From Musicola paradisiaca NCPPB 2511 (GTDB lineage: Bacteria; Pseudomonadota; Gammaproteobacteria; Enterobacterales; Enterobacteriaceae), in NCBI RefSeq assembly GCF_000400505.1, contig NZ_CM001857.1, forward strand, positions 2,408,257 through 2,472,256: a stretch of 64,000 bases of DNA, written 5' to 3'. The notes beneath the pieces were generated by a model that was not told where the DNA came from, searched no databases, and was given only the letters and a program-made list of their open reading frames with translations. Every line of letters begins with the position of its first letter. Position 1 is the first letter of the stretch. The position numbers and the translations under genes are program-made. Shown piece by piece: positions 1 to 64,000 of this stretch.

Positions 1-1857
1 GATACTCCCCAAATCCTTGCCCCGGCGGGTACGGACAGCTACTTTGCCTGCCTCGACCTCTTTATCACCACAAACAAGCATATAAGGAACACGCCGTAAA
101 GTGTGCTCGCGGATTTTAAAGCCTATCTTCTCATTTCTCAAGTCTGCTTTGACACGAATACCTGCATCCTGCAATTTTCTGGTCAATTCGCTGACATAAT
201 CAGACTGACTATCGGTAATATTCATTACCACAACCTGAACGGGAGCCAGCCATGTCGGGAAGAACCCGGCAAACTCCTCAGTCAGAATACCAATAAAGCG
301 CTCCATGGAGCCTAAAATCGCCCGATGGATCATAACCGGAACCTGGCGCTCATTGTTTTCACCGACATAGGATGCATTCAGTCGGCCAGGCAATGAGAAA
401 TCAAGCTGGACAGTACCACACTGCCAGGCGCGATCCAGGCAGTCATGTAGAGTAAATTCGATTTTCGGGCCGTAAAATGCACCTTCTCCCGGCTGGTATT
501 CAAACGGAATGCCATTCTCTGTCAGAGCCGCCGCCAAATCCTCTTCGGCGCGATCCCACATTTCGTCACTACCAATGCGCTTTTCGGGACGGGTTGACAA
601 TTTAACCGCTATTTTCTCAAAACCGAAGGTGCCATACATGTCATACACCATCTTAATACAACTGTTCACTTCGGTACGAACTTGTTCTTCAGTACAGAAA
701 ATATGCGCATCATCCTGAGTAAAACCGCGTACACGCATCAGCCCATGCAGAGAACCAGACGGTTCGTTACGATGGCAACTACCGAATTCCGCCATACGCA
801 GGGGAAGATCGCGGTAGGACTTCAGGCCCTGATTGAAAATCTGTACATGACCAGGACAGTTCATCGGTTTAATACAATATTCCCGGTTCTCTGACGAAGT
901 TGTAAACATCGCTTCTTTGTAGTTTTCCCAGTGACCGGTTTTTTCCCACAGAACCCGATCCATCATAAATGGACCTTTAACTTCCTGATATTGATATTCT
1001 TTCAGCTTCATACGCACGAAAGCTTCAAGCTCACGGAAGATCGTCCAGCCATCGTTATGCCAGAACACCATCCCCGGTGCTTCTTCTTGCATATGATAGA
1101 GATCAAGCTGCTTGCCAATTTTGCGATGATCGCGCTTGGCCGCCTCTTCCAGACGCTGCAAATATGCGCTCAACTGTTTCTTGTCAGCCCACGCAGTACC
1201 GTAAATACGCTGCAGCATTTTGTTATTACTGTCGCCACGCCAGTATGCGCCTGAAGTTTTCTGCAGTTTGAAATGATGACAAAAACGCATGTTCGGCACA
1301 TGCGGACCGCGGCACATATCAATGTATTCTTCGTGATGATAGAGGCCTGGTCGATCGTCACGGCTAATATTTTCGTCAAGAATGGCCACTTTGTAAGATT
1401 CGCCGCGCGCAGCAAAAGTATCACGCGCTTCCTGCCAACTTACTTTCTTCTTAATGACGTCGTAGTCTTTTTCAGCCAACTCATGCATCCGCTTTTCAAG
1501 CAGATCCAAATCTTCCTGAGTCAAGGGACGGTCTAGGTCGACGTCATAATAAAAACCATTGTCGATAACCGGTCCAATCGCCATTTGAGTTTCCGGCCAC
1601 AACTGTTTGATGGCATGCCCCAACAGATGCGCACAGGAATGACGGAGAATATCCAGTCCGTCGTCATCTTTGGTAGTGATAATTGACAACTGAGCATCAG
1701 TTTCAATCAAATCGCGCGCATCAACCAACTCACCATTGACCTTGCCCGCGATACACGCTTTCGCCAAGCCAGGGCCAATATCCGATGCAACATCAAAAGG
1801 AGAGACGGCACGCTCGTAATGACGCTGACTACCATCAGGAAGTGTAATAACAGGCAT
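1..1857 (-). CDS. thrS: Threonyl-tRNA synthetase (3' end cut by window edge)
   Basis: Class II aminoacyl-tRNA synthetase that charges tRNA-Thr in the cytoplasm and edits mischarged serine. 619 codons are visible; the E. coli enzyme has 642 residues, so about 23 C-terminal residues lie outside the window. In order: TGS domain (about 1-62), editing domain with HSCAH near residue 73 and CRGPH near 182, then the catalytic core with [16 protein letters not shown] and the motif 3 region [14 protein letters not shown], and the anticodon-binding domain. The last visible residues are [11 protein letters not shown]. The ATG at 1857 begins [11 protein letters not shown] and has AAGGG upstream. The leader carries the hairpin expected for autoregulation. 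In enterobacteria infC normally follows, here outside the window. Confidence 0.98.
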
Positions 1858-2104
1858 GTTAATTCCCTTATCTGCAGTGGTGATCCACACGAAAGATCAC
1901 ATGCAAAAGATAATTTCTGTTTAGTTTTTCAGTTCGAAAAAATATTTAACCCACAATTGTTAAATAATATTCCGACTATCCGTAGGTTACAGCGTTCCAA
2001 TCCTGCCAATAACCCGACGGCGTAGAGTAGCACTCTGCGCCACGCCACGCCACCGCTCGGCATAAGAATCTAGACGGATAAAACATGGAGATAGCTCAAT
2101 AGCA
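1858..2104 (-). promoter_or_regulatory. thrS leader with translational operator hairpin
   Basis: Read on the minus strand, the leader has a stem GTGATC/GATCAC (1880-1900) with a nine-base loop containing CGT at an anticodon-like place, about 25 bases before the start codon. The E. coli thrS operator has nearly the same hairpin next to the ribosome site, where ThrRS binds its own mRNA as a tRNA-Thr mimic. The upstream part (about 1960-2100) is long enough for the second, upstream operator arm, but I did not resolve a clear pairing there. No gene is supported in this stretch. Confidence 0.7.
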
Positions 2105-2136
2105 AAAAAAACCGCGTTGCCTTACCGCGGTTTTTT
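2105..2136 (-). terminator. Rho-independent terminator after yebO
   Basis: AAAAAACCGCG (2106-2116) pairs with CGCGGTTTTTT (2126-2136) around a nine-base loop. There is a U-run on both strands, so it may stop transcription either way. It lies 24 bases past the yebO stop. Confidence 0.8.
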
Positions 2137-2159
2137 CTGCAGCGGATGAAATGAAACAC

Positions 2160-2432
2160 TCACCGTTCGGGAATCATACCGCCCAAATAAAGTTCAGCTT
2201 CATTTGGAACCGATTGCTGAGGTTCAGCCTCTTCCGTATGTTCCGTTGTAGGTACCAATGATTGTAACAGAACTAGCTGCTGTTTCTGCTGTTCGACGAT
2301 CTCTTGCAATAACCTGATCTGCTCATTGGCGCGCACGCTGGCACGATTGATAAAAAACCACACGAGAATAACCAGTAATACGACTAAACCGACAAATACA
2401 ATCTCAAGCATGCTTGAAACCAACCCACTCAT
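2160..2432 (-). CDS. yebO: YebO family small membrane protein
   Basis: Small single-pass membrane protein of 90 residues. A hydrophobic segment at about 9-28 is followed by FFINRASVRANEQI, a stretch shared with E. coli YebO (95 residues), then a glutamine-rich, probably coiled region and an acidic tail. The function of the family is not established. The first ATG (2432) has a GGCAGG ribosome site; a second Met at residue 8 is possible. It lies downstream of kdgR, as in E. coli, where the order is kdgR-yobH-mgrB-yebO. Neither yobH nor mgrB is seen between the two genes here. Confidence 0.85.
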   Translation of the reverse strand: MSGLVSSMLEIVFVGLVVLLVILVWFFINRASVRANEQIRLLQEIVEQQKQQLVLLQSLVPTTEHTEEAEPQQSVPNEAELYLGGMIPER

Positions 2433-2540
2433 GTCTAAAAACCTGCCACTTAACTGACCCAGGCGCTCATTCTATCACTTGCACAATGAAAAATTCGATA
2501 ACCGCCTTCTTTGATGGGAGCACTGTCGGCAATAACGGTA

Positions 2541-2565
2541 AAAAAGCCTGTCATAATGACAGGCT
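2541..2565 (-). terminator. kdgR terminator
   Basis: Hairpin AGCCTGTCA/TGACAGGCT (2545-2565) followed on the minus strand by TTTTT. It is 27 bases past the kdgR stop codon. Confidence 0.85.
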
Positions 2566-2591
2566 ATATAGATTCCTACTCGAAGATGAAA

Positions 2592-3383
2592 TCAGAATGG
2601 ATAGTCGTGGTATCCCATCTGATCAGAGATATTCCGCGCTGCTGTGTGCAACATTTCGACATATTCGTGTTTGCTTTCTTCCGAGAAGCGTATCGTTGGA
2701 AACGAGATACTTAACCCGGAGATAACGACCCCAAAACGATCAAACACCGGAACCGCGATACAACGCAGTCCCTCTTCCTGCTCTTCGTTGTCTTCGCCAT
2801 ATCCTTGCTCGCGCACCAGATCCAGCTGAGACATCAGTTCTTCAGTATTGCTGATGGTTCGAGGCGTACTGCGTGTAAACTCGACATTAGACAAGATGCC
2901 CCGCACCTCTTCCTGATCGCGCCAAGCCAACAAGACTTTGCCGATAGCGGTACTGTGCAGCGGGTTACGGCGCCCGATTCGTGAATACATACGCAAATTG
3001 TACATAGAGTCAATTTTGTGGATATAGACAATGCTGTCCTCATCCAGCGCACCAAGGTGGATTGTTTCCCGAGTCAACGCGGATAATTCGCGCATTTGAA
3101 TATCAGCGCTGCGAATCAGATCCACGTTCTGCAACGCTTTAGCACCCAGTTCAAACAATTTCAGTGTTAAAGAATACTTTTCTGACTCGCCTTCCTGAGC
3201 GACATACCCCAAGGATTTCATCGTCTGCAGGAAACGATAAACTGTACTTTTCGACATCATTACACGCTGAGAGAGCTCGGTAATACCAATTTCCCGCTCT
3301 TCCCCCAACGCCTGCAAAATGCCAAAGACCTTCAATACTGACGACACGGAATCGGGCTGTTTATCTAAATCTGCAATAGCCAT
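2592..3383 (-). CDS. kdgR: Pectin catabolism repressor KdgR (IclR family)
   Basis: Transcriptional repressor of pectinase, oligogalacturonate uptake and catabolism genes; the inducer is 2-keto-3-deoxygluconate. 263 residues, the same length as E. coli KdgR. An N-terminal winged helix (about 15-80, helix with MMSKSTVYRFLQTMK) is followed by the IclR effector domain (about 95-260) with IHLGALDEDSIVYIHK and the C-terminal GYHDYPF. The frame stays open upstream for 29 more codons, but the ATG at 3383 (MAIADLDKQ) matches the family start and has TAGGG upstream. It is separated from its target ogl by about 210 bases; linkage of kdgR and ogl is known in soft-rot bacteria. Confidence 0.97.
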   Translation of the reverse strand: MAIADLDKQPDSVSSVLKVFGILQALGEEREIGITELSQRVMMSKSTVYRFLQTMKSLGYVAQEGESEKYSLTLKLFELGAKALQNVDLIRSADIQMRELSALTRETIHLGALDEDSIVYIHKIDSMYNLRMYSRIGRRNPLHSTAIGKVLLAWRDQEEVRGILSNVEFTRSTPRTISNTEELMSQLDLVREQGYGEDNEEQEEGLRCIAVPVFDRFGVVISGLSISFPTIRFSEESKHEYVEMLHTAARNISDQMGYHDYPF

Positions 3384-3440
3384 TTTTGTGGTTACCCTAC
3401 TCAGTTTTTCTTGTTTTAAAAAAAATAGAACGCTTGTTCT

Positions 3441-3470
3441 AGTATAAAGGGAACGTGTTGGGGATAGCAA
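3441..3470 (-). promoter_or_regulatory. Putative kdgR promoter
   Basis: On the minus strand, TTGCTA (3465-3470) and TATACT (3441-3446) are 18 bases apart. A GAAC-N4-GTTC inverted repeat (3429-3440) lies just downstream, where a repressor could bind. A nine-base inverted repeat (3479-3487 with 3514-3522) lies just upstream. No direct support beyond the sequence match. Confidence 0.5.
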
Positions 3471-3558
3471 TCAAGCATTGCCATAACCCGCAATTCTTCA
3501 CAAACTCTGCGTAGTTATGGCATTACCAGACACGAATATCTAATCCCGGGAAATAACA

Positions 3559-3583
3559 AACCGCGCTCATCCATGGCGCGGTT
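3559..3583 (-). terminator. ogl terminator
   Basis: AACCGCGC (3559-3566) pairs with GCGCGGTT (3575-3582); the minus strand continues TTTGTTATTT. It lies about 10 bases past the ogl stop. Confidence 0.75.
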
Positions 3584-3592
3584 TCGTAATAA

Positions 3593-4759
3593 TTACTGCC
3601 AAACAGATTCCGGTATTTTTGCCAGATACAGCGCTGGTTTTCCATCAACGTCGGACGTAAACAGAATTTGCTTATTATCAGGCGTAAACGACGGATGTGG
3701 ATGTGTTACTTGACGATCCCCTTCCAGAACCTCCCAGGACGTATTGTGCTGTGCGACACGATGCTGACGCCCCGTTTTCATATTGAAAACATAGAGGAAA
3801 GGATCATTCTCAATCTTGTAACCACCGTCGTCTTTTACGTCAACAGGGGCATTACATCCATCACCCACCATCAAGGAACCATCATGGTTACTCATCAAGT
3901 GGGAACATGGCGGCATCTCAGCTACCTGGTGATTCTCCTGAGTGACGGGATTGATGCTGCAAATAAACCGATTGGTTGCACCTTTAAGGTAGGATACGTA
4001 CACCAACGCAGAACCATCCGGCACCCAGAATTCATGCGTACAGCTTTCACCGGGAGCATGTTCCTTAACTTTGCGCATATTCGATCCATCTTCATTGATA
4101 AACCACATACGCGCATCAACCAGATCATGCGGGCCTTCATGGCAGAAAGCGACCGTATTGTCATCGCCCGGACGATAGATCGGATGTCCAAGCCATTGAT
4201 TTTCTTGCAGGATGGTTGTGGCCTCGCCCGTTTGAAGATCGATGCGAATCAGGCGGCAGCATGGATTAGTGAAATAAAACTCCTGGAATTTTTTCCAGTC
4301 TGTTAGAGGTTTCCAATCTTCTTTCTTAATCTCAATCCCGACCATCTTGGTGCAGTCGGAATTCGCGACCCAGGTACCGTAGCCCACCCATTCATCCGGC
4401 ACTTGATAGATAGTTTTCTCTTCCAGAGTTTCCAAATCGACTCGCATCAGATTGCGGACATTCTTAACGTAATAAAGCGCATCATCTTTCGGAGACAGAA
4501 AACCCCCAAATGTATTATCGCCTTTTCCTTCAGTAAGTTGTGTTGCCTGCTGTGTTTTCAGGTCGAGCAGGTAGTAATTCCACGGGCCATCAAACGCTCC
4601 GCCAAACAGCAACTTGCTGCCGTCACTGGTAAAACATTTCTGATAGAAATAATTACGGTGACAAATGACATCGGGCGGAGTGAGACGAACCACTTCCGTA
4701 CCGGTCGCAGAATCCTGGTAAGTATGAAATGTAAAAGAAAGCTTTTTACCTTTAGCCAT
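3593..4759 (-). CDS. ogl: Oligogalacturonide lyase (PL22)
   Basis: Cytoplasmic enzyme that cleaves digalacturonate and unsaturated digalacturonate by beta-elimination, feeding the DKI/KDG pathway of pectin use. 388 residues, the length known for the Dickeya enzyme, with the seven-bladed propeller repeats of family PL22 visible as recurring segments such as SDGSKLLFGG, VPDGSALVYVS and TPDNKQILFTSD. Family histidines are seen in ICHRNYFYQK, FCHEGPHD, CTHEFW and VTHPHPSF. No signal peptide. The start at 4759 gives MAKGKKLSFTFHTY, with AAGGAT upstream. A KdgR box lies about 95 bases upstream, so it should be de-repressed by pectin breakdown products. It is a marker of a pectinolytic lifestyle. 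Confidence 0.97.
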   Translation of the reverse strand: MAKGKKLSFTFHTYQDSATGTEVVRLTPPDVICHRNYFYQKCFTSDGSKLLFGGAFDGPWNYYLLDLKTQQATQLTEGKGDNTFGGFLSPKDDALYYVKNVRNLMRVDLETLEEKTIYQVPDEWVGYGTWVANSDCTKMVGIEIKKEDWKPLTDWKKFQEFYFTNPCCRLIRIDLQTGEATTILQENQWLGHPIYRPGDDNTVAFCHEGPHDLVDARMWFINEDGSNMRKVKEHAPGESCTHEFWVPDGSALVYVSYLKGATNRFICSINPVTQENHQVAEMPPCSHLMSNHDGSLMVGDGCNAPVDVKDDGGYKIENDPFLYVFNMKTGRQHRVAQHNTSWEVLEGDRQVTHPHPSFTPDNKQILFTSDVDGKPALYLAKIPESVWQ

Positions 4760-5082
4760 CCGTAAATCCTTAGTGCTTATCGTGAAAATTCAGACGCCAC
4801 TGCCTTCGTCATTTTGACAGACAATTAAACGCCTTATCTTGTCAACATTGTAGAAACAATGTTTCATTTTTCTGTGATCCCGATTTTATTTTATGAAACA
4901 TCATCCCATTTTTCACTAACTGTTTTGACTGAAGCTATAACACCCGGATGACTGATACCACATGTCCTGCATATATCGCGCAAGTATCCCGCGTACTATG
5001 CCGCTACTGGCTGTCTTACATAGAAGATGCATTCAATATCCATTCAGAATACGCTGGATGTAAAAAAGCCCGCTATTACGCA
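4760..5082 (-). promoter_or_regulatory. ogl promoter region with KdgR box at 4851-4868
   Basis: On the minus strand AATGAAACATTGTTTCTA (4851-4868) has the GAAA-N6-TTTC layout of KdgR operators. A second half-like site, ATGAAACATCATCCCATTTT, begins at 4892 on the plus strand but lacks a clear TTTC partner. The rest (4915-5082) has no supported gene. Its right end carries GCCCGC followed inward by the insertion element and looks like one arm of the htpX terminator. Confidence 0.7.
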
Positions 5083-5131
5083 CAATGCTGATCAGTTAAG
5101 GATCCATTGACCAATCCTTCTGTTGTAGGAC

Positions 5132-5165
5132 AATCCGGAACCATTCATTGGTTCCGGATTTTTTT
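5132..5165 (+). terminator. Hairpin terminator inside left end of IS element
   Basis: AATCCGGAACCA (5132-5143) pairs with TGGTTCCGGATT (5149-5160), followed by TTTTT. It would block transcription entering the element from the left. Such terminators are common near IS ends. Confidence 0.8.
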
Positions 5166-5187
5166 ATGTCGGCAGACCCCCTACTCG

Positions 5188-5920
5188 ATGCTACGGTTGG
5201 TCACGCTCATGAATGTTCGCTCCCATGTGATTGCCAATGCGGCGAGCAGACCGTACCGCAAAGGGGAAATTCCCCTACCCAGCGCGTTCATCTAATCATT
5301 GCCGGACAATTCAGTGATCTTGTTGGATACGGGGTTCTTCAGTGCCGATCTGTTGCTGCATATTCAGACCGAAGCCACTAACCGCCACTGGCTCATCCCA
5401 GAGCGCAAGGGGCTGGTGTATACAGAACTTGAGCGCTATGGCGACAGCGACCGTCTGTTGCAAATGAAGGTCTCGCAAGAAAAACCCAGCGCAGCCAACG
5501 CACTGGCAAGTTCGCGCAGTGACCTATGCGGTGGCAGGCAAGGAGAAAACGGTATTTACTTCCCTCCCCGAGGCGCGATTCAGCGCAGCTCAGGTGGTGC
5601 CCCTGTACCACGAGCGCTGGGAAATCGAGCTGGGATACAGGGATATCAAAAGCCCGATGCAGCACAATGCCATCACGCTGAGGAGCAAGAAGGTGGACTG
5701 GGTGTATCAGAAGCTGTGGGTGCTGCTTGAATACAATCTGGTCAGGCGTGAGGCGAGTCAGGCAGCCATCGCCCATCAAAGAGCAGCCAATGAGGTGAGC
5801 TTCAAGTTTGTCTGTCAGTTCATAGCAAACCAGATGGCGGTGATGACGGGTGCGTTATCGCCAGCGCACACACCATGGAGATTGGCGGAGTTGCGGGGCA
5901 GCACAAGCTCATGTTCATAG
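5188..5920 (+). pseudogene. IS4-family transposase remnant
   Basis: Broken DDE transposase. Recognisable pieces: MLRLVTLMNVRSHVIANAA from 5188, then an in-frame TAA at 5293, then MPDNSVILLDTGFFSADLLL with the second catalytic Asp, then HWLIPERKGLVYTELERYG. A frameshift near 5468-5480 follows, and the next frame carries the signature Y-x2-R-x3-E-x6-K in YHERWEIELGYRDIK. The N-terminal part with the first catalytic Asp is absent. It therefore has a deletion, a nonsense codon and a frameshift and cannot make active enzyme. Confidence 0.88.
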
Positions 5921-6044
5921 AAAAACGCCCCAGGCCATCGAGGCCTAGGGCGGTGACGATATCAAAAACCCACTTTCCGGTAGGCCACTCCGCTTAAATG
6001 ATCAGCATTGCGGCAATGCGGGGCTTTGAGACATTCGGTTGCTA

Positions 6045-6929
6045 TTACTTCAGGTATTCACCATTTCGTAATGCCTCAATCCGTTTATCCAACGGAGGAT
6101 GTGTCATAAACAATTCGCTGAAAGACCTGGATTTACCATTAATACAAAATGCCATCATCGAGCTGGCTTCCTGAGGTTCATAACTCACTTTCAAACGCTG
6201 CAGCGCGGCAATCATTTTTTCACGCCCCACCAACTTTGCAGAACCTGCGTCAGCATGGAATTCACGATAACGGGAGAACCACATAGTGATAATGCTGGCC
6301 AAAATTCCAAATACCAGATCCAGAACGGTGGCGACCGCAAAGTATACCAGTGGATTTCCAGCGCTATCGCCCTCTTCATTATCACGATTTCCAGCAACAA
6401 ACGTCGATACAATCTGGGCAATCACTCGTGAAATGAAGAATACAAAGGTATTCACAACCCCTTGAACAAGCGTCATGGTAACCATATCGCCATTGGCCAC
6501 ATGGCTAATCTCATGTGCAATAACGGCCTCTGCCTCATCTCGGGTCATGTTTTGCAACAACCCGGTACTCACTGCGACCAGAGAAGCATCCCTACGAGCG
6601 CCCGTGGCAAACGCATTAATATCGGGAGCATGATAGATAGCAACCTGCGGCATGGCGATGCCGACCTGCTGAGACTGGCGGCTAATCGTGTCCAGCAACC
6701 AACGTTCCGTCTCATTACGTGGTTGTTCAATCACTTCTCCGCCGACAGACCGTAATGCCATCCATTTCGACATCAGTAGAGAAATCACTGAACCACTAAA
6801 ACCCACGATTCCAGACAGGATAACCAATCCCCATAAGCTGTTGGATTTTATGCCCGTAAGGCTGAGCACAATACCGAAAACAACCATGACAGCCAGGTTG
6901 GTGAGCAGGAAAAGCGCGATACGCATCAT
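6045..6929 (-). CDS. htpX: Membrane zinc metalloprotease HtpX
   Basis: Inner-membrane M48 protease that degrades misfolded membrane proteins together with FtsH. 294 residues (E. coli 293). Two N-terminal membrane segments (about 5-25 and 33-55), then the zinc site HEISH near residue 140 with the distal glutamate in [10 protein letters not shown]. Further hydrophobic segments at about 155-180 and 195-220. The frame extends 24 codons upstream, but [11 protein letters not shown] at 6929 matches the family start and has GAGGAAA upstream. In E. coli htpX is Cpx-controlled; I did not identify a CpxR site. Its terminator appears to have been split by the IS element downstream. Confidence 0.97.
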
Positions 6930-7258
6930 ATAAATCTGATTTCCTCTATTCAGCGAAAGCAACAATGGTTTGTTTGCAAGAACATCGTATGGGTTAAGCA
7001 CCGATTTTCAAGCATTGATAACCTTTTTGTTACCGGATAAACATAACTTTACATTTTCACCACCAATGATACACATATGGCGTCGAGTAAAGAGATATCG
7101 CTCATGCCAGAAATACAGAACCAGAGGGCCATTTTCAGTACAAGCGGTTTGAAATTGCATTCCAATACGGCGCAAAGATTAGAGGAAAATAAAGATCATC
7201 AATCGATAATGCAGACTGCTATTGACATACCATCCATCCCAGATATTTCACTCTCACA
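6930..7258 (-). other. Intergenic region upstream of htpX
   Basis: 329 bases between htpX and the next gene, holding the htpX ribosome site and presumably its promoter. I see no convincing -35/-10 pair, no terminator hairpin for the upstream gene and no supported coding region. Confidence 0.4.
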
Positions 7259-9367
7259 CTACCCACCCAGATCGAGTAACTTTTCAAACTCAGTAGAGGG
7301 CATCGGGTGGCCAAAAAGATAACCTTGCGCCTGTTCACACCCTTTATTGCGCAAGCGTTCACATTGCTCTTCGGTCTCCACCCCTTCAGCGATAACATCC
7401 AGACCAAAACTCTTACCCAGATACAAAATGGCCCTGACAATCGCTGCATCCGGTGCTGAGTCACACATTGTTCTGACAAATGTCTGATCAATTTTAAGCC
7501 GAGTTACCGGATAATTTTTCAACATGCTTAACGAAGCATACCCCGTACCATAATCGTCAAATGCAATGCCAACACCAAGGCTACGTAATTCATTTAACGG
7601 CTTCAGCATATTTTCGTCATAGCGCAGAATAATATTTTCCGTAATCTCCAGTTCGAGTGAACTTGGCTTCAGCCCTGATTTCGCCAACACTGATTGAATT
7701 TTCTGCGCCAACATACCGGAACGGAATTGCGCGGCAAACAGGTTGATACTGATCCGGAAATTTTCAGCCCCACCCTTGTACCATTCCGCCGCCTGTTGAC
7801 AAGCCGTCTCAACAACCCAGTCCCCAATGCGCTCGGCCCAAGGCCCCCGCTCCAAAGCGGAAAGAAACACAGCCGGCGTCAGTAATCCCTTGTAGGGGTG
7901 CCGCCAACGTAGCAAGGCTTCCGCACCAACAACCTTATTGCTGATCAGACTGACTTGCGGCTGGTAAAAAACTTCGAACTCCTTCTGCTCATAGGCCCTG
8001 ATAAACTCAAGCTGAAATGCATGCCGTGCTTGAAAAACTTCCCGCAATTCACGGGTAAAAAAGCGATAACAGTTACGACCGTCAGATTGGGCTTTATAAA
8101 GAGCCAGATCCGCGCTAGTGAGCAAATCTTGCGAAGTCATTCCGTGAGAAGGCGACATGACAATACCAATACTGGCGCTGATATTGATTTGTTGATTATC
8201 GATTTGTACCGCCTGAGAAATATCATTAATGATTCTCTCGGCTAAGTCCGCCACCAGCTCTTCCGTATTCAAACCAGGCAACAGCATGGCAAACTCATCG
8301 CCCCCCATCCGGGCGACCAGATCCTCGGGCCGGGCATTCGCCTGTAAGCGTTTGGCTACGCTGGTAAGAATCTCATCACCACTCGAATGACCGAGGCTAT
8401 CGTTGATATCTTTGAAACCATCCAGATCGATGATCAGTACCGCTACCGCCAGATCACTCTTCAAGACGTGATCCAGGGTCGAAGCCAGCAGGGTTCTGTT
8501 TGCCAGACCGGTCAGAGGATCGCGATGCGCTTGCAGAAACAGCCGCTCTTCATAACGTTTTCGATCCGTCACATCACGCAGAATCGCCCCATAACGGGTT
8601 TGGTTGTCGTTTTGCCACATGGAAACCGACAGCTCAACCGGCACCAACGTGCCGCTTAACGTCCGGGCCTCAAGCTCCATCGCACTTTTCCTGAACAACG
8701 AAACTTTGTCCGTTGCCAGATGATGCAGTTGAACTACAAACATATCAGGAATAATAGTGCTGATATGCTCACCGATAATTTGCTCACCGGTGTATTCCAG
8801 GCATTTTTCCGCGGCCTGATTCCAATAGGTAATGATGCCTTTATCGTTTACGCACAATACGGAATCAGGAGAGGATTCTGAAACGGACTCAAAGCACGCC
8901 TGACTGGATTTCCGAGCCAGATCCAAACGACGCATTTCCAAACGATCCATAACCAACGTGGCAAGGTCTTGCAGGTTGTGCGCATCACGCGCACTCAAGG
9001 ATGCGCGAGGTTTGTTGTCAATAATACTGAGAGCGCCGATCGGATATCCGCTTACTGTACGTAACGGAATTCCGGCGTAAAAACGAATATGCGGCTCACC
9101 GACTACCATCGGGTTATTCTTGAAACGAGGATCTTTGCGGGCATCAGGAACAACCAACATACGTTTTCGGAGAATCGCATACGTACAAAAAGACGCTTCC
9201 CGTGTCGCTTCATGCGTGGATATGCCAACACTTGCGGCAAACAGTAAACGTTCTTCTTCCAGCAGAGAAATCTGCACGATTGGGACGTTGAACACATTCG
9301 CCGCCAGACGAACCAGATTATCGAAACCCGGATCAGACAACGGTTCATTGACGCCATACTCACTCAA
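7259..9367 (-). CDS. GAF-PAS-GGDEF-EAL c-di-GMP signalling protein (possible 5' frameshift)
   Basis: Predicted cyclic-di-GMP enzyme without membrane segments. GAF domain (about 15-145), PAS domain (about 160-270), diguanylate cyclase domain with intact MGGDEF near residue 352, and EAL phosphodiesterase domain (about 455-700) with AEALLRW, DDYGTGYASL, KIDQTFV and AEGVET. Both catalytic sites look intact; the net activity cannot be told. This frame can start only at TTG 9367. A better start exists: ATG at 9414 with GAGGGG seven bases before it reads MSRAPTNNDEK and runs off frame at an A6 run (9381-9386 on the plus strand as T6). One more A would give MSRAPTNNDEKNRLTALSEYG, matching GAF-GGDEF family N-termini. 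It is therefore either a recent frameshift or a sequence error, or the TTG start is used. Confidence 0.9.
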   Translation of the reverse strand: MSEYGVNEPLSDPGFDNLVRLAANVFNVPIVQISLLEEERLLFAASVGISTHEATREASFCTYAILRKRMLVVPDARKDPRFKNNPMVVGEPHIRFYAGIPLRTVSGYPIGALSIIDNKPRASLSARDAHNLQDLATLVMDRLEMRRLDLARKSSQACFESVSESSPDSVLCVNDKGIITYWNQAAEKCLEYTGEQIIGEHISTIIPDMFVVQLHHLATDKVSLFRKSAMELEARTLSGTLVPVELSVSMWQNDNQTRYGAILRDVTDRKRYEERLFLQAHRDPLTGLANRTLLASTLDHVLKSDLAVAVLIIDLDGFKDINDSLGHSSGDEILTSVAKRLQANARPEDLVARMGGDEFAMLLPGLNTEELVADLAERIINDISQAVQIDNQQINISASIGIVMSPSHGMTSQDLLTSADLALYKAQSDGRNCYRFFTRELREVFQARHAFQLEFIRAYEQKEFEVFYQPQVSLISNKVVGAEALLRWRHPYKGLLTPAVFLSALERGPWAERIGDWVVETACQQAAEWYKGGAENFRISINLFAAQFRSGMLAQKIQSVLAKSGLKPSSLELEITENIILRYDENMLKPLNELRSLGVGIAFDDYGTGYASLSMLKNYPVTRLKIDQTFVRTMCDSAPDAAIVRAILYLGKSFGLDVIAEGVETEEQCERLRNKGCEQAQGYLFGHPMPSTEFEKLLDLGG

Positions 9368-9414
9368 TGCCGTAAGCCTGTTTTTTCGTCATTATTGGTT
9401 GGGGCTCGACTCAT

Positions 9415-10158
9415 GGGGGTTCCCCTCACATTATCCATTGTTTTTTTTCGTCAAAAATTCGTAGCCTATCGCAGTACCGGTGTTTGCGTAACTTTATTAC
9501 GTAAAAATCATTGTTGGTGAATAAATTCACCGAACTCACCCAAAGAAATTAAAAATGCTCGCTGGCTACTATCCTTCGTCGCACTCCGCCCCTGCAAACG
9601 GGATCATATCTATTATGCAAATTATCAGACCGCATTTTACAGAATAGCAAAATGCCGACGATGAGGAAGACCTTAGGTCAATATTTTCTGAGGTTACAAT
9701 GCTTTCCGATATCAATGACGTAGTCAAAAGTCGTTAATTATCTTAATAGATCGCTATTTTCAATCACCCACTATCAAGTTGATAACCCATTACTATAAAT
9801 TCATGTTCTCACCGGTTAACGACGACTTGTTATCCCATTGACTTCATTTCCCCATCCGATTGCGATACAGACATTCTTTCCCTCAGACATCCGAACGACT
9901 GAACAAAAAATACCAATTAAATAATAAGTGTTTATATGAATTGCCAGATCTCGCTGTTTTTTCATGCAAAAAAATTTTTGCATAACCGCAAAAAGATAAT
10001 TTTAGCCGGTGGAAAGAAAAATATAGCTAGAAGCAGCAAAACTGACTGTTTAAGACTGGGTGGGGAGTTAAGAAGGTAACGCGCACACGCTAAAAAGGAA
10101 AAACAGCGCCGCGGATGGTTACACCATTCGGCGTAACACAAAGCGCGACGCTCATTAC
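9415..10158. other. 744-base AT-rich intergenic region between icd and the GGDEF-EAL gene
   Basis: No supported gene on either strand. It is A+T rich with short poly-A/T tracts. Features seen: the ribosome site of the GGDEF-EAL gene (GAGGGG), an inverted repeat ATGCAAAAA/TTTTTGCAT at 9964-9983, and the icd terminator at its right end. Its size and composition would fit promoters, a small RNA or an ancient insertion scar; I cannot choose. Confidence 0.4.
10092..10140 (-). terminator. Probable icd terminator
   Basis: On the minus strand CGCCG and TGGT pair with ACCA and CGGCG across a short loop, with a mismatch bulge, followed by TGTTTTTCCTTTTT. It starts about 20 bases past the icd stop. Confidence 0.6.
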
Positions 10159-11412
10159 TTACATATTGTCGATGATGTCTTGCGCAAACTCGCTACACTT
10201 ACGCAGTTTAGCACCGTCCATCAAACGTTCGAAATCGTAGGTCACAGTCTTGTTCTTGATAGCGCCTTCCATACCTTTGACGATCAAATCTGCGGCTTCA
10301 TACCAACGCAAATGACGCAGCATCATTTCGGCTGAAAGAATGACGGAACCGGGGTTAACCTTGTCCTGGCCTGCATATTTCGGCGCGGTACCATGAGTCG
10401 CTTCAAACAGTGCGCACTCGTCGCCGATATTGGCTCCAGGCGCGATACCGATACCACCCACCTGGGCGGCCAGTGCATCAGAGATATAGTCGCCATTGAG
10501 ATTCATACAAGCGATAACATCGTATTCAGCAGGACGCAGCAGGATCTGTTGCAGGAAAGCATCCGCGATCACATCCTTGACGACAATTTCTTTGCCGCTG
10601 TTCGGATTCTTGATGCTGACCCACGGCCCACCATCAATCAGCTCGCCGCCAAACTCTTCACGGGCCAACTGATATCCCCAATCTTTAAAGGCGCCTTCCG
10701 TAAACTTCATGATATTGCCTTTGTGCACTAGCGTGAGCGAATCACGATCATTAGCAATGGCATATTCGATTGCTGCGCGTACCAGGCGTTTGGTTCCTTC
10801 TTCCGAACAAGGTTTCACACCGATGCCACACTGCTGCGGGAAGCGAATTTTCTTCACGCCCATTTCATCCTGCAGAAACTTAATCACCTTGTCTGCTTCC
10901 GCTGAACCGGCTTTCCATTCAATGCCGGCATAAATGTCTTCTGCGTTCTCACGGAAGATGACCATATCGGTCAACTCAGGTTGTTTCACCGGGCTGGGTG
11001 TACCTTCATAATAACGAACCGGACGCAGACAAACATACAGATCCAACTGCTGACGCAACGCCACGTTCAGCGAACGGATACCGCCCCCTACCGGGGTCGT
11101 CAACGGCCCTTTAATCGCAACACGATATTCGCGGATAAAATCCAGTGTTTCATCCGGCAGCCATACGTCTTTACCGTAAATCTGAGTCGATTTCTCACCC
11201 GTATAGATTTCCATCCAGGAAATCGTGCGCTGGCCCTGATAGGCTTTTTTCACTGCAGCATCAACGACTTTAATCATGGCTGGAGTGACGTCGATGCCGA
11301 TACCATCACCTTCAATAAAGGGGATAATCGGGTTATCAGGAACAATCAGTTTGCCCTGAGCGTCAACTGTAATTTTTTGCCCTTCTGTCGGTACAACTAC
11401 TTTGCTTTCCAT
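10159..11412 (-). CDS. icd: NADP-dependent isocitrate dehydrogenase
   Basis: TCA-cycle enzyme that oxidises isocitrate to 2-oxoglutarate and CO2 with NADP+. 417 residues (E. coli 416) with near-identical blocks: FIEGDGIG, the [13 protein letters not shown] loop holding the serine phosphorylated by Ace[16 protein letters not shown], the metal-binding [10 protein letters not shown], and [19 protein letters not shown], which carries NADP specificity determinants. The start [11 protein letters not shown] at 11412 matches E. coli and has GGAGAGG upstream. Transcribed away from rluE, with which it shares a 130-base divergent promoter region. Confidence 0.98.
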
Positions 11413-11510
11413 TTACCTCTCCTTCGAGCGCCATTTTGTTAATGACTTGTAAGATGGGTGTCAATTTTACTTGAATATTCAGCCCGCGCCAATCACAAAC
11501 CGTTTTCGAG

Positions 11511-11516
11511 TATAAT
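11511..11516 (+). promoter_or_regulatory. Putative rluE promoter -10 element
   Basis: A perfect TATAAT at 11511-11516 lies 28 bases before the chosen rluE ATG, without a good -35. It argues against the upstream in-frame starts of rluE. Confidence 0.45.
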
Positions 11517-11544
11517 GGTTTTGTCACCTACGGCCAGTATTAAG

Positions 11545-12171
11545 ATGAATAAATTCCCTGTTAAAAATCAAAAACTTAACCGTTTCAGTTCACGCTCGCG
11601 CGTAAAATCCATACCGATCGGACAAGCACGACGTATCGTGCTGTTTAATAAACCGTTTGATGTGCTTTCCCAGTTTACTGATGAATCAGGAAGAGAAACG
11701 CTGAAAAACTACATACCGTTTGGCGACATCTATTCAGCTGGTCGACTTGATCGCGATAGTGAAGGGTTAATGTTGCTGACGAACGACGGCAAATTGCAGG
11801 CCCGGCTGACCCAACCCGGTAAAAAAACACCCAAAATCTACTATGCCCAGATAGAGGGCATACCCGACGAAGCCGCATTGCAAGCGTTTCGCACCGGGCT
11901 GCAACTGAACGACGGTCTGACCCAACCGGCGGGCGCAGAACGTGTGGATGCACCGCTGTGGTTATGGCCTCGAAATCCGCCGATCCGGGAACGCAAGCAA
12001 ATCCCGACCAGCTGGTTAAAAATCACGCTTTATGAAGGCCGTAACCGGCAAGTCCGCAGAATGACGGCCCACATCGGTTTCCCAACGCTACGCCTGATTC
12101 GCTACAGTATGGCCAACCACACGTTAGATGGATTACAACCCGGGGAATGGAAGGAGATCGATCATGTTTAA
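11545..12171 (+). CDS. rluE: 23S rRNA pseudouridine synthase RluE
   Basis: RsuA-type pseudouridine synthase that modifies U2457 of 23S rRNA. 208 residues from the ATG at 11545. A basic N-terminal tail rich in Lys, Arg and Ser precedes the catalytic domain with [13 protein letters not shown], the active-site motif [18 protein letters not shown] (catalytic Asp), [17 protein letters not shown] and the C-terminal [20 protein letters not shown]. The E. coli protein is 217 residues. The frame is open for 29 codons upstream, but a TATAAT at 11511 suggests transcription starts later, so the inner ATG is preferred. Its end overlaps nudJ by eight bases, suggesting translational coupling. Confidence 0.95.
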
Positions 12172-12616
12172 ACCCCATGTAACCGTCGCCTGCGTCGTAC
12201 AGGCTGAGGGGTATTTTTTAGTTGTCGAAGAAGAAATAAATCACAAGATGCTGTGGAACCAGCCGGCCGGGCACCTGGAGGCTGACGAAACACTGTTGCA
12301 GGCCGCCAGCCGCGAGTTGCTCGAAGAAACCGGTATTCACGCCCAACCACAGAGTTTGCTGCAAGTTCACCAATGGATCGCACCAGACGGTACCCCTTTT
12401 CTTCGTTTCAGCTTCGCGATTGATTTGCCGGAGCGTCAGCCGACGGCGCCACGTGACAGCGATATTTCCTGTTGCCACTGGCTGAAGCCGGAAGAGATTT
12501 TGAACGCAGCCTGCCTGCGCTCACCGCTGGTTGCCGAGAGTCTGCGCTGCTACCAGCGTGGGCAACGCTACCCGCTCAGTCTGTTTGAGGCGTTTAACTG
12601 GCCCTATTCTCTCTAG
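12164..12616 (+). CDS. nudJ: Phosphatase NudJ (Nudix family)
   Basis: Nudix hydrolase; E. coli NudJ dephosphorylates nucleoside di- and triphosphates and the thiamine precursor HMP-PP. 150 residues (E. coli 153). The Nudix box G-x5-E-x7-REUxEExGU is intact from GHLEADE through RELLEETGI at about residues 36-58. The ATG at 12164 ([12 protein letters not shown]) matches the family start and has AAGGAGAT upstream. It overlaps the end of rluE, and mnmA follows after about 120 bases; rluE-nudJ-mnmA-hflD-purB is the usual enterobacterial order. Confidence 0.96.
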
Positions 12617-12738
12617 TTTTCCCCACCATGCCCGAAGGGATTCGGGCTGCGATCGTGCGGGGCCAGGCCGATTGTGATACCTTATAACGCCTGTTTTTCG
12701 CCTCAGGGCTTCCATGTATTCAGTTCGCGAGATTTTCC

Positions 12739-13851
12739 ATGTCAGATAACAGCCAGAAAAAAGTCATTGTCGGCATGTCCGGCGGCGTTGATTCATCCGT
12801 TTCCGCCTACCTGTTGCAACAGCAAGGGTATCAGGTAGAAGGCCTGTTCATGAAGAACTGGGAAGAGGATGACGATACGGAATACTGTTCCGCTGCGGCC
12901 GATTTGGCCGATGCGCAAGCAGTCTGCGACAAACTGGGCATCGAACTGCACACCGTGAATTTCGCCGCCGAATACTGGGACAATGTCTTTGAGCATTTTC
13001 TTGCTGAATACCGTGCCGGACGAACCCCAAACCCGGACATCCTGTGCAACAAGGAAATCAAATTCAAAGCCTTTCTGGAGTTCGCCGCAGAGGATCTCTG
13101 CGCAGACTATATCGCCACCGGGCACTACGTGCGCCGGCAGGACATTGCCGGTAAAAGCCGCTTGCTACGTGGGTTGGACAACAACAAAGATCAAAGTTAC
13201 TTCCTGTATACGTTGAGTCATGAGCAGGTGGCGCAAAGCCTGTTTCCGGTCGGCGAACTTGAAAAACCGCAAGTCAGGCGGATCGCGGAAGAACTGGATT
13301 TGGCCACCGCCAAAAAGAAAGACTCCACCGGCATCTGCTTTATCGGCGAGCGCAAATTCCGTGACTTTCTGGCCCGCTATCTGCCAGCGCAACCGGGCGC
13401 CATTATTTCTGTCGACGACGGCAAAACAATGGGCGAACACCAGGGGCTGATGTACCACACTTTGGGGCAGCGCAAAGGGTTAGGCATTGGCGGCGTCCGT
13501 GACGGCGGCGACGATCCCTGGTACGTGGTCGATAAAGATGTCGCCAATAACATATTGTATGTCGCCCAGGGGCACGAACATCCGCGTCTGATGTCGCAAG
13601 GCCTGATCGCCCAGCAGCTGCACTGGGTCGATCGCGAGCCGCTGAGTCAACCGCAAACCTGCACGGTGAAAACCCGTTACCGGCAGGCGGATATCCCTTG
13701 TACCTTGACGCCGCTGGGTGAAGAACGGGTGGAAGTGCGTTTCGAGTCCCCCGTCGCGGCGGTAACGCCGGGGCAATCCGCCGTGTTTTATCAGGGCGAA
13801 GTGTGCCTCGGCGGCGGCATCATTGAAGAGCGCTTTGGGCTGACCGCATAA
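12739..13851 (+). CDS. mnmA: tRNA-specific 2-thiouridylase MnmA
   Basis: Thiolates U34 of tRNA for Lys, Glu and Gln, receiving sulfur from the TusA-E relay. 370 residues (E. coli 368). PP-loop ATP site SGGVDSS at 14-20, catalytic Cys102 in [11 protein letters not shown], second catalytic Cys near 199 in [13 protein letters not shown], and the C-terminal beta-barrel ending near [11 protein letters not shown]. The ATG at 12739 gives [16 protein letters not shown]; the upstream sequence has only a weak ribosome site. An isolated terminator follows, so hflD-purB may be a separate unit. Confidence 0.98.
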
Positions 13852-14162
13852 CAAGAACACCTCTTCAGGGGGAGCTTACAGGCGCCCCCGATGCTATTTC
13901 GTCGCGGGGTATGCCGTCGTTTTTTCTGATTTTTCGCTAAACTGAAAACATTTATATCAGACGACTCGACGACAGACTGATGGCATCGACCGGCATGCTT
14001 CACGCTGGGTTCATCGCCCTTTTTATGGCATGATTCTGCACGCATGAGAAAGCCGGGTAACGTCTACCCGGCTTTGATTTTTTCTCTGCGTCCATGGTGC
14101 TGATCGCGAGGGCTTAAACAGGCCATTCCACAGCCAGTTGGATGACGATAACAGGAGTAATT
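13852..14162 (+). other. mnmA-hflD intergenic region
   Basis: 311 bases. It holds a GGGGG/CCCCC hairpin (about 13869-13890) just after mnmA, a strong terminator at 14048-14080, and the AGGAG site of hflD at its end. No supported gene. Confidence 0.5.
14048..14080 (+). terminator. Rho-independent terminator upstream of hflD
   Basis: AAAGCCGGGTA (14049-14059) pairs with TACCCGGCTTT (14064-14074), followed by GATTTTTT. It would end the mnmA transcript. Confidence 0.85.
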
Positions 14163-14792
14163 GTGGCTAAGAATTATTACGACATCACGCTGGCGCTGGC
14201 GGGCATCTGCCAATCAGCCCGGCTGGTACAGCAGTTGGCGCACCAGGGAACCTGCGACGCCGACGCATTCAGAACGTCGCTGAGCAGCATCCTGATCGTC
14301 AACCCCGCCACGACTCTCGACGTTTTCGGCAATACGGAAAAATACCTTCGCGCCGGGCTGGAGACACTGTTGGGCATATTGAGCAGTGCACATGAAAATC
14401 TGGGCGCCGAATTATCGCGTTATACCTTCAGTCTGATGGCGCTGGAGCGGAGGCTGAACAAAAATACCGACGCCATGAACGAGTTGGGCAACCGTATCAG
14501 CCAATTAGATCGACAATTGGATCACTACGAGCTGCTGTCGGATGCCTTCATCAACGTGCTGGCGGGGGTCTATGTGGATGTCATCAGTAAACTGGGCCCT
14601 CGAATTCAGGTCACTGGCGCGCAGGAAGTGCTGAAAAATTCACAGACGCAAGCCCGGGTCAGAGCGGCGCTGCTGGCAGGCATCCGCGCTGCCGTACTGT
14701 GGCAGCAAATCGGCGGCGGCCGTCTGCAACTGATGTTTTCCCGAACCCGGCTGATCAAACAGGCGCAGGACATTCTGTCTCGCTGCCATTAA
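14163..14792 (+). CDS. hflD: High-frequency lysogenization protein HflD
   Basis: Peripheral membrane protein; E. coli HflD binds phage lambda CII and lowers lysogenization. Its normal cellular role is unclear. 209 residues (E. coli 213), mostly helical, with conserved [20 protein letters not shown] split across the N-terminus, the hydrophobic [15 protein letters not shown] and the basic C-terminal [15 protein letters not shown] place the start at GTG 14163 ([10 protein letters not shown] by homology), which has AGGAGTAATT immediately upstream; the in-frame ATG at 14142 lacks a ribosome site. It precedes purB as in other enterobacteria. Confidence 0.95.
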
Positions 14793-14879
14793 CAACTACC
14801 GTCAGGCTCAGGCGCCGCGCGGCTTATTCCGGTTCAGCGCCCGCCATGAGATAATGTAAAAACAACCATTATTTTTTGA

Positions 14880-16271
<1,392 letters not shown>

Positions 16272-16283
16272 CTTCCGCCCCTT

Positions 16284-16311
16284 CGGGCAGATGCCGCGCC
16301 GCATCTGCCCG
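16284..16311 (+). terminator. Terminator-like hairpin after purB
   Basis: A perfect 11-bp stem CGGGCAGATGC (16284-16294)/GCATCTGCCCG (16301-16311) with a six-base loop. The T-run that follows is poor, so termination may be inefficient or the hairpin may stabilise mRNA. Confidence 0.55.
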
Positions 16312-16326
16312 CATATTCTGCTAAAC

Positions 16327-16360
16327 CGTTTAACCTCAGTTGATAACAATGGTGGATAAT
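16327..16360 (+). promoter_or_regulatory. PhoP box and -10 element of phoPQ
   Basis: CGTTTA-N5-AGTTGA at 16327-16343 resembles the PhoP direct repeat (T)GTTTA-N5-(T)GTTTA. GATAAT at 16355-16360 begins 11 bases after the box, the spacing found in PhoP-activated promoters. This supports positive autoregulation of phoPQ. The second half-site is imperfect. Confidence 0.65.
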
Positions 16361-16448
16361 TCTGACCGACCTGCCACTATTATTTGGCAGTGGTCTGCCC
16401 TCATCCGCGTGCAGACGCTCATCAAAAACAATGACAGAGGAAAAAGTC

Positions 16449-17120
16449 ATGCGCATTCTGGTTGTTGAGGATAACGTCTTGCTACGTCACCACCTGACGG
16501 TTCAGATGAATGAACTGGGGCACCAGGTGGATGCGGCGGCCGACGCGAAAGAAGCGGATTACTTTCTGCATGAGCACGCCCCAGACATCGCCATTGTCGA
16601 CCTGGGCCTGCCGGTTGAAGACGGCACCAGCCTGATCCGCCGCTGGCGCGCCAGGCAGGAAAAGCTGCCGATTCTGGTACTGACCGCGCGGGAAAGCTGG
16701 CAGGAAAAAGTGGCGGTGCTGGAAGCCGGCGCCGATGATTACGTGACCAAACCCTTTCATCTGGAAGAAGTCATGGCACGTATTCAGGCGTTGATGCGAC
16801 GCAACAGCGGCCTGGCCTCACAGGTTATCAGCCTGCCGCCCTTTGAAGTGGATCTCTCCCGCCGTGAATTGATGGTACATGGTGCGCCGGTCAAGCTGAC
16901 GGCGTTCGAATACACCATCATCGAAACGTTGATTCGCAATATCGGCAAAGTTGTCAGCAAAGAGTCGTTAATGCTGCAACTGTATCCCGATGCCGAACTG
17001 CGTGAGAGCCATACCATTGATGTGCTGATGGGGCGGTTGCGCAAGAAGTTACAAGCAGCCAACACCAATGAGGTAATCACTACCGTTCGCGGCCAGGGTT
17101 ATCGTTTCGACATCCGCTGA
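16449..17120 (+). CDS. phoP: Response regulator PhoP
   Basis: OmpR-type regulator activated by PhoQ under low Mg2+, acidity or cationic peptides. In soft-rot bacteria it affects virulence and peptide resistance. 223 residues, identical in length to E. coli PhoP. Receiver domain with phospho-acceptor Asp51 in [12 protein letters not shown] and the Lys of YVTKPF. Winged-helix domain from about 125 with [13 protein letters not shown] and [10 protein letters not shown] at the end. The ATG at 16449 (MRILVVEDN) is preferred to the upstream ATG at 16431 by family length, with AGAGGAAAAAG upstream. phoQ begins 19 bases after the stop. Confidence 0.98.
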
Positions 17121-17139
17121 TTATGATTCCAGGGCTGAC

Positions 17140-18591
17140 ATGGCCAAAAAATCCCCGTTTTCACTCCGGTTCCGCTTTTTGATCGCCACCGTGGCGATCG
17201 TGCTGGCCCTGTCGCTTTCCTACGGTATCGTCGCGGTCGTAGGCTATAGCGTCAGCTTTGACAAAACCTCTTTTCGCCTGCTGCGCGGAGAAAGCAACCT
17301 GTTCTACAGCCTGGCGCAATGGCGCGACAACCAGCTCACCATCGCTACCCCGCCCGAACTGGATATTAACTATCCAACGTTGGTGTTTATCTACAACGAG
17401 CACGGCAAACTGTTGTGGCGGGAACGCGCAGTGCCGGAATTGGAATCGCAGATCAAACCGGAATGGCTGGAAAAAACCGACTACCACGAATTAGACGCCG
17501 ACACGCGCACCAGCAATGCGGTATTGCAGGGTAGCCCGCAGATACTGGATAAACTCCACGCTTACAACACGGAAGACAAAACGCCGTTTACCCACTCCAT
17601 CGCCGTGAACGTTTACCCTGCCACCCCTCATCTGCCCAAGTTGGTGATTGTGGTGGTAGACCGGGTGCCGCAAGAATTACAACAGGCGGATGTGGTCTGG
17701 GAATGGTTCCGCTACGTATTTATCGCACATCTGGCGTTGGTACTGCCGTTGTTATGGCTGGCGGCGCACTGGAGTTTACGGCCGATCAAACATCTGGTGC
17801 GGCAAATCCGGGAGCTGGAAAACGGTTCTCGTGAGCATCTGGACGAGAATCCGCCGCGGGAACTGGCCAGTCTGGTGCGCAATCTGAACACGTTGCTGAA
17901 CAATGAACGCCAGCGTTATCACAAATATCGCACCACGCTCACCGACCTGACCCACAGCCTTAAAACCCCGCTGGCGGTACTACAAACCACGTTACGATCG
18001 CTGCGTACCGGCAAGGAGCTGACTATCGAACAGGCCGAGCCGATTATGCTGACGCAAATTAGTCGCATCTCTCAGCAGATCGGCTACTACCTGCACCGCG
18101 CCACCGTTCGCACCGAACACCTGGTCATGCCCCGAGAAGTCCATTCGGTGCCCGCTCTGCTGGATGCGTTGTGTTCCGCACTCAACAAGGTCTATCAGCG
18201 CAAAGGGGTGGTACTGACCATGGATATCGCGCCCGAACTCACCTTTATCGGCGAGAAGAACGACTTTATGGAAGTGATGGGCAACATCCTCGATAACGCC
18301 TGCAAGTATTGCCTCGAGTTTGTCGAGATCAGCGCCTGCTATTCCGGCCAGAAACTACACCTGGTGATTGACGATGACGGCCCCGGCATCCCCGACAGTA
18401 AACGGGACGTGATCTTCCAGCGCGGACAACGCGCCGACACCCTGCGTCCCGGTCAGGGGATCGGCTTGTCCGTGGCGGCGGAAATTATTGAGCAATATCA
18501 GGGGGAAATCGCGATCGGCAACAGCACGCTTGGCGGCGCGCGCGTCGAAGCCATTTTCGCCCGTCAGCACCTTCATCAGAACGATGTCTGA
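17140..18591 (+). CDS. phoQ: Sensor histidine kinase PhoQ
   Basis: Inner-membrane sensor that phosphorylates PhoP. 483 residues. Membrane segment about 12-35, periplasmic PAS-like sensor about 43-190, second membrane segment about 192-213, HAMP about 214-265, then the dimerisation domain with His272 in [11 protein letters not shown] and the ATPase with [10 protein letters not shown] (N box), DDDGPGIP and [12 protein letters not shown]. The start at 17140 ([13 protein letters not shown]) has CCAGGG upstream and is 19 bases past phoP, so the pair is co-transcribed. The inhibitor gene mgrB, which in E. coli lies by kdgR-yebO, is not found there in this window. Confidence 0.97.
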
Positions 18592-18818
18592 GCGTTATAC
18601 CGTCAAATTACGCGGGTAGAGCAATGCGGGGGAGATGAGCGGCAACGCTCGCTTCGCTTACACGGATGTGACTGACCATCCCATGCCCGGCCGGTATTTC
18701 CCGTTGCAGCGAATTCATCCGGGAGTGTGATACGCCCCGGATGTTGGTGGAAGAAAAGGACAGCGCCATTCGGCTTCCGTTATACTTGCCGTTAGCCTCC
18801 CGTTACTGGAAATGCGTT

Positions 18819-19940
18819 ATGAACTATCAACTTAATATTGACTGGCAGGACTTTATGGCCCGTCACTGGCAAAAATCGCCAGTGATCATCAAAGGGGGGT
18901 TCACCCATTTCATCGACCCCATCACGCCGGATGAATTGGCCGGGCTGGCGATGGAAAACGAGGTCGACAGCCGGCTGGTCAGCCATCAGGACGGGCGGTG
19001 GGATGTCAGCCATGGCCCGTTCGACAGTTATGATCATCTGGGCGAAACCAACTGGTCGCTGTTGGTGCAGGCTGTCCACCATTGGCATGAACCGTCGGCA
19101 GCACTGATGCGCCCCTTCCGCCACCTGCCTGACTGGCGCATTGACGACTTGATGATCTCCTTCTCCGTCCCCGGCGGCGGGGTGGGCCCGCATCTGGATC
19201 AGTATGACGTATTCATCATTCAGGGGACGGGGCGGCGGCGCTGGCGCGTAGGGGCGCAGGTTCCCATGAAACAGCACTGTCCGCATCCCGATCTGCTGCA
19301 GGTGGATCCCTTCGAGGCCATCATCGACGAAGCGCTCTCTCCAGGCGATATCCTGTATATCCCGCCTGCATTTCCGCACGAGGGGTACTCGCTGGAAAAC
19401 TCCATGAGTTTTTCTGTCGGTTTCCGTGCGCCCAGCGCACGCGAGCTGGTCAGCGGGTTCGCCGATTACGTGCTGACCCGGGAACTGGGCAGCCGCCGTT
19501 ATAGCGATCCGGATATTCTGCCCCGCCCTCATCCGGCGGAAATCCTGCCGCAGGAAGTGGATCAGCTTCAACAGATGATGCTGGCGCTGGTGCAGGATAA
19601 AGAGTCGTTTCATCGTTGGTTCGGGGAGTTTGTCTCTCAGTCTCGCCATGAACTGGATCTGGCGCCGCCGGAGCCGCCTTATCAACCGGGAGAAATCTAC
19701 GAATTGCTACAACAGGGCGAATCCCTGCGGCGGCTTGGCGGGCTGCGCGTATTGTGCCTGGACGGCCTTTGCTACGTGAACGGCGAAGCGCTGGAAACCC
19801 GCCATCAGAACGCTCTGTCGGCGCTGGCGCGGCACTATACACTCGATAGCGCCCTGCTCGGCGATGCGCTTGACGACCCGGCATTTCTGGCGAAGCTAGC
19901 CGAGTTTATCAACAGCGGCTACTGGTACTTCGCTGACTGA
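18819..19940 (+). CDS. roxA: Ribosomal protein uL16 arginine hydroxylase RoxA
   Basis: JmjC-type 2-oxoglutarate/Fe(II) oxygenase (formerly YcfD) that hydroxylates an arginine of ribosomal protein L16. 373 residues, equal to E. coli. The iron triad is visible as His125 and Asp127 in GPHLDQYDVF and His187 in PHEGYSLEN. A winged-helix-like C-terminal part ends SGYWYFAD. The ATG at 18819 (MNYQLNIDWQDF) matches the family; the frame is open 26 codons upstream without family similarity. About 230 bases separate it from phoQ, with no clear promoter seen. Confidence 0.97.
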   Translation: MNYQLNIDWQDFMARHWQKSPVIIKGGFTHFIDPITPDELAGLAMENEVDSRLVSHQDGRWDVSHGPFDSYDHLGETNWSLLVQAVHHWHEPSAALMRPFRHLPDWRIDDLMISFSVPGGGVGPHLDQYDVFIIQGTGRRRWRVGAQVPMKQHCPHPDLLQVDPFEAIIDEALSPGDILYIPPAFPHEGYSLENSMSFSVGFRAPSARELVSGFADYVLTRELGSRRYSDPDILPRPHPAEILPQEVDQLQQMMLALVQDKESFHRWFGEFVSQSRHELDLAPPEPPYQPGEIYELLQQGESLRRLGGLRVLCLDGLCYVNGEALETRHQNALSALARHYTLDSALLGDALDDPAFLAKLAEFINSGYWYFAD

Positions 19941-19976
19941 CATCAATACCGCCCGCTGACGACCCAGTCTGATGCG

Positions 19977-20014
19977 AAAAAAACCAGGGGGAGATGCCGA
20001 ATGGGCCTCCCCCT
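19977..20014 (-). terminator. Terminator in roxA-pepT convergent region
   Basis: AGGGGGAG (19986-19993) pairs with CTCCCCCT (20007-20014); a run of seven A on the plus strand (T7 on the minus) follows the stem in the pepT direction. It is 160 bases past the pepT stop, so pepT mRNA would have a long 3' tail. Confidence 0.7.
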
Positions 20015-20174
20015 TATGTTGCCCGTTGCACAAGATTATGCTGGGCAAATGCAAACGGGTATTCCCGACGGGATGCCCTTTTCGATGCTCACTCCGCAGA
20101 CACCGAGGTTTAACTAACGGGCATGCGGTGTTCCCTGCCCATTCCGCCGTGATACAAGGGCCCGCTGAGATCAC

Positions 20175-21443
20175 TCAGACTCGCGCCGATACCGTATCGC
20201 TCACCGACTGCCGGTTTTTGGCGCGCAACGCGGTCAATTCAGCAATTCGCATAATCACGGAAACGGCGCTTTCCATGCCTTCCAGCGTGACAAATTCATG
20301 CTTACCATGGAAGTTATAGCCGCCGGTAAACAGATTTGGGCACGGCAATCCCTGAAATGACAACTGCGCGCCATCCGTACCGCCGCGAATCGGCTTCATG
20401 ATGGGCTCAATGTCGCAATCCCGCATCGCCTGCTGCGCTAGCGCAATCACATGCGGATGTTTTTCCACCTGCTCACGCATGTTGTAGTAGTTATCGGTGA
20501 TCGTGACCTCGATATAGCAATCCGGATGCAGCCCTTTACCCACTTTTTCCGCGATGGCCACCATAGTCTGTTTCCGCTGTTCAAAACGCTCACGCTCAAA
20601 ATCGCGGATGATATAGTGCAGCTCGGCACGCTCTACCGACCCTTTAGCGCTATGGAGATGGTAAAAGCCCTGATACCCCTCGGTGTGCTCCGGCGTTTCA
20701 TCAACAGGGATTTCCTGATGGAAACGGGTCGCCAGCGTTAGTGCGTTGACCATCACGCCTTTGGCGCTGCCCGGATGGACATTATTGCCGACGATCTTGA
20801 TAGTGACCGATGCTGCGTTGAAGTTTTCACACTCCAGCTCTCCGACGCCGCCGCCATCCACCGTATAGGCCCATTCGGCATTAAACGCCGCCACATCAAA
20901 ATGCTGTGCGCCCTTGCCCACTTCCTCATCCGGTGTGAACGCAATACGGATTTCACCATGCGGCACCTGACGTTTCTTCAAACGCACCATTGCCGTCATG
21001 ATTTCGGCAATCCCAGCCTTATCATCAGCCCCCAGCAAGGTTTTTCCATCGGTGGTGATCAGCGTTTGCCCCAACAGATGGTGCAATACCGGGAACATCA
21101 CCGGCGACAGCACTTCATCGCCCATGCCCAGCGCGATATCGCCACCCCGATAATTTTCAACAAGTTGCGGATTCACACCCTTGCCGCAATAATCCGGCGA
21201 CGTATCCATATGGGAAACGAAACCGATAACCGGTACAGCCCATGCCACATTGGCAGGCAGCGTCGCCATCACGCAGCCATGCTTGCTGATGGATACCTGT
21301 TCAAACCCCAGCTCAACAAGTTCCTGCTGCAACGCCTGCGCCAGTTTCAGCTGACCTTCCGTGCTCGGCACTTGGCGAACGCCAGATTTGGCCTGTGTAT
21401 CAAAAGAAACGTAATTCAAAAAACGATCGAGTAATTTTTCCAT
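20175..21443 (-). CDS. pepT: Peptidase T (tripeptidase)
   Basis: Cytoplasmic M20 metallopeptidase that removes N-terminal residues from tripeptides. 422 residues (E. coli 408), the excess being a C-terminal tail [17 protein letters not shown]. Zinc and catalytic motifs: SHMDTSPD near 78, [12 protein letters not shown] near 140, [11 protein letters not shown] near 175, [11 protein letters not shown] near 195, and [18 protein letters not shown] near the end. Two adjacent ATGs (21446 and 21443) exist; I choose the second because GGGGGG then lies six bases away and it matches E. coli (M-D/E-K-LL). In E. coli pepT is FNR-activated; no clear FNR site is seen. Confidence 0.97.
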
Positions 21444-22035
21444 CATCTACCCCCCAGATGGACGATTGGTTTCATTATGGAGAGGCGGTTATAGGCAGAT
21501 ATTGCGTCAGGTCAGTTTTTGTTTGGTTTCGTTACCGTTCGTTATAATTACGAGAAGCCCGCCCAATGCGGCATGCGGACCATTTAACCCTCCGGCACCA
21601 TGTATCGACGATATTGCGCAACCTTCCGATAACGTCTGTTCCACATCACCGCGACGCTCTACCCGCGCTCAGCTCGTCGCCCACGCCCAATCCGCCCGCC
21701 ACGGCATGCGCACTGGCTGAATGCGACACACGGGTCAGGTTGCAAAGAGTGAATAAAGGGTATGACGAGAACGAAGGGTGGCAGACAAGTATCCGGTATC
21801 GCCCTGAACAACGAGGCGTCAATCAATGAGTCATCAATTTCCACACACGTTACACATCAGATATCGGACGGGTCGGGATGGAAAAACACGCACGACACCT
21901 GACGCTTCGCCGTTAATCTCAGCGCCTGCAGGGCGAACGCAAGGGAGATGACTCTCCGGGGATATCCCTTGCGTTTCCCGATAACATCAAGGCCACTGAA
22001 CGGCATGCTCGTCGCGGAACGTGTTTAAGACAGAA
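21444..22035. other. pepT-feoC intergenic region with a long imperfect hairpin
   Basis: 592 bases with no convincing gene; the short open frames lack ribosome sites and family features. An inverted repeat AACGCAAGGGAGAT (from 21936) with ATATCCCTTGCGTT (to about 21975) can form a stem of 11 bp plus mismatches. It has no T-run. It lies downstream of feoC and could act as a weak terminator or mRNA-stabilising structure. Confidence 0.45.
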
Positions 22036-22257
22036 TTACAACCACTCGTAGAACTGCCCCAGACTTTTATCACACGAACAACAACTGCCGCATTGCGAAC
22101 CGATTTTTTCCTGGTGACAGCGGATTTTGCCCTTTTGTACCCACACATCCAGCATCCCTTCAATCACGCCCGGTTCAGCGTGAAAAGCGACGCTGATATC
22201 ACGCAGCGACACTTTCTTACGCTCGCGCACAAAATCCCGCAATTCCATCAGTGTCAT
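22036..22257 (-). CDS. feoC: Ferrous iron transport protein FeoC
   Basis: Small winged-helix protein that controls FeoB levels and may bind an Fe-S cluster. 73 residues. An N-terminal helix-turn-helix (about 1-50, MTLMELRDFVRERKKV) is followed by a cysteine cluster C-GSCC-SC near 56-62, as in the enterobacterial family. It ends the feo operon, 21 bases after feoB. Confidence 0.93.
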   Translation of the reverse strand: MTLMELRDFVRERKKVSLRDISVAFHAEPGVIEGMLDVWVQKGKIRCHQEKIGSQCGSCCSCDKSLGQFYEWL

Positions 22258-22278
22258 GATCGACTCCCCACCAAACGG

Positions 22279-24603
22279 TTATTTCGCATCGTTGACCAGC
22301 ATCTGCTGACGCAGTAGGCCATGACGCCGCAGCAACAACACCGTCACGCCCCACATCACCGCCACGCCAGTAATGGCGCCCAGCGAGTACATGGGGTGTT
22401 GACCGAATGTGCCGACCTGATAAACCAACGTCGCCGCGCCATACCCGACCTGGATCGTCCAGACCGCACAGAACAACGTCCAGGCAGTGCCAACCTCGCG
22501 CCAGATGGCCGATACCGCCGCAACGCACGGTATATACAGCAGTACCATCAACAGATAACTGAACGCCCCCAACTGGCCGTCAAACATGTGTTCAATCATG
22601 GTCAGCGACGTAACGGTAAATTTGTTGTCTTTCGCGACGGCTTCCGTATCAGACAGATCGCCGACGTTGAGGCCCAGCGGGTTGAGTACGGCCTCGCTTA
22701 ATTTGCCAAGGTTTTCAGGAATGGTGGCCAAAGCCCCCGTTACGCCATCGGTCAGGCTGAACGTTTTTTCCTCACGCTTGGCCCCGCCGTCCTGACTGGA
22801 CGCCATTGCGCCATACAGTGAATCCAGGGTTCCCACTACCGCTTCTTTGGCGAAAATGCCGGTGAACACGCCGACAGCGGCAGGCCAGTTATCTTCCCGC
22901 ACGCCCATGGGTTTAAAAATCGGCACGATCGACTGACCGATGGCCGACAACACTGACTTCTGTGTGTTCTGGTTGCCGAAGGAACCGTCGGTTCCCATCG
23001 AATTCAGGAACCCCAGCACCGTGACGACCACGACAATCAACCGCCCCGCGCGCAGAATAAACCCCTTCAACCGATCCCAGGTACGGATCAGCACACTCTG
23101 CAGACTGGGCAAATGGTAGGGCGGAATCTCCATCACAAACGCCGACACATCCCCTTTCAATGCCGTGTTTTTCAGCAGGAAGCCGGTGACGATCGCCGCC
23201 AGAATCCCGATCAGATACAAGGCAAACACCAGATTCTGGCCACCGTCCACAAACAACGCGGTAGCGAACAGCACGTAGACCGGCAACCGGGCGCCACACG
23301 ACATGAACGGCGCCATCATCACGGTAACGACGCGGTCGTTATGTTTTTCCATGGTACGTGTCGCCATCACGGCCGGCACATTGCAACCAAAACCGACGAT
23401 CAATGGGACGAATGCTTTGCCCGGCAAGCCGATGCTGCGCATAAACCTATCCATCACAAACGCCGCCCGCGCCATGTACCCAGAGTCTTCCAGCCAGGAC
23501 AAAAACAGATACAAACACCCGATAACCGGGATAAAGGTGGAAACGGTCTGGATCCCGCCGCCGACACCATCCGCCAGTAGCGTTTTCAGCCATTCTGGCG
23601 TATTGATGGCCAGCAATAATTCACCCAGCCCATCGACAAACAGCGTACCGAAGAGCTTGTCAAAAAAATCAATGAACGCGCTCCCCACGTTGATGGTGAA
23701 AACAAACATCAAATACATCACCAGCAAAAAGATAGGGATCCCCAAAAAACGGTGTAGAACAATGCGGTCGATTTTATCTGTTAGTGTGGCCGACGCTTCC
23801 CCGCGCCGAACGATCACTTCGCGCGCGATGCTCCCCACGAACTGGTAGCGCCCGTCCGCCAGGAAAATATCCAGTTCGTCGTCATAATCAGCGACCAGCC
23901 GCCGAACCTGTTCATCCGCAAACTGCAACGCAGCCGGCGGTGCGGCAGGTCGAACCGATGCATCCCCCTCCAGCAGTTGCACGGCCAGCCAGTACGGATT
24001 ACTGATGCCCGGTGTTTGCGCCAGTTGCGCGGCAATCGCCAGCGCGGCCTCGTGTAAAGGAGGGTCATAAGGCACTTCGGCCGTCGGCTTGCTGGGTTGG
24101 GCCACCGCGTCCTGACACTGCTGTTTTAATGCATCAATTCCTTTTTTCTGGCTTGCCGTAATCGGAATAACCGGGCACCCTAGTCGCTGTTGCAGACCGT
24201 CGATATCGATTTCCAGTTTACGCGCCGCCGCGATATCCATCATATTCACCGCGACCACCATCGGCACTTTCATGTCCAACAGCTGAGAGGTCAGGTACAG
24301 ATTACGTTCCAGATTGGAGGCATCGACGATATTCAGTACCAGATTGGCTTCGCCGGACAGAATATAGTCACGAGCGACCCGTTCGTCTTCCGAACTTTCT
24401 GATGATGGGTTGAGTGAATAAACGCCCGGCAAATCCACCAGCATAACCTGCTGTTGTTGATAACGATAAGTGCCGACCTTTTTTTCTACCGTCACGCCAG
24501 GCCAGTTGCCGACGGTCTGTTTACCGCCGGTCAACACGTTGAATAGCGTAGTTTTTCCACAGTTTGGGTTGCCAACCACGCAAATAACCGGTTGTGTAGC
24601 CAT
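22279..24603 (-). CDS. feoB: Ferrous iron permease FeoB
   Basis: Inner-membrane Fe(II) transporter with an N-terminal G domain. 774 residues (E. coli 773). P-loop GNPNCGKTT at 11-19, switch region VEKKVGTY, DLPG near 57, NMMD near 120, then a helical bundle and about ten membrane segments with the gate motifs GFGCNVPAV and SCGARLPVY and a C-terminal hydrophobic pair ending LVNDAK. The ATG at 24603 (MATQPVICVVG) has AGGA upstream. It lies between feoA and feoC; expression should follow the Fur site in front of the operon. Confidence 0.98.
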   Translation of the reverse strand: MATQPVICVVGNPNCGKTTLFNVLTGGKQTVGNWPGVTVEKKVGTYRYQQQQVMLVDLPGVYSLNPSSESSEDERVARDYILSGEANLVLNIVDASNLERNLYLTSQLLDMKVPMVVAVNMMDIAAARKLEIDIDGLQQRLGCPVIPITASQKKGIDALKQQCQDAVAQPSKPTAEVPYDPPLHEAALAIAAQLAQTPGISNPYWLAVQLLEGDASVRPAAPPAALQFADEQVRRLVADYDDELDIFLADGRYQFVGSIAREVIVRRGEASATLTDKIDRIVLHRFLGIPIFLLVMYLMFVFTINVGSAFIDFFDKLFGTLFVDGLGELLLAINTPEWLKTLLADGVGGGIQTVSTFIPVIGCLYLFLSWLEDSGYMARAAFVMDRFMRSIGLPGKAFVPLIVGFGCNVPAVMATRTMEKHNDRVVTVMMAPFMSCGARLPVYVLFATALFVDGGQNLVFALYLIGILAAIVTGFLLKNTALKGDVSAFVMEIPPYHLPSLQSVLIRTWDRLKGFILRAGRLIVVVVTVLGFLNSMGTDGSFGNQNTQKSVLSAIGQSIVPIFKPMGVREDNWPAAVGVFTGIFAKEAVVGTLDSLYGAMASSQDGGAKREEKTFSLTDGVTGALATIPENLGKLSEAVLNPLGLNVGDLSDTEAVAKDNKFTVTSLTMIEHMFDGQLGAFSYLLMVLLYIPCVAAVSAIWREVGTAWTLFCAVWTIQVGYGAATLVYQVGTFGQHPMYSLGAITGVAVMWGVTVLLLRRHGLLRQQMLVNDAK

Positions 24604-24627
24604 AGAAGATCCTTACCTGCGCAGGAG

Positions 24628-24855
24628 TTAAAATTTTTCCAGAATCAGGATTTGTGCTTCGCCCTTACGCACGCTTATCGCGGCGCCGCGCAGGCGCAAT
24701 TCAATGGGGTCGCCTAACGGCGCTACTCGGGATACGGTGAATTCGACGCCCGGTGTCACCCCTAGCGCCAATAGCCGTTTGCGGTAATCCGCCTCACCTT
24801 TTTGAAAGCCGACTACACGCCAGCGCGAACCTACGGTCAATGTTTCCAGTGTCAT
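24628..24855 (-). CDS. feoA: FeoA (proximal copy)
   Basis: SH3-like cytoplasmic protein that supports FeoB-dependent iron uptake. 75 residues (E. coli 75). Typical FeoA layout: LTVGSRWRVVGF, YRKRLLALGVTPG, VEFTVSRVAPLGDPIELRLRG and ISVRKGEAQILILE. It sits 24 bases upstream of feoB and 11 bases downstream of a second FeoA-domain gene, so the operon has two. Confidence 0.95.
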   Translation of the reverse strand: MTLETLTVGSRWRVVGFQKGEADYRKRLLALGVTPGVEFTVSRVAPLGDPIELRLRGAAISVRKGEAQILILEKF

Positions 24856-24866
24856 GGCTATCGTCC

Positions 24867-25115
24867 TTATGCATTGTGCTGCTGCGAGGAAACCCAGACT
24901 TTCTGACCGATATCGCGATTAATCGCCACACGGCAATCCCCGGAAGCCAACATCAACGGCTGATTGGCATCACGCTGGATCACTCGTACCGTCCCGCCGA
25001 TGCGGATCCCCAATTCCGTTAACCGCTGTTGATGTTCCCCTGTCAGGCGAATGCGCGCGACGACAGCATTTACGTTGAGCGGCAGCTCAAGCAGAGTTTG
25101 AAGACTTAGGGCCAT
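24867..25115 (-). CDS. Second FeoA-domain protein, first gene of feo operon
   Basis: 82 residues from MALSLQTLLELPL. The pattern ARIRLTGEHQQRLTELGIRIG, then GTVRVIQRDANQPLMLASGDC and VAINRDIGQKVWV, is a divergent FeoA (SH3-like) domain. An upstream in-frame start at 25133 (MVKELC) exists, but the ATG at 25115 begins the conserved part. The AAGGA near 25128 lies about nine bases ahead of it. It precedes feoA by 11 bases, so the two are co-transcribed. Function beyond the fold is inferred from position. Confidence 0.9.
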   Translation of the reverse strand: MALSLQTLLELPLNVNAVVARIRLTGEHQQRLTELGIRIGGTVRVIQRDANQPLMLASGDCRVAINRDIGQKVWVSSQQHNA

Positions 25116-25196
25116 ACAGAGTTCCTTCACCAATGATTTGGTACATCATCGCTTCCAAATGCAAATCAGCAGTGCGAGTGCATAGGAAAAAATAAT

Positions 25197-25211
25197 TAAT
25201 AACTATTCTCA
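25197..25211 (-). promoter_or_regulatory. Fur box upstream of feo operon
   Basis: On the minus strand TGAGAATAGTTATTA matches the Fur core TGATAAT-N-ATTATCA at 11 of 14 positions. It lies about 80 bases before the first feo start codon, suitable for iron repression. Confidence 0.75.
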
Positions 25212-25369
25212 ATAATATTCCTGATTGCGACTCATCTTTTGACGTACATCAAGACAGGAAGGAATAACGAATGGCGCGGGTGCGTTTGGTGTGAGAAGCG
25301 GCAATGACGCCTTACCGACACGCAGAAAAAGCGGCTCAACAGCTTGCGACAAGGGAGGATATGGCGACA

Positions 25370-25395
25370 AAAAAAGCCCCGGTACTGACCGGGGC
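25370..25395 (-). terminator. prc terminator
   Basis: GCCCCGGT (25376-25383) pairs with ACCGGGGC (25388-25395); the minus strand then reads TTTTTTT. It lies 15 bases past the prc stop. Confidence 0.9.
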
Positions 25396-25409
25396 CTGAT
25401 GGCAATGAA

Positions 25410-27433
25410 TTACTGCTGCTTCGACGGTATGTGAGACAAATCTTCGGCGATCTGTACCGTCTCATTAAGATAAGCGTCCGGATCCTGATAATCCTTCGGT
25501 ACATCATCCAACGACTTGTACGCCGGTTTACCCTGTCGCTTCATCCGATCATTGATCCGCTGTAGACGCATCGCTTCTTCTTCGCTGTTCTCCTTCTGGC
25601 GCTGCGCCAAATTGAGAGATACGTGATTGCGTTTGTCTTTCAGCTCCTTATACCGCGTCACATCCTGCTCGATATACTGGAACTCCGGATCTTTAGCGAT
25701 GCGCGCATTATGTTGATCGATCAATCCGGGCAGCACCGGTTTGATATCCCCCATCGGGGTATAAGTCGCCGCTTTGATGCTATCCCACGGCAATGCGTTA
25801 TCTTCAAATTTCTCGCCGGTGTCTACGGCCTGATTGCCGGTCGGCATCAGGATATCCGGCGTGACGCCCTTGCGCTGGGTGCTGCCGCCATTAATGCGAT
25901 AGAACTTCTGGATGGTGTACTGCACCGAGCCCAATGCCGGCCATTCCGGTCGTAGCATCTGATCGTAGATGCGATTCAGCGAGCGGTATTGCTGAACCGT
26001 TCCTTTGCCGAAGGTGGGCTCGCCGACAATCAATGCACGTCCGTAATCCTGCATCGCTGCGGCAAAAATTTCCGATGCCGAGGCGCTAAAGCGATCCACC
26101 AGCACCACCAACGGCCCTTTGTAATACACGGTATCGTCGGTGTCGCTGTCTTCACGCACTTTGCCATTGTTATCACGCACTTGCACCACTGGACCGCTGG
26201 AGATAAACAGGCCCGACAAGCTGACAGCCTCCGTCAGCGCGCCACCGCCGTTACCACGCAAGTCGATAATAATGCTGCTGACATGCTCTTTTTCCAGCTT
26301 CTGCAACTGCACCTTCACGTCATCGGTCAGGCCGACATAAAAACCGGGGATATCCAGCACGCCGACTTTATCCTTACCGGCCTCTTTGATCGTCATTTTA
26401 ACCGCACGGTCTTCAAGACGAATACGCTCGCGCGTAAGCGTGATCACCTGCGTCTTGGTGCCCTTTCCAGCCGGCAGGATCTCCAGCCGCACCTTGCTCC
26501 CCTTCGGCCCCTTGATCAAAGCCACCACATCATCCAGACGCCAACCGATAACATCCGTCATCGGTTTGCCGGCCTGACCGACGCCGACGATGCGATCGCC
26601 CACGGTGATACGTTTACTTTTCGCTGCCGGCCCGCCCGGCACCATGGAATTGATGACCGTGTAGTCATCATCCATCTGCAACACGGCGCCAATCCCTTCC
26701 AGCGACAGGCTCATTTCAGTATTGAACTGTTCGGTGTTGCGCGGAGAGAGATAACTGGTGTGGGGGTCGATTTCACGGGCGAAGGCATTCATCACCAGTT
26801 GGAACACATCTTCGCTATTGCTCTGCACCAGACGGCGAACCGCGAATTGATAACGCTTGGTCAGCGTTTCCTTGATTTCCTGATCCGGCTTACCGGTCAG
26901 CCGCAGACTAAGCCAATCGAATTTAACCTTGGCATCCCATAGCGCATTCAGTTCATCGGCGTTCTTCGGCCAGGGCGCTTTGTCACGGTTAAGATCGATG
27001 TAATCGTTGCCGTTGAGATTGACCGGTTTTTCCAGCAACGACAGCGCGTACTGGTAACGTTCAAAGCGGCGTTTCTGCGCCAGGTTATACATGGCGTAGG
27101 GCAAATCCAGTTTGCCATTTTTTAAATCTTCGCCCAGCTCGCTCTTGCGGCCGGCGAATTGTTCAATATCGGACGCCATCAACACATTGTGGCTGTAATC
27201 CAGCATATTGAGGTAGCGATCAAAGATCTTGCCGGAAAAACTCTTTATCCAGCATGAACTGACGATAGTGCGACCTCAAAAAAGCGTGCCGTCACTCGCT
27301 CACTCACCGTGGCATGCTGCGCTTCAGGCTGCAATTGGGGGATCTGATCGGCGCGAGTGATATTTTCGCTGGCGCTGGCAACACCGGAAAGCAGAAGCCA
27401 GGTCAGCATCGTTACTTTTACAAATTTGTTCAT
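25410..27433 (-). pseudogene. prc: Tail-specific protease Prc with two frameshifts
   Basis: Periplasmic C-terminal processing protease (S41) that trims FtsI and degrades SsrA-tagged proteins. The sequence is in three frames. Part 1, from ATG 27433: signal peptide MNKFVKVTMLTWLLLSGVAS, then ITRADQIPQLQ to VTARF. Part 2 (about 20 residues, SHYRQFMLDKEF) is reached by dropping one T from a T6 run (A6 at 27278-27283 on the plus strand). Part 3 is reached by dropping one T from a T5 run (A5 at 27236-27240) and reads KIFDRYLNML to the end. The long part, open from 27206 (598 residues), has the PDZ domain and the Ser-Lys dyad in RFSASASEIF and TFGKGTVQQY but no signal peptide. Either a real loss of Prc or two indel errors. 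Confidence 0.9.
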
Positions 27434-27452
27434 GCCCAGGTTGGCCTCCGTA

Positions 27453-28190
27453 TCAGAACTGCAAATGTTCTGCGCGCACAATCATCGCCAGACCGGAAGC
27501 CAGTTGAACCCGAACTCCATCTTTAACGATTTCAAGCACAGTGGCATCCATGGCGTTTTTGCCGGCTCTGACTTTGATTTCCTGACCGATATGCAGGCTG
27601 GAAATATCCGTAACGCTACGACGTGGCGCCTGCTGAGCCTCGTTAGCCGCTTTAGGCTGACGGGGTTGCGCTTTGGCTGGTGATGAAGAACTTGTCGGCA
27701 CGGGACGGGAAGAGGGCTGGCGAGGTTTGCCGGCAGCGGAGCCTGCGGCGTTGCGTTCGCGGCGCGGCGCATTCCTGTCGGCAACCCGACGTTTGCGCGG
27801 TTGCTCGTCGCTTTCCCCGGCTTCACGTCTCTTCGCCTGCTGTTCGGCCCGCTGTGCCTGCACGCGCGCTTTCGCTTCATCCAATTGCTTGCGGGCATGA
27901 TCAACATGCTGTTGCTCAAGCTCGCCGCACGGATTGCCATCAAGATCGACACGTTGGACGCCCAGCTTAATGCCGTACAGATAACGCCAGCTTGAGGTAT
28001 AGAGCCGCAATGCGGAACGAAGCTGTGTTTTACTGACGTTTTCAGTATCCGGCACGCGCGCGACCAGATCCTGAAAAATCCCAATTTTTAACGGACGCGC
28101 TTCGCCTTCGGTCGTGAAGCAAAGCGGGAAACGCTCAGCCAGAAAGGCGATAACTTCTTTACTACTGCTCAACTTAGGTTGATTTTCCAT
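27453..28190 (-). CDS. proQ: RNA chaperone ProQ
   Basis: FinO-family RNA-binding protein that stabilises sRNAs and mRNA 3' ends; named for its effect on ProP. 245 residues (E. coli 232). N-terminal FinO domain (about 5-120) with [15 protein letters not shown] and [14 protein letters not shown], a long basic Arg/Lys/Gln/Ser/Pro linker (about 120-185) somewhat longer than in E. coli, and a Tudor-like C-terminal domain with [20 protein letters not shown]. prc starts 19 bases downstream, the usual proQ-prc operon. Confidence 0.97.
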
Positions 28191-28238
28191 GAAATTTCCT
28201 GATTACAACGGGTTTGCCAACCAGCGCAGGCATGAACA

Positions 28239-28258
28239 GGCGTCATTATAATGACGCC
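28239..28258. repeat. Perfect 20-bp palindrome in proQ-msrC gap
   Basis: GGCGTCATTATAATGACGCC reads identically on both strands and contains TATAAT. It lies 49 bases upstream of the proQ start codon, so it may be the proQ -10 region overlapped by a dimeric operator. No good -35 is visible. Confidence 0.6.
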
Positions 28259-28274
28259 ATCGGCAATTGCCACG

Positions 28275-28781
28275 TTATCCTTGTCGCAACGTGAGAGAAT
28301 TGATGAACACCATGATATCGGTCTGCGCCAATTGGTTGCACAGAACCGCCACTGCGGCTTTCAAACCATCCTCATCTTCATTATCAAACCGGTGGAAATG
28401 GGTACTGTCGATATCCAGTACGCCAATCAACCGATCATTGATCATCAGCGGCAATACGATCTCGGCGTTACTGGCGGCATCGCAGGCGATATGGCCGGGG
28501 AAAGCATGGACATCGTCCACCCGCAGCACCCGATTCTCCGTAACCGCCCGCCCGCACACGCCCTTGCCCGCAGGAATTCGCACGCAGGCCACCTTTCCCT
28601 GGAATGGCCCCAGGAATAACGTATCGCCGTCCAGCAGATAGAAACCTGCCCAGTTGACGCCCTCCAACCGTTCGAACAGCAAAGCGCTGCTATTGGATAA
28701 CACCGTGAGAAAGCGATTCTCGCCCGCAATCAGCGAGGAAAGGTCGCGCACCAGATCGTCATAAAATTCTTGTTTTGTCAT
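28275..28781 (-). CDS. msrC: Free methionine-(R)-sulfoxide reductase
   Basis: GAF-domain enzyme (YebR) that reduces free Met-(R)-sulfoxide in the cytoplasm. 168 residues. All three cysteines of the family are present in KVACVRI, GKGVCGRA and GHIACDAASN; the ligand-facing ASNAEIVLPL and GVLDIDS are also seen. Two adjacent ATGs (28784, 28781) are possible; the second aligns with E. coli MNKTEFY. It lies 84 bases upstream of proQ, in the conserved msrC-proQ-prc order, and is divergent from letA. Confidence 0.96.
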   Translation of the reverse strand: MTKQEFYDDLVRDLSSLIAGENRFLTVLSNSSALLFERLEGVNWAGFYLLDGDTLFLGPFQGKVACVRIPAGKGVCGRAVTENRVLRVDDVHAFPGHIACDAASNAEIVLPLMINDRLIGVLDIDSTHFHRFDNEDEDGLKAAVAVLCNQLAQTDIMVFINSLTLRQG

Positions 28782-29035
28782 CATCCGGATATTGTCTAAA
28801 CAGTTCAGCTACCGACACCCTGGCTACACATTAAATAACTAGCCCGCCGAGGATGCTACTCGATTTCCGCTACGGCACAAATGCCCATTTATGCAGAAAA
28901 ATGCAACGCGCGGTGGTCGATGCAAGCCGCCCGCGCGTAAGGTCTGAATCGGATGGTACGAAACGCAATTTTGTGTCATCCATCATCCAGTTACACTATG
29001 ATAATACCTGTCCTGTCTACCTGCCTGCAGGAAAT

Positions 29036-30319
29036 ATGAAAATTTATCACCTCTCGTCATCTACCGCACCGGAGAACAACGTGACTACGGCGTCATCGCC
29101 TGCGCCCGGCATACGCCGACAGCGTTGCCCGCAGTGCGATCTGTTGTTTGCGCTTCCCCGCCTGAAACGCAATCAGCACGCGCACTGCCCCCGTTGCCAG
29201 GCGCATATCGATTCAGGACGAGACTGGTCCATCTCCCGGCTGGCCGCCATGGGCGCGGCGATGCTGGTGCTGATGCCCTTTGCCTACACCGAGCCGTTGC
29301 TCAACATCCAACTGCTGGGGGTTTCCATCAATGCCAGCCTGCTGGAAGGCATCTGGCAGATGACGCGGCAAGGCCACCCTTTCACCGCCAGCATGGTGAT
29401 GTTCTGCACCATCGGCGCCCCCTTTACGTTGGTGTGCGCCCTGCTTTATCTGTTTTTCGCCCCCCGAATCGGCATGAATCTGCGACCGGTGCTGTTGCTG
29501 TTCGAACGACTGAAAGCCTGGATCATGCTGGACGTGTATCTGGTGGGGCTGGCGGTGGCGGCCATCAAAGTACGCGAATTCTCCGATGTCCAACCGGGCT
29601 ACGGGTTGGCCGCCTTTCTGGCGCTGATGTTACTCAGCCTGCTGACGCTGATTCATCTCAATCCGCAACAACTATGGCGCCGCTTTTACCCACAGCCACA
29701 AGCCGGTTCGTCGGAGACGGCGTCGATCGTTTGCCTCTCCTGCTTGTTTACCGGAACGCCGGACAGCCGAGGACGCTGCCATCGCTGCCACGTCCCGCTG
29801 ACCGCCCGGCGCTCTCACAGCCTGCAAAAATCCTGGGCGGCGCTGATCGCTTCGATCATTCTGCTGTTCCCGGCCAACCTGCTGCCCATATCCATTATTT
29901 ATGTCAACGGCAGCCGCAAGGAAGACACCATTTTCTCAGGCATCATATCGCTGGCGAACGGTAACGTTCCGGTCGCCATGGTGGTTTTTATCGCCAGTAT
30001 TCTGGTGCCGTTCACCAAAGTATTGGTCACTGCGACCCTGCTATTGAGTATTCATTTCAACGTCAGCCACAGTTTGATGACCAGAATGCGGTTATTGCGG
30101 GCCATTGCCTGGGTCGGTCGCTGGTCGATGCTCGACTTGTTCGTGATCGCCCTGACCATGTCGCTGGTTAACCGCGATCAATTGTTGGCTTTTACTATGG
30201 GGCCCGCCGCCTTCTATTTTGGGGCGGCGGTATTTTTGACGATATTGTCGGTCGACTGGCTGGATAGCCGACTGTTGTGGGACAACAATGCAAGACCAAA
30301 CGACGAAGACACCAACTGA
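29036..30319 (+). CDS. letA: Lipid transport membrane protein LetA
   Basis: Inner-membrane partner of LetB (formerly YebS, PqiA family) in lipid movement across the envelope. 427 residues, the E. coli length. Two zinc-ribbon pairs are visible: CPQC/CPRC near 28-50 and CLSC/CHRC near 235-260. Each is followed by a hydrophobic half with about four membrane segments. The frame is open upstream for 61 codons without family similarity; the ATG at 29036 (MKIYHLSS) has AGGAA five bases upstream. Its last 32 bases overlap letB, so the two are coupled. Confidence 0.95.
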
Positions 30320-32918
30320 GGCGCGCATTAAAACCAAACGCCGTATTTCGCCTTTCTGGCTACTACCGTTGGTAGCGCTGATGATTGCCGGCTGGCTGTT
30401 CTACACCAATCAACAGGAGCGCGGCGCTACCATCACCATCGATTTTTTTTCCGCAGACGGCATCGTCCCCGGCCGAACCCAGGTGCGTTATCAAGGCGTA
30501 GAAATCGGTACCGTGCGGGATATCAGGCTAAGCAAGGATCTGCGCACCATCAGCGTAGTGGCCAACGTGCGCAGCGATATGAAAGAGGCGTTGCGCAGCG
30601 GCACTCAATTCTGGCTGGTGACGCCTAAAGCCTCACTTGCCGGCGTTTCCGGCCTTGATGCGCTGGTCGGCGGGAACTACATCGGCATGATGCCCGGCAG
30701 CGGTACGCCCGAAACCCACTTCACTGCGCTGGATAACCAGCCCAAGTATCGGGTCAACACCGGTGAATTGCTGATTCACCTTCATGCCGACGATCTGGGC
30801 TCGCTGAATATCGGCTCACTGGTGTATTTCCGTAAAATGCCGGTGGGAAAAGTCTACGACTATAGCATCAGTCAGGATCGCGGCGGCGTTACAGTGGATG
30901 TCCTGATCGAACGCCGTTTTACCGGGCTGGTGAAGACCAACAGTCGCTTTTGGAACGTCTCCGGCTTGAAGGCCGATGTCAGCCTGAGTGGCGCGACCGT
31001 CGACATGCAGAATCTCTCCGCGATGGTCAACGGCGCGATTGCCTTCGACTCCCCCGAACAGGATAACGCCGCCGCGCCGGATCAGAATTATTCGCTGTAT
31101 CCCGATCTGGCCAGCAGCCAGCGCGGTGTCGCGATCACCCTTGACCTGCCTTCCGGCGATAAGCTCAAAGCCGGCCGCACGCCGTTGTTATACCAGGGGT
31201 TGGAGGTCGGCACGCTGCGACGGTTATCGCTGAGCGACGATCACCACGTCACCGGTGAATTAATTATCGCCCCGTCGATCGTTCCGCTGATGCGTGCGGA
31301 CACCCGGATTACGCTTAACGAGCCCAGTCTGTCGCTGAGCAATCCCAATCTCCCCGCACTGCTGAGCGGCGCCACGCTGTCGCTGGTGCCCGGCGAGGGC
31401 GAACCCCGCCAACGCTTTACCGTACTGAACAGCGCTCAGCAGCTGCAACAACAACCCGGCGCGCTGACCATCACCCTCACGGCAGACCAAAGCTACGGCG
31501 TCGACAGCGGGCAGCCGGTGATACTGCACGGCGTGCAGGTTGGCCGTGTCATCCAGCGAACGCTGAACAACGACGGCGTAACCTTCACCGCAGTGATCGA
31601 CGGCCGTTATCGTCAACTGCTGCATCAGGACAGCAAATTTATCGCCAGCAGCCGGATCGGCATAAAACTGGGGTTGGACGGCGTGCAAGTATCCGGCGCC
31701 AGTGCCGATGAATGGCTCACCGGCGGCATTGACGTCCTCGCCGGCAATCGCGGCGACGCGCAGTCTCACTATCCGCTGTATGGCGATCGCGCCCGCGCCG
31801 AGGCCGGCATTCAGGGAAACGGGCTGCCGACGACCCTGACGCTGCAGGCGGACAATCTGCCGGATATTCAGGAAGGCTCCGCCGTGCTGTACCGCAAATT
31901 CCAGGTGGGTGAAATCACCCGTATTCGACCTCGCCCAGAGAGCTTCGACGTAGAGGTCTATATCCGGCCGGAATACCGCAAACTATTGACAGAAAACAGC
32001 GTGTTCTGGGCAGAAGGCGGCGCTCGCGTCCAGTTGAACGGCGCGGGGCTGACAGTGCAAGCATCGCCGCTCAGTCGGGCATTGAAAGGCGCCATCAGCT
32101 TCGACAATGTTGACGGCGTCGACGCCATCCAGGGCGGCAAACGCCCGCTTTACGCTAGTGAAACCGCCGCCAGGGCGATCGGCAGCCGCATTACGCTAAG
32201 AACCTACGACGCCAGCAAATTGTCCACCGGCATGCCTATCCGTTATCTGGGTATCGATATCGGCCAGATAGAGTCGTTAAAACTGGCGCCCCAGCGCGAC
32301 GAAGTCCAGATTCAGGCGGTGCTTTACCCGGAATATGTACATAATTTCGCCCGTGCCAACACGCGGTTTTCGGTGGTCACGCCGGAAATTTCCGCCGCCG
32401 GCGTTAACCATCTGGAAACCCTGATTCAGCCGTATATCAACGTCGAACCGGGTGGCGGCGCGACCACCCGCAGCTTTGAATTACAAAAAGCCACCATTTC
32501 CGATTCCCGCTATCAGGACGGTGTAAATATCAGCGTGGATACCGCGGAAGCCGGCTCCCTGCAAATCGGTACGCCGGTGCTGTTCCGCGGTATTGAGGTC
32601 GGTACAGTCACCGGGTTGAACCTGGGGCCATTGTCCGATCGGGTATCGGTTGCGTTGCGCATCAGCAAGCGCCACGCCCATCTGGTGCGGGACAATTCAG
32701 TGTTCTGGCTGGCTTCCGGTTATAACCTGCAATTCGGCCTGACCGGCGGGGTCATCAAAAGCGGCACGTTCCAGCAATTTATCCGCGGCGGTATTGCCTT
32801 CGCCACGCCGACGGCAACCCCGCTGGCGCCTCAGGCGCAGCCCGGACGGCACTTTTTGCTGCAAAATGAAGAACCCAAAACATGGCGTGACTGGGGCACC
32901 GCGTTGCCCGACCGCTGA
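30288..32918 (+). CDS. letB: Seven-MCE-domain periplasmic tunnel protein LetB
   Basis: Forms a hexameric periplasm-spanning tube for lipids (formerly YebT). 876 residues (E. coli about 877). A basic N-terminus, a membrane anchor (about 22-41, [16 protein letters not shown]), then seven MCE repeats starting near residues 50, 161, 280, 392, 515, 632 and 745. Each carries a motif such as [64 protein letters not shown] and [10 protein letters not shown]. The C-terminal [15 protein letters not shown] is like E. coli. The ATG at 30288 overlaps letA. Confidence 0.97.
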
Positions 32919-33029
32919 TCAGTATGGGCGCCCGTCTCCCGGCCGTGGAGCGGGCGCCGTCCGTTTCGATGGCGCCGCTTTGTGGTACTATCTCGCTCCT
33001 TTGAACGCTTGCAGCAAACGGTATCGCCA

Positions 33030-34475
33030 GTGACTAAACACATTCCCGCCGCTCTCCCCGTCGAATTTCTTGCCGCCATGCAGCACATCATGCCGGCGCA
33101 TTTATCCATGGATGCGTTTGTTGCTGCCTGCCAACGCCCGCTGCGGCGCAGTATCCGTGTTAATACGCTGAAGATCGGCGTCGCAGATTTCCTCGCGCTG
33201 GTCGAGCCCTATGGTTGGCGGTTAGCGCCCATCCCTTGGTGCGACGAAGGTTTCTGGTTGCTCAATGCCGACGAAGCCGTGCTGCGTCTGGGCAATGCGC
33301 TGGAACATCTCGGCGGGCTGTTTTATATCCAGGAAGCCAGTTCCATGTTGCCGGTCAATGCCTTGTTCCACGGCGGTATCACGCCAGAACGGGTACTGGA
33401 CATGGCGGCGGCGCCCGGTTCAAAAACCACGCAGTTGGCGGCGCGAATGCGCAATCAGGGCGGCATTGTCGCCAACGAATATTCGTCAAGCCGGGTCAAG
33501 GTATTGCACGCCAATCTGCACCGTTGCGGTGTCAGCAATACGGCGCTGACGCATTTTGACGGCCGCATCTTCGGCGAGGTGCTACCGGAACATTTCGATG
33601 CGGTGCTGCTTGATGCCCCCTGTTCCGGCGAAGGCGTTGTGCGCAAAGATCCGGCCGCCATGAGCCACTGGTCGCCGGAAAGCATTGTCGATATCGCCGC
33701 GACGCAGCGGGAGTTGATTCTCAGCGCCTTTCACGCGCTCAAACCGGGCGGCGTACTGATTTACTCGACCTGTACGCTGAATCATCAGGAAAATCAGGAT
33801 GTTTGCCGCTGGCTGCTGACCCAGTTTCCCCATGCCTGCGAAATCGAACCGCTTGATAACCTGTTTCCCGAAGCCCACCATGCCGCCACCGCCGAAGGTT
33901 TTTTGCATGTTTTTCCGCAAATCTACGACAGTGAAGGTTTTTTCATTGCCCGTCTGCGTAAAACCGCCAGCGTTTCAGGGCTGCCGGAATCCGGCTATAA
34001 GGCCGGGAAGTTCCCTTTTTCCCCCATCAACGCCAAAGAGGCGCGCCAGCTCATCCAGACGGCCCATCATTTGGGGCTTGTCTGGTCGGAAGACGAGCTG
34101 CAGCTTTGGCAGCGTGATGACGAAATCTGGCTGTTCCCGGCACAGTTGCACCCACTGTTTGGCCGAATCCGCTTCTCACGGCCAGGCATTCGGCTGGCAG
34201 AACGCTTCGCCAAAGGCTATCGCTGGCAACACGAGTCCGTTGTCGCGCTTGGCGACATATCAAGCGCCAACGCATTTATGCTGGATGATGATAATGCGCG
34301 CGCTTGGTTTCAGGGCAAAGATCTCTACCCGGATGCGCTACCGCCCCATGACGATATTCTGCTGGTCTGGCGGCAAACGCCACTTGGCCTGACCAAGCGC
34401 GTCGGCTCACGGCTGAAAAACACATTGCCGCGCGATCTGGTGCGCGATGGCGCCAGCGCCGTCGGGCTGCGCTAA
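33030..34475 (+). CDS. rsmF: 16S rRNA m5C1407 methyltransferase RsmF
   Basis: SAM-dependent methyltransferase (YebU) that makes m5C1407 in 16S rRNA. 481 residues from GTG 33030 (E. coli 479). SAM-binding [29 protein letters not shown] and [12 protein letters not shown], the last two holding the two family cysteines. A PUA-like C-terminal domain follows with [12 protein letters not shown] and [12 protein letters not shown]. The ribosome site of the GTG is weak; the frame opens at 32982, so the exact start is uncertain. It follows letB by 111 bases, as in E. coli yebT-rsmF. Confidence 0.95.
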
Positions 34476-34706
34476 CACCTCAGACAAAATCAGGCGCCGG
34501 CATGCCACGCCGCCGGTTCGCCTGTCTGTGTTCGATGCTTGAAAATTCCCCTTCAATACCCACGGGACGAACGCCTGTCGGGAACCCCGCCTTCGCAAGC
34601 TTTCGCGTCCTCTCATGTTTACCGGTACGACATGACGCCCGCTTCCCGTTTTTTCATCTACACTTCCACTTATGGGCAAGGCATGGCCTAACCGGTTGAG
34701 GGACGT

Positions 34707-34907
34707 ATGTTTGCACTGGTGATCTTTGTCTGCTATCTCGGCGGTGGTTGTGAAAATCTGGTCGCTGGCGCCTATGACTCGGAAGCACAGTGTCTCAGCG
34801 CTATGGACGAGCAACGCATACGTAACGGCGGTTGTTTTCCCATCGAAGACTTTACCCACGACCTTTGGCAACCCGCCCGTGAACACAGCGACTTATGGCG
34901 CCGCTGA
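34707..34907 (+). CDS. yebW: YebW-like small protein (DUF1482)
   Basis: 66 residues. MFALVIFVCYLGGGCENLV and RNGGCFPIEDF match E. coli YebW (63 residues), including three cysteines. Function unknown; the N-terminus is hydrophobic and may be membrane-associated. GAGGG lies five bases before the ATG. In E. coli the order is rsmF-yebV-yebW; I find no yebV in the 230 bases between. Confidence 0.85.
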   Translation: MFALVIFVCYLGGGCENLVAGAYDSEAQCLSAMDEQRIRNGGCFPIEDFTHDLWQPAREHSDLWRR

Positions 34908-35079
34908 AGCGCCGGGTGGCGACGAGTTATCCCTCTGATATAAAAACATTTTCACTCATGTTGTTCTCAATCTTATTCCTGCATAAATGTACGCAAGTAC
35001 CGACGTAAGTTTCCGCTCACCGACCATGCCGCAATCCTGACCTCCCCAAAAGACAACGCCTGTATCGATCGCGATGGCA

Positions 35080-35113
35080 TAAAAAAGGACAACATCATGG
35101 CTGCAGGATGTTG
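35080..35113 (-). terminator. Terminator of upstream chemoreceptor gene
   Basis: CAACATC (35090-35096) pairs with GATGTTG (35107-35113); the minus strand continues TCCTTTTTT. It lies 27 bases past the chemoreceptor stop. Confidence 0.75.
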
Positions 35114-35140
35114 CCCAAATAGAGGGAGAACATGTTGTTA

Positions 35141-37147
35141 TTAGAATTTCACCCATTCATCCTCGGAGGAATGTCGACGTGTTTCGCCTTGATTTTTCAC
35201 CGTTTTATTGTGTTCGGCTCGATGAGATTGACGCTGCGGTTTACCCGCCGGTAATCGCGGCATGTCGCCGGTATTACGCGGTTTATGAAGGTTGCTGTGA
35301 GCCGAAATAGGCGCATCACCCAAATAGAACGCTGAAATACTCTGTTCCAGACGTTGCGCCTGTTCTTCCAACTGATTGGCTGCGGTGGACGACTCCTCCA
35401 CCAGCGCGGCATTCTGCTGCGTCGTGCTGTCAAGCTCCGTCACCGCCTGGGCAATTTGGCTGATGCCGCGACTCTGTTCATCGGATGCCGAGGCGATTTC
35501 CCCCATGATGTCATGTACATGGGTCACGGAGCGTACAATTTCCTGCATGGTGCGTCCGGCATCGTCCACCAACACCGAACCGGTATTCACCCGCTCGACA
35601 GACTCGTTGATCAACGTTTCTATCTCTTTGGCTGCTTGCGAACTGCGCTGCGCCAGATTTCGCACTTCGCTGGCGACGACGGCGAACCCCCGCCCTTGTT
35701 CCCCGGCTCTGGCCGCTTCTACCGCGGCGTTAAGCGCCAGAATATTGGTCTGAAACGCAATGCTGTTAATCACTGACGTGATTTCAGAAATACGTTTGGA
35801 GCTGTTCGAAATACCTTCCATCGTCTGTACAACGTTAGAGACAATCTCTCCGCCTTTGACCGCGTTCTGCGACGCCTCCGCCGCCAACTGCGAGGCATGA
35901 TGCGCATTTTCCGAGTTCTGCCGCACCGTTGACGTCAATTGCTCCATACTGGCCGCCGTTTCCACCACCGCTGCCGACTGCTCTTCGGTTCGAGATGACA
36001 GGTCGCTATTTCCGGCCGCAATTTCCGCCGACGCACTAGCTACTTTGTCGATACCGTCACGAATGTCATGAATAATCTGCCGCAGTTTGCCATTCATCGT
36101 TGCAATGGCGGTAATCAGCATACCCAGTTCATCTCTACGCGATGTGGCGATCGCACTGGTGAGATCGCCACCCGCAATACGTTCCGCCACCCCCAACCCT
36201 TGTTTTAGCGGCGTAGTAATCTGAATGGTAATCCGCCAGGTCATGATCATGCCGAGAATAATGACCACCACGCCAGTCACCAGCATCTGCCATCTGGCTG
36301 ACTGGATATCCTGTGTGGATTTATCCAATTGGGAAGCGAACAGTACGGATACATCCGTATTCAATTTTTCCGCAGCGGTAGTCATATTTTTACTGGCGTC
36401 CGCCTCTACCTGGAACGACGCCAGATAGGCTGGTGCAGTATTGCGATATTGCAAGAAATAAGCCCAAGCGTTGTCCAACCACACTTGCTGTTCTGGGTTC
36501 AACATGCCACGGCCGGCCATAACCTCCTTTTCCGCCGTATCAATAAATTTAAGCACTTGATTTAACGTGTCATCCGACGGAGCAAGAAGCAGATCATGAG
36601 CAAAATCCCGAATATCGGCCATTGCGTCCATCATTCGATATAGTCGTACCTGAATCTCCGCACTTATATTGGGCGCCTGCATCCATTTCCCTTTGAGTTC
36701 ATCTAATACAACTTCACTCTCATCCTGCCCAATAGACTTTCCAGAATTATCACGATTTTTGCTGGCGGTAATAAATACAGCTCTCGTATCTTGATAGTTT
36801 TTAAGATCAGTACCGATATCTTTCACATTCAGCAAAATATCTTTATCCCAATTTAATCCCACCATCTGCTCATAGACAGACGTCATTTTTTTAATCAGCT
36901 CACCATTTTTTTCGATATAGCTATAATCATGGGTAAACTGAAATTGTAGTCGTAACATTCTTGCCTGTGCTAACGTGGAATACATTTCATTACTCACCGC
37001 GGCTTTATTATTACGTTCTCCAACATTACCAAACCCAATCATGCCAGCAATCAGTACCATCAATGCGAGCAAAAGAACCGATCCAAACCCTAAAGAAAGT
37101 TTAGTGCCAACGTTCAGATTGTCGTATTTTTCACCCAGAATACTCAT
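35141..37147 (-). CDS. Methyl-accepting chemotaxis protein with helical sensor
   Basis: Transmembrane chemoreceptor. 668 residues from ATG 37147 ([11 protein letters not shown]); a start four codons earlier at 37159 is possible. Membrane segment about 18-40, a long all-helical periplasmic region (about 45-290) resembling the helical bimodular type, second membrane segment about 291-310, HAMP about 311-365, and the signalling hairpin with conserved [20 protein letters not shown] and [18 protein letters not shown]. The last five residues, EWVKF, fit the xWxxF pentapeptide that tethers CheR/CheB. Ligand unknown. Transcribed toward yebW and away from the prophage region. Confidence 0.93.
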
Positions 37148-37863
37148 AGCATCACCCATTGAGATAAACTGCAGCCACGATGCTTTTCAAGATTGTCCAA
37201 GCATCCACCATCAATTCCGACATTGTAAAAACCACAAATAAAAATATGATTTATTTCCGATGTAATGACTCGCTGATGTTCAGACATGCAACAACAGGCC
37301 GCCGCATCGTTAACGTCGTATTAAGAGAAGTCCATCAGTAAAAAAAGATCATGACAAATATCACAGTTCACTACTCACATGAGTAAAGCACATCAATAAA
37401 AAACGCCCTTGCGTGCCGCCCCATACAACTCATGTCAGATATTTAAAGTAATAACAATCAATATCAGCATCAGCGTATTTTTATGATAAATAGCCATCAT
37501 GATAATCATCACGCAGGGAATAACAATTCCAACATTCTTCATATAAAGAATAAGCATTTCACAATAAAATAGTGGTGAGGAATAAACACAGTTTTTCAGA
37601 TAAATGCTGAATCCATGAAAAAATCAATAGCTAAGAAATAATTTAGATATTGATTATCATCTTTTGAATGGCATGTTGTAGCGCGTCCGGCGAAAGAGCC
37701 CGACGCGCCACAAGCACAAAGCGGTGCGGATCAAAGCCCGCCGTTCACCAGGCAACGCCGGCTACCTTTGTGACGAACTGCAAACCGCCCGAGAAACGGG
37801 CTCGCAAAAAAACGGTGTCCCCATCGGAGCCGCCAGAGTTCCCGATATGACACGCTGCATCAA
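37148..37863. other. Left flank of prophage region, no integrase found
   Basis: 716 bases. The part 37330-37670 is very A+T rich with no gene. The part 37675-37860 is abruptly G+C rich with small hairpins (GCGCGTC/GACGCGC near 37681-37707; GCCCG/CGGGC at 37786-37800). It contains an open frame of 60 codons from 37668 (plus) that lacks a ribosome site and any feature I recognise. In P2-like phages the integrase lies beyond the repressor at this place; none is present. The left attachment site, if retained, should be here. Confidence 0.5.
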
Positions 37864-38733
37864 TCAATAACTTGGCGTTATCGTCAACACAACTAATCCT
37901 AATGGGGCCACCTCCTCCACACCGCATTGAAATGGCGATGCGCTGCCTATCACATGAATTTTGCGCCCCGGCAACAGCGATACATCATAAATGTCGCTTT
38001 TCCCATCAATGTCCAGCAACCAGCGACCATTGCCGATGCTGGTCACTCCGGCATCCACCAGCCAGGAAGCGCTTCCGCCTTCCACCAATAACGGCTCCTG
38101 TAACCCTTTGGGCAAAAACAGCGGATCCGCTTTCCATCTCCCGACATTTTCGAGCTTCCCAGCTTTCAACGTCATGTGTGGGATCGACAATACGCTGTCG
38201 CCCCCATCATCGACCACCGGCGCTTCATCCCCAAACGGTTTACCCTGCCCGGTAGCCAGCCATTCCAGAGAAACACCGGTATCCAGCGCACACGTCACCA
38301 CCACGTCGCCGGGGAAAAAATCCCGTCGAATCCAGGTACTGATCGTCCCCGGCGCGATGCCCAATAGATCCCCCAATTCCTTTTGCGTGCTAAAACCATA
38401 TGCATCGAGCATACGGCGCAGGACAGCTTTTCCTCCAGACGCCAGAACTTGCTCATACAGCGTTTTTCCCTTGCGCGATGTTTTTTCTGCACCAATATTC
38501 GATTTTGCGAATTCACCTGTTACCAACCAGCCTGCATCCACTCCAGTATCCAGTGCACATCGCAGAATGATATTACCGGGAACATTACCTCGCTGAACCC
38601 AGTTACTGATTGTATTTGTTGGTATTTCAGTAACATCACTGAGCTCTTTTTGTGTTTTCACTCCGTAGCTCGACAGTATGCGTTCCAGTACGGAGGCCGC
38701 AGAGACGGCACTGCTATTCGTATTCAAAAACAC
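37864..38733 (-). CDS. CI-type phage repressor with two tandem HTH domains
   Basis: Predicted lysogeny repressor. 289 residues from GTG 38733; a TTG at 38727 is better placed behind GAGGTG. Two copies of the CI helix-turn-helix domain are seen: residues about 12-75 (VLERILSSYGVKTQKEL to CALDTGVDAGWLVTG) and about 103-165 (VLRRMLDAYGFSTQKEL to CALDTGVSLEWLATG). They share the pattern TQKEL-x-D, TIS-x-W and CALDTGV-x3-WL-x-TG. A C-terminal domain (about 195-289) looks like the oligomerisation domain of 186/P2-type CI; no LexA-like self-cleavage Ala-Gly with Ser/Lys pair is evident. One such HTH domain is usual, so the duplication is notable. Divergent from the early genes. Confidence 0.88.
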   Translation of the reverse strand: MFLNTNSSAVSAASVLERILSSYGVKTQKELSDVTEIPTNTISNWVQRGNVPGNIILRCALDTGVDAGWLVTGEFAKSNIGAEKTSRKGKTLYEQVLASGGKAVLRRMLDAYGFSTQKELGDLLGIAPGTISTWIRRDFFPGDVVVTCALDTGVSLEWLATGQGKPFGDEAPVVDDGGDSVLSIPHMTLKAGKLENVGRWKADPLFLPKGLQEPLLVEGGSASWLVDAGVTSIGNGRWLLDIDGKSDIYDVSLLPGRKIHVIGSASPFQCGVEEVAPLGLVVLTITPSY

Positions 38734-38752
38734 CTCACGAGTATTTACATAT

Positions 38753-38795
38753 ACACGTTACGTGTCTTATAGTGTCTACATACCACATGTCACAC
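38753..38795. promoter_or_regulatory. Candidate repressor operators between cI and early genes
   Basis: A 13-bp palindrome ACACGTTACGTGT at 38753-38765 overlaps a direct repeat GTGTCT at 38762-38767 and 38772-38777, ten bases apart. A reverse-oriented ACAC lies at 38792-38795. The one-turn spacing fits cooperative binding by the adjacent repressor. No binding data. Confidence 0.5.
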
Positions 38796-38829
38796 CATAG
38801 AACACTCTGTCCGAGGGAGATATTGCTTT

Positions 38830-39129
38830 ATGTTGCGTGAGATTTCAATTGGATCCCCATCTTCTGGGGAAAATCCTAGCCTCTATCTGGTGCATAGCAC
38901 ACCGCCAGAACCCGCTCTACATGCTATTGAAAAAGTGTTACCCGATATGGCGGGAGTAGACGCTTTACTCACGTCTTCAACACGACGATCGCCGCGACCA
39001 CTCCCTAAGCACATTCAACAGAACTCAGGTTGCAAATTTAAATGCCATCGAATAGCTGACTCCGCCGACGGTTTTTCCAATCCACGGAGGAATCAAAAGC
39101 GCAATATCCATTTTGCAACCGAACACTAA
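38830..39129 (+). CDS. Hypothetical early phage protein (weak)
   Basis: 99 residues, first open frame after the operator region, with GAGGGAGA about 12 bases before the ATG. The N-terminal half (MLREISIGSPSSGENPSLYL, then PPEPALHAIEKVLPDM) looks protein-like. The C-terminal half, rich in Arg and Ser, does not, so the frame may be degraded. In related phages this place holds a Cro/Apl- or CII-type regulator; I see no helix-turn-helix. Unrecognised. Confidence 0.35.
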   Translation: MLREISIGSPSSGENPSLYLVHSTPPEPALHAIEKVLPDMAGVDALLTSSTRRSPRPLPKHIQQNSGCKFKCHRIADSADGFSNPRRNQKRNIHFATEH

Positions 39130-39189
39130 TAATTCGAAAATTTTAAGTAATCGTGTTGTCGACCCATTTCCGCCACCCAGGGATCCTTC

Positions 39190-39699
39190 ATGAAAACGCA
39201 TTATGCCTTTACCGCTGATCACCTGCGTAACTTACCGCCGAATTTGCGAACCGTGATTGGAAAATATTTTGCCGATTCACGCTGGTTGCAGACCTGCTCT
39301 TTCTACAATCGGATGTCAGAACGCTATCGTCGCACGATCTGTTTTCACGCAGCGCTACGAGGCAATCTCTGCGTCTATCAGCTACAAGAGATGGATGAAG
39401 TCGCCCGGGAAAGGATCGTCAATGCGCTGAGCGAACTGCAACGCGCCTTTTCAAAACCGCGCTTTCGACCATCGGAACAATGTCCCGGGAAGAACCTCGG
39501 CATGTTATCCATCAGCGAACGGCGAACACTTTATTTTCACGCCGGCCTGACAAGCCGGGAGTTTGACCAGCCGCTAAGGCGGATTGAAGAACCAGACTGT
39601 GTATGGCGACAGGCGCTGTATAACGCCACGGGTGAATTGCACGAACTGTTCGCCGATGCGCCTGAGATCCTTACCAGCATTAAACCTGAGACCTATTAA
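39190..39699 (+). CDS. Hypothetical phage early protein with internal repeat
   Basis: 169 residues, not recognised. Two related segments can be aligned: MSERYRRTICFHAALRGN (about 42-59) and SISERRTLYFHAGLTSREF (about 107-125), each followed by a helical stretch, suggesting a duplicated helical unit. GGGATCC precedes the ATG. Located between the repressor and the small zinc-finger gene, where P2-like phages carry lysogeny or replication accessory genes. Confidence 0.7.
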   Translation: MKTHYAFTADHLRNLPPNLRTVIGKYFADSRWLQTCSFYNRMSERYRRTICFHAALRGNLCVYQLQEMDEVARERIVNALSELQRAFSKPRFRPSEQCPGKNLGMLSISERRTLYFHAGLTSREFDQPLRRIEEPDCVWRQALYNATGELHELFADAPEILTSIKPETY

Positions 39700-39769
39700 C
39701 CCACACCTCCTGGCACCGCCAATACTGCTCATTGGCCAGGATTTTTATTGCCTGAAAAAAGGAAATCGT

Positions 39770-39976
39770 ATGAAAAACAGACGAAGCATGCGCCATCGGT
39801 TCCCTCCGGAAGCACCTTTCCGAGCCTCAAACACGCCGTCCCCGCAGAATATACGACAGCGCTTAACGCAATTAGCCGACCATGCTCAGGAACAGCAACT
39901 TTCTGCCACTGAAATGATCGAACTGCTGCGTCAGGAAGCCGAGAATATTCAGCGTCAATCATGGGAGACATGCTGA
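39770..39976 (+). CDS. DUF2732-like small phage protein
   Basis: 68 residues from an ATG with AAAAAGGAAA six bases upstream. The C-terminal half, LSATEMIELLRQEAENIQ, resembles the small DUF2732 proteins that precede the zinc-finger gene in P2-like phages. Function unknown. Its stop overlaps the next start by one base (TGATG). Confidence 0.7.
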   Translation: MKNRRSMRHRFPPEAPFRASNTPSPQNIRQRLTQLADHAQEQQLSATEMIELLRQEAENIQRQSWETC

Positions 39977-40182
39977 TGGCCGATAGCATGGATCTCTCAC
40001 AGGAACAGCAGGATATCCTACTGGCAGCGCAAATCGCACAAGCCCGCCGCCCCAGCACGACACCCTCGGCTTACCGCTGTGAAGAATGTGACGACCTGAT
40101 CCCTGAAGCGCGTCGCAGAGCCCTTCCCGGTGTGACCTGCTGCGTCGCTTGTCAGACATGGCGCGAAAACAGACGGCGTTAA
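39976..40182 (+). CDS. DksA/TraR-type zinc-finger phage protein
   Basis: 68 residues, MADSMDLSQEQQ. A C4 zinc finger CEEC with CCVAC about 20 residues on, and PEARRRALPGVTCC between, is typical of the short TraR/DksA proteins of P2-like phages. These are thought to act on RNA polymerase. Starts inside the stop of the preceding gene. Frames opening at 39961 are less like the family. Confidence 0.85.
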   Translation: MADSMDLSQEQQDILLAAQIAQARRPSTTPSAYRCEECDDLIPEARRRALPGVTCCVACQTWRENRRR

Positions 40183-40282
40183 GGTATGCCTTATTCTCGT
40201 GATATCTCGCCGGGACTGAAACCATGACAGCCGGTCATTTCCCTCTCTGCCGAGGGTGCAACGCCCAATCCGGTGATATGGC

Positions 40283-42502
40283 ATGACAGCATCAGAGCCA
40301 CGCGCTCCCATGGGACTCTACCGGCATATAACCAGCGACGACTGGTGTTATGACTGGAACGTGCCCCGTCAGGCTATCGGCGCGCAGTTATGTCAACTGC
40401 CTACGGATATGATGCGGCAAGGGCAAGCCGTACTGTTTCAGTTAAACAGCCTGCCCCGTTGCTTGTCCGCCCGTTTCCGGCAACGTTTTGAGTACCTGAA
40501 ACGACAGCATGGCCTGCAGCGTGCCTTCCGTTATTTACTGAATATCGTTCACGACCGTCTGTGGCCACGCATTCACGCCGTCCAGCGACAGTATTGCCTG
40601 GATACGACGGCGTCCTGCCGTCTGTTAAGTGAATCGGAGCATTATCACCAATTGCCGGATATGTCCGATAACCGACTGAGGCGGTTCGCCGCCCGTATCG
40701 CCGCGTTATTCAATGACGCCTATAACACGCTCAGTGAACATTTCCTGCAGCGCTATCCTGAAGCAGCGAACCAACAGCAGTTCAGTAACGACGTGCAACA
40801 AACGTTTTATGGCGAGTTATCCCACATGGCTCTCTCACTGCACATCACGCCGGTAAACTGGTCACATTACCAACGGAGCACCCTCACGTTGCCGCAGGCA
40901 TTTGCCGGGCTTATCCGGCTGGTCACGCCCCGATGGTGGGAACGCCAACTGCGAATACAACGCAACCGCTGGCGTGAAGCGCTGTTCATTGCCTGCGGCG
41001 AGGTTAATCGGGCGACGACCCCCTACATTAGCCGACAATCGCTATTAGATATTCGCGCCCGTCGTCTGGCGACCATGGATTATCTGAAGCGCTGTGAGCT
41101 GGAAAACATTCAAAACGGCGAACGAACCGACCTGCTCGATAAGGTAATGTCCAGCGTCGCTAACCCAGATATTCGGCGTATGGAACTGATGACGATCATC
41201 GCCGGTATAGAACGTTATGCCGCCACGCATAACCATATCGGCATGTTTATTACACTGACCGCGCCAGGCAAATACCATCCGACCCGTACCCGACCTGGCG
41301 GTCATCAGGTGGTTATGAACCGACAGTGGCTGCCCGAGTCTCCCTCCCCCAAAGCAACCCAGCGTTATCTGGTCAACCTATGGGGAAAGATCCGGACGGC
41401 GTTGAAAGACCGACGGCTCCCTCTCTATGGATTGCGTGTCGTGGAACCCCACCACGACGGCACCCCGCACTGGCATATGATGCTTTATTGCGATCCCGCA
41501 CAGCGAGCCGTCATCGTCGATATTCTGCGCCGTTACATTCTGCGTGATGAAGAAAACCTCACCGCCCGCCAAGCCGACGCCCGTTTTAACTGTCGCCATC
41601 TGAATAAAGGCGGTGCTGCGGCCTATATCGCCAAATATGTGGCCAAAAACATTGATGGTTATGCACTGGATAATGAAACCGACCATGAGACGGGCAAGCC
41701 GCTCAAAGATGTCGCTGCGGCCGTATCCGCCTGGGCATCGCTCTGGCGTATCCCTCAATTTCACTTCATCGGCCTGCCGACTTTGGGCGCTTATCGAGAA
41801 TGCCGCCGAATCCGCGCCCGTTCGTTAAGCAACCCGTTGGATGAACAGGCCGAAACGGTAAGAATCGCGGCGGACGCCGGCGATTTTGCGGCATACATCC
41901 ATGCCCAGGGCGGCGCCAATACCCCGCGTCAACAACAGGCAGTGCGCGTTGCCAGAGTCAATAGTCACCGCCTGAATGCCTATGATGAAACGATTACCCG
42001 AACCGTCGGCATTTTTTCATCCCATCGCGGCAGCCAGCATATTGTCGTCACCCGACCGGATGAGTGGCGTATCGTGCCTAAACAACCTCGACACGATGCT
42101 GAAGGCGATACGCGCACGCCTTGGAGTTCTGTCAATAACTGTGGGCGTCGAACATTCGGCAACCTATCAGGCGGTGTGCCGGATGCCACACAACGTGAAA
42201 GCGCAGACGAAAACAAGGAAGGCGGAATACAGTCTTTTACGTTTTCCCAGCCTGACAAGAAGCCGCTGGATAAAAAACCACCTGACGTATCCGTTTTTCA
42301 TGATATACCGCGAGCGCCATCGGCAAGATTGAGCTACCACCAACGCAACCATTTGGCATCACTGGCGCCACAGATGCAACAGCGCGGCATACATAGTTCC
42401 CGCTGGGAACGGGAAGCGCTGGCACGAGGAGCCAACGTAATTATTGATAGCCAACTCCTTGATGAATTTAAGAATAAGTCGATATCTGCTTTTGATGAAT
42501 AG
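40283..42502 (+). CDS. A: Replication initiation endonuclease gpA (HUH family)
   Basis: Site-specific nicking enzyme for rolling-circle replication of P2-like phages. 739 residues (P2 A is 761). The HUH motif is His396 and His398 in GTPHWHMML; the two catalytic tyrosines are Tyr448 and Tyr452 in AAYIAKYVAKN. The N-terminal half has the P2 A layout with a Trp/Arg-rich segment (RWWERQLRIQRNRWRE). The frame is intact, so replication initiation could still work. P2's origin lies inside gene A, so one may be present here. In full phages capsid genes would follow; here tail genes do. Confidence 0.94.
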   Translation: MTASEPRAPMGLYRHITSDDWCYDWNVPRQAIGAQLCQLPTDMMRQGQAVLFQLNSLPRCLSARFRQRFEYLKRQHGLQRAFRYLLNIVHDRLWPRIHAVQRQYCLDTTASCRLLSESEHYHQLPDMSDNRLRRFAARIAALFNDAYNTLSEHFLQRYPEAANQQQFSNDVQQTFYGELSHMALSLHITPVNWSHYQRSTLTLPQAFAGLIRLVTPRWWERQLRIQRNRWREALFIACGEVNRATTPYISRQSLLDIRARRLATMDYLKRCELENIQNGERTDLLDKVMSSVANPDIRRMELMTIIAGIERYAATHNHIGMFITLTAPGKYHPTRTRPGGHQVVMNRQWLPESPSPKATQRYLVNLWGKIRTALKDRRLPLYGLRVVEPHHDGTPHWHMMLYCDPAQRAVIVDILRRYILRDEENLTARQADARFNCRHLNKGGAAAYIAKYVAKNIDGYALDNETDHETGKPLKDVAAAVSAWASLWRIPQFHFIGLPTLGAYRECRRIRARSLSNPLDEQAETVRIAADAGDFAAYIHAQGGANTPRQQQAVRVARVNSHRLNAYDETITRTVGIFSSHRGSQHIVVTRPDEWRIVPKQPRHDAEGDTRTPWSSVNNCGRRTFGNLSGGVPDATQRESADENKEGGIQSFTFSQPDKKPLDKKPPDVSVFHDIPRAPSARLSYHQRNHLASLAPQMQQRGIHSSRWEREALARGANVIIDSQLLDEFKNKSISAFDE

Positions 42503-42600
42503 CGCATCATTCCATCACAGGTTCTGCACTTATAGGTTGACGAATATATCCGAATACAAAATACTGTATATAAATACAGTGATGTAATGGAAGAGGTACC

Positions 42601-42822
42601 GTGGAACAGACAGAAACAAAAGAGCTAACCCTGTCAAGGATTAGATTGATCTCTGATATGTCACTGATTTCACAATGTAATCCTGAAGAAATGAAAATCG
42701 CCATGTCACTGATCGCCGATTTATCGCACGGTGAAATTCCGGATAGTGATTATCAACAAATCCTGAAGGAATATGGTGATCTTCAGCGGTTGAGGACCTG
42801 GTTCGACCAACAGATGTTGTAA
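42601..42822 (+). CDS. Hypothetical small phage protein
   Basis: 73 residues from GTG 42601, with GAAGAGG five bases upstream. Acidic and helical (MEQTETKELTLSRIRLISDM, then LRTWFDQQML at the end). Not recognised. The base composition around it is lower in G+C than gpA. Confidence 0.55.
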   Translation: MEQTETKELTLSRIRLISDMSLISQCNPEEMKIAMSLIADLSHGEIPDSDYQQILKEYGDLQRLRTWFDQQML

Positions 42823-43362
42823 GGAGCAATAATGAGTGGCAGCCATCAGGATCCGTGCACACTGAATTATCAATGCCGTTTTTATTATTTCTTTCCACGT
42901 TTTTTATATTGTCGACAAACACAGTAAGTCTCTTTTTCCAGTGGTTGCATGAACGCTTACATAAAACAGCAAATGCCATATTTTTAACGATTTCACACAG
43001 GCTCGTTTACCTGACGGGTGCAGAACCGTGGTAACGGAACCTTTGACGGCAATTGATTTCGGTTTGTATTTTCACGATTACCCCAGATCGACAATCACCC
43101 CATTAATCGTGTTGGCGTTTCGATTAAGGTTAAGGAACTACCTTATGTAAATGGACTTGTTGCTCTTCCTCTGCATTAAACCAACCTCATCAAGGCACCC
43201 GGTCATTTCCCCCGGGTGCCTTCAGGCCACTAAAAATATCCTCACTCCCGACGCCGATGATTATCCAGCGATGGCACAACAAACCGAGATTGCCCGTATT
43301 GGCAGGCTCAGCAAGGATATGGTTTCAGAATCCCGAACTGCTCAATCACGTAAAGGTACCCA
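42823..43362. other. Gap between replication and tail genes (deletion scar?)
   Basis: 540 bases without a supported gene, at the place where P2 carries cos and genes Q to L. An inverted repeat GGCACCCGG (43194-43202)/CCGGGTGCC (43212-43220) without T-run is seen. Just before gene X an open stretch ends RKGTQ at its stop and overlaps the X start; it could be the tail end of a lost gene, but I cannot match it to P2 L. The loss of the capsid block probably happened here. Confidence 0.5.
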
Positions 43363-43566
43363 ATGAAAATTTACGCTCATCAGGACGATACGCTGGATCA
43401 AATCTGCTATCGCTACTACGGCAAAACACAAGGCATTGTCGAAACCTTACTGTCATCCAATCCGGGTCTGGCCGACCTGGGCCCACTATTGCCGCACGGG
43501 ACTGCGGTCGAATTACCGATTATTCAGACATCGTCCACCCGAGAAAGCGTCAATCTCTGGGAATAA
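43363..43566 (+). CDS. X: Tail protein gpX (LysM-like)
   Basis: 67 residues, the same length as P2 gpX. DDTLDQICYRYYGKTQGIVE, LSSNPGLADLG, PHGTAVELP and the C-terminal VNLWE follow P2 closely. Small tail protein with a LysM-like fold. Starts the retained tail block; in P2 gene Y and lysis genes come next, whereas here R follows after 45 bases. Confidence 0.95.
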   Translation: MKIYAHQDDTLDQICYRYYGKTQGIVETLLSSNPGLADLGPLLPHGTAVELPIIQTSSTRESVNLWE

Positions 43567-43611
43567 CGTCGCTGCCCACACCTGTTTTCCCCCTCTTTCA
43601 CAGGATATCTC

Positions 43612-44080
43612 ATGCAAAAACCTATCGACCTTCGGCAACGGCTTAATCAAGCGTTTCCTGCATTGGCGGCATCCCCCGAGGCCTTACAATTGCGGATTAA
43701 AAAGGGAAGCGTTGTCACCACGCCGGCACCATCACTGACGTTCGAATATCCAATATAACCTATTAATAAATATAGTTAATTTCTCTGACGATATTGATGT
43801 GCTATGCGTCACCCTTCTCTCCTGGCTACAGACTAACCAGCCGGATTTGTTCACGCGCGACAGCGCCAAACGGCGGGGAATTCGCTTTAAAACCCGGCCC
43901 AATACCGATGGCACTACTCATCTGACCGTATCGCTACGCCTGACGGAACGCCAACGGGTGCGTGAAGAGAATCAGACGCTCCACGTCACTTACTTACCCG
44001 AACCGCCGCCGCCGGAACCGGTTACTCGTCCTACGGCGCTGTATATCAATGGCGAATGGGTTAGTACATGGGCATCTTGA
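43612..44080 (+). pseudogene. R: Tail completion protein gpR with one frameshift
   Basis: P2 R (155 residues) ends the tail tube. The ATG at 43612 reads MQKPIDLRQRLNQAF to LTFEYP and stops at 43758. The following frame resumes YNLLINIVNFSDDIDVLC to the end, with LLSWLQTNQPDLF and PEPPPPEPVTRPTALYINGE matching P2. Removing one A from the AA at 43752-43753 restores exactly 155 residues. So this is a single +1 indel. Gene S, which follows R in P2, is absent from the 171-base gap after it. Confidence 0.88.
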
Positions 44081-44251
44081 GTTCGCAACCGGCGACGCAC
44101 ACGGCACGCGCCACCCAGCCCGATACACCGTTCACCATGACGGACAGCGTATTGAGCCGGTGGCGGCACGCCAACTTTGTCCCCGGTTGTGCCATCGTCA
44201 GCCCAATACCGATCGATTGTTTCCTCCAAAACGAAAACGCATGCTTCTCCT

Positions 44252-44893
44252 ATGAACACATACGACTATCTTTCAGAGATCCAACGCACCCTACGCAACC
44301 TGATTCGTATCGGTGTCGTCACGGACGTCGATACCCAGCAGGCGCGTTGCCGCGTACAAACCGGCGGCATCACCACCGGGTGGCTTAACTGGCTATCCCG
44401 CCGTGCGGGCAGCTCCCGTGAATGGTGGGCGCCTTCCACCGGTGAACAGGTGCTTTTGCTCGCCATCGGTGGAGAGCTCAACACCGCATTCGTACTGCCG
44501 GGTATCTACAGCAACCAGCATCCTGCGCCTTCGACGTCCGCTGATGCTTGCCATATCCAGTTCCCGGACGGCGCAGTGATGGAATATGAGCCCGCCACTG
44601 GCGCGCTCATAGTCGCCGGCATCAAAACAGCCAGCGTAACGGCGGCGGAATCTGTGGTCGTTACCACCAAAAATGTCACCGTCAATGCCATCGAACGCAT
44701 CACGCTCGCTACCCCCGAGGTTGTCTGCACCCACAAGCTGATCACTCAAACGCTTGAGGTTCAGCAGGGCGGCAGCATCACCGGCAATATGACCCACTCG
44801 GGCGGCAGCCTGACGTCTAATGGCATTGTGGCGCATACCCACCAGCACAGCGGCGTCCAGAGCGGCGGCGGCACAACAGGAGGCCCATTATGA
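44252..44893 (+). CDS. V: Baseplate spike protein gpV
   Basis: Membrane-piercing central spike of the contractile tail. 213 residues (P2 211). RCRVQTGGITTGWLNWLSRR, WWAPSTGEQVLLLA, GELNTAFVLPGIYS, FPDGAVMEYEP, the beta-helical repeats with TPEVVCTHKLITQTLEVQ and the iron-binding HTHQHSGVQ tip are all seen. The start MNTYDYLSEIQ at 44252 matches P2 MNTLANIQE. It overlaps W by four bases (ATGA). Confidence 0.95.
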   Translation: MNTYDYLSEIQRTLRNLIRIGVVTDVDTQQARCRVQTGGITTGWLNWLSRRAGSSREWWAPSTGEQVLLLAIGGELNTAFVLPGIYSNQHPAPSTSADACHIQFPDGAVMEYEPATGALIVAGIKTASVTAAESVVVTTKNVTVNAIERITLATPEVVCTHKLITQTLEVQQGGSITGNMTHSGGSLTSNGIVAHTHQHSGVQSGGGTTGGPL

Positions 44894-45237
44894 GCAGCAG
44901 CTATAGCGGCATGAACTGGGATACCGGCGTCAGTCGCAGCGATGTGGAGCATTTGCGCCAGAGCGTCCGCGATATCCTGACGACACCGCAAGGTAGTCGG
45001 GTTATGCGCCGCGAGTACGGTTCACTGCTTTCGTCATTAATTGATCAACCCCAAACCCCGGCGTTGAAGTTGCAAGTCCAGGCCGCCTGTTATGTCGCGT
45101 TGCTGAAGTGGGAACCTCGCCTGACCCTGACATCCCTCTCCATGGAGAGTCGTTATGACGGTCAGCTGCTTGTAGACATCACCGGCACCTACACCGATGC
45201 CAATACACCGCTTTCATTAACTATTTCAGTGAGTTGA
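44890..45237 (+). CDS. W: Baseplate wedge protein gpW
   Basis: 115 residues (P2 115). gp25-like baseplate protein with MNWDTG, DVEHLRQSVRDIL, GSRVMRREYGSLL and LIDQPQTPALKLQV as in P2. Starts inside the end of V. Confidence 0.95.
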   Translation: MSSSYSGMNWDTGVSRSDVEHLRQSVRDILTTPQGSRVMRREYGSLLSSLIDQPQTPALKLQVQAACYVALLKWEPRLTLTSLSMESRYDGQLLVDITGTYTDANTPLSLTISVS

Positions 45238-45241
45238 CATC

Positions 45242-46150
45242 ATGCCCATTATCGACTTAAGCCAGTTACCCTCACCCAGCGTAGTTGAAACGCTGGATTA
45301 TGAAACGCTGTACGACGAGCGCAAGAACACGCTGTTGTCGCTCTATGCCGACGACGAGTTGGAAGCGATATCCCGCACGTTGTCACTGGAATCGGAGCCG
45401 CTGACCAAACTGCTACAGGAAAACGCCTATCGTGAATTGTTGCTACGCCAGCGCATCAACGAAGCGGCGCTTTCCGGCATGTTGGCTTTCTCTCTCGGTA
45501 GCGACCTTGACCAGTTGGGCGCCAATGTCAACGTTTCACGTCTCACGATTACCGCAGCAGATACAACTTCGGTTCCACCGACCGACGCAGTCATGGAGTC
45601 CGATACCGATTTTCGGTTACGCATCCAACAGGCATATGAGGGGTTAAGCGTAGCGGGCCCCATCGGTGCCTATCAGTTTCATGGCCGCAGTGCCGATGGA
45701 CGGGTCGCTGATATTTCCGTCACCAGTCCCAGCCCGGCGCAAGTGCTGGTTTCCGTATTATCGCGCGAAAATGACGGGACGGCCGACGACGACCTGATCG
45801 CCATCGTCAACGCCGCGCTGAATGCCGAAGATGTCCGTCCGGTGGCGGATCGGGTTACGGTGCAATCCGCCAGAATAGTGAACTACACCGTTGACGCCTC
45901 CTTGTTCCTTTATCCGGGCCCGGAAGCTGAACCTATTCGCACGGCGGCAGAGCAGAAACTGCAAAGTTACATCAGTACGCAACATCGCTTAGGCCGTGAC
46001 ATTCGCCGTTCAGCTATTTTCGCAGCGCTGCACGTTGAAGGGGTTCAGCGCGTGGAGCTTACCCAGCCGGCTGCGGATATCGTGCTTGATGATACGCAGG
46101 CATCATATTGCACCCAATATACGCTGACGGTGGGAGGTACGGATGAGTAA
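45242..46150 (+). CDS. J: Baseplate protein gpJ
   Basis: 302 residues (P2 302). MPIIDLSQLPSPSVVETLDY, LTLESEPLTKLLQENAYREL-like segment, SDLDQLGANVNVSRLTI, VMESDTDFRLRIQQAYEGLS, GRVADISVTSPSPAQV and HRLGRDIRRSAIFAALHVEG all follow P2. Edge component of the baseplate. The end overlaps I by eight bases. Confidence 0.96.
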   Translation: MPIIDLSQLPSPSVVETLDYETLYDERKNTLLSLYADDELEAISRTLSLESEPLTKLLQENAYRELLLRQRINEAALSGMLAFSLGSDLDQLGANVNVSRLTITAADTTSVPPTDAVMESDTDFRLRIQQAYEGLSVAGPIGAYQFHGRSADGRVADISVTSPSPAQVLVSVLSRENDGTADDDLIAIVNAALNAEDVRPVADRVTVQSARIVNYTVDASLFLYPGPEAEPIRTAAEQKLQSYISTQHRLGRDIRRSAIFAALHVEGVQRVELTQPAADIVLDDTQASYCTQYTLTVGGTDE

Positions 46151-46754
46151 CAGCCCCCTCTTACCACCGGGCTCGTCGACGCTGGAACACAACGTCGCCG
46201 TCACCGGAGCCAGTCTGGAAAGCATCCCGCTGCCATTACGCCAGTTGTGGAATCCAGACCGCTGCCCGGTTGGGCTACTGCCCTATCTGGCCTGGGCGGT
46301 ATCGGTCGATCGTTGGGATGAAACATGGCCCGAAGCGACCAAACGCAGGGTTATCAAAAGCGCTTTTTTCCTTCATCGCCACAAAGGCACCGTCGGCGCA
46401 CTGCGCCGGGTGGTCGAACCGCAAGGCTATCTGATCCGCATCAAAGAGTGGTGGCAAACCGGAGATGCCCCAGGGACATTCAGGCTGGACATCGGCGTTC
46501 AGGAAAATGGAATTACCGAAGAGTCTTTTCGTGAACTGGAACGCCTGATCGCCGATGCCAAACCTGTCAGTCGGCATTTACTGGGCCTGAATATCACTCT
46601 GGATAGTCAAGGTACCGTTATCCTGGGGGCCAGCAGTTACAGCGGCGACGAACTGACCATCTACCCGTACTTCCCGGAAACCGTCATCGTCTCCGGCGAG
46701 GACGTTAACGGCGCCGCGCTGCATATCATCGACAGTATCAGTGTCAGCGGATAA
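46143..46754 (+). CDS. I: Baseplate/tail protein gpI
   Basis: 203 residues; P2 I is 176, so this has a longer C-terminus. LPPGSSTLEHNVA, PLPLRQLWNPDRCPVGLLPY, LAWAVSVDRWDE, VIKSAFFLHRHKGTVGALRR and EWWQTGDAPGTFRLDIGV are family features. In P2 fibre gene H follows within a few bases; here nothing phage-like follows for 4.4 kb. Confidence 0.95.
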   Translation: MSNSPLLPPGSSTLEHNVAVTGASLESIPLPLRQLWNPDRCPVGLLPYLAWAVSVDRWDETWPEATKRRVIKSAFFLHRHKGTVGALRRVVEPQGYLIRIKEWWQTGDAPGTFRLDIGVQENGITEESFRELERLIADAKPVSRHLLGLNITLDSQGTVILGASSYSGDELTIYPYFPETVIVSGEDVNGAALHIIDSISVSG

Positions 46755-47121
46755 GCGGCTTACCGCCGACAGAGACAACATCCGCGCTGCTTTTCCCCGT
46801 CTTGTGCGCACCGGTCACTGCCGGAAACGCCGGCGGGGAACCTCATTCCCGTGGATTAAACCATCCGATGAGGCTCATCCGCGCCGGGTTATTCCCGTCA
46901 AGGGCCTCGCCACACGCCGTCAATCTGATGAGTAATTGCATGTTGCAGCATCTCCCGCCCTCGCAATATCGCCGGTTGATAAAGGCTGACAGGTGTGTCA
47001 GCCGGCTGAGACGGTGCTTTTCCCACCGCCTGCAATGCTTCTCCGGCGATCCGGCTGTCATGTTACTGTCGTATTGGTTTCCTAATGTAAATGCAATTTT
47101 TACATCATCAGGACTACCACT
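46755..47121. other. Junction of tail block with bacterial genes
   Basis: 367 bases with no supported gene and no sign of the conserved N-terminus of P2 fibre protein H. A perfect hairpin GGCTGACA (46984-46991)/TGTCAGCC (46996-47003) without T-run is present. The recombination junction should lie here. Confidence 0.45.
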
Positions 47122-48477
47122 ATGCGTCTGCACTCATTGTTGTTTTCCGCTGTTTTCGCCACCGCCGCCGCACCAGCGGCCGACATTCACGCCGAACACT
47201 ACCAAATTGCATTCCCCAATCAGGATCGGGTTGCCTATCAGGGTGCCTGGAAAACGCGATTTCCTACCGGTTTCCCGATGGGGATCGGCTCAGGGCTGAC
47301 GTTTACCGGTCGGAACGGCAACCAGCTGACCTTTGTCACCGTCACGGATCGCGGGCCAAACGCCGATGCGCCCGCTTATCAAGGTCAGGAAGGCAAGATC
47401 TTCGCCGCCCCTGACTTTACGCCATCCATCATGACCCTCACCCTCGACGGCAATCAGGCGACAGCGTCCGCCCTGCATCCCTTACATGACGAAAAAGGGC
47501 CGGTCAGCGGCCTGCCCCTGCCGGCAACACTGGTGGGCAGCACACGCGAAGTCGCACTGAGCGACCAATTAAAGAAACTGCCGGACGACGCGCGTGGCGT
47601 GGATACAGAGGCCATTACGCCGGATGGCAGCGGCGGCTTTTGGCTCTCCGACGAATACGGCCCGTTCCTGCTCCATATCGCCGCTGACGGCAACATTCTG
47701 CAGAAATTCGGGCCCACTCCGGCTGATGGCGAAACCGGCATCGCCACCGGGTTGCCCAACATCATCAAATGGCGTCAGCCCAATCGTGGATTTGAAGGCG
47801 TTACTCGCCTGCCGGACGGCCGTATTTTGGCGGCGGTGCAAAGTACGTTGGATATCGACGGGAAGACGCGCGATAAAGCCCTGTTTACCCGGCTGGTCAG
47901 CTTCGATCCGGCGACGGGGAAAACCGCCATGTACGGCTACCCACTGGATCCGAGCCACTGGAAAAAGATGGGCGACGCCAAAATCGGCGATATCGTCGCG
48001 CTAAAGAATCATCAAATACTGGTTATCGAACAGGGCGCCGACAAGGACAAAGTCATGCACAACCTGATTTATCGGGTTGATTTTGGCGATGCCAGCGATC
48101 TGACCACTTTCGATCAACAGCAACCTGCCGAATGGAACGATGCCGCTACCCTGGCCAGTCGGGGAATTCGGCTGGCTGACAAACAGCAAATCGTCGATTT
48201 GCGGGCACTGGGTTGGGAGCCGGAAAAAGCGGAAGGGTTGGCATTGATTGACGCCAGTACGCTGGCCGTGACCAATGACAATGACTTCGGCCTGCAATCC
48301 GTCCTGACGCATCCGGCGAATGGCGTAAAGAAAATCGGCAGCTACCAGGCCAACGCTGAAGGCACTTTATCGTTGGAGGGCAAAGCCACCCAGGCGGGTG
48401 TTGAACTGGAACCGCTGTCCAGCGACGAAGCCGCCAGCCAGCTCTGGATCATTCACCTCCCCCAACCGCTGAAATAA
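47122..48477 (+). CDS. Secreted phytase-like esterase (PF13449-type)
   Basis: 451 residues with a signal peptide (MRLHSLLFSAVFATAAAPAA, likely cut near AA-DIHA). Beta-propeller-like protein with VTDRGPNADAP, DTEAITPDGSGGFWLSDEYG, NRGFEGVTRLPDGRI and AEGLALIDASTLAVTNDND, as in the esterase-like phytase family. Periplasmic or secreted; the substrate is not known, and phosphoester hydrolysis is inferred from the family. A bacterial rather than phage gene, lying inside the tail operon in the same direction. Confidence 0.85.
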   Translation: MRLHSLLFSAVFATAAAPAADIHAEHYQIAFPNQDRVAYQGAWKTRFPTGFPMGIGSGLTFTGRNGNQLTFVTVTDRGPNADAPAYQGQEGKIFAAPDFTPSIMTLTLDGNQATASALHPLHDEKGPVSGLPLPATLVGSTREVALSDQLKKLPDDARGVDTEAITPDGSGGFWLSDEYGPFLLHIAADGNILQKFGPTPADGETGIATGLPNIIKWRQPNRGFEGVTRLPDGRILAAVQSTLDIDGKTRDKALFTRLVSFDPATGKTAMYGYPLDPSHWKKMGDAKIGDIVALKNHQILVIEQGADKDKVMHNLIYRVDFGDASDLTTFDQQQPAEWNDAATLASRGIRLADKQQIVDLRALGWEPEKAEGLALIDASTLAVTNDNDFGLQSVLTHPANGVKKIGSYQANAEGTLSLEGKATQAGVELEPLSSDEAASQLWIIHLPQPLK

Positions 48478-48683
48478 CTGATCAGTTAACGCGACGGGCC
48501 AACGGGGCGGCTACGAGAGGTTAGGCGCCCCTAACCCAGGTTGTAAATGGCGGGTTGACCAATCACGGCTTGCTTTCACTGCACAGATAAAATTTATTCC
48601 CATCACCGTATTTCCCTATCGGCAATTATTGTTTACAGTGTAAGCCATTATGAACATCTTGCTGCACTGTTGGAGAATAAAGC

Positions 48684-50026
48684 GTGACGGGTTCTACCGC
48701 AATCGACGTTCGCCAGTTGATTAATCAACGCCCCCTTGGTTCTTATCAGAAACTGATTGTTTTTCTGGCTTTTTGCATTATCGCCCTTGATGGCATGGAC
48801 ATCGCACTGATGGGGTTTATCGGCCCCTCGCTGAAAGCCGCCTGGGGGATCAGCAACGCCGAGCTGGCCGTGGTCATCAGTTCGGCGCTGATCGGCCTGG
48901 CCGTCGGCGCCATGGTTTCAGGCCCGCTGGCTGACTGGAAAGGCCGCAAGGCGATTATTGTGTTCAGCGTGTTGATGTTCGGCCTGTGGACCCTGATGGC
49001 CGCTTACTCGCAAAATTTACAGCACCTGGTGATATTCCGTTTTCTGACCGGTCTGGGGCTCGGTGCCGCCATGCCGAACGTCGGTACGTTAATCTCCGAA
49101 TTCGCGCCGGAAAAAAGGCGTTCATTTATTATTACAGTCGTCTTCTGTGGCTTCAGTTTCGGCGCCGCCAGCGGCGGCTTCGCGGCATCCTGGATGATCC
49201 CTCACTGGGGTTGGCCGTCCGTCTTTTGGCTGGGTGGCATTCTGCCGCTGCTGCTGACGCCGTTTCTGTTGTGGAAACTGCCGGAGTCCGTTCGCTTCCT
49301 AGTGACCAGACGCGCCTCATCACAACACATTCATCGTGTTATCGAGAAAGTCGCACCCGGCGTCAGCACAGCGGACAGTCAGTTCGTCATGCCTTCATCC
49401 GAGAAAAACCGGGGTTCTCGGTTCAACTGGTGTTGTCGAAGTCTTATCGTTTTGGCAGCGTTATGCTGTGGGGAGGCTATTTCTGCGGCATGTTTATGGT
49501 GTACCTGCTCGGCAGTTGGCTGCCGACAGTGATCAAGGACGCTGGCATGAGCGTCACCGAAGCCACCGTGATCACCGCGCTCTATCAGGCGGGAGGCATG
49601 TTCGGCTCCCTGTTCGCCGGCTGGCTGATGGATCGTATCAATCCGCATCTGGCGCTGGGTGCCATCTACGCCGTCGGCGGCATGGCAACGGCGTTGCTCG
49701 GCATATCGAATAGTACCGTCCTGCTGGCGTTAATCGCCTTCGGCAGCGGGTTCTGCCTCAACGGCGCCAACACCGGGATGAACGCTCTCTCGGCTCGCTA
49801 TTACCCGACAGAAGCCCGCGCGACCGGCGCCGGTTGGATGCACGGCATCGGGCGTTTCGGCGCCATTATGAGCGCCTTCGTGGGTGCTCAGATGGTGAAT
49901 ATGGGATGGGGGTTGGTGGTTATGTTCGCCATACTGTCGCTGCCGGCATTTCTCACGTCGGCGATGATTCTGGCCAAAGGCCAGTTCAGCCAGACTCGTC
50001 CCGCCGTACTCGAGGCCGCCTACTGA
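48684..50026 (+). pseudogene. Aromatic-acid/H+ symporter (MFS, AAHS type), frameshifted
   Basis: Twelve-segment transporter related to PcaK, MhpT and BenK, for import of aromatic acids such as those from plants. GTG start at 48684 with GGAG eight bases upstream; AIDVRQLINQRPLGSYQ is a typical AAHS N-terminus, followed by LIGLAVGAMVSGPLADWKGRK and LTGLGLGAAMPNVGTLISE. After MPSSEK near 49404 the frame changes at an A5 run (49404-49408). One more A would continue as KPGFSVQLVLSKSYRFGSVM through the second six segments to 50026. As written, the protein stops at 49532 after 282 residues. Confidence 0.88.
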
Positions 50027-50074
50027 CCGCTGAACCATTACCGCCTCCCCGGCAAGTGGTTTGGGGATGACAAT

Positions 50075-50105
50075 CATAACAACGCCCGGTTCGCGGCGTT
50101 GTTAT
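50075..50105. terminator. Shared hairpin between the MFS gene and smrA
   Basis: CATAACAACGCC (50075-50086) pairs perfectly with GGCGTTGTTATG (50094-50105). It lies between convergent genes; T-runs are weak on both sides, but the 12-bp stem is strong. Confidence 0.65.
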
Positions 50106-50135
50106 GTTGTCTCATTGACAGAGCGCCGTACTAAA

Positions 50136-50702
50136 CTAACGGCTGTGCTTGGCATGACGTTCACGATTATCCCAGCGCGCCTGTTCGGATTTTTTCAGCG
50201 CAATGTAGCAGGCTCCACTGCCGCCATGAAACGGCTGCGCAACGCAAAACGCCTGTACCGCCTCAAATTGTTGCAGCCACCGGAACAAATAACTGCGCAC
50301 GATGTTGGCATGCGATTTATCGTCGCGAGACTTCCCATGAATGACCAGGAGATTACGCAGGCTGTCCTTCTGTGCTTGCTGCATGAAAGCAAACAGATTC
50401 TGCCGGCAGCTAGCCACCGGCTGACGCAGCAAATTCAGGCTGGCATCCAGTGGGTACTTCCCCTGACGCAGTTTATCCAATACCCCTTGTTGAATACCTT
50501 CTTGGCGGAATTCAAGCGGGGCCGTGATGGGAATAGGGTCAATGAAACTGGTGATCAGAAAATTATCCGTTGCCGATTCGGTACATACCACCGGGGCAGC
50601 GTTGGTCGACGAAGGCTTCAGATGTACAACGGATGCAGACGGCTTCAGCGGTTTGACATCATCCATGGCGTTTAAAAACAGGTCTTTCTCGTCAAGGGTC
50701 AT
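50136..50702 (-). CDS. smrA: Smr-domain DNA endonuclease SmrA
   Basis: 188 residues, related to E. coli YdaL/SmrA (187 residues). The Smr domain in the second half shows LDASLNLLRQPVASCRQNLF, LLVIHGKSRDDKSHANIVRS with the conserved HGK/R motif and HGGSGACYIALKK. E. coli SmrA has DNA-nicking activity; its cellular role is unclear. I choose ATG 50702 (MTLDEKDLFLNAMDDV), which matches the family and has GGTGGGTG upstream; a GTG four codons earlier is possible. It runs against the tail genes. Confidence 0.94.
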   Translation of the reverse strand: MTLDEKDLFLNAMDDVKPLKPSASVVHLKPSSTNAAPVVCTESATDNFLITSFIDPIPITAPLEFRQEGIQQGVLDKLRQGKYPLDASLNLLRQPVASCRQNLFAFMQQAQKDSLRNLLVIHGKSRDDKSHANIVRSYLFRWLQQFEAVQAFCVAQPFHGGSGACYIALKKSEQARWDNRERHAKHSR

Positions 50703-51123
50703 CGTGTCACCCACCTTTACTGAAACAACCGGCCTACTATAGCGAGAGCTCCGGGAAAGATCATCCGCTCACCGGCGTTCTTCCCCGATTCCGCGGTTAA
50801 CCGATCACCTTGTCCCCATCCGCTGACATCACGAACCCGCATCGATAAAAATGGCTGCGCGCCATGTTAACTAATAGGGTTTATTTATCAGATATTGCCG
50901 CGTAATACATTTTGAATGCTATGGCTAATAAAGGTCATGACTGATAACCGTGATGACTAATAACCGTTATGACTAATAACAATGCCCCTTCATTATTTAC
51001 GCAGAGAAAATAAAAAACATGTTTAGCCGTTTCTCACACAACAGGCGAAAAAACAAATTTTCATTCCCCCCGGCAAAATACACATCGGGAAAATAACACC
51101 CGGTTTTAATTTCTGGAGGAATC
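50703..51123. other. smrA-fibre gap with tandem repeats and fibre ribosome site
   Basis: 421 bases without a gene. It holds the 16-bp tandem repeats (50921-50984), an A+T-rich stretch (50985-51100) and GGAGG just before the fibre start. A promoter for the second half of the tail genes is likely here because the upstream host genes break the P2 late operon; I cannot place it exactly. Confidence 0.45.
50921..50984 (+). repeat. Four tandem 16-bp repeats upstream of tail-fibre gene
   Basis: Copies at 50921-50936, 50937-50952, 50953-50968 and 50969-50984, consensus ATGACTAATAACCGTN. The middle two differ by two bases; the outer ones are more diverged. The array ends 139 bases before the fibre ATG. 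It may be a regulator-binding array or a slippage-prone repeat. Confidence 0.85.
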
Positions 51124-51675
51124 ATGAAAAAAAGTCACGCTATTGATCTGACGTTAGGTAAAGAGAATTTTTATAAAAACAATCGGGTTCGTATCGACAA
51201 TATTTCAGTGTGTTGTTGCAAATGCGCTGATGAATCCGTCGATAGCCTGAAGGCGCTTATCGGCATCCCCCAACCCTGGCCGTTAGCCGATGCTCCGGAA
51301 GGCTGGCTGAAATGTAATGGGCAGGCGTTTGATACGGCCAAATATCCTGAACTGGCGAAATGCTACCCGAGCGGTACTTTACCGGATTTACGCGGCGAAT
51401 TTATTCGTGGTTGGGATGACGGACGAGGTGTGGATACGAGTCGAGAGTTAGTTTCCGCTCAATCAGGTACGTATATTACCGGTGATAGTGATTCACAACC
51501 CAGCGTTCAGGGAATTGGAAATATCACAGAGTGTCATGTGGATTCACCTGATTCAAATGCCCGCTCGATTTACTGGATACCCGCGACCAAAACAGATCGT
51601 CTGACAGGGCCAACGTATTGGGGCGTGACTCGCCCTCGTAATATTTCTTTCAATTATATTGTTAAGGCAGGTTAA
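51124..51675 (+). CDS. Short tail-fibre protein with collar domain
   Basis: 183 residues, with TGGAGGAATC before the ATG. The centre (about 55-105) is a phage tail-collar domain: WPLADAPEGWLKCNGQAFD, YPELAKCYPSGTLPDLRGEF and IRGWDDGRGVD. The C-terminal FNYIVKAG is typical of fibre tips. P2 H is about 670 residues; the baseplate-attaching N-terminus is missing. It is replaced by about 45 residues with an odd cysteine cluster CCCKC. How this fibre would attach to the particle is unclear. Directly coupled to the assembly gene G. Confidence 0.85.
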   Translation: MKKSHAIDLTLGKENFYKNNRVRIDNISVCCCKCADESVDSLKALIGIPQPWPLADAPEGWLKCNGQAFDTAKYPELAKCYPSGTLPDLRGEFIRGWDDGRGVDTSRELVSAQSGTYITGDSDSQPSVQGIGNITECHVDSPDSNARSIYWIPATKTDRLTGPTYWGVTRPRNISFNYIVKAG

Positions 51676-52289
51676 TGATGGCAACCCTAAACGACACAGA
51701 GATTCAGCTTAATACCCAAGGGCTGAGTATGAGTGCAGGTTATATTACGGTTTATCATATCGCGCCACAGACCCGGGAATATATTGGCAGCTCCCGAGAA
51801 TTTCTCATGGAGGGCGTGGGTATTCCAGCATACAGTTTCATTGATACTCCGCCGGATTCGGAGGCTAAACAAGCGATTGTCCGCAGCGAAGACGGGGTAA
51901 GTTGGGTGTTCACGCCCGATTACCGTGGGAAAACGGCTTACAATAAACAAACCCGACAGTCTGTCCTTGTCACACAGCCTGGGGAACTGTCTGATCAGTT
52001 GACGCTGCTCTCTCCCACTACCGACTATGATGTCTGGCAGGATGATGGCTGGGTTACTGATGCGCAGGCGCAGAAAACGGCGCAGGTCGAGGTAGCTAAA
52101 GCGCAATTGGCCGATGATATCGCCGAGGCGGAAAAGCAAATTACCGTATTGCACTATGCCGTAGATCTGAATATCGCCACCGAACAGGAAACCCAACGTC
52201 TGGCGGACTGGAAAACCTATCTGGTTCTGCTAAATCGGGTTGATGTATCGGAAGCGCCGTCGATTGATTGGCCAACCATACCGGCCTAA
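51675..52289 (+). CDS. Tail-fibre assembly chaperone (gpG-like)
   Basis: 204 residues. The start codon overlaps the fibre stop by one base; a second ATG follows directly. Features of Caudo_TAP assembly proteins: an N-terminal sheet-rich part, TPDYRGKTAYNKQTRQ in the middle, and a C-terminal helical region with VEVAKAQLADDIAEAEKQIT and a closing DWPTIPA. Helps fold or attach the fibre encoded upstream. Confidence 0.88.
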   Translation: MMATLNDTEIQLNTQGLSMSAGYITVYHIAPQTREYIGSSREFLMEGVGIPAYSFIDTPPDSEAKQAIVRSEDGVSWVFTPDYRGKTAYNKQTRQSVLVTQPGELSDQLTLLSPTTDYDVWQDDGWVTDAQAQKTAQVEVAKAQLADDIAEAEKQITVLHYAVDLNIATEQETQRLADWKTYLVLLNRVDVSEAPSIDWPTIPA

Positions 52290-52322
52290 GCGGTATAGGC
52301 CGTATCGTATGTTCCCCGACAC

Positions 52323-52357
52323 GGGTGCCGTCACTGCGGCATCCGTTTTTTATTTTT
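52323..52357 (+). terminator. Terminator after fibre-assembly gene
   Basis: GGGTGCCG (52323-52330) pairs with CGGCATCC (52337-52344), followed by GTTTTTTATTTTT. It separates the fibre pair from the sheath operon, which must then have its own promoter (P2 has a late promoter before FI). Confidence 0.8.
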
Positions 52358-52498
52358 ACGTAATCAATTGTTTTTAATACCAATAAAAACAAGCTCATCG
52401 CGATACTGTTGTGCCATCCCATACCAAACTCCATTCGCATGCCTTCCGTTTGCCGCCAAGGCACTATGACTCGCACCCCACAACAGGAGAACTTCTTG

Positions 52499-53668
52499 AT
52501 GAGTGACTTTCATCATGGTACGCAGGTCGTCGAAATCAACGATGGAACCCGCGTCATTTCAACCGTATCTACCGCGATTGTCGGCATGGTCTGTACCGGA
52601 CCCGACGCCGACGCCGCCACCTTTCCACTCAACACACCGGTGCTGATTACCGATGTCCTGACCGCCGTCGGCAACGCCGGCACCCAAGGCACCCTGGCGG
52701 CCGCTTTGCAGGCCATCGGCGATCAGACCAAACCGGTCACTATCGTGGTACGTGTTGCCGAAGGCGCCACAGAAGCTGAAACGGTATCCAACATTATCGG
52801 CGGCGCTGATGCCAACGGTAAGTATACCGGCATGAAAGCACTGTTGGACGCTCAAGCCGTTACCGGCGTCAAACCGCGGATCCTGGGCGTTCCCGGGCTG
52901 GATTCCCAGCCTGTCGCCACCGCGCTGGCGTCCATCTGTCAATCGCTGCGCGCCTTCGGCTACATCAGCGCCTATGGTTGTAAAACGCTGTCCGACGCTA
53001 TCAAGTACCGCGACAACTTCAGCCAGCGCGAATTGATGCTGATTTGGCCGGACTTTATCGCCTGGGACAGCACCGCCAACGCCAGCACCACTGCTTACGC
53101 CACCGCCCGTGCACTGGGCTTACGCGCCAAAATCGATCAGGAAACGGGCTGGCACAAAACCTTGTCCAACGTCGGCGTCAACGGCGTCACCGGTATCTCT
53201 GCCAGCGTGTACTGGGATCTGCAAACCATCGGCAGCGATGCCGACCTGTTGAACGAAGCCGGCGTCACCACCTTGGTTCGCAAAGACGGGTTCCGCTTCT
53301 GGGGCAACCGTACCTGCTCCGACGATGCACTGTTTCTGTTTGAAAACTACACCCGCACCGCCCAGGTTCTGGCCGACACCATGGCTGAGGCGCATATGTG
53401 GGCAGTGGACAAACCGGTTACTGCCACGCTGATCCGCGACATTATCGAAGGTATCAAAGCCAAGTTCCGCGAACTGAAATCCAACGGTTACATCATTGAT
53501 GCCGACTGTTGGTTCGATGAAAGCGCCAACGACCAGAGCACGCTGAAAGCGGGCAAGCTGTACATCGACTACGAGTACACGCCGGTACCGCCACTGGAAA
53601 ACCTCACGCTGCGTCAGCGCATCACCGACAAGTATCTGGTGAACCTGGCCGCATCCGTTAACAGCTAA
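52499..53668 (+). CDS. FI: Contractile tail sheath protein gpFI
   Basis: 389 residues (P2 FI 396). Outer contractile sheath. DGTRVISTVSTAIVGMVCT, PVLITDVLTAVG, VSNIIGG, TGVKPRILGVPGLDS, QRELMLIWPDFIAWD, ARALGLRAKIDQETGWHKTL and VPPLENLTLRQRITDKYL are nearly identical to P2. The ATG at 52499 (MSDFHHGTQVVE) has CAGGAGA upstream; the upstream open frame is not family-like. Highly conserved, suggesting recent function. Confidence 0.97.
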   Translation: MSDFHHGTQVVEINDGTRVISTVSTAIVGMVCTGPDADAATFPLNTPVLITDVLTAVGNAGTQGTLAAALQAIGDQTKPVTIVVRVAEGATEAETVSNIIGGADANGKYTGMKALLDAQAVTGVKPRILGVPGLDSQPVATALASICQSLRAFGYISAYGCKTLSDAIKYRDNFSQRELMLIWPDFIAWDSTANASTTAYATARALGLRAKIDQETGWHKTLSNVGVNGVTGISASVYWDLQTIGSDADLLNEAGVTTLVRKDGFRFWGNRTCSDDALFLFENYTRTAQVLADTMAEAHMWAVDKPVTATLIRDIIEGIKAKFRELKSNGYIIDADCWFDESANDQSTLKAGKLYIDYEYTPVPPLENLTLRQRITDKYLVNLAASVNS

Positions 53669-53682
53669 GGAGCCACAGACAC

Positions 53683-54201
53683 ATGGCACTGCCTCGCAAA
53701 CTGAAATATCTCAACCTGTTTAACGACGGTATGAGCTACATGGGTCAGGTGAACTCGGTCACTCTGCCAAAACTGACCCGAAAACTGGAAAACTACCGCG
53801 GCGGCGGTATGAACGGCGCCGCACCGATAGATTTCGGCCTGGATGACGAAGCACTGGTTCTGGAATGGAGCATGGGCGGCCTGCCTGACGCGACTTTCTG
53901 GAGCCAATACGCACTACCGGGTGCCGATGCAGTCCCCCTGCGCTTCGCCGGCTCTTACCAACGTGACGATACCGGCGACATCAGCGCTGTCGAAATCGTC
54001 CTGCGTGGTCGTCACAAGTCGATTGACAGTGGTGAATCCAAACAGGGTGAAGAAACCGACGTGAAAATCTCCACCCAATGTACTTACTACAAACTGATCA
54101 TCGATGGCACCGAAATGATTGAGATCGATACCATCAATATGATCGAAAAAGTCAACGGTGAAGATCGGCTGGAACAGCATCGTACCAACATCGGTCTTTA
54201 A
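53683..54201 (+). CDS. FII: Tail tube protein gpFII
   Basis: 172 residues, identical in length to P2 FII. Inner tail tube. MALPRKLKYLNLFNDGMSY, VTLPKLTRKLENYRGGGMNG, FAGSYQRDDTG, GEETDVKIS and IDTINMIEKVNGEDRLEQHR are conserved. 14 bases after the sheath gene, with AAGGAG upstream. Confidence 0.97.
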   Translation: MALPRKLKYLNLFNDGMSYMGQVNSVTLPKLTRKLENYRGGGMNGAAPIDFGLDDEALVLEWSMGGLPDATFWSQYALPGADAVPLRFAGSYQRDDTGDISAVEIVLRGRHKSIDSGESKQGEETDVKISTQCTYYKLIIDGTEMIEIDTINMIEKVNGEDRLEQHRTNIGL

Positions 54202-54264
54202 TCCACCTTACTGGCCAGCTATGGCTGGCCAGAATTGCTTTGAAACCAATTTGGAGTATTTAAC

Positions 54265-54707
54265 ATGACGGCTGAAGTCACTGTGCAAGAAAACGTAATT
54301 TCACTGCACACCCCGATTAAACGTGGTGAAACGCTGATCGAATCAGTCACGCTGCTAAAGCCCACGGCCGGCACACTGCGCGGCATCGGCCTGGCGGCGT
54401 TAGCGAATGCTGACGTAGAAGCATTGATCAAAGTGCTTCCTCGTATGACCACCCCTTCTCTCACCGAGGCCGATGTCATGGCGATGGATCTGTCCGATCT
54501 GTTGCTGTTTGCCGGTAAGGTGATCGGTTTTTTGGCGCCGAGCTCGGCACAGTAACATTGCCGAAGCGCCTTACCGTTGACGATCTGATGGCGGATATCG
54601 CCGTGGTATTTCACTGGCCGCCGTCAGAACTTTTCCCCATGAGCCTGGCGGAGCTTACTCACTGGCGTGCCAAGGCATTAGAACGAAGTGGACAACCCAA
54701 TGAGTAA
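54265..54707 (+). CDS. E: Tail assembly protein gpE and its -1 frameshift product gpE+E'
   Basis: gpE runs 54265-54555 (96 residues; P2 E 91). A slippery heptamer T TTT TTG lies at 54528-54534 in the E frame. A -1 shift there gives a fusion ending at 54707, 147 residues (P2 E+E' 142), whose tail LMADIAVVFHWPPSELFPMS to ALERSGQPNE matches P2 E'. The pair acts as tail assembly chaperones in contractile and siphophage tails. The E' stop overlaps the start of T (ATGAGTAA). The mechanism appears intact. Confidence 0.9.
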
Positions 54708-56913
54708 ACTCGCTAGCCTCAGTGGCTTGTTAACACAAGCCGCTCACATCAGCGATCAGCTATACCTGGCCCAAACGGGTATGGCATCCGCCAATAAGGA
54801 TGAACGCTCGTTCAGTCAGCGCATGGATGCGCTGGCTTCCCTCATCGAGGGGGCAGCCAAACAAACTGATGATCTCGTTGATTTAGCTAATAAAACTAAA
54901 GACACGACGTTGGCTGGAAAAAAAGTCGTCCGCCGCTATCAGGCCATCAACCGTCTGAATAGAATGAAAACGCCTGTTCCAGCTGACAACGCCTCAACCT
55001 CGTCATCATCACCAGACCAGCCGCCCATAAAAAATGCGCCTCAGGCATCACCCAAAACGGGAAACTCATCAGGGCGTACCAAAGTCGCCCTCCGCTATCA
55101 GGCCATCAAACGTCTGAATGAAATAAAATCGCTGGTTCCGGCCGACAACACCTCAACCCCGTTATCATCACCAGACCAGCCGCCCATAAAAAATGCGCCT
55201 CAGGCATCACCTAAAACGGGAAACCCTTCAGGGCGTATACTTGCTCAGGCGGGTAAATCTGGTGACATCGTCAAGGATTTTGGCAATAAAGGGGCCGAAC
55301 TGACAAAGGGCTTACATCAAAAATACACCGAACTACGCACCTTATTTACGCCAGAGCAGACACTTCCTGCCTCTGTAAATGATACGTCAACGTTATCAAA
55401 CGCCTCGTCAGCATTAGCGACAACAGCCATACAACCTGCAGTGCAACCCCAAATCCAACAACCACTACCGTCAAATGAAAACCCGTCGCCGAAATATGAC
55501 AGTGACACCAGTGTGATAACAAATTCATTGCAGCAAGTCAGATTGGCTTTTGCCCTACTGCGTGCGGAACTGACTTACCTCAGTGACACAATTGCAGGCA
55601 CGTTGCAGTACAGCAAAACATCCGTAGATGATTTTCGCACCACCTTATTAGCAGTGGAGCCCGCGGCAAAGGCGGCTAATCTGGCTGTTGCCCCAGCCAA
55701 AACCATACCCAACATATTCCCCAACAATCAGGGGACAGACGGCGGATCGAACCGCGCGCCAGACGCACAAAATAAGGCGGCATCCACTGTATTGATGAAC
55801 AGTGATCAGCAAAACGCGCTCACGCAACATGGCCTCACCGCAGCACCGTCTACCGAACCAACGAACACCGCGTTGAATATGCTAAAACCGGCGCTAACCA
55901 TTAACTGCCTCTGTACCAGCGCACAACAATCAGCCATTGATGCTTCGGGCATCAGCGGTTCTCAATCGGCGAATATTTCTGCGGGAAATACACTAGCCAG
56001 ACAGGAAAGCAGTGCAAGTAGCCTGAGTAAGGCCGCACAGCAATGTCAGGCCAGTTTGCAAAGTTGCACTCAGACCGCTCCAGGCTTGCTTGATACGATT
56101 GATAGTGTACTAAGTACCAGCGAAAATATTTTTTCCGTAATAGGTTCTATCGGTTCATTCGTCTCTATCGTGGCGGGTAACGTAGGCAATCTTATTGCTA
56201 TTTTTGAGTTCCTCTCACCCCTATTTATGGTGATCGGCGGTACGATTATTTCTGCAATATCGGCAATCAGTTTACCCATTATTGGTATTATCGCACTGGT
56301 CGCGGCAGGGGCAGCCTTAATTTATAAGTATTGGCAACCTATTGGTGCTTTTCTTTCCGGTGTTTTTGATGGGTTCGTTGCAGCATTTTCCCCGCTTCAG
56401 GGGGTGTTTGAACAACTTAGAATTCCATTCGACGCATTATTTAAGTTGGTTGGTGGTCTGTTTAATTATTTCAAGGATCTGATTTCCCCCATCAAAATGT
56501 CTCAGGAACAGTTGGGGGAGTTCAGGCAAGCCGGTGAGATAGTAGGGAGAGTGTTAGGCGACATATTGATGGCGCCCATTAATGCGATCAAATGGATACT
56601 GGATAAAATTGAAATAACTAAAAACGCATTACTTTGGTTAGCAGGGAAAAGCGCTACCAAAGCAGAAGATAAACCGGAATTACCGCTACCTGATGGAGAG
56701 CGAATTGTTCCAAACTACAATGCAATCACCTCCGGGAATAATAGCAAGAGCTACAGTGACAATAGCGTCATCAATAATAATATACAAATCACGGTTCCAC
56801 CGGGCTACAGTGACGAACAGGTCAAACAACATATTAATTCCGCATTAAATGACCAGGCACAACGGAAGCAAGACATGCAATTAGGTTCAATGAGCGCTGG
56901 ATTGTTAGATTGA
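54700..56913 (+). CDS. T: Tape-measure protein gpT (divergent, repeat-containing)
   Basis: 737 residues from ATG 54700 (P2 T 815). Sets tail length and fills the tube. Here the N-terminal half is largely Ser/Pro/Ala/Gln-rich and unlike P2. It includes a 53-residue tandem duplication (about 79-184 of the protein). A hydrophobic zone (about 470-550, VIGSIGSFVSIVAG to GIIALVAAGAALIYKYW) and the C-terminal PPGYSDEQVKQHINSALNDQ fit tape-measure proteins. Identity rests on its place between E' and U. A GTG at 54688 is less likely. Confidence 0.85.
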   Translation: MSKLASLSGLLTQAAHISDQLYLAQTGMASANKDERSFSQRMDALASLIEGAAKQTDDLVDLANKTKDTTLAGKKVVRRYQAINRLNRMKTPVPADNASTSSSSPDQPPIKNAPQASPKTGNSSGRTKVALRYQAIKRLNEIKSLVPADNTSTPLSSPDQPPIKNAPQASPKTGNPSGRILAQAGKSGDIVKDFGNKGAELTKGLHQKYTELRTLFTPEQTLPASVNDTSTLSNASSALATTAIQPAVQPQIQQPLPSNENPSPKYDSDTSVITNSLQQVRLAFALLRAELTYLSDTIAGTLQYSKTSVDDFRTTLLAVEPAAKAANLAVAPAKTIPNIFPNNQGTDGGSNRAPDAQNKAASTVLMNSDQQNALTQHGLTAAPSTEPTNTALNMLKPALTINCLCTSAQQSAIDASGISGSQSANISAGNTLARQESSASSLSKAAQQCQASLQSCTQTAPGLLDTIDSVLSTSENIFSVIGSIGSFVSIVAGNVGNLIAIFEFLSPLFMVIGGTIISAISAISLPIIGIIALVAAGAALIYKYWQPIGAFLSGVFDGFVAAFSPLQGVFEQLRIPFDALFKLVGGLFNYFKDLISPIKMSQEQLGEFRQAGEIVGRVLGDILMAPINAIKWILDKIEITKNALLWLAGKSATKAEDKPELPLPDGERIVPNYNAITSGNNSKSYSDNSVINNNIQITVPPGYSDEQVKQHINSALNDQAQRKQDMQLGSMSAGLLD
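54925..55241 (+). repeat. 159-bp in-frame tandem duplication in gene T
   Basis: CGCTATCAGGCCATCAA occurs at 54934 and 55093, exactly 159 bases apart. Long blocks such as CCAGACCAGCCGCCCATAAA are identical in both copies. 159 bp is 53 codons, so the frame is kept; the copies differ at a modest number of positions. Confidence 0.92.
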
Positions 56914-56926
56914 GGAGAAATATATC

Positions 56927-57421
56927 ATGATGTTGGCATTAGGATTATTCGTTTTCCACCTAAAGACATTACCCTATTCCTCCCTGAAGCGAGATCTAAA
57001 ATATAACTGGGCGGAAAATAAACGCATTGGATTACGCAGCGCTTACCAGTATTTGGGGAAAGGGGATGATTTAATTACTCTTTCTGGGAAAGTTTCACCC
57101 GAAATATCTGGAATAAGTAGCCAGTTATCTCTGTTTGCACTGGAGTACATGGCTGCATCAGGCCGGGCCTGGCCATTAATAGAAGGCAGCGGCAAAATTT
57201 ATGGCATGTATATTATTGATAGCTTTAACTATACCAATAGTGAGTTATTTTCCGATGGTAGCGCACGCAGCATTGATTTTAGCCTAACACTGAAACGTGT
57301 AGATGAATCATTGAGTGATATGTTTGGCGATCTTTACGAGCAGGCCAAGGAATTATATGACACCAAGGTAACGCCCGCCTTAACATCACTGAAGGCAACG
57401 GTGGAGAGTATTTCACTATGA
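56927..57421 (+). CDS. U: Tail terminator-region protein gpU
   Basis: 164 residues (P2 U 159). MMLALGLFVFHLKTLPY, NKRIGLRSAYQYLGKGDDLI, ASGRAWPLIEGSGKIYGMY, SIDFSLTLKRVDESL. LysM-less tail protein needed to complete the tail in P2. Its stop overlaps D by four bases. Local composition is more A+T rich than FI-FII. Confidence 0.94.
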   Translation: MMLALGLFVFHLKTLPYSSLKRDLKYNWAENKRIGLRSAYQYLGKGDDLITLSGKVSPEISGISSQLSLFALEYMAASGRAWPLIEGSGKIYGMYIIDSFNYTNSELFSDGSARSIDFSLTLKRVDESLSDMFGDLYEQAKELYDTKVTPALTSLKATVESISL

Positions 57422-58623
57422 TTATTAACAATCGCATTGGTATTGCGACCAGTCTGGCACCTGATTTTCATATCACGATTGATAAATCACAAACAAGTGA
57501 CGAAAGCAATAATACATCACAGGCCAAACATACCGATTTTAAATTAAATGATCGCCTTATAGATTTGAGCATTACTGATAATTCCGGCACACAAGCTGAT
57601 TCACTAAAAATCACACTGAATGACAGTGATGGGAAACTGCTACTACCAGAACGTGGGCATAAGATAATTGTTAGCCTTGGCTGGAAAGGTCAGCCGTTAA
57701 CACTTATGGGAAGTTACATCGTCGATAAAGTAACGTACTCTGGCACGCCAGATAAAATAGATGTCAACGCACACAGCGTCAATTTTCGAGGTTCTCTTAC
57801 TACCCCGATAGAAACGTCATATAACGATACAACATTGGGTGACATCGCCCGCGCAATAGCAGAACGCAATGACTTACTTTATTCTATTGAGGAAGCTATA
57901 TCGAAAAAAAATATCGATAGCGAACATCAGTCGAAAGAGTCTGATATTACATTCATCACTCGATTGGCAAAAAAAAATGATGCTATCGCCACGATTAAAA
58001 ATGACACTCTTCATTTGTTTACAGAAGGAAAAGGCATAAACAGTGATGGCAGTAACATGCCAACGTATCTCATTGAACGCAGTGATGGTGACTCTTTTTC
58101 CTTCACGATTGCTGACCGCCCACTCAACAGCACCGTGCTCGCCAACTGGCATAATAATCAAGATGCCAAAACACATAATGTGAAAGTCAGTCGGGTGGAT
58201 AAATCCTCCACATCCACGCAATCAACGCATCCACAGGCAAAATCGACCACCGACGCCACAACAGGCACGCAGTCTAGCGATTACACCGCAGGAGCGAAAG
58301 ACAACCAGCAAGCGCTCCAAAAAACCTATGCCACACAGCAAGAAGCTATCCAAGCCGCGATAAGCAAATGGCGTGAAGTTCAGAGACAGGGCGTCACGCT
58401 AAAGCTGTCGCTAGCCAAAGGCCAGGAACACCTCAAACCTGGGGGATTAGTCAACGTGAAAGGTTTCAAAAAAGTGATTGATGAAAAACGCTGGTCAATC
58501 AAAACCATCACACATTCCGTGAACACATCAGGCTTCAAAACAAGTATTGATTTAGAGGCTGCGTTGCTGGATGTAGAGTACGAAATCAGCTATGACGTGG
58601 TCGTTAACTCCTCATCCACGTAG
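57418..58623 (+). CDS. D: Tail hub protein gpD
   Basis: 401 residues (P2 D 387). Baseplate hub related to phage T4 gp27. DRLIDLSITDNSGTQADSLK, LNDSDGKLLLPERGHKI, SLGWKGQPLTLMGSYIVDKV and LAKKNDAIATIKNDTLHLF are family features. A Ser/Thr/Gln-rich insert (about 265-295) follows, then LKLSLAKGQEHLKPGGLVNV. Last structural gene before ogr. Confidence 0.93.
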   Translation: MIINNRIGIATSLAPDFHITIDKSQTSDESNNTSQAKHTDFKLNDRLIDLSITDNSGTQADSLKITLNDSDGKLLLPERGHKIIVSLGWKGQPLTLMGSYIVDKVTYSGTPDKIDVNAHSVNFRGSLTTPIETSYNDTTLGDIARAIAERNDLLYSIEEAISKKNIDSEHQSKESDITFITRLAKKNDAIATIKNDTLHLFTEGKGINSDGSNMPTYLIERSDGDSFSFTIADRPLNSTVLANWHNNQDAKTHNVKVSRVDKSSTSTQSTHPQAKSTTDATTGTQSSDYTAGAKDNQQALQKTYATQQEAIQAAISKWREVQRQGVTLKLSLAKGQEHLKPGGLVNVKGFKKVIDEKRWSIKTITHSVNTSGFKTSIDLEAALLDVEYEISYDVVVNSSST

Positions 58624-58719
58624 ATCACTTATCGAATTTATAATTTGCAAATTCGAATTTTGATGTGTAGTGTACGGGTAAGATATTTCGTTAACCCGAA
58701 CACATAAGGTGAATTCAAA

Positions 58720-58914
58720 ATGATGCATTGTCCATTGTGTCGCCACGCAGCGCATGCCCGCTCAAGTCGTTACCTGTCTGAAAATACGAAAGAACGTTAC
58801 CACCAGTGCACTAACGTGAATTGCGGTCATACCTTTGTCACCCTGGAAGCCGTCACTCGCTCCATCATGCGTCCAGGCAAAACCGAACCCGTTGAAGAGC
58901 CCACCAATCCTTAA
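58720..58914 (+). CDS. ogr: Late-gene activator Ogr (zinc finger)
   Basis: 64 residues (P2 Ogr 72). C4 zinc finger with Cys4, Cys7, Cys30 and Cys35 (HCPLC, HQCTNVNCGHTF) and SSRYLSENTKERYH as in the Ogr/Delta family. Activates P2 late promoters through RNA polymerase alpha. The first of two ATGs (58720) aligns with P2 MFHCPLC. Its retention suggests the tail genes may still be induced; I could not locate clear Ogr sites. Confidence 0.93.
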   Translation: MMHCPLCRHAAHARSSRYLSENTKERYHQCTNVNCGHTFVTLEAVTRSIMRPGKTEPVEEPTNP

Positions 58915-58957
58915 TATCTGCTCCACGCTTCGCTGTGTGTTTCTCTCAGACCGTTTT

Positions 58958-58979
58958 CCCGCCGCCAGGCGGGTTTTTT
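58958..58979 (+). terminator. Terminator after ogr
   Basis: CCCGCC (58958-58963) pairs with GGCGGG (58968-58973) and is followed by TTTTTT. Marks the right end of the phage transcription units. Confidence 0.88.
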
Positions 58980-59415
58980 ATGAAACACACAAAAACATTG
59001 AAGATAAAAAACACAAAAAGTGAATTATAAATCACAAAATAATCGGGTGACGTCAAATAAAAACCCGGTTTATAATTCTAATATTCTGTATTATTTTTAG
59101 TTACTTACTACGCGCACTCACGCTTTCAGCACTTATCCTATTTAACGAATGATTAAGCGCATGCCTTCGCGAACGCAGGCAGCAGGTAAAGACGATACTC
59201 GCGTCTAATCGGTGATCGGATACACAATTCTTAAAAAAAAACACAATCATCGGTCAAGATGTTCGATAACTGTCTTTAGGGTTGCGGTACGCGCCATAGG
59301 TGCTGCCGAATTAGCTTGAACGAGTTTCACCTGTCAGCAGCAGGACATCCATTGCTGTCAGAACATTGGGTCAGGGAACTGCGGCCGTCTCGTTGTCATT
59401 GATAAAGGTTGCTCC
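58980..59415. other. Right flank of prophage region
   Basis: 436 bases, A+T rich up to about 59120, no gene. The right attachment site should be here if it survives; I found no long direct repeat shared with 37148-37863. The last 100 bases probably hold the promoter of the GGDEF gene. Confidence 0.4.
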
Positions 59416-61269
59416 ATGAGTCCCTTACGCCACCGTAGCGATAAACATCAACAGCGCGTCCTTGCGCGTATGCTGAAAATTTTTGAGTCTCAGCCGGCCG
59501 AAGAACTGCAACGGCTCATTCGTATCGTTCAATCCTATTTCCAGGTAAAAAGCGTAGTGATCTCACTGTTAGACGACCATCGGCAATGGTTCCTGTATCA
59601 CTGCAACTTTTCACTGCCCGAACCGCCGATCAACCATTCCTTCTGCGTCCACACCGTCGACGGCGATGCGCCGCTGATCGTCCCCGACACATTGGAAGAC
59701 CGGCGTTTCGCCAACAACCCTCTCGTCACCGGGGAACCGCGGGTACGTTTTCATGCCAGCTACCCGCTCCACCTATCGACAGGCAAAGCGTTCGGTGCGT
59801 TATGCCTGTATCACGATCAACCGCGACTATTCAGCCCGCCTGATCTAGAGCAATTGGGCGACCTGGCTTTCATCGTGCAAACCACCCTGCAAAAGGTAGA
59901 AATGCAGGCAAACGCCGAACTGGTGCGGGAAAAATTCCAACACATGGAATCCATCAATCAGCAGATATTCTCCCGTGCTGCGGTAGGACTGGCGTTGATC
60001 ATGCCAGACATGAAACCAGTAAAAATCAACGCCGCACTCTGTAACATACTGGGATACAGCGAGGAGCTACTGTTGACGCTCCCGGTGGAACAGGTCGTCT
60101 ATCCGGACGATCTCCCGGCGCTTATCGCCACCCACCAACGGCTGCTCTCGGGAGAAATATCCCAGGATATGGCGCAACGGCGTTATTTCCGCGCAGACGG
60201 CAGCGTCATCTGGATGCTGGTCTCCATTTCCGCGCTCTACAATCCGAACGGCAGCATCTTCGGGCTGCAGGTGGCGCTGCACGATCTCAGCCAATTAAAA
60301 GCCACCGAACAGGCGCTGCGTGAACTGAGTCAGGAGCTTGAACAGCGCGTAGAACAGCGAACGCAGGAGCTCATGCTTAGCCATCAATTCATCCAAGACA
60401 TCACCGATCATATCCCGGCATTGGTCTCCTGCATCAGCCCGGATAACCACTTCACGTTTACCAACCGCCATTTGCGTAAACTGCTGGGCGACGAGCAGCA
60501 GGATTATTACCAGCAGGATATTCACAACATCATGCAGCCGCCCGAGTTAGCACTATTTCTTCCCCGGCTGGAGGAGTCGCGGCAAAAACGGCTGCCGATG
60601 TCTTTCGAACACACCGTACATACCCTGAACAACCAGTTTATTACCTACCATACCGAGCTGGTGCCCGCAGCCCGGCCGGAGGATGGCACCTATATTCTGT
60701 CAACCGACATCTCCCGATTGACGGCACTGCGCGACAGGTTGGTGTTCGAAGCGAATCACGACCACCTCACCGGCCTGCCGAATCGCCGCGCCGTCATCAA
60801 CCATCTGACGCGCATCATCAACAAAAAGCACCGTAAACCCTTGGCGCTGTTATTTTTCGACATCAATAACTTCAAGCACTACAACGATCAATTCGGGCAT
60901 GGGTTCGGCGATCGGGTGATCAAGGTTTTTGCCCGCCTGCTGCGCCGGAATACCCGTGCCTATGACTTCATCGGGCGCCTTTCCGGCGACGAATTTCTCA
61001 TGGTCATCCATGAGCAAAGCTGTCTGCCCAGAGAAGTACAGATCATCGGTGAAAAATTGAAAAATCGGATTGAAAAGCCGGTGAAAATCTTCAATCAAAC
61101 CATCACGCTGTCAGCCAGTATCGGTACCGCTTTCCTGCCTCAAGGTGCAACGCTGAACATCAACGAATTGATACGCCAGGCCGACGCGGCCATGTACGAG
61201 GATAAACGGCGTTTCCAGCGCCCAATAAAGGAACCAGCCGACGAACCGAACCGCGCCGAGAAAGAATAG
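59416..61269 (+). CDS. GAF-PAS-GGDEF protein
   Basis: 617 residues, no membrane segment. GAF domain (about 25-170, with NNPLVTGEPRVRFHASYPL), PAS domain (about 190-300), a coiled coil (about 300-325, LSQELEQRVEQRTQELM), a second PAS-like region (about 330-440) and a diguanylate cyclase domain (about 450-600) with NHDHLTGLPNRRA and the active-site loop RLSGDEF. Ser in place of the first Gly is tolerated in some active cyclases, so activity is likely but not certain. Its GAF domain resembles that of the protein at 7259-9367. The start is preceded by AAAGG. Confidence 0.92.
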   Translation: MSPLRHRSDKHQQRVLARMLKIFESQPAEELQRLIRIVQSYFQVKSVVISLLDDHRQWFLYHCNFSLPEPPINHSFCVHTVDGDAPLIVPDTLEDRRFANNPLVTGEPRVRFHASYPLHLSTGKAFGALCLYHDQPRLFSPPDLEQLGDLAFIVQTTLQKVEMQANAELVREKFQHMESINQQIFSRAAVGLALIMPDMKPVKINAALCNILGYSEELLLTLPVEQVVYPDDLPALIATHQRLLSGEISQDMAQRRYFRADGSVIWMLVSISALYNPNGSIFGLQVALHDLSQLKATEQALRELSQELEQRVEQRTQELMLSHQFIQDITDHIPALVSCISPDNHFTFTNRHLRKLLGDEQQDYYQQDIHNIMQPPELALFLPRLEESRQKRLPMSFEHTVHTLNNQFITYHTELVPAARPEDGTYILSTDISRLTALRDRLVFEANHDHLTGLPNRRAVINHLTRIINKKHRKPLALLFFDINNFKHYNDQFGHGFGDRVIKVFARLLRRNTRAYDFIGRLSGDEFLMVIHEQSCLPREVQIIGEKLKNRIEKPVKIFNQTITLSASIGTAFLPQGATLNINELIRQADAAMYEDKRRFQRPIKEPADEPNRAEKE

Positions 61270-61485
61270 CCAGCCGGCGGCATTCATCATGCTGGGGTTA
61301 ATCGGCGCGGCGGCGTTTTCGGCGACATTGCCGAAAATAGCAGAAGGATTTGCCATAAACAGAATAATGAAATCCCGTAAAATTTCTCATCACCGGTTGT
61401 TTAAGCCAGATATTTTTATTGATAACAACAATTATCCTGCTGCCGCAGATATAAGTAATTCATGTGATTAAAAATACAAAGAGGC

Positions 61486-61513
61486 TAAAGCTCGCTCATT
61501 ACAATGCCGATGT
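61486..61513 (+). promoter_or_regulatory. FliA (sigma-28)-like promoter of chemoreceptor gene
   Basis: TAAAG (61486-61490) and GCCGATGT (61506-61513) match the sigma-28 consensus TAAA-N15-GCCGATAA with a 16-base spacing. It is 38 bases before the start codon, fitting flagellar-regulon control. Confidence 0.65.
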
Positions 61514-61551
61514 ATTTTTTACAAAAAAATCACATCTATTGAGTAGCGAAT

Positions 61552-63222
61552 ATGTTCAGGAATATAAAACTTGTCACCGGGTTATTTTCATTACTGCTGA
61601 TATTAGGCGTGCTTCAACTCTCCAGTTTCGGTTTTTTCTTCGGCGCCATGAAGAATGATCGGAATAACTTCGTGGTATCGCAAACCCTGCGCAAACAGGG
61701 CAACGAACTCAATGCCTCCTGGATAGCGCTTATCCAGACTCGCAATACCATCAACCGCGCCATCGCCCGTATGATTGCGGAAACCAACAACATTCCCAGC
61801 AGCGGTAAATCCGCTGAATTAATTGCAGTGGTTAGCCAATCGCTGGCTGAAGCGGACAAAAAATTTGCCGCCTACAGTCAAATTACGCCATTGCCGGAAC
61901 AGAACGCCGAGCTGACGAAAAATATTGCTGAAAACTATCAAGCGCTAAGAAACGTATTGCAGCAGATCGTGGGGTTGATTAAAGCGCTAGACCTTAAAGG
62001 CATTCAGGCATTACCGACACAGAAAATACAGGATCAGTTTCAGAAATCTTTTGAAGAATATCAAAAACAGAACGACGCGCTGAATGACAGATCCGTCTCC
62101 AGCAGCAGCCAGAATTATGATTACAGCGTTATTATCATTACTGTTTGTGTGATTATTCTCGTCGTCATCGCAACCGGCAGCTGGCGCTATATCCGCCATG
62201 TATTATTGAAGCCGCTAAATAAGGTGATCGTGCATCTGAACCATATTTCCCGTGGCGATCTCACCCAATCGCTGGCACTGGCGAACAGCAATGAAATCGG
62301 CCAATTAGCCGACAGCGTGCGACATATGCAAACATCGCTGACGGCGACCGTCGATAAAGTACGCACCAGCGCCGACGAGATTTATCGCAGCGCCAGCGAA
62401 ATCGCCAACGGCAACAGCGACCTCTCTTCCCGTACCGAGCAGCAATCCGCCTCGCTGGTGGAGACGGCCGCCAGCATGGAACAACTGACCGCCACCGTAA
62501 AACAGAATGCGGAGAACGCGCGACATGCCTCCCAACTGGCGCTGAGCGCATCGGAAACCGCGCATAAAGGGCTGAAAATGGTGGATAACGTGATCAACAC
62601 CATGGGGCAAATCAGCACCAGCTCCCAGAAAATCAGCGACATCACCGGGCTTATCGACAGCATCGCCTTTCAGACCAACATTCTGGCGCTCAATGCGGCG
62701 GTAGAAGCGGCGCGTGCCGGCGAACAAGGGCGCGGGTTCGCGGTGGTCGCCAGCGAAGTCCGCAATCTGGCCACCCGCAGTGCCGATGCCGCCCGCGAAA
62801 TCAAAGGATTAATTGAAGATTCCGTCAATCGCGTGCGGGAAGGTCATGAGTTGGTCTCCTCCACCGGAGAGACGATGGGCGAACTGGTTGGCGCCGTCAC
62901 CCGCGTGACGGACATCATGGGCGAGATTTCCTCGGCGTCCGAAGAACAGAGCCGCGGCATCGACCAGATCAGCCAGGCGGTCAGCGAGATGGATCGGGTT
63001 ACGCAACAAAACGCCGTGCTGGTGGAAGAGTCGGCTAATGCCGCCGTGTCGCTGGAAGAACAGAGCAACAGCCTTAACCAGTCGGTCGCACTGTTCCAAT
63101 TGTCCGGCATGCCGACAGCCGCCATCGGTGAAAAAACACGCCGACCGGCGCCCAGGATGCTCGCCAACGCCCCGGTTCAGCCCCCCCAGGCATCCCATGA
63201 CACCCATTGGGAAACGTTCTGA
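61552..63222 (+). CDS. Methyl-accepting chemotaxis protein (four-helix sensor)
   Basis: 556 residues, the size of Tar/Tsr. Membrane segment about 8-30, a Tar-like four-helix periplasmic sensor (about 35-190), second membrane segment about 192-212, HAMP about 213-268, then the signalling hairpin with [20 protein letters not shown] and [17 protein letters not shown]. The C-terminus HWETF is the xWxxF pentapeptide for CheR/CheB docking. Ligand unknown. A FliA-like promoter precedes it and a terminator follows, so it is a single gene. Confidence 0.95.
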
Positions 63223-63228
63223 TCGCCC

Positions 63229-63293
63229 GACGCGCAGGCATCCATGCGCGTCGTTGTACCGCCGGGCGCCCCTCCTGCCCGGCGTTGTTTTTT
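63229..63293 (+). terminator. Double hairpin terminator after chemoreceptor
   Basis: First hairpin GACGCGCA/TGCGCGTC (about 63230-63252), then CGCCGGGC (63260-63267)/GCCCGGCG (63277-63284) followed by TTGTTTTTT. Confidence 0.85.
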
Positions 63294-63560
63294 CCGCACG
63301 TCAGCGGCGCCGGCCTCCCGTCAGAACGCTGCGACGTTGCCGTGATGCCGGCGTCAGAAAGCCGACGCCAGCGCCCGGAGACGGTAGCCTTTGTGTCGTG
63401 TTCCCGAAAATGACATCATGCTCCGAACCGATATTCGTCTATTCGTCGGCATCGGGCGGCGACACGGTGTCGATTTGACGATGCGCCGTTCACTCCGAGT
63501 CGCCATCCCCGATGACGTTGCCAGTATCGCACGGCGCCAGACCGCCTAAGGATCACACCC
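63294..63560. other. Upstream region of isonitrile-hydratase-like gene
   Basis: No supported gene; short open frames lack ribosome sites. TAAGGAT sits before the next start. Together with the preceding terminator this is the 338-base gap after the chemoreceptor. Confidence 0.4.
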
Positions 63561-64000
63561 ATGTCACCTATTCCCCCGTTGTCCATTGGACTATTGCTGT
63601 TTCCCCGCTTAACGCAGCTCGACCTGACCGGCCCTTACGAGATATTCGCCCGAATACCGCAGGCGAGCGTGCATCTGATTTGGAAAGATCGTGCGCCGGT
63701 CAGCGCCGATCGCGGGCTGGGTCTGATGCCGTCAACCACCTTCGACGACTGCCCCGACCTTGATCTGATCTGCGTCCCCGGCGGCCCCGGCCAGATTGAT
63801 CTGATGGCGGATGACCAAACGCTGACGTTCCTCCGGCACAAAGCGGCGCAGGCCCGATGGATCACCTCGGTATGCACCGGTTCGCTGGTACTTGGCGCCG
63901 CAGGCCTGCTGCGGGGATACCGGGCCACGTCCCACTGGTCGGCATTGGATCAGCTGGCGTTACTCGGCGCGGAGCCGGTCGCCGAGCGAGTCGTACGGGA
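63561..64000 (+). CDS. DJ-1/PfpI protein, isonitrile hydratase-like (3' end cut)
   Basis: 146 complete codons are visible; the gene continues past the window. LTQLDLTGPYEIFARIP, VHLIWKDRAPVSADRGLGL, LDLICVPGGPGQIDLM and the nucleophile elbow TSVCTGSLVLGAAGLL, then ATSHWSALD, closely follow bacterial isonitrile hydratase (InhA), which turns isonitriles into N-formamides. The catalytic Cys is present. A C-terminal helix-turn-helix, seen in some DJ-1-type regulators, cannot be judged here. The ATG at 63561 has TAAGGA upstream. Confidence 0.85.
   Translation, partial: MSPIPPLSIGLLLFPRLTQLDLTGPYEIFARIPQASVHLIWKDRAPVSADRGLGLMPSTTFDDCPDLDLICVPGGPGQIDLMADDQTLTFLRHKAAQARWITSVCTGSLVLGAAGLLRGYRATSHWSALDQLALLGAEPVAERVVR

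Follow-up and report, generated by a model that had tools for sequence, protein, structure and literature searches.

Why does a P2/186-type repressor carry two DNA-binding heads on one chain? The cI gene considered here lies in a stretch of 64,000 nucleotides, the whole of which was analysed and is called the window (Table 1). Its product has two helix-turn-helix domains (HTH1 and HTH2) followed by one C-terminal domain (CTD). In phage 186, the CI assembly is a wheel of seven dimers, the CI sites are spoken of as A-type and B-type sites, and Tum acts as antirepressor of CI. The single HTH of 186 CI is reportedly able to bind two distinct sequences (Shearwin, Dodd and Egan, in 2002). In the phage 186 record, CI sites are annotated at pR, FL, FR and pB, and three of them cover pR. 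A wheel-like 14-mer is described for 186 CI in PMC8053113. A sequence-only reading of the window had suggested that a two-headed monomer could bind either the closely spaced repeats in the adjacent operator region or two different sequences. Our results favor the latter: in the PSP3-type CI family a division of labour between the two heads is likely, as judged from covariation and from the map of candidate sites.

Table 1 Features of the cI switch and the tail island in the window (positions counted from the first nucleotide of the window).
Feature	Positions	Strand	Remarks
cI, two-headed CI repressor	37864..38733	-	289 aa counted from GTG
C-terminal oligomerisation domain	37891..38187	-	residues 183-281; PF16452; likeness to 186 CI CTD
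HTH2, near-invariant head	38233..38427	-	residues 103-167; PF07022 alone; low entropy; covariation with FL
FL-type HTH2 operator (predicted)	38496..38513		codons 74-79, linker; AATTCGCAAAATCGAATA on cI strand
HTH1, variable head	38512..38694	-	residues 14-74; PF07022 alone; covariation with pR operator
Imperfect second pR palindrome copy, ACACCTCACGAGT	38730..38742		2 mismatches, 23 bp from first
pR promoter	38744..38773	+	-35 TTTACA 38744-38749, -10 TATAGT 38768-38773, spacing 18; aligned with annotated 186 pR
Putative HTH1 operator, ACACGTTACGTGT	38753..38765		perfect palindrome between -35 and -10 of pR
Direct-repeat block, probably Apl-type sites	38772..38807		block kind tracks divergent gene; 186 Apl sites there
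Divergent ORF, probable vestige of Apl-like gene	38830..39129	+	conserved start
Decayed FR-type HTH2 site, AATTCGAAAATTTTAAGT	39131..39148		13/18; fourth-best PWM match
TumA-like ORF, possible antirepressor	42601..42822	+	phrog_1993, function uncharacterised
P2 tail genes X, R, V, W, J, I, G-part, FI, FII, E, T-part, U, D	43363..58623	+	tblastn with PSP3 proteins
pB-type HTH2 operator (predicted), AATTTGCAAATTCGAATT	58642..58659		between D and ogr; 186 pB CI sites there too
ogr/B late-gene activator, 64 aa	58720..58914	+	PF04606 81 bits; 66% over 58 aa to PSP3 Pag

The two-headed repressor and its relatives

The cI frame of 289 codons is intact and lies on the minus strand, which the sequence-only reading had left unstated. 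Because of the sequence itself and the place of ATG in the relatives, the start codon is likely the TTG at 38725-38727 (a protein of 287 aa); the listed GTG probably belongs to the Shine-Dalgarno sequence (GAGGTG). Pfam detected two PF07022 stretches in the 289-aa protein (159.6 bits over the whole protein). Taken alone, HTH copy 1 (residues 15-74) scored 65.8 bits and copy 2 (residues 103-167) 101.2 bits with PF07022, for which the cut-off is 22. PF16452 covers residues 183-281 (67 bits). A structure prediction, proposed earlier as a check, was run with AlphaFold2 on the monomer (79 aligned sequences; mean pLDDT 89.5, pTM 0.47). The model contains two five-helix HTH domains (residues 12-72 and 90-161) with low confidence at residues 77-79. 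Because the pLDDT is 89.5 but the pTM only 0.47, the heads and the CTD can each be relied on as folds, but not the way in which they are placed relative to one another. Thus, the CI-type repressor with a duplicated HTH and one CTD that had been read from the sequence was confirmed by Pfam and by the model. The modelled CTD superposes on that of 186 CI (2fkd) with a Z score of 18.5 and an rmsd of 1.4 over 110 residues; when HTH2 plus CTD was compared with the whole 186 CI, Z was 18.0 and the rmsd 18.7, because the domains are differently placed. The window CI and 186 CI (2fjr, NC_001317) share the same HTH and CTD families and folds (PF07022 and PF16452), but 186 CI has one HTH per chain and the window CI has two. 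Therefore, we assign the window CI to a two-headed subfamily rather than to the 186-like single-HTH CIs. Residues invariant across 53 representatives of this subfamily (defined below) are kept in the window: W45 and R48 in copy 1, and T130, S132, W134, R136 and R137 in copy 2. Residues 127-128 are AP in the window CI and SS in most relatives.

The two-headed form is not unique to the window. In a database search for proteins with a double PF07022 domain, CI of phage PSP3 (Eganvirus PsP3, AY135486; 52% identity over 93% of the length) and dozens of relatives were found. The CIs of PSP3, SEN1, SI22, SW9 and Midge share 50-53% identity with the window CI over 93% of its length. PSP3 CI has the same layout of two HTHs and CTD, and its FL, FR and pB sites resemble those of the window in kind. 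However, PSP3 is a phage with an SSGT-type HTH2 and CTTG sites, whereas the window holds a tail-only island with an APGT-type HTH2 and TTCG sites. Named relatives of cI come from Dickeya, Prodigiosinella, Lonsdalea, Serratia, Kosakonia, Erwinia, Enterobacter, Buttiauxella and others, the nearest being from Pectobacteriaceae (Dickeya, Prodigiosinella and Lonsdalea). When 295 genomes were drawn evenly across the order Enterobacterales, 112 had a PF07022 match, and at least eight ORFs in at least seven genomes had two matches; six of these ORFs were re-read individually. We collected 183 sequences (182 loci and the window), among which 131 ORFs combine a CTD with two HTHs and 48 carry a single HTH, numbers that give no frequency because the loci come mostly from similarity-ranked lists obtained with a largely two-headed query. 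After a duplicate of the window (L001) and an internally frameshifted locus (L005) were dropped, the 129 two-headed rows gave 112 distinct cores and then 53 representatives with less than 85% identity (the window and 52 others). The sequence-only reading had allowed that the double form might prove common and already characterised. It is common in P2-like phages of Enterobacterales, but no characterisation, that is, no description of a two-headed P2/186-type CI or of its targets, was found in the open-licence literature. The architecture has been in public records since PSP3, and the division of labour appears to be new.

To place the heads, a tree was made of 107 HTH domains from 37 of the 53 representatives and 33 single HTHs (68 columns, many open forks); 16 representatives and 13 single-HTH rows (near-duplicates and the fragment L065) were left out. 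The 37 HTH1 copies fall without exception into a single clade (SH-aLRT 100). The HTH2 copies are mixed with 11 single HTHs of SGT type, and the other 22 single HTHs, which are of the 186 kind, stand apart (support 97). The window heads are placed as PSP3-type, HTH1 in the HTH1 clade and HTH2 in the HTH2/SGT group. We propose that one old duplication gave HTH1 and HTH2 of the PSP3-type CIs. Over the 53 representatives, mean column entropy is lowest in HTH2 (0.53 bits), followed by HTH1 (1.16), the CTD (1.80) and the linker (1.86). Because the synonymous divergence is near equal (0.62 for HTH1, 0.65 for HTH2 and 0.62 for the CTD), HTH2 seems to be held by selection on the protein rather than to have spread recently. 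In one relative (L006) the whole of HTH1 is gone and the linker is still there, as if the two-headed system can decay.

Two heads occur elsewhere. Klebsiella phages 4LV2017 and ST11-VIM1phi8.4 have two HTHs of this family in one ORF (30-31% identity). Both heads are of the 186/Fels kind (helix 3 ...ANRY... or ...ATRY...) and apparently arose by a separate duplication; in a tree enlarged with these rows, the new rows have long branches and their placement is unsure. There was no clear operator pattern in the stretches of this second family that were scanned. Two further two-headed CI-like proteins (L191 and L192) have other HTH types, probably by separate duplications. A lysogeny regulator of a Clostridioides difficile phage, phiCDKH01_17, is also reported to have two HTHs and to bind three control-region fragments; the available part of that paper (PMC11172241) proposes no consensus and gives no task to each HTH. 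By its description, phiCDKH01_17 belongs to the XRE family (cd00093) and to a different phage group from the PF07022 CIs.

The tail island around cI

The sequence-only reading had called the repressor a phage repressor. We searched the window with 39 of the 42 PSP3 CDS (gp2, gp12 and gp23.5 were left out) by tblastn at E 1e-3. Eighteen of the 39 queries matched: X, R, V, W, J, I, part of G, FI, FII, E, part of T, U, D, Ogr, A, gp34, CI and TumA. Among the 21 queries unmatched in the window are Q, P, O, N, M, L, holin, endolysin, int, cII and gp30; LysB, one of the PSP3 lysis proteins used as queries, had no match either. With matches to tail genes, cI and ogr of PSP3 and none to its capsid and int genes, the window contains a tail island that has kept its switch. 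As expected of a P2-derived R-type tailocin, genes for a contractile tail are present and capsid and terminase genes (judged with PSP3 Q, P, O, N, M and L) were not found. Thus, instead of a phage, the window holds what is left of a P2-like phage, reduced to a tail island. The intact apl and cII of a 186-type switch were not found in the window with the PSP3 gp30 and cII queries, and the divergent ORF beside pR (38830..39129) had no match in PHROGs or Pfam. The TumA-like ORF shows 44% identity over 32 aa to PSP3 TumA. The segment between I and the fibre region (47122-50026) holds a phytase-like gene (PF13449) together with an ORF that contains half of an MFS transporter domain (PF07690). Methyl-accepting chemotaxis genes flank the island on both sides (35141-37159 and 59416-63222), and a GGDEF/PAS/GAF gene lies on its right flank. 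By description, dickeyocin P2D1 of Dickeya dadantii 3937 is likewise a P2-type tail island in a soft-rot bacterium; the word "repressor" is absent from the main text of its account (PMC10719855).

The window copy might be a decaying relic without present function. The unmatched apl-like, cII, int and capsid genes of PSP3, the decayed FR and the loss of FL in a Lonsdalea relative (L027) would fit this idea. However, the 289-codon frame is intact, the FL and a strong pB site remain (see below), and ogr, the tumA-like ORF and the tail genes are retained. We consider a relic unlikely. A CI with a present function in the island of the window is the reading that we prefer, held somewhat less firmly than the division of labour in the family.

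DNA sites that follow one head or the other

A clear pR (-10, 16-18 bp, -35) is found upstream of cI in 45 of the 53 representatives. In the window, its spacer contains the palindrome ACACGTTACGTGT, the sole exact match in 64 kb, whose location matches the 186 CI sites at pR; a CI operator is predicted within the spacer, as in a 186-type switch. With up to two mismatches, the window contains only this palindrome and the imperfect copy just before the -35; with up to three, there are 21 matches against a chance expectation of 22, and 19 of these have three mismatches. Distal copies of each phage's own pR operator show no evident clustering. Across the family, the DNA in and beside pR forms types that match the types of HTH1 helix 3, and both parts of the pR region follow the HTH1 type. 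We measured this covariation with partial Mantel tests, the permutation p values of which ignore phylogeny. With CTD and HTH2 controlled, the pR operator correlated with HTH1 helix 3 (r 0.545, p 0.0005); with CTD and HTH1 helix 3 controlled, it did not correlate with HTH2 helix 3 (0.02, p 0.33). Weaker residuals were left for the rest of HTH1 (0.298, p 0.0005), the rest of HTH2 (0.102, p 0.04) and the CTD given HTH1 (0.201, p 0.0005). When synonymous distances and the rest of HTH1 were also controlled, HTH1 helix 3 kept 0.399.

A candidate site for the second head lies within cI itself. Synonymous variation in codons 74-81, measured in six-codon windows, is 0.26-0.34 against a mean of 0.89 (sd 0.094). 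The linker DNA there forms a palindrome (FL), idealised as CTTGCAAATGCAAG, with TTCG...CGAA in the class of the window; the idealised form of the SSGT class is AACTTGCAAATGCAAGTT, and the best loci agree with it at 17/18. Over the 53 loci the linker palindrome has on average 5.4 of 9 pairs, versus 2.25 elsewhere. In 49 representatives the value was 5.6 versus 4.2 after synonymous recoding (maximum 4.7 in 2000), and for the FL of the window alone the palindrome did not go beyond synonymous recoding (P 0.155). The FL site has been lost in three relatives (L002, L130 and the Lonsdalea relative L027).

The pR operator and FL were then compared in the same 44 of the 53 representatives (eight without a clear pR call and L161, with its linker site out of register, were omitted). 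For the pR operator, there was covariation with helix 3 of HTH1 (partial r 0.543, p 0.0005) and none with that of HTH2 (0.011, p 0.42). In contrast, FL DNA covaried with HTH2 helix 3 (0.403, p 0.0005), a correlation that rests on few origins because as few as one or two events on the tree may account for the changes of HTH2 type (SSGT to PT/ST/AP), and not with HTH1 helix 3 (-0.077, p 0.96). Linkage does not easily explain this pattern, because FL adjoins HTH1 yet follows HTH2, and because the synonymous distance of HTH1 correlates with the operator at 0.195. Natural swaps show the same. Loci L111 and L124 have the HTH1 type in common and a similar pR operator, and their HTH2, FL and FR differ; L115/L046 and L047/L003 are alike in this respect. 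The two modules, each with its own DNA, seem to recombine. Of the two possibilities raised by the sequence-only reading, the binding of two different sequences is supported by this double dissociation and by the site map below.

These results bear on the idea that both heads bind adjacent half-sites at pR as a built-in pseudo-dimer, so that HTH2 would mainly add affinity for pR. Consistent with it, the pR region has two dyad sites spaced by about 21 bp, most called promoters of two-headed phages have GATC beside the -10, and 186 pR also has a three-site CI array. But HTH2 helix 3 covaries with FL instead of pR, both parts of the pR region follow HTH1, the best HTH2-motif matches lie at FL, FR and pB and not at pR in all five records scanned, and the spacing signal (p 0.004-0.02) is uncorrected for about 60 tests. 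We find this arrangement quite improbable, and separate targets for the two heads remain our preferred reading. HTH2-type palindromes in the 300 bp before HTH1 numbered 2 in the 53 two-headed loci, versus 1.15 expected.

Single-HTH CIs with an HTH of the HTH2 type (SSGTISTW; L066-L083, from Rahnella, Ewingella, Citrobacter and others; 50-57% identity) have one head and a palindrome at pR itself. Their pR palindromes, such as AACTTGCATTTGCAAGTT, resemble FL, FR and pB of the two-headed phages. Read on the opposite strand, the pR operator of L083 equals the idealised FL motif, and this motif is near the pR operator of most of the 18 single-HTH loci with HTH2's helix 3; in L076, L081 and L082, which have this helix, only the outer bases of the palindrome agree. 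The pattern AnCTY-N8-RAG, which was devised from these 18 loci, is present in pR of all 18. That only HTH1 binds DNA specifically, HTH2 being a structural or protein-binding module such as a target of the Tum antirepressor, would suit the far stronger, interface-like conservation of HTH2 (0.53 versus 1.16 bits), but its helix-3 residues covary with FL and with the class of FR, and single-HTH CIs that have a similar palindrome in pR carry this helix too; we hold this to be very improbable. DNA reading by HTH2 is far better in line with these data. In several single-HTH loci (L067, L071, L078, L007, L015, L066 and others) the pR palindrome recurs 324 bp downstream, at a point within cI close to where the CTD begins, and in L076, L081 and L082 it recurs about 315 bp upstream. 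By analogy, these extra palindromes are possible counterparts of FL and FR of 186.

A second place for the HTH2 motif is FR. Of 44 loci, 29 have a copy at 14/18 or better directly after the stop codon of the Apl-like gene, where shuffled sequences would give 0.07. Its class tends to go with HTH2 over the 53 representatives: with SSGT-like HTH2 there are 31 CTTG copies, one TTCGA copy and ten loci with none at 14/18, and with PT/ST/AP HTH2 nine TTCGA copies and two loci with none, one of which is the window. We scanned the whole records of PSP3, Midge, SI22, RCIP0057 and 613R3 (labelled as a partial genome), five of the ten records listed with 93% coverage (seven phages). In all five, the top three matches to the HTH2 motif are the D-ogr gap (pB), the cI linker (FL) and the gap between the Apl-like gene and cII (FR), with scores of 14-17/18; the fourth-best match scores 13, and shuffles reach at most 12-14. 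The records of SI22 and RCIP0057 have no annotated ogr, but tblastn places it beside the site. The five phages represent about three CI lineages: the CI of 613R3 is 98% identical to PSP3 CI, and those of Midge and RCIP0057 are each 76% identical to it. For the window, a position weight matrix (PWM) was built on 12 FL and FR sites of the TTCG class, including its own FL. Over 64 kb, the site at 58642, which was not in the training set, ranked first, FL second and the FR remnant fourth. The third-best match (61054-61071) lies inside a GGDEF gene and is probably due to chance. Thus, on sequence grounds the window has the FL, FR and pB sites of a 186-type switch, with FR decayed. The places are those of the CI sites in 186, where FL, FR and pB share TTCAC-N5-GTGAA, unlike the palindrome in 186 pR. 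Sites of another protein, a host factor or Apl/CII, are hardly a credible account of the linker palindrome, FR and the pB motif: FR does coincide with the pE/cII start, the point of CII action in 186, yet the motif follows the HTH2 type, all three places are CI sites in 186, and a similar palindrome stands in pR of single-HTH relatives. CI sites read by HTH2 are the account that we retain. In the whole genome to which the window belongs, the HTH2 pattern occurs at 11 sites versus 6 in a reversed control, and for this reason we make no claim of host targets.

The direct repeats beyond pR are another matter. A block with GTTCTAY...GTGT beyond the -10 occurs in 28 of the 53 representatives, a block with TGCANTGNTGTGCAT in 10, and neither in 15. 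In all 10 loci with the TGCANTGNTGTGCAT block the divergent gene begins with MSDAKS... (eight) or MTPQIAIP... (two), compared with none of the 28 others. The kind of block therefore tracks the divergent gene family in 38 of 38 typed loci, and HTH2 can be identical on both sides. The 186 record has seven Apl sites at the same place as the block, and PMC7498355 describes the 186 Apl sites as direct repeats 10-11 bp apart. We rejected the block as a target of HTH2, because its kind follows the divergent gene family with HTH2 unchanged. Thus, the closely spaced repeats proposed as the CI target are not supported for most of the adjacent stretch, where the block at 38772-38807 follows the Apl-like gene; the part of the operator-region idea that survives is the pair of putative CI sites near pR (38753-38765 and 38730-38742).

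Proposed division of labour and its consequences

From the heads, the sites, their positions and their covariation, we infer binding and the assignment of each head to its sites as follows. An old duplication would have split two DNA-reading tasks over two heads of one chain. HTH1 would read operators in the lytic promoter pR and so set the phage's own immunity. HTH2, on a short flexible linker, would read a clade-wide palindrome at FL, FR and pB. The FL operator would lie within cI itself, encoded by the linker between the heads, and pB stands before ogr, the predicted activator of the tail genes. As in 186 CI, the CTD would make the chains oligomerise, with a geometry that brings pR, the flanks and pB together. 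In the window, CI may keep the tail-only (tailocin-like) island silent through pR and a block of pB: if pB is silenced, ogr would be off and therefore the tail genes would be off. The TumA-like protein, as a possible antirepressor, could release this repression on induction.

If the same HTH2 operators are present in phages with different HTH1, then cross-binding of CI is to be expected. Thus, we tentatively suggest a private immunity head combined with a shared head, by which CI of one prophage might bind the flanks and the late-activator promoter of a superinfecting phage that is heteroimmune, or those of a tailocin resident in the host; this extension is possible rather than probable.

The pR versus flank/pB logic becomes directly testable through head swaps, for which AACTTGCAAATGCAAGTT, AATTCGAATAATCGAATT and the pR operators are candidate target sequences for the isolated heads. 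The family may also offer a ready-made two-specificity repressor for engineering. The double task of 186 CI is seemingly split over two domains in a large natural family. If CI does bind the sites of other phages through the shared head, there would be a second, clade-wide layer of cross-regulation, with modules that recombine independently, and the shared head would predict which phages and tailocins can cross-repress.
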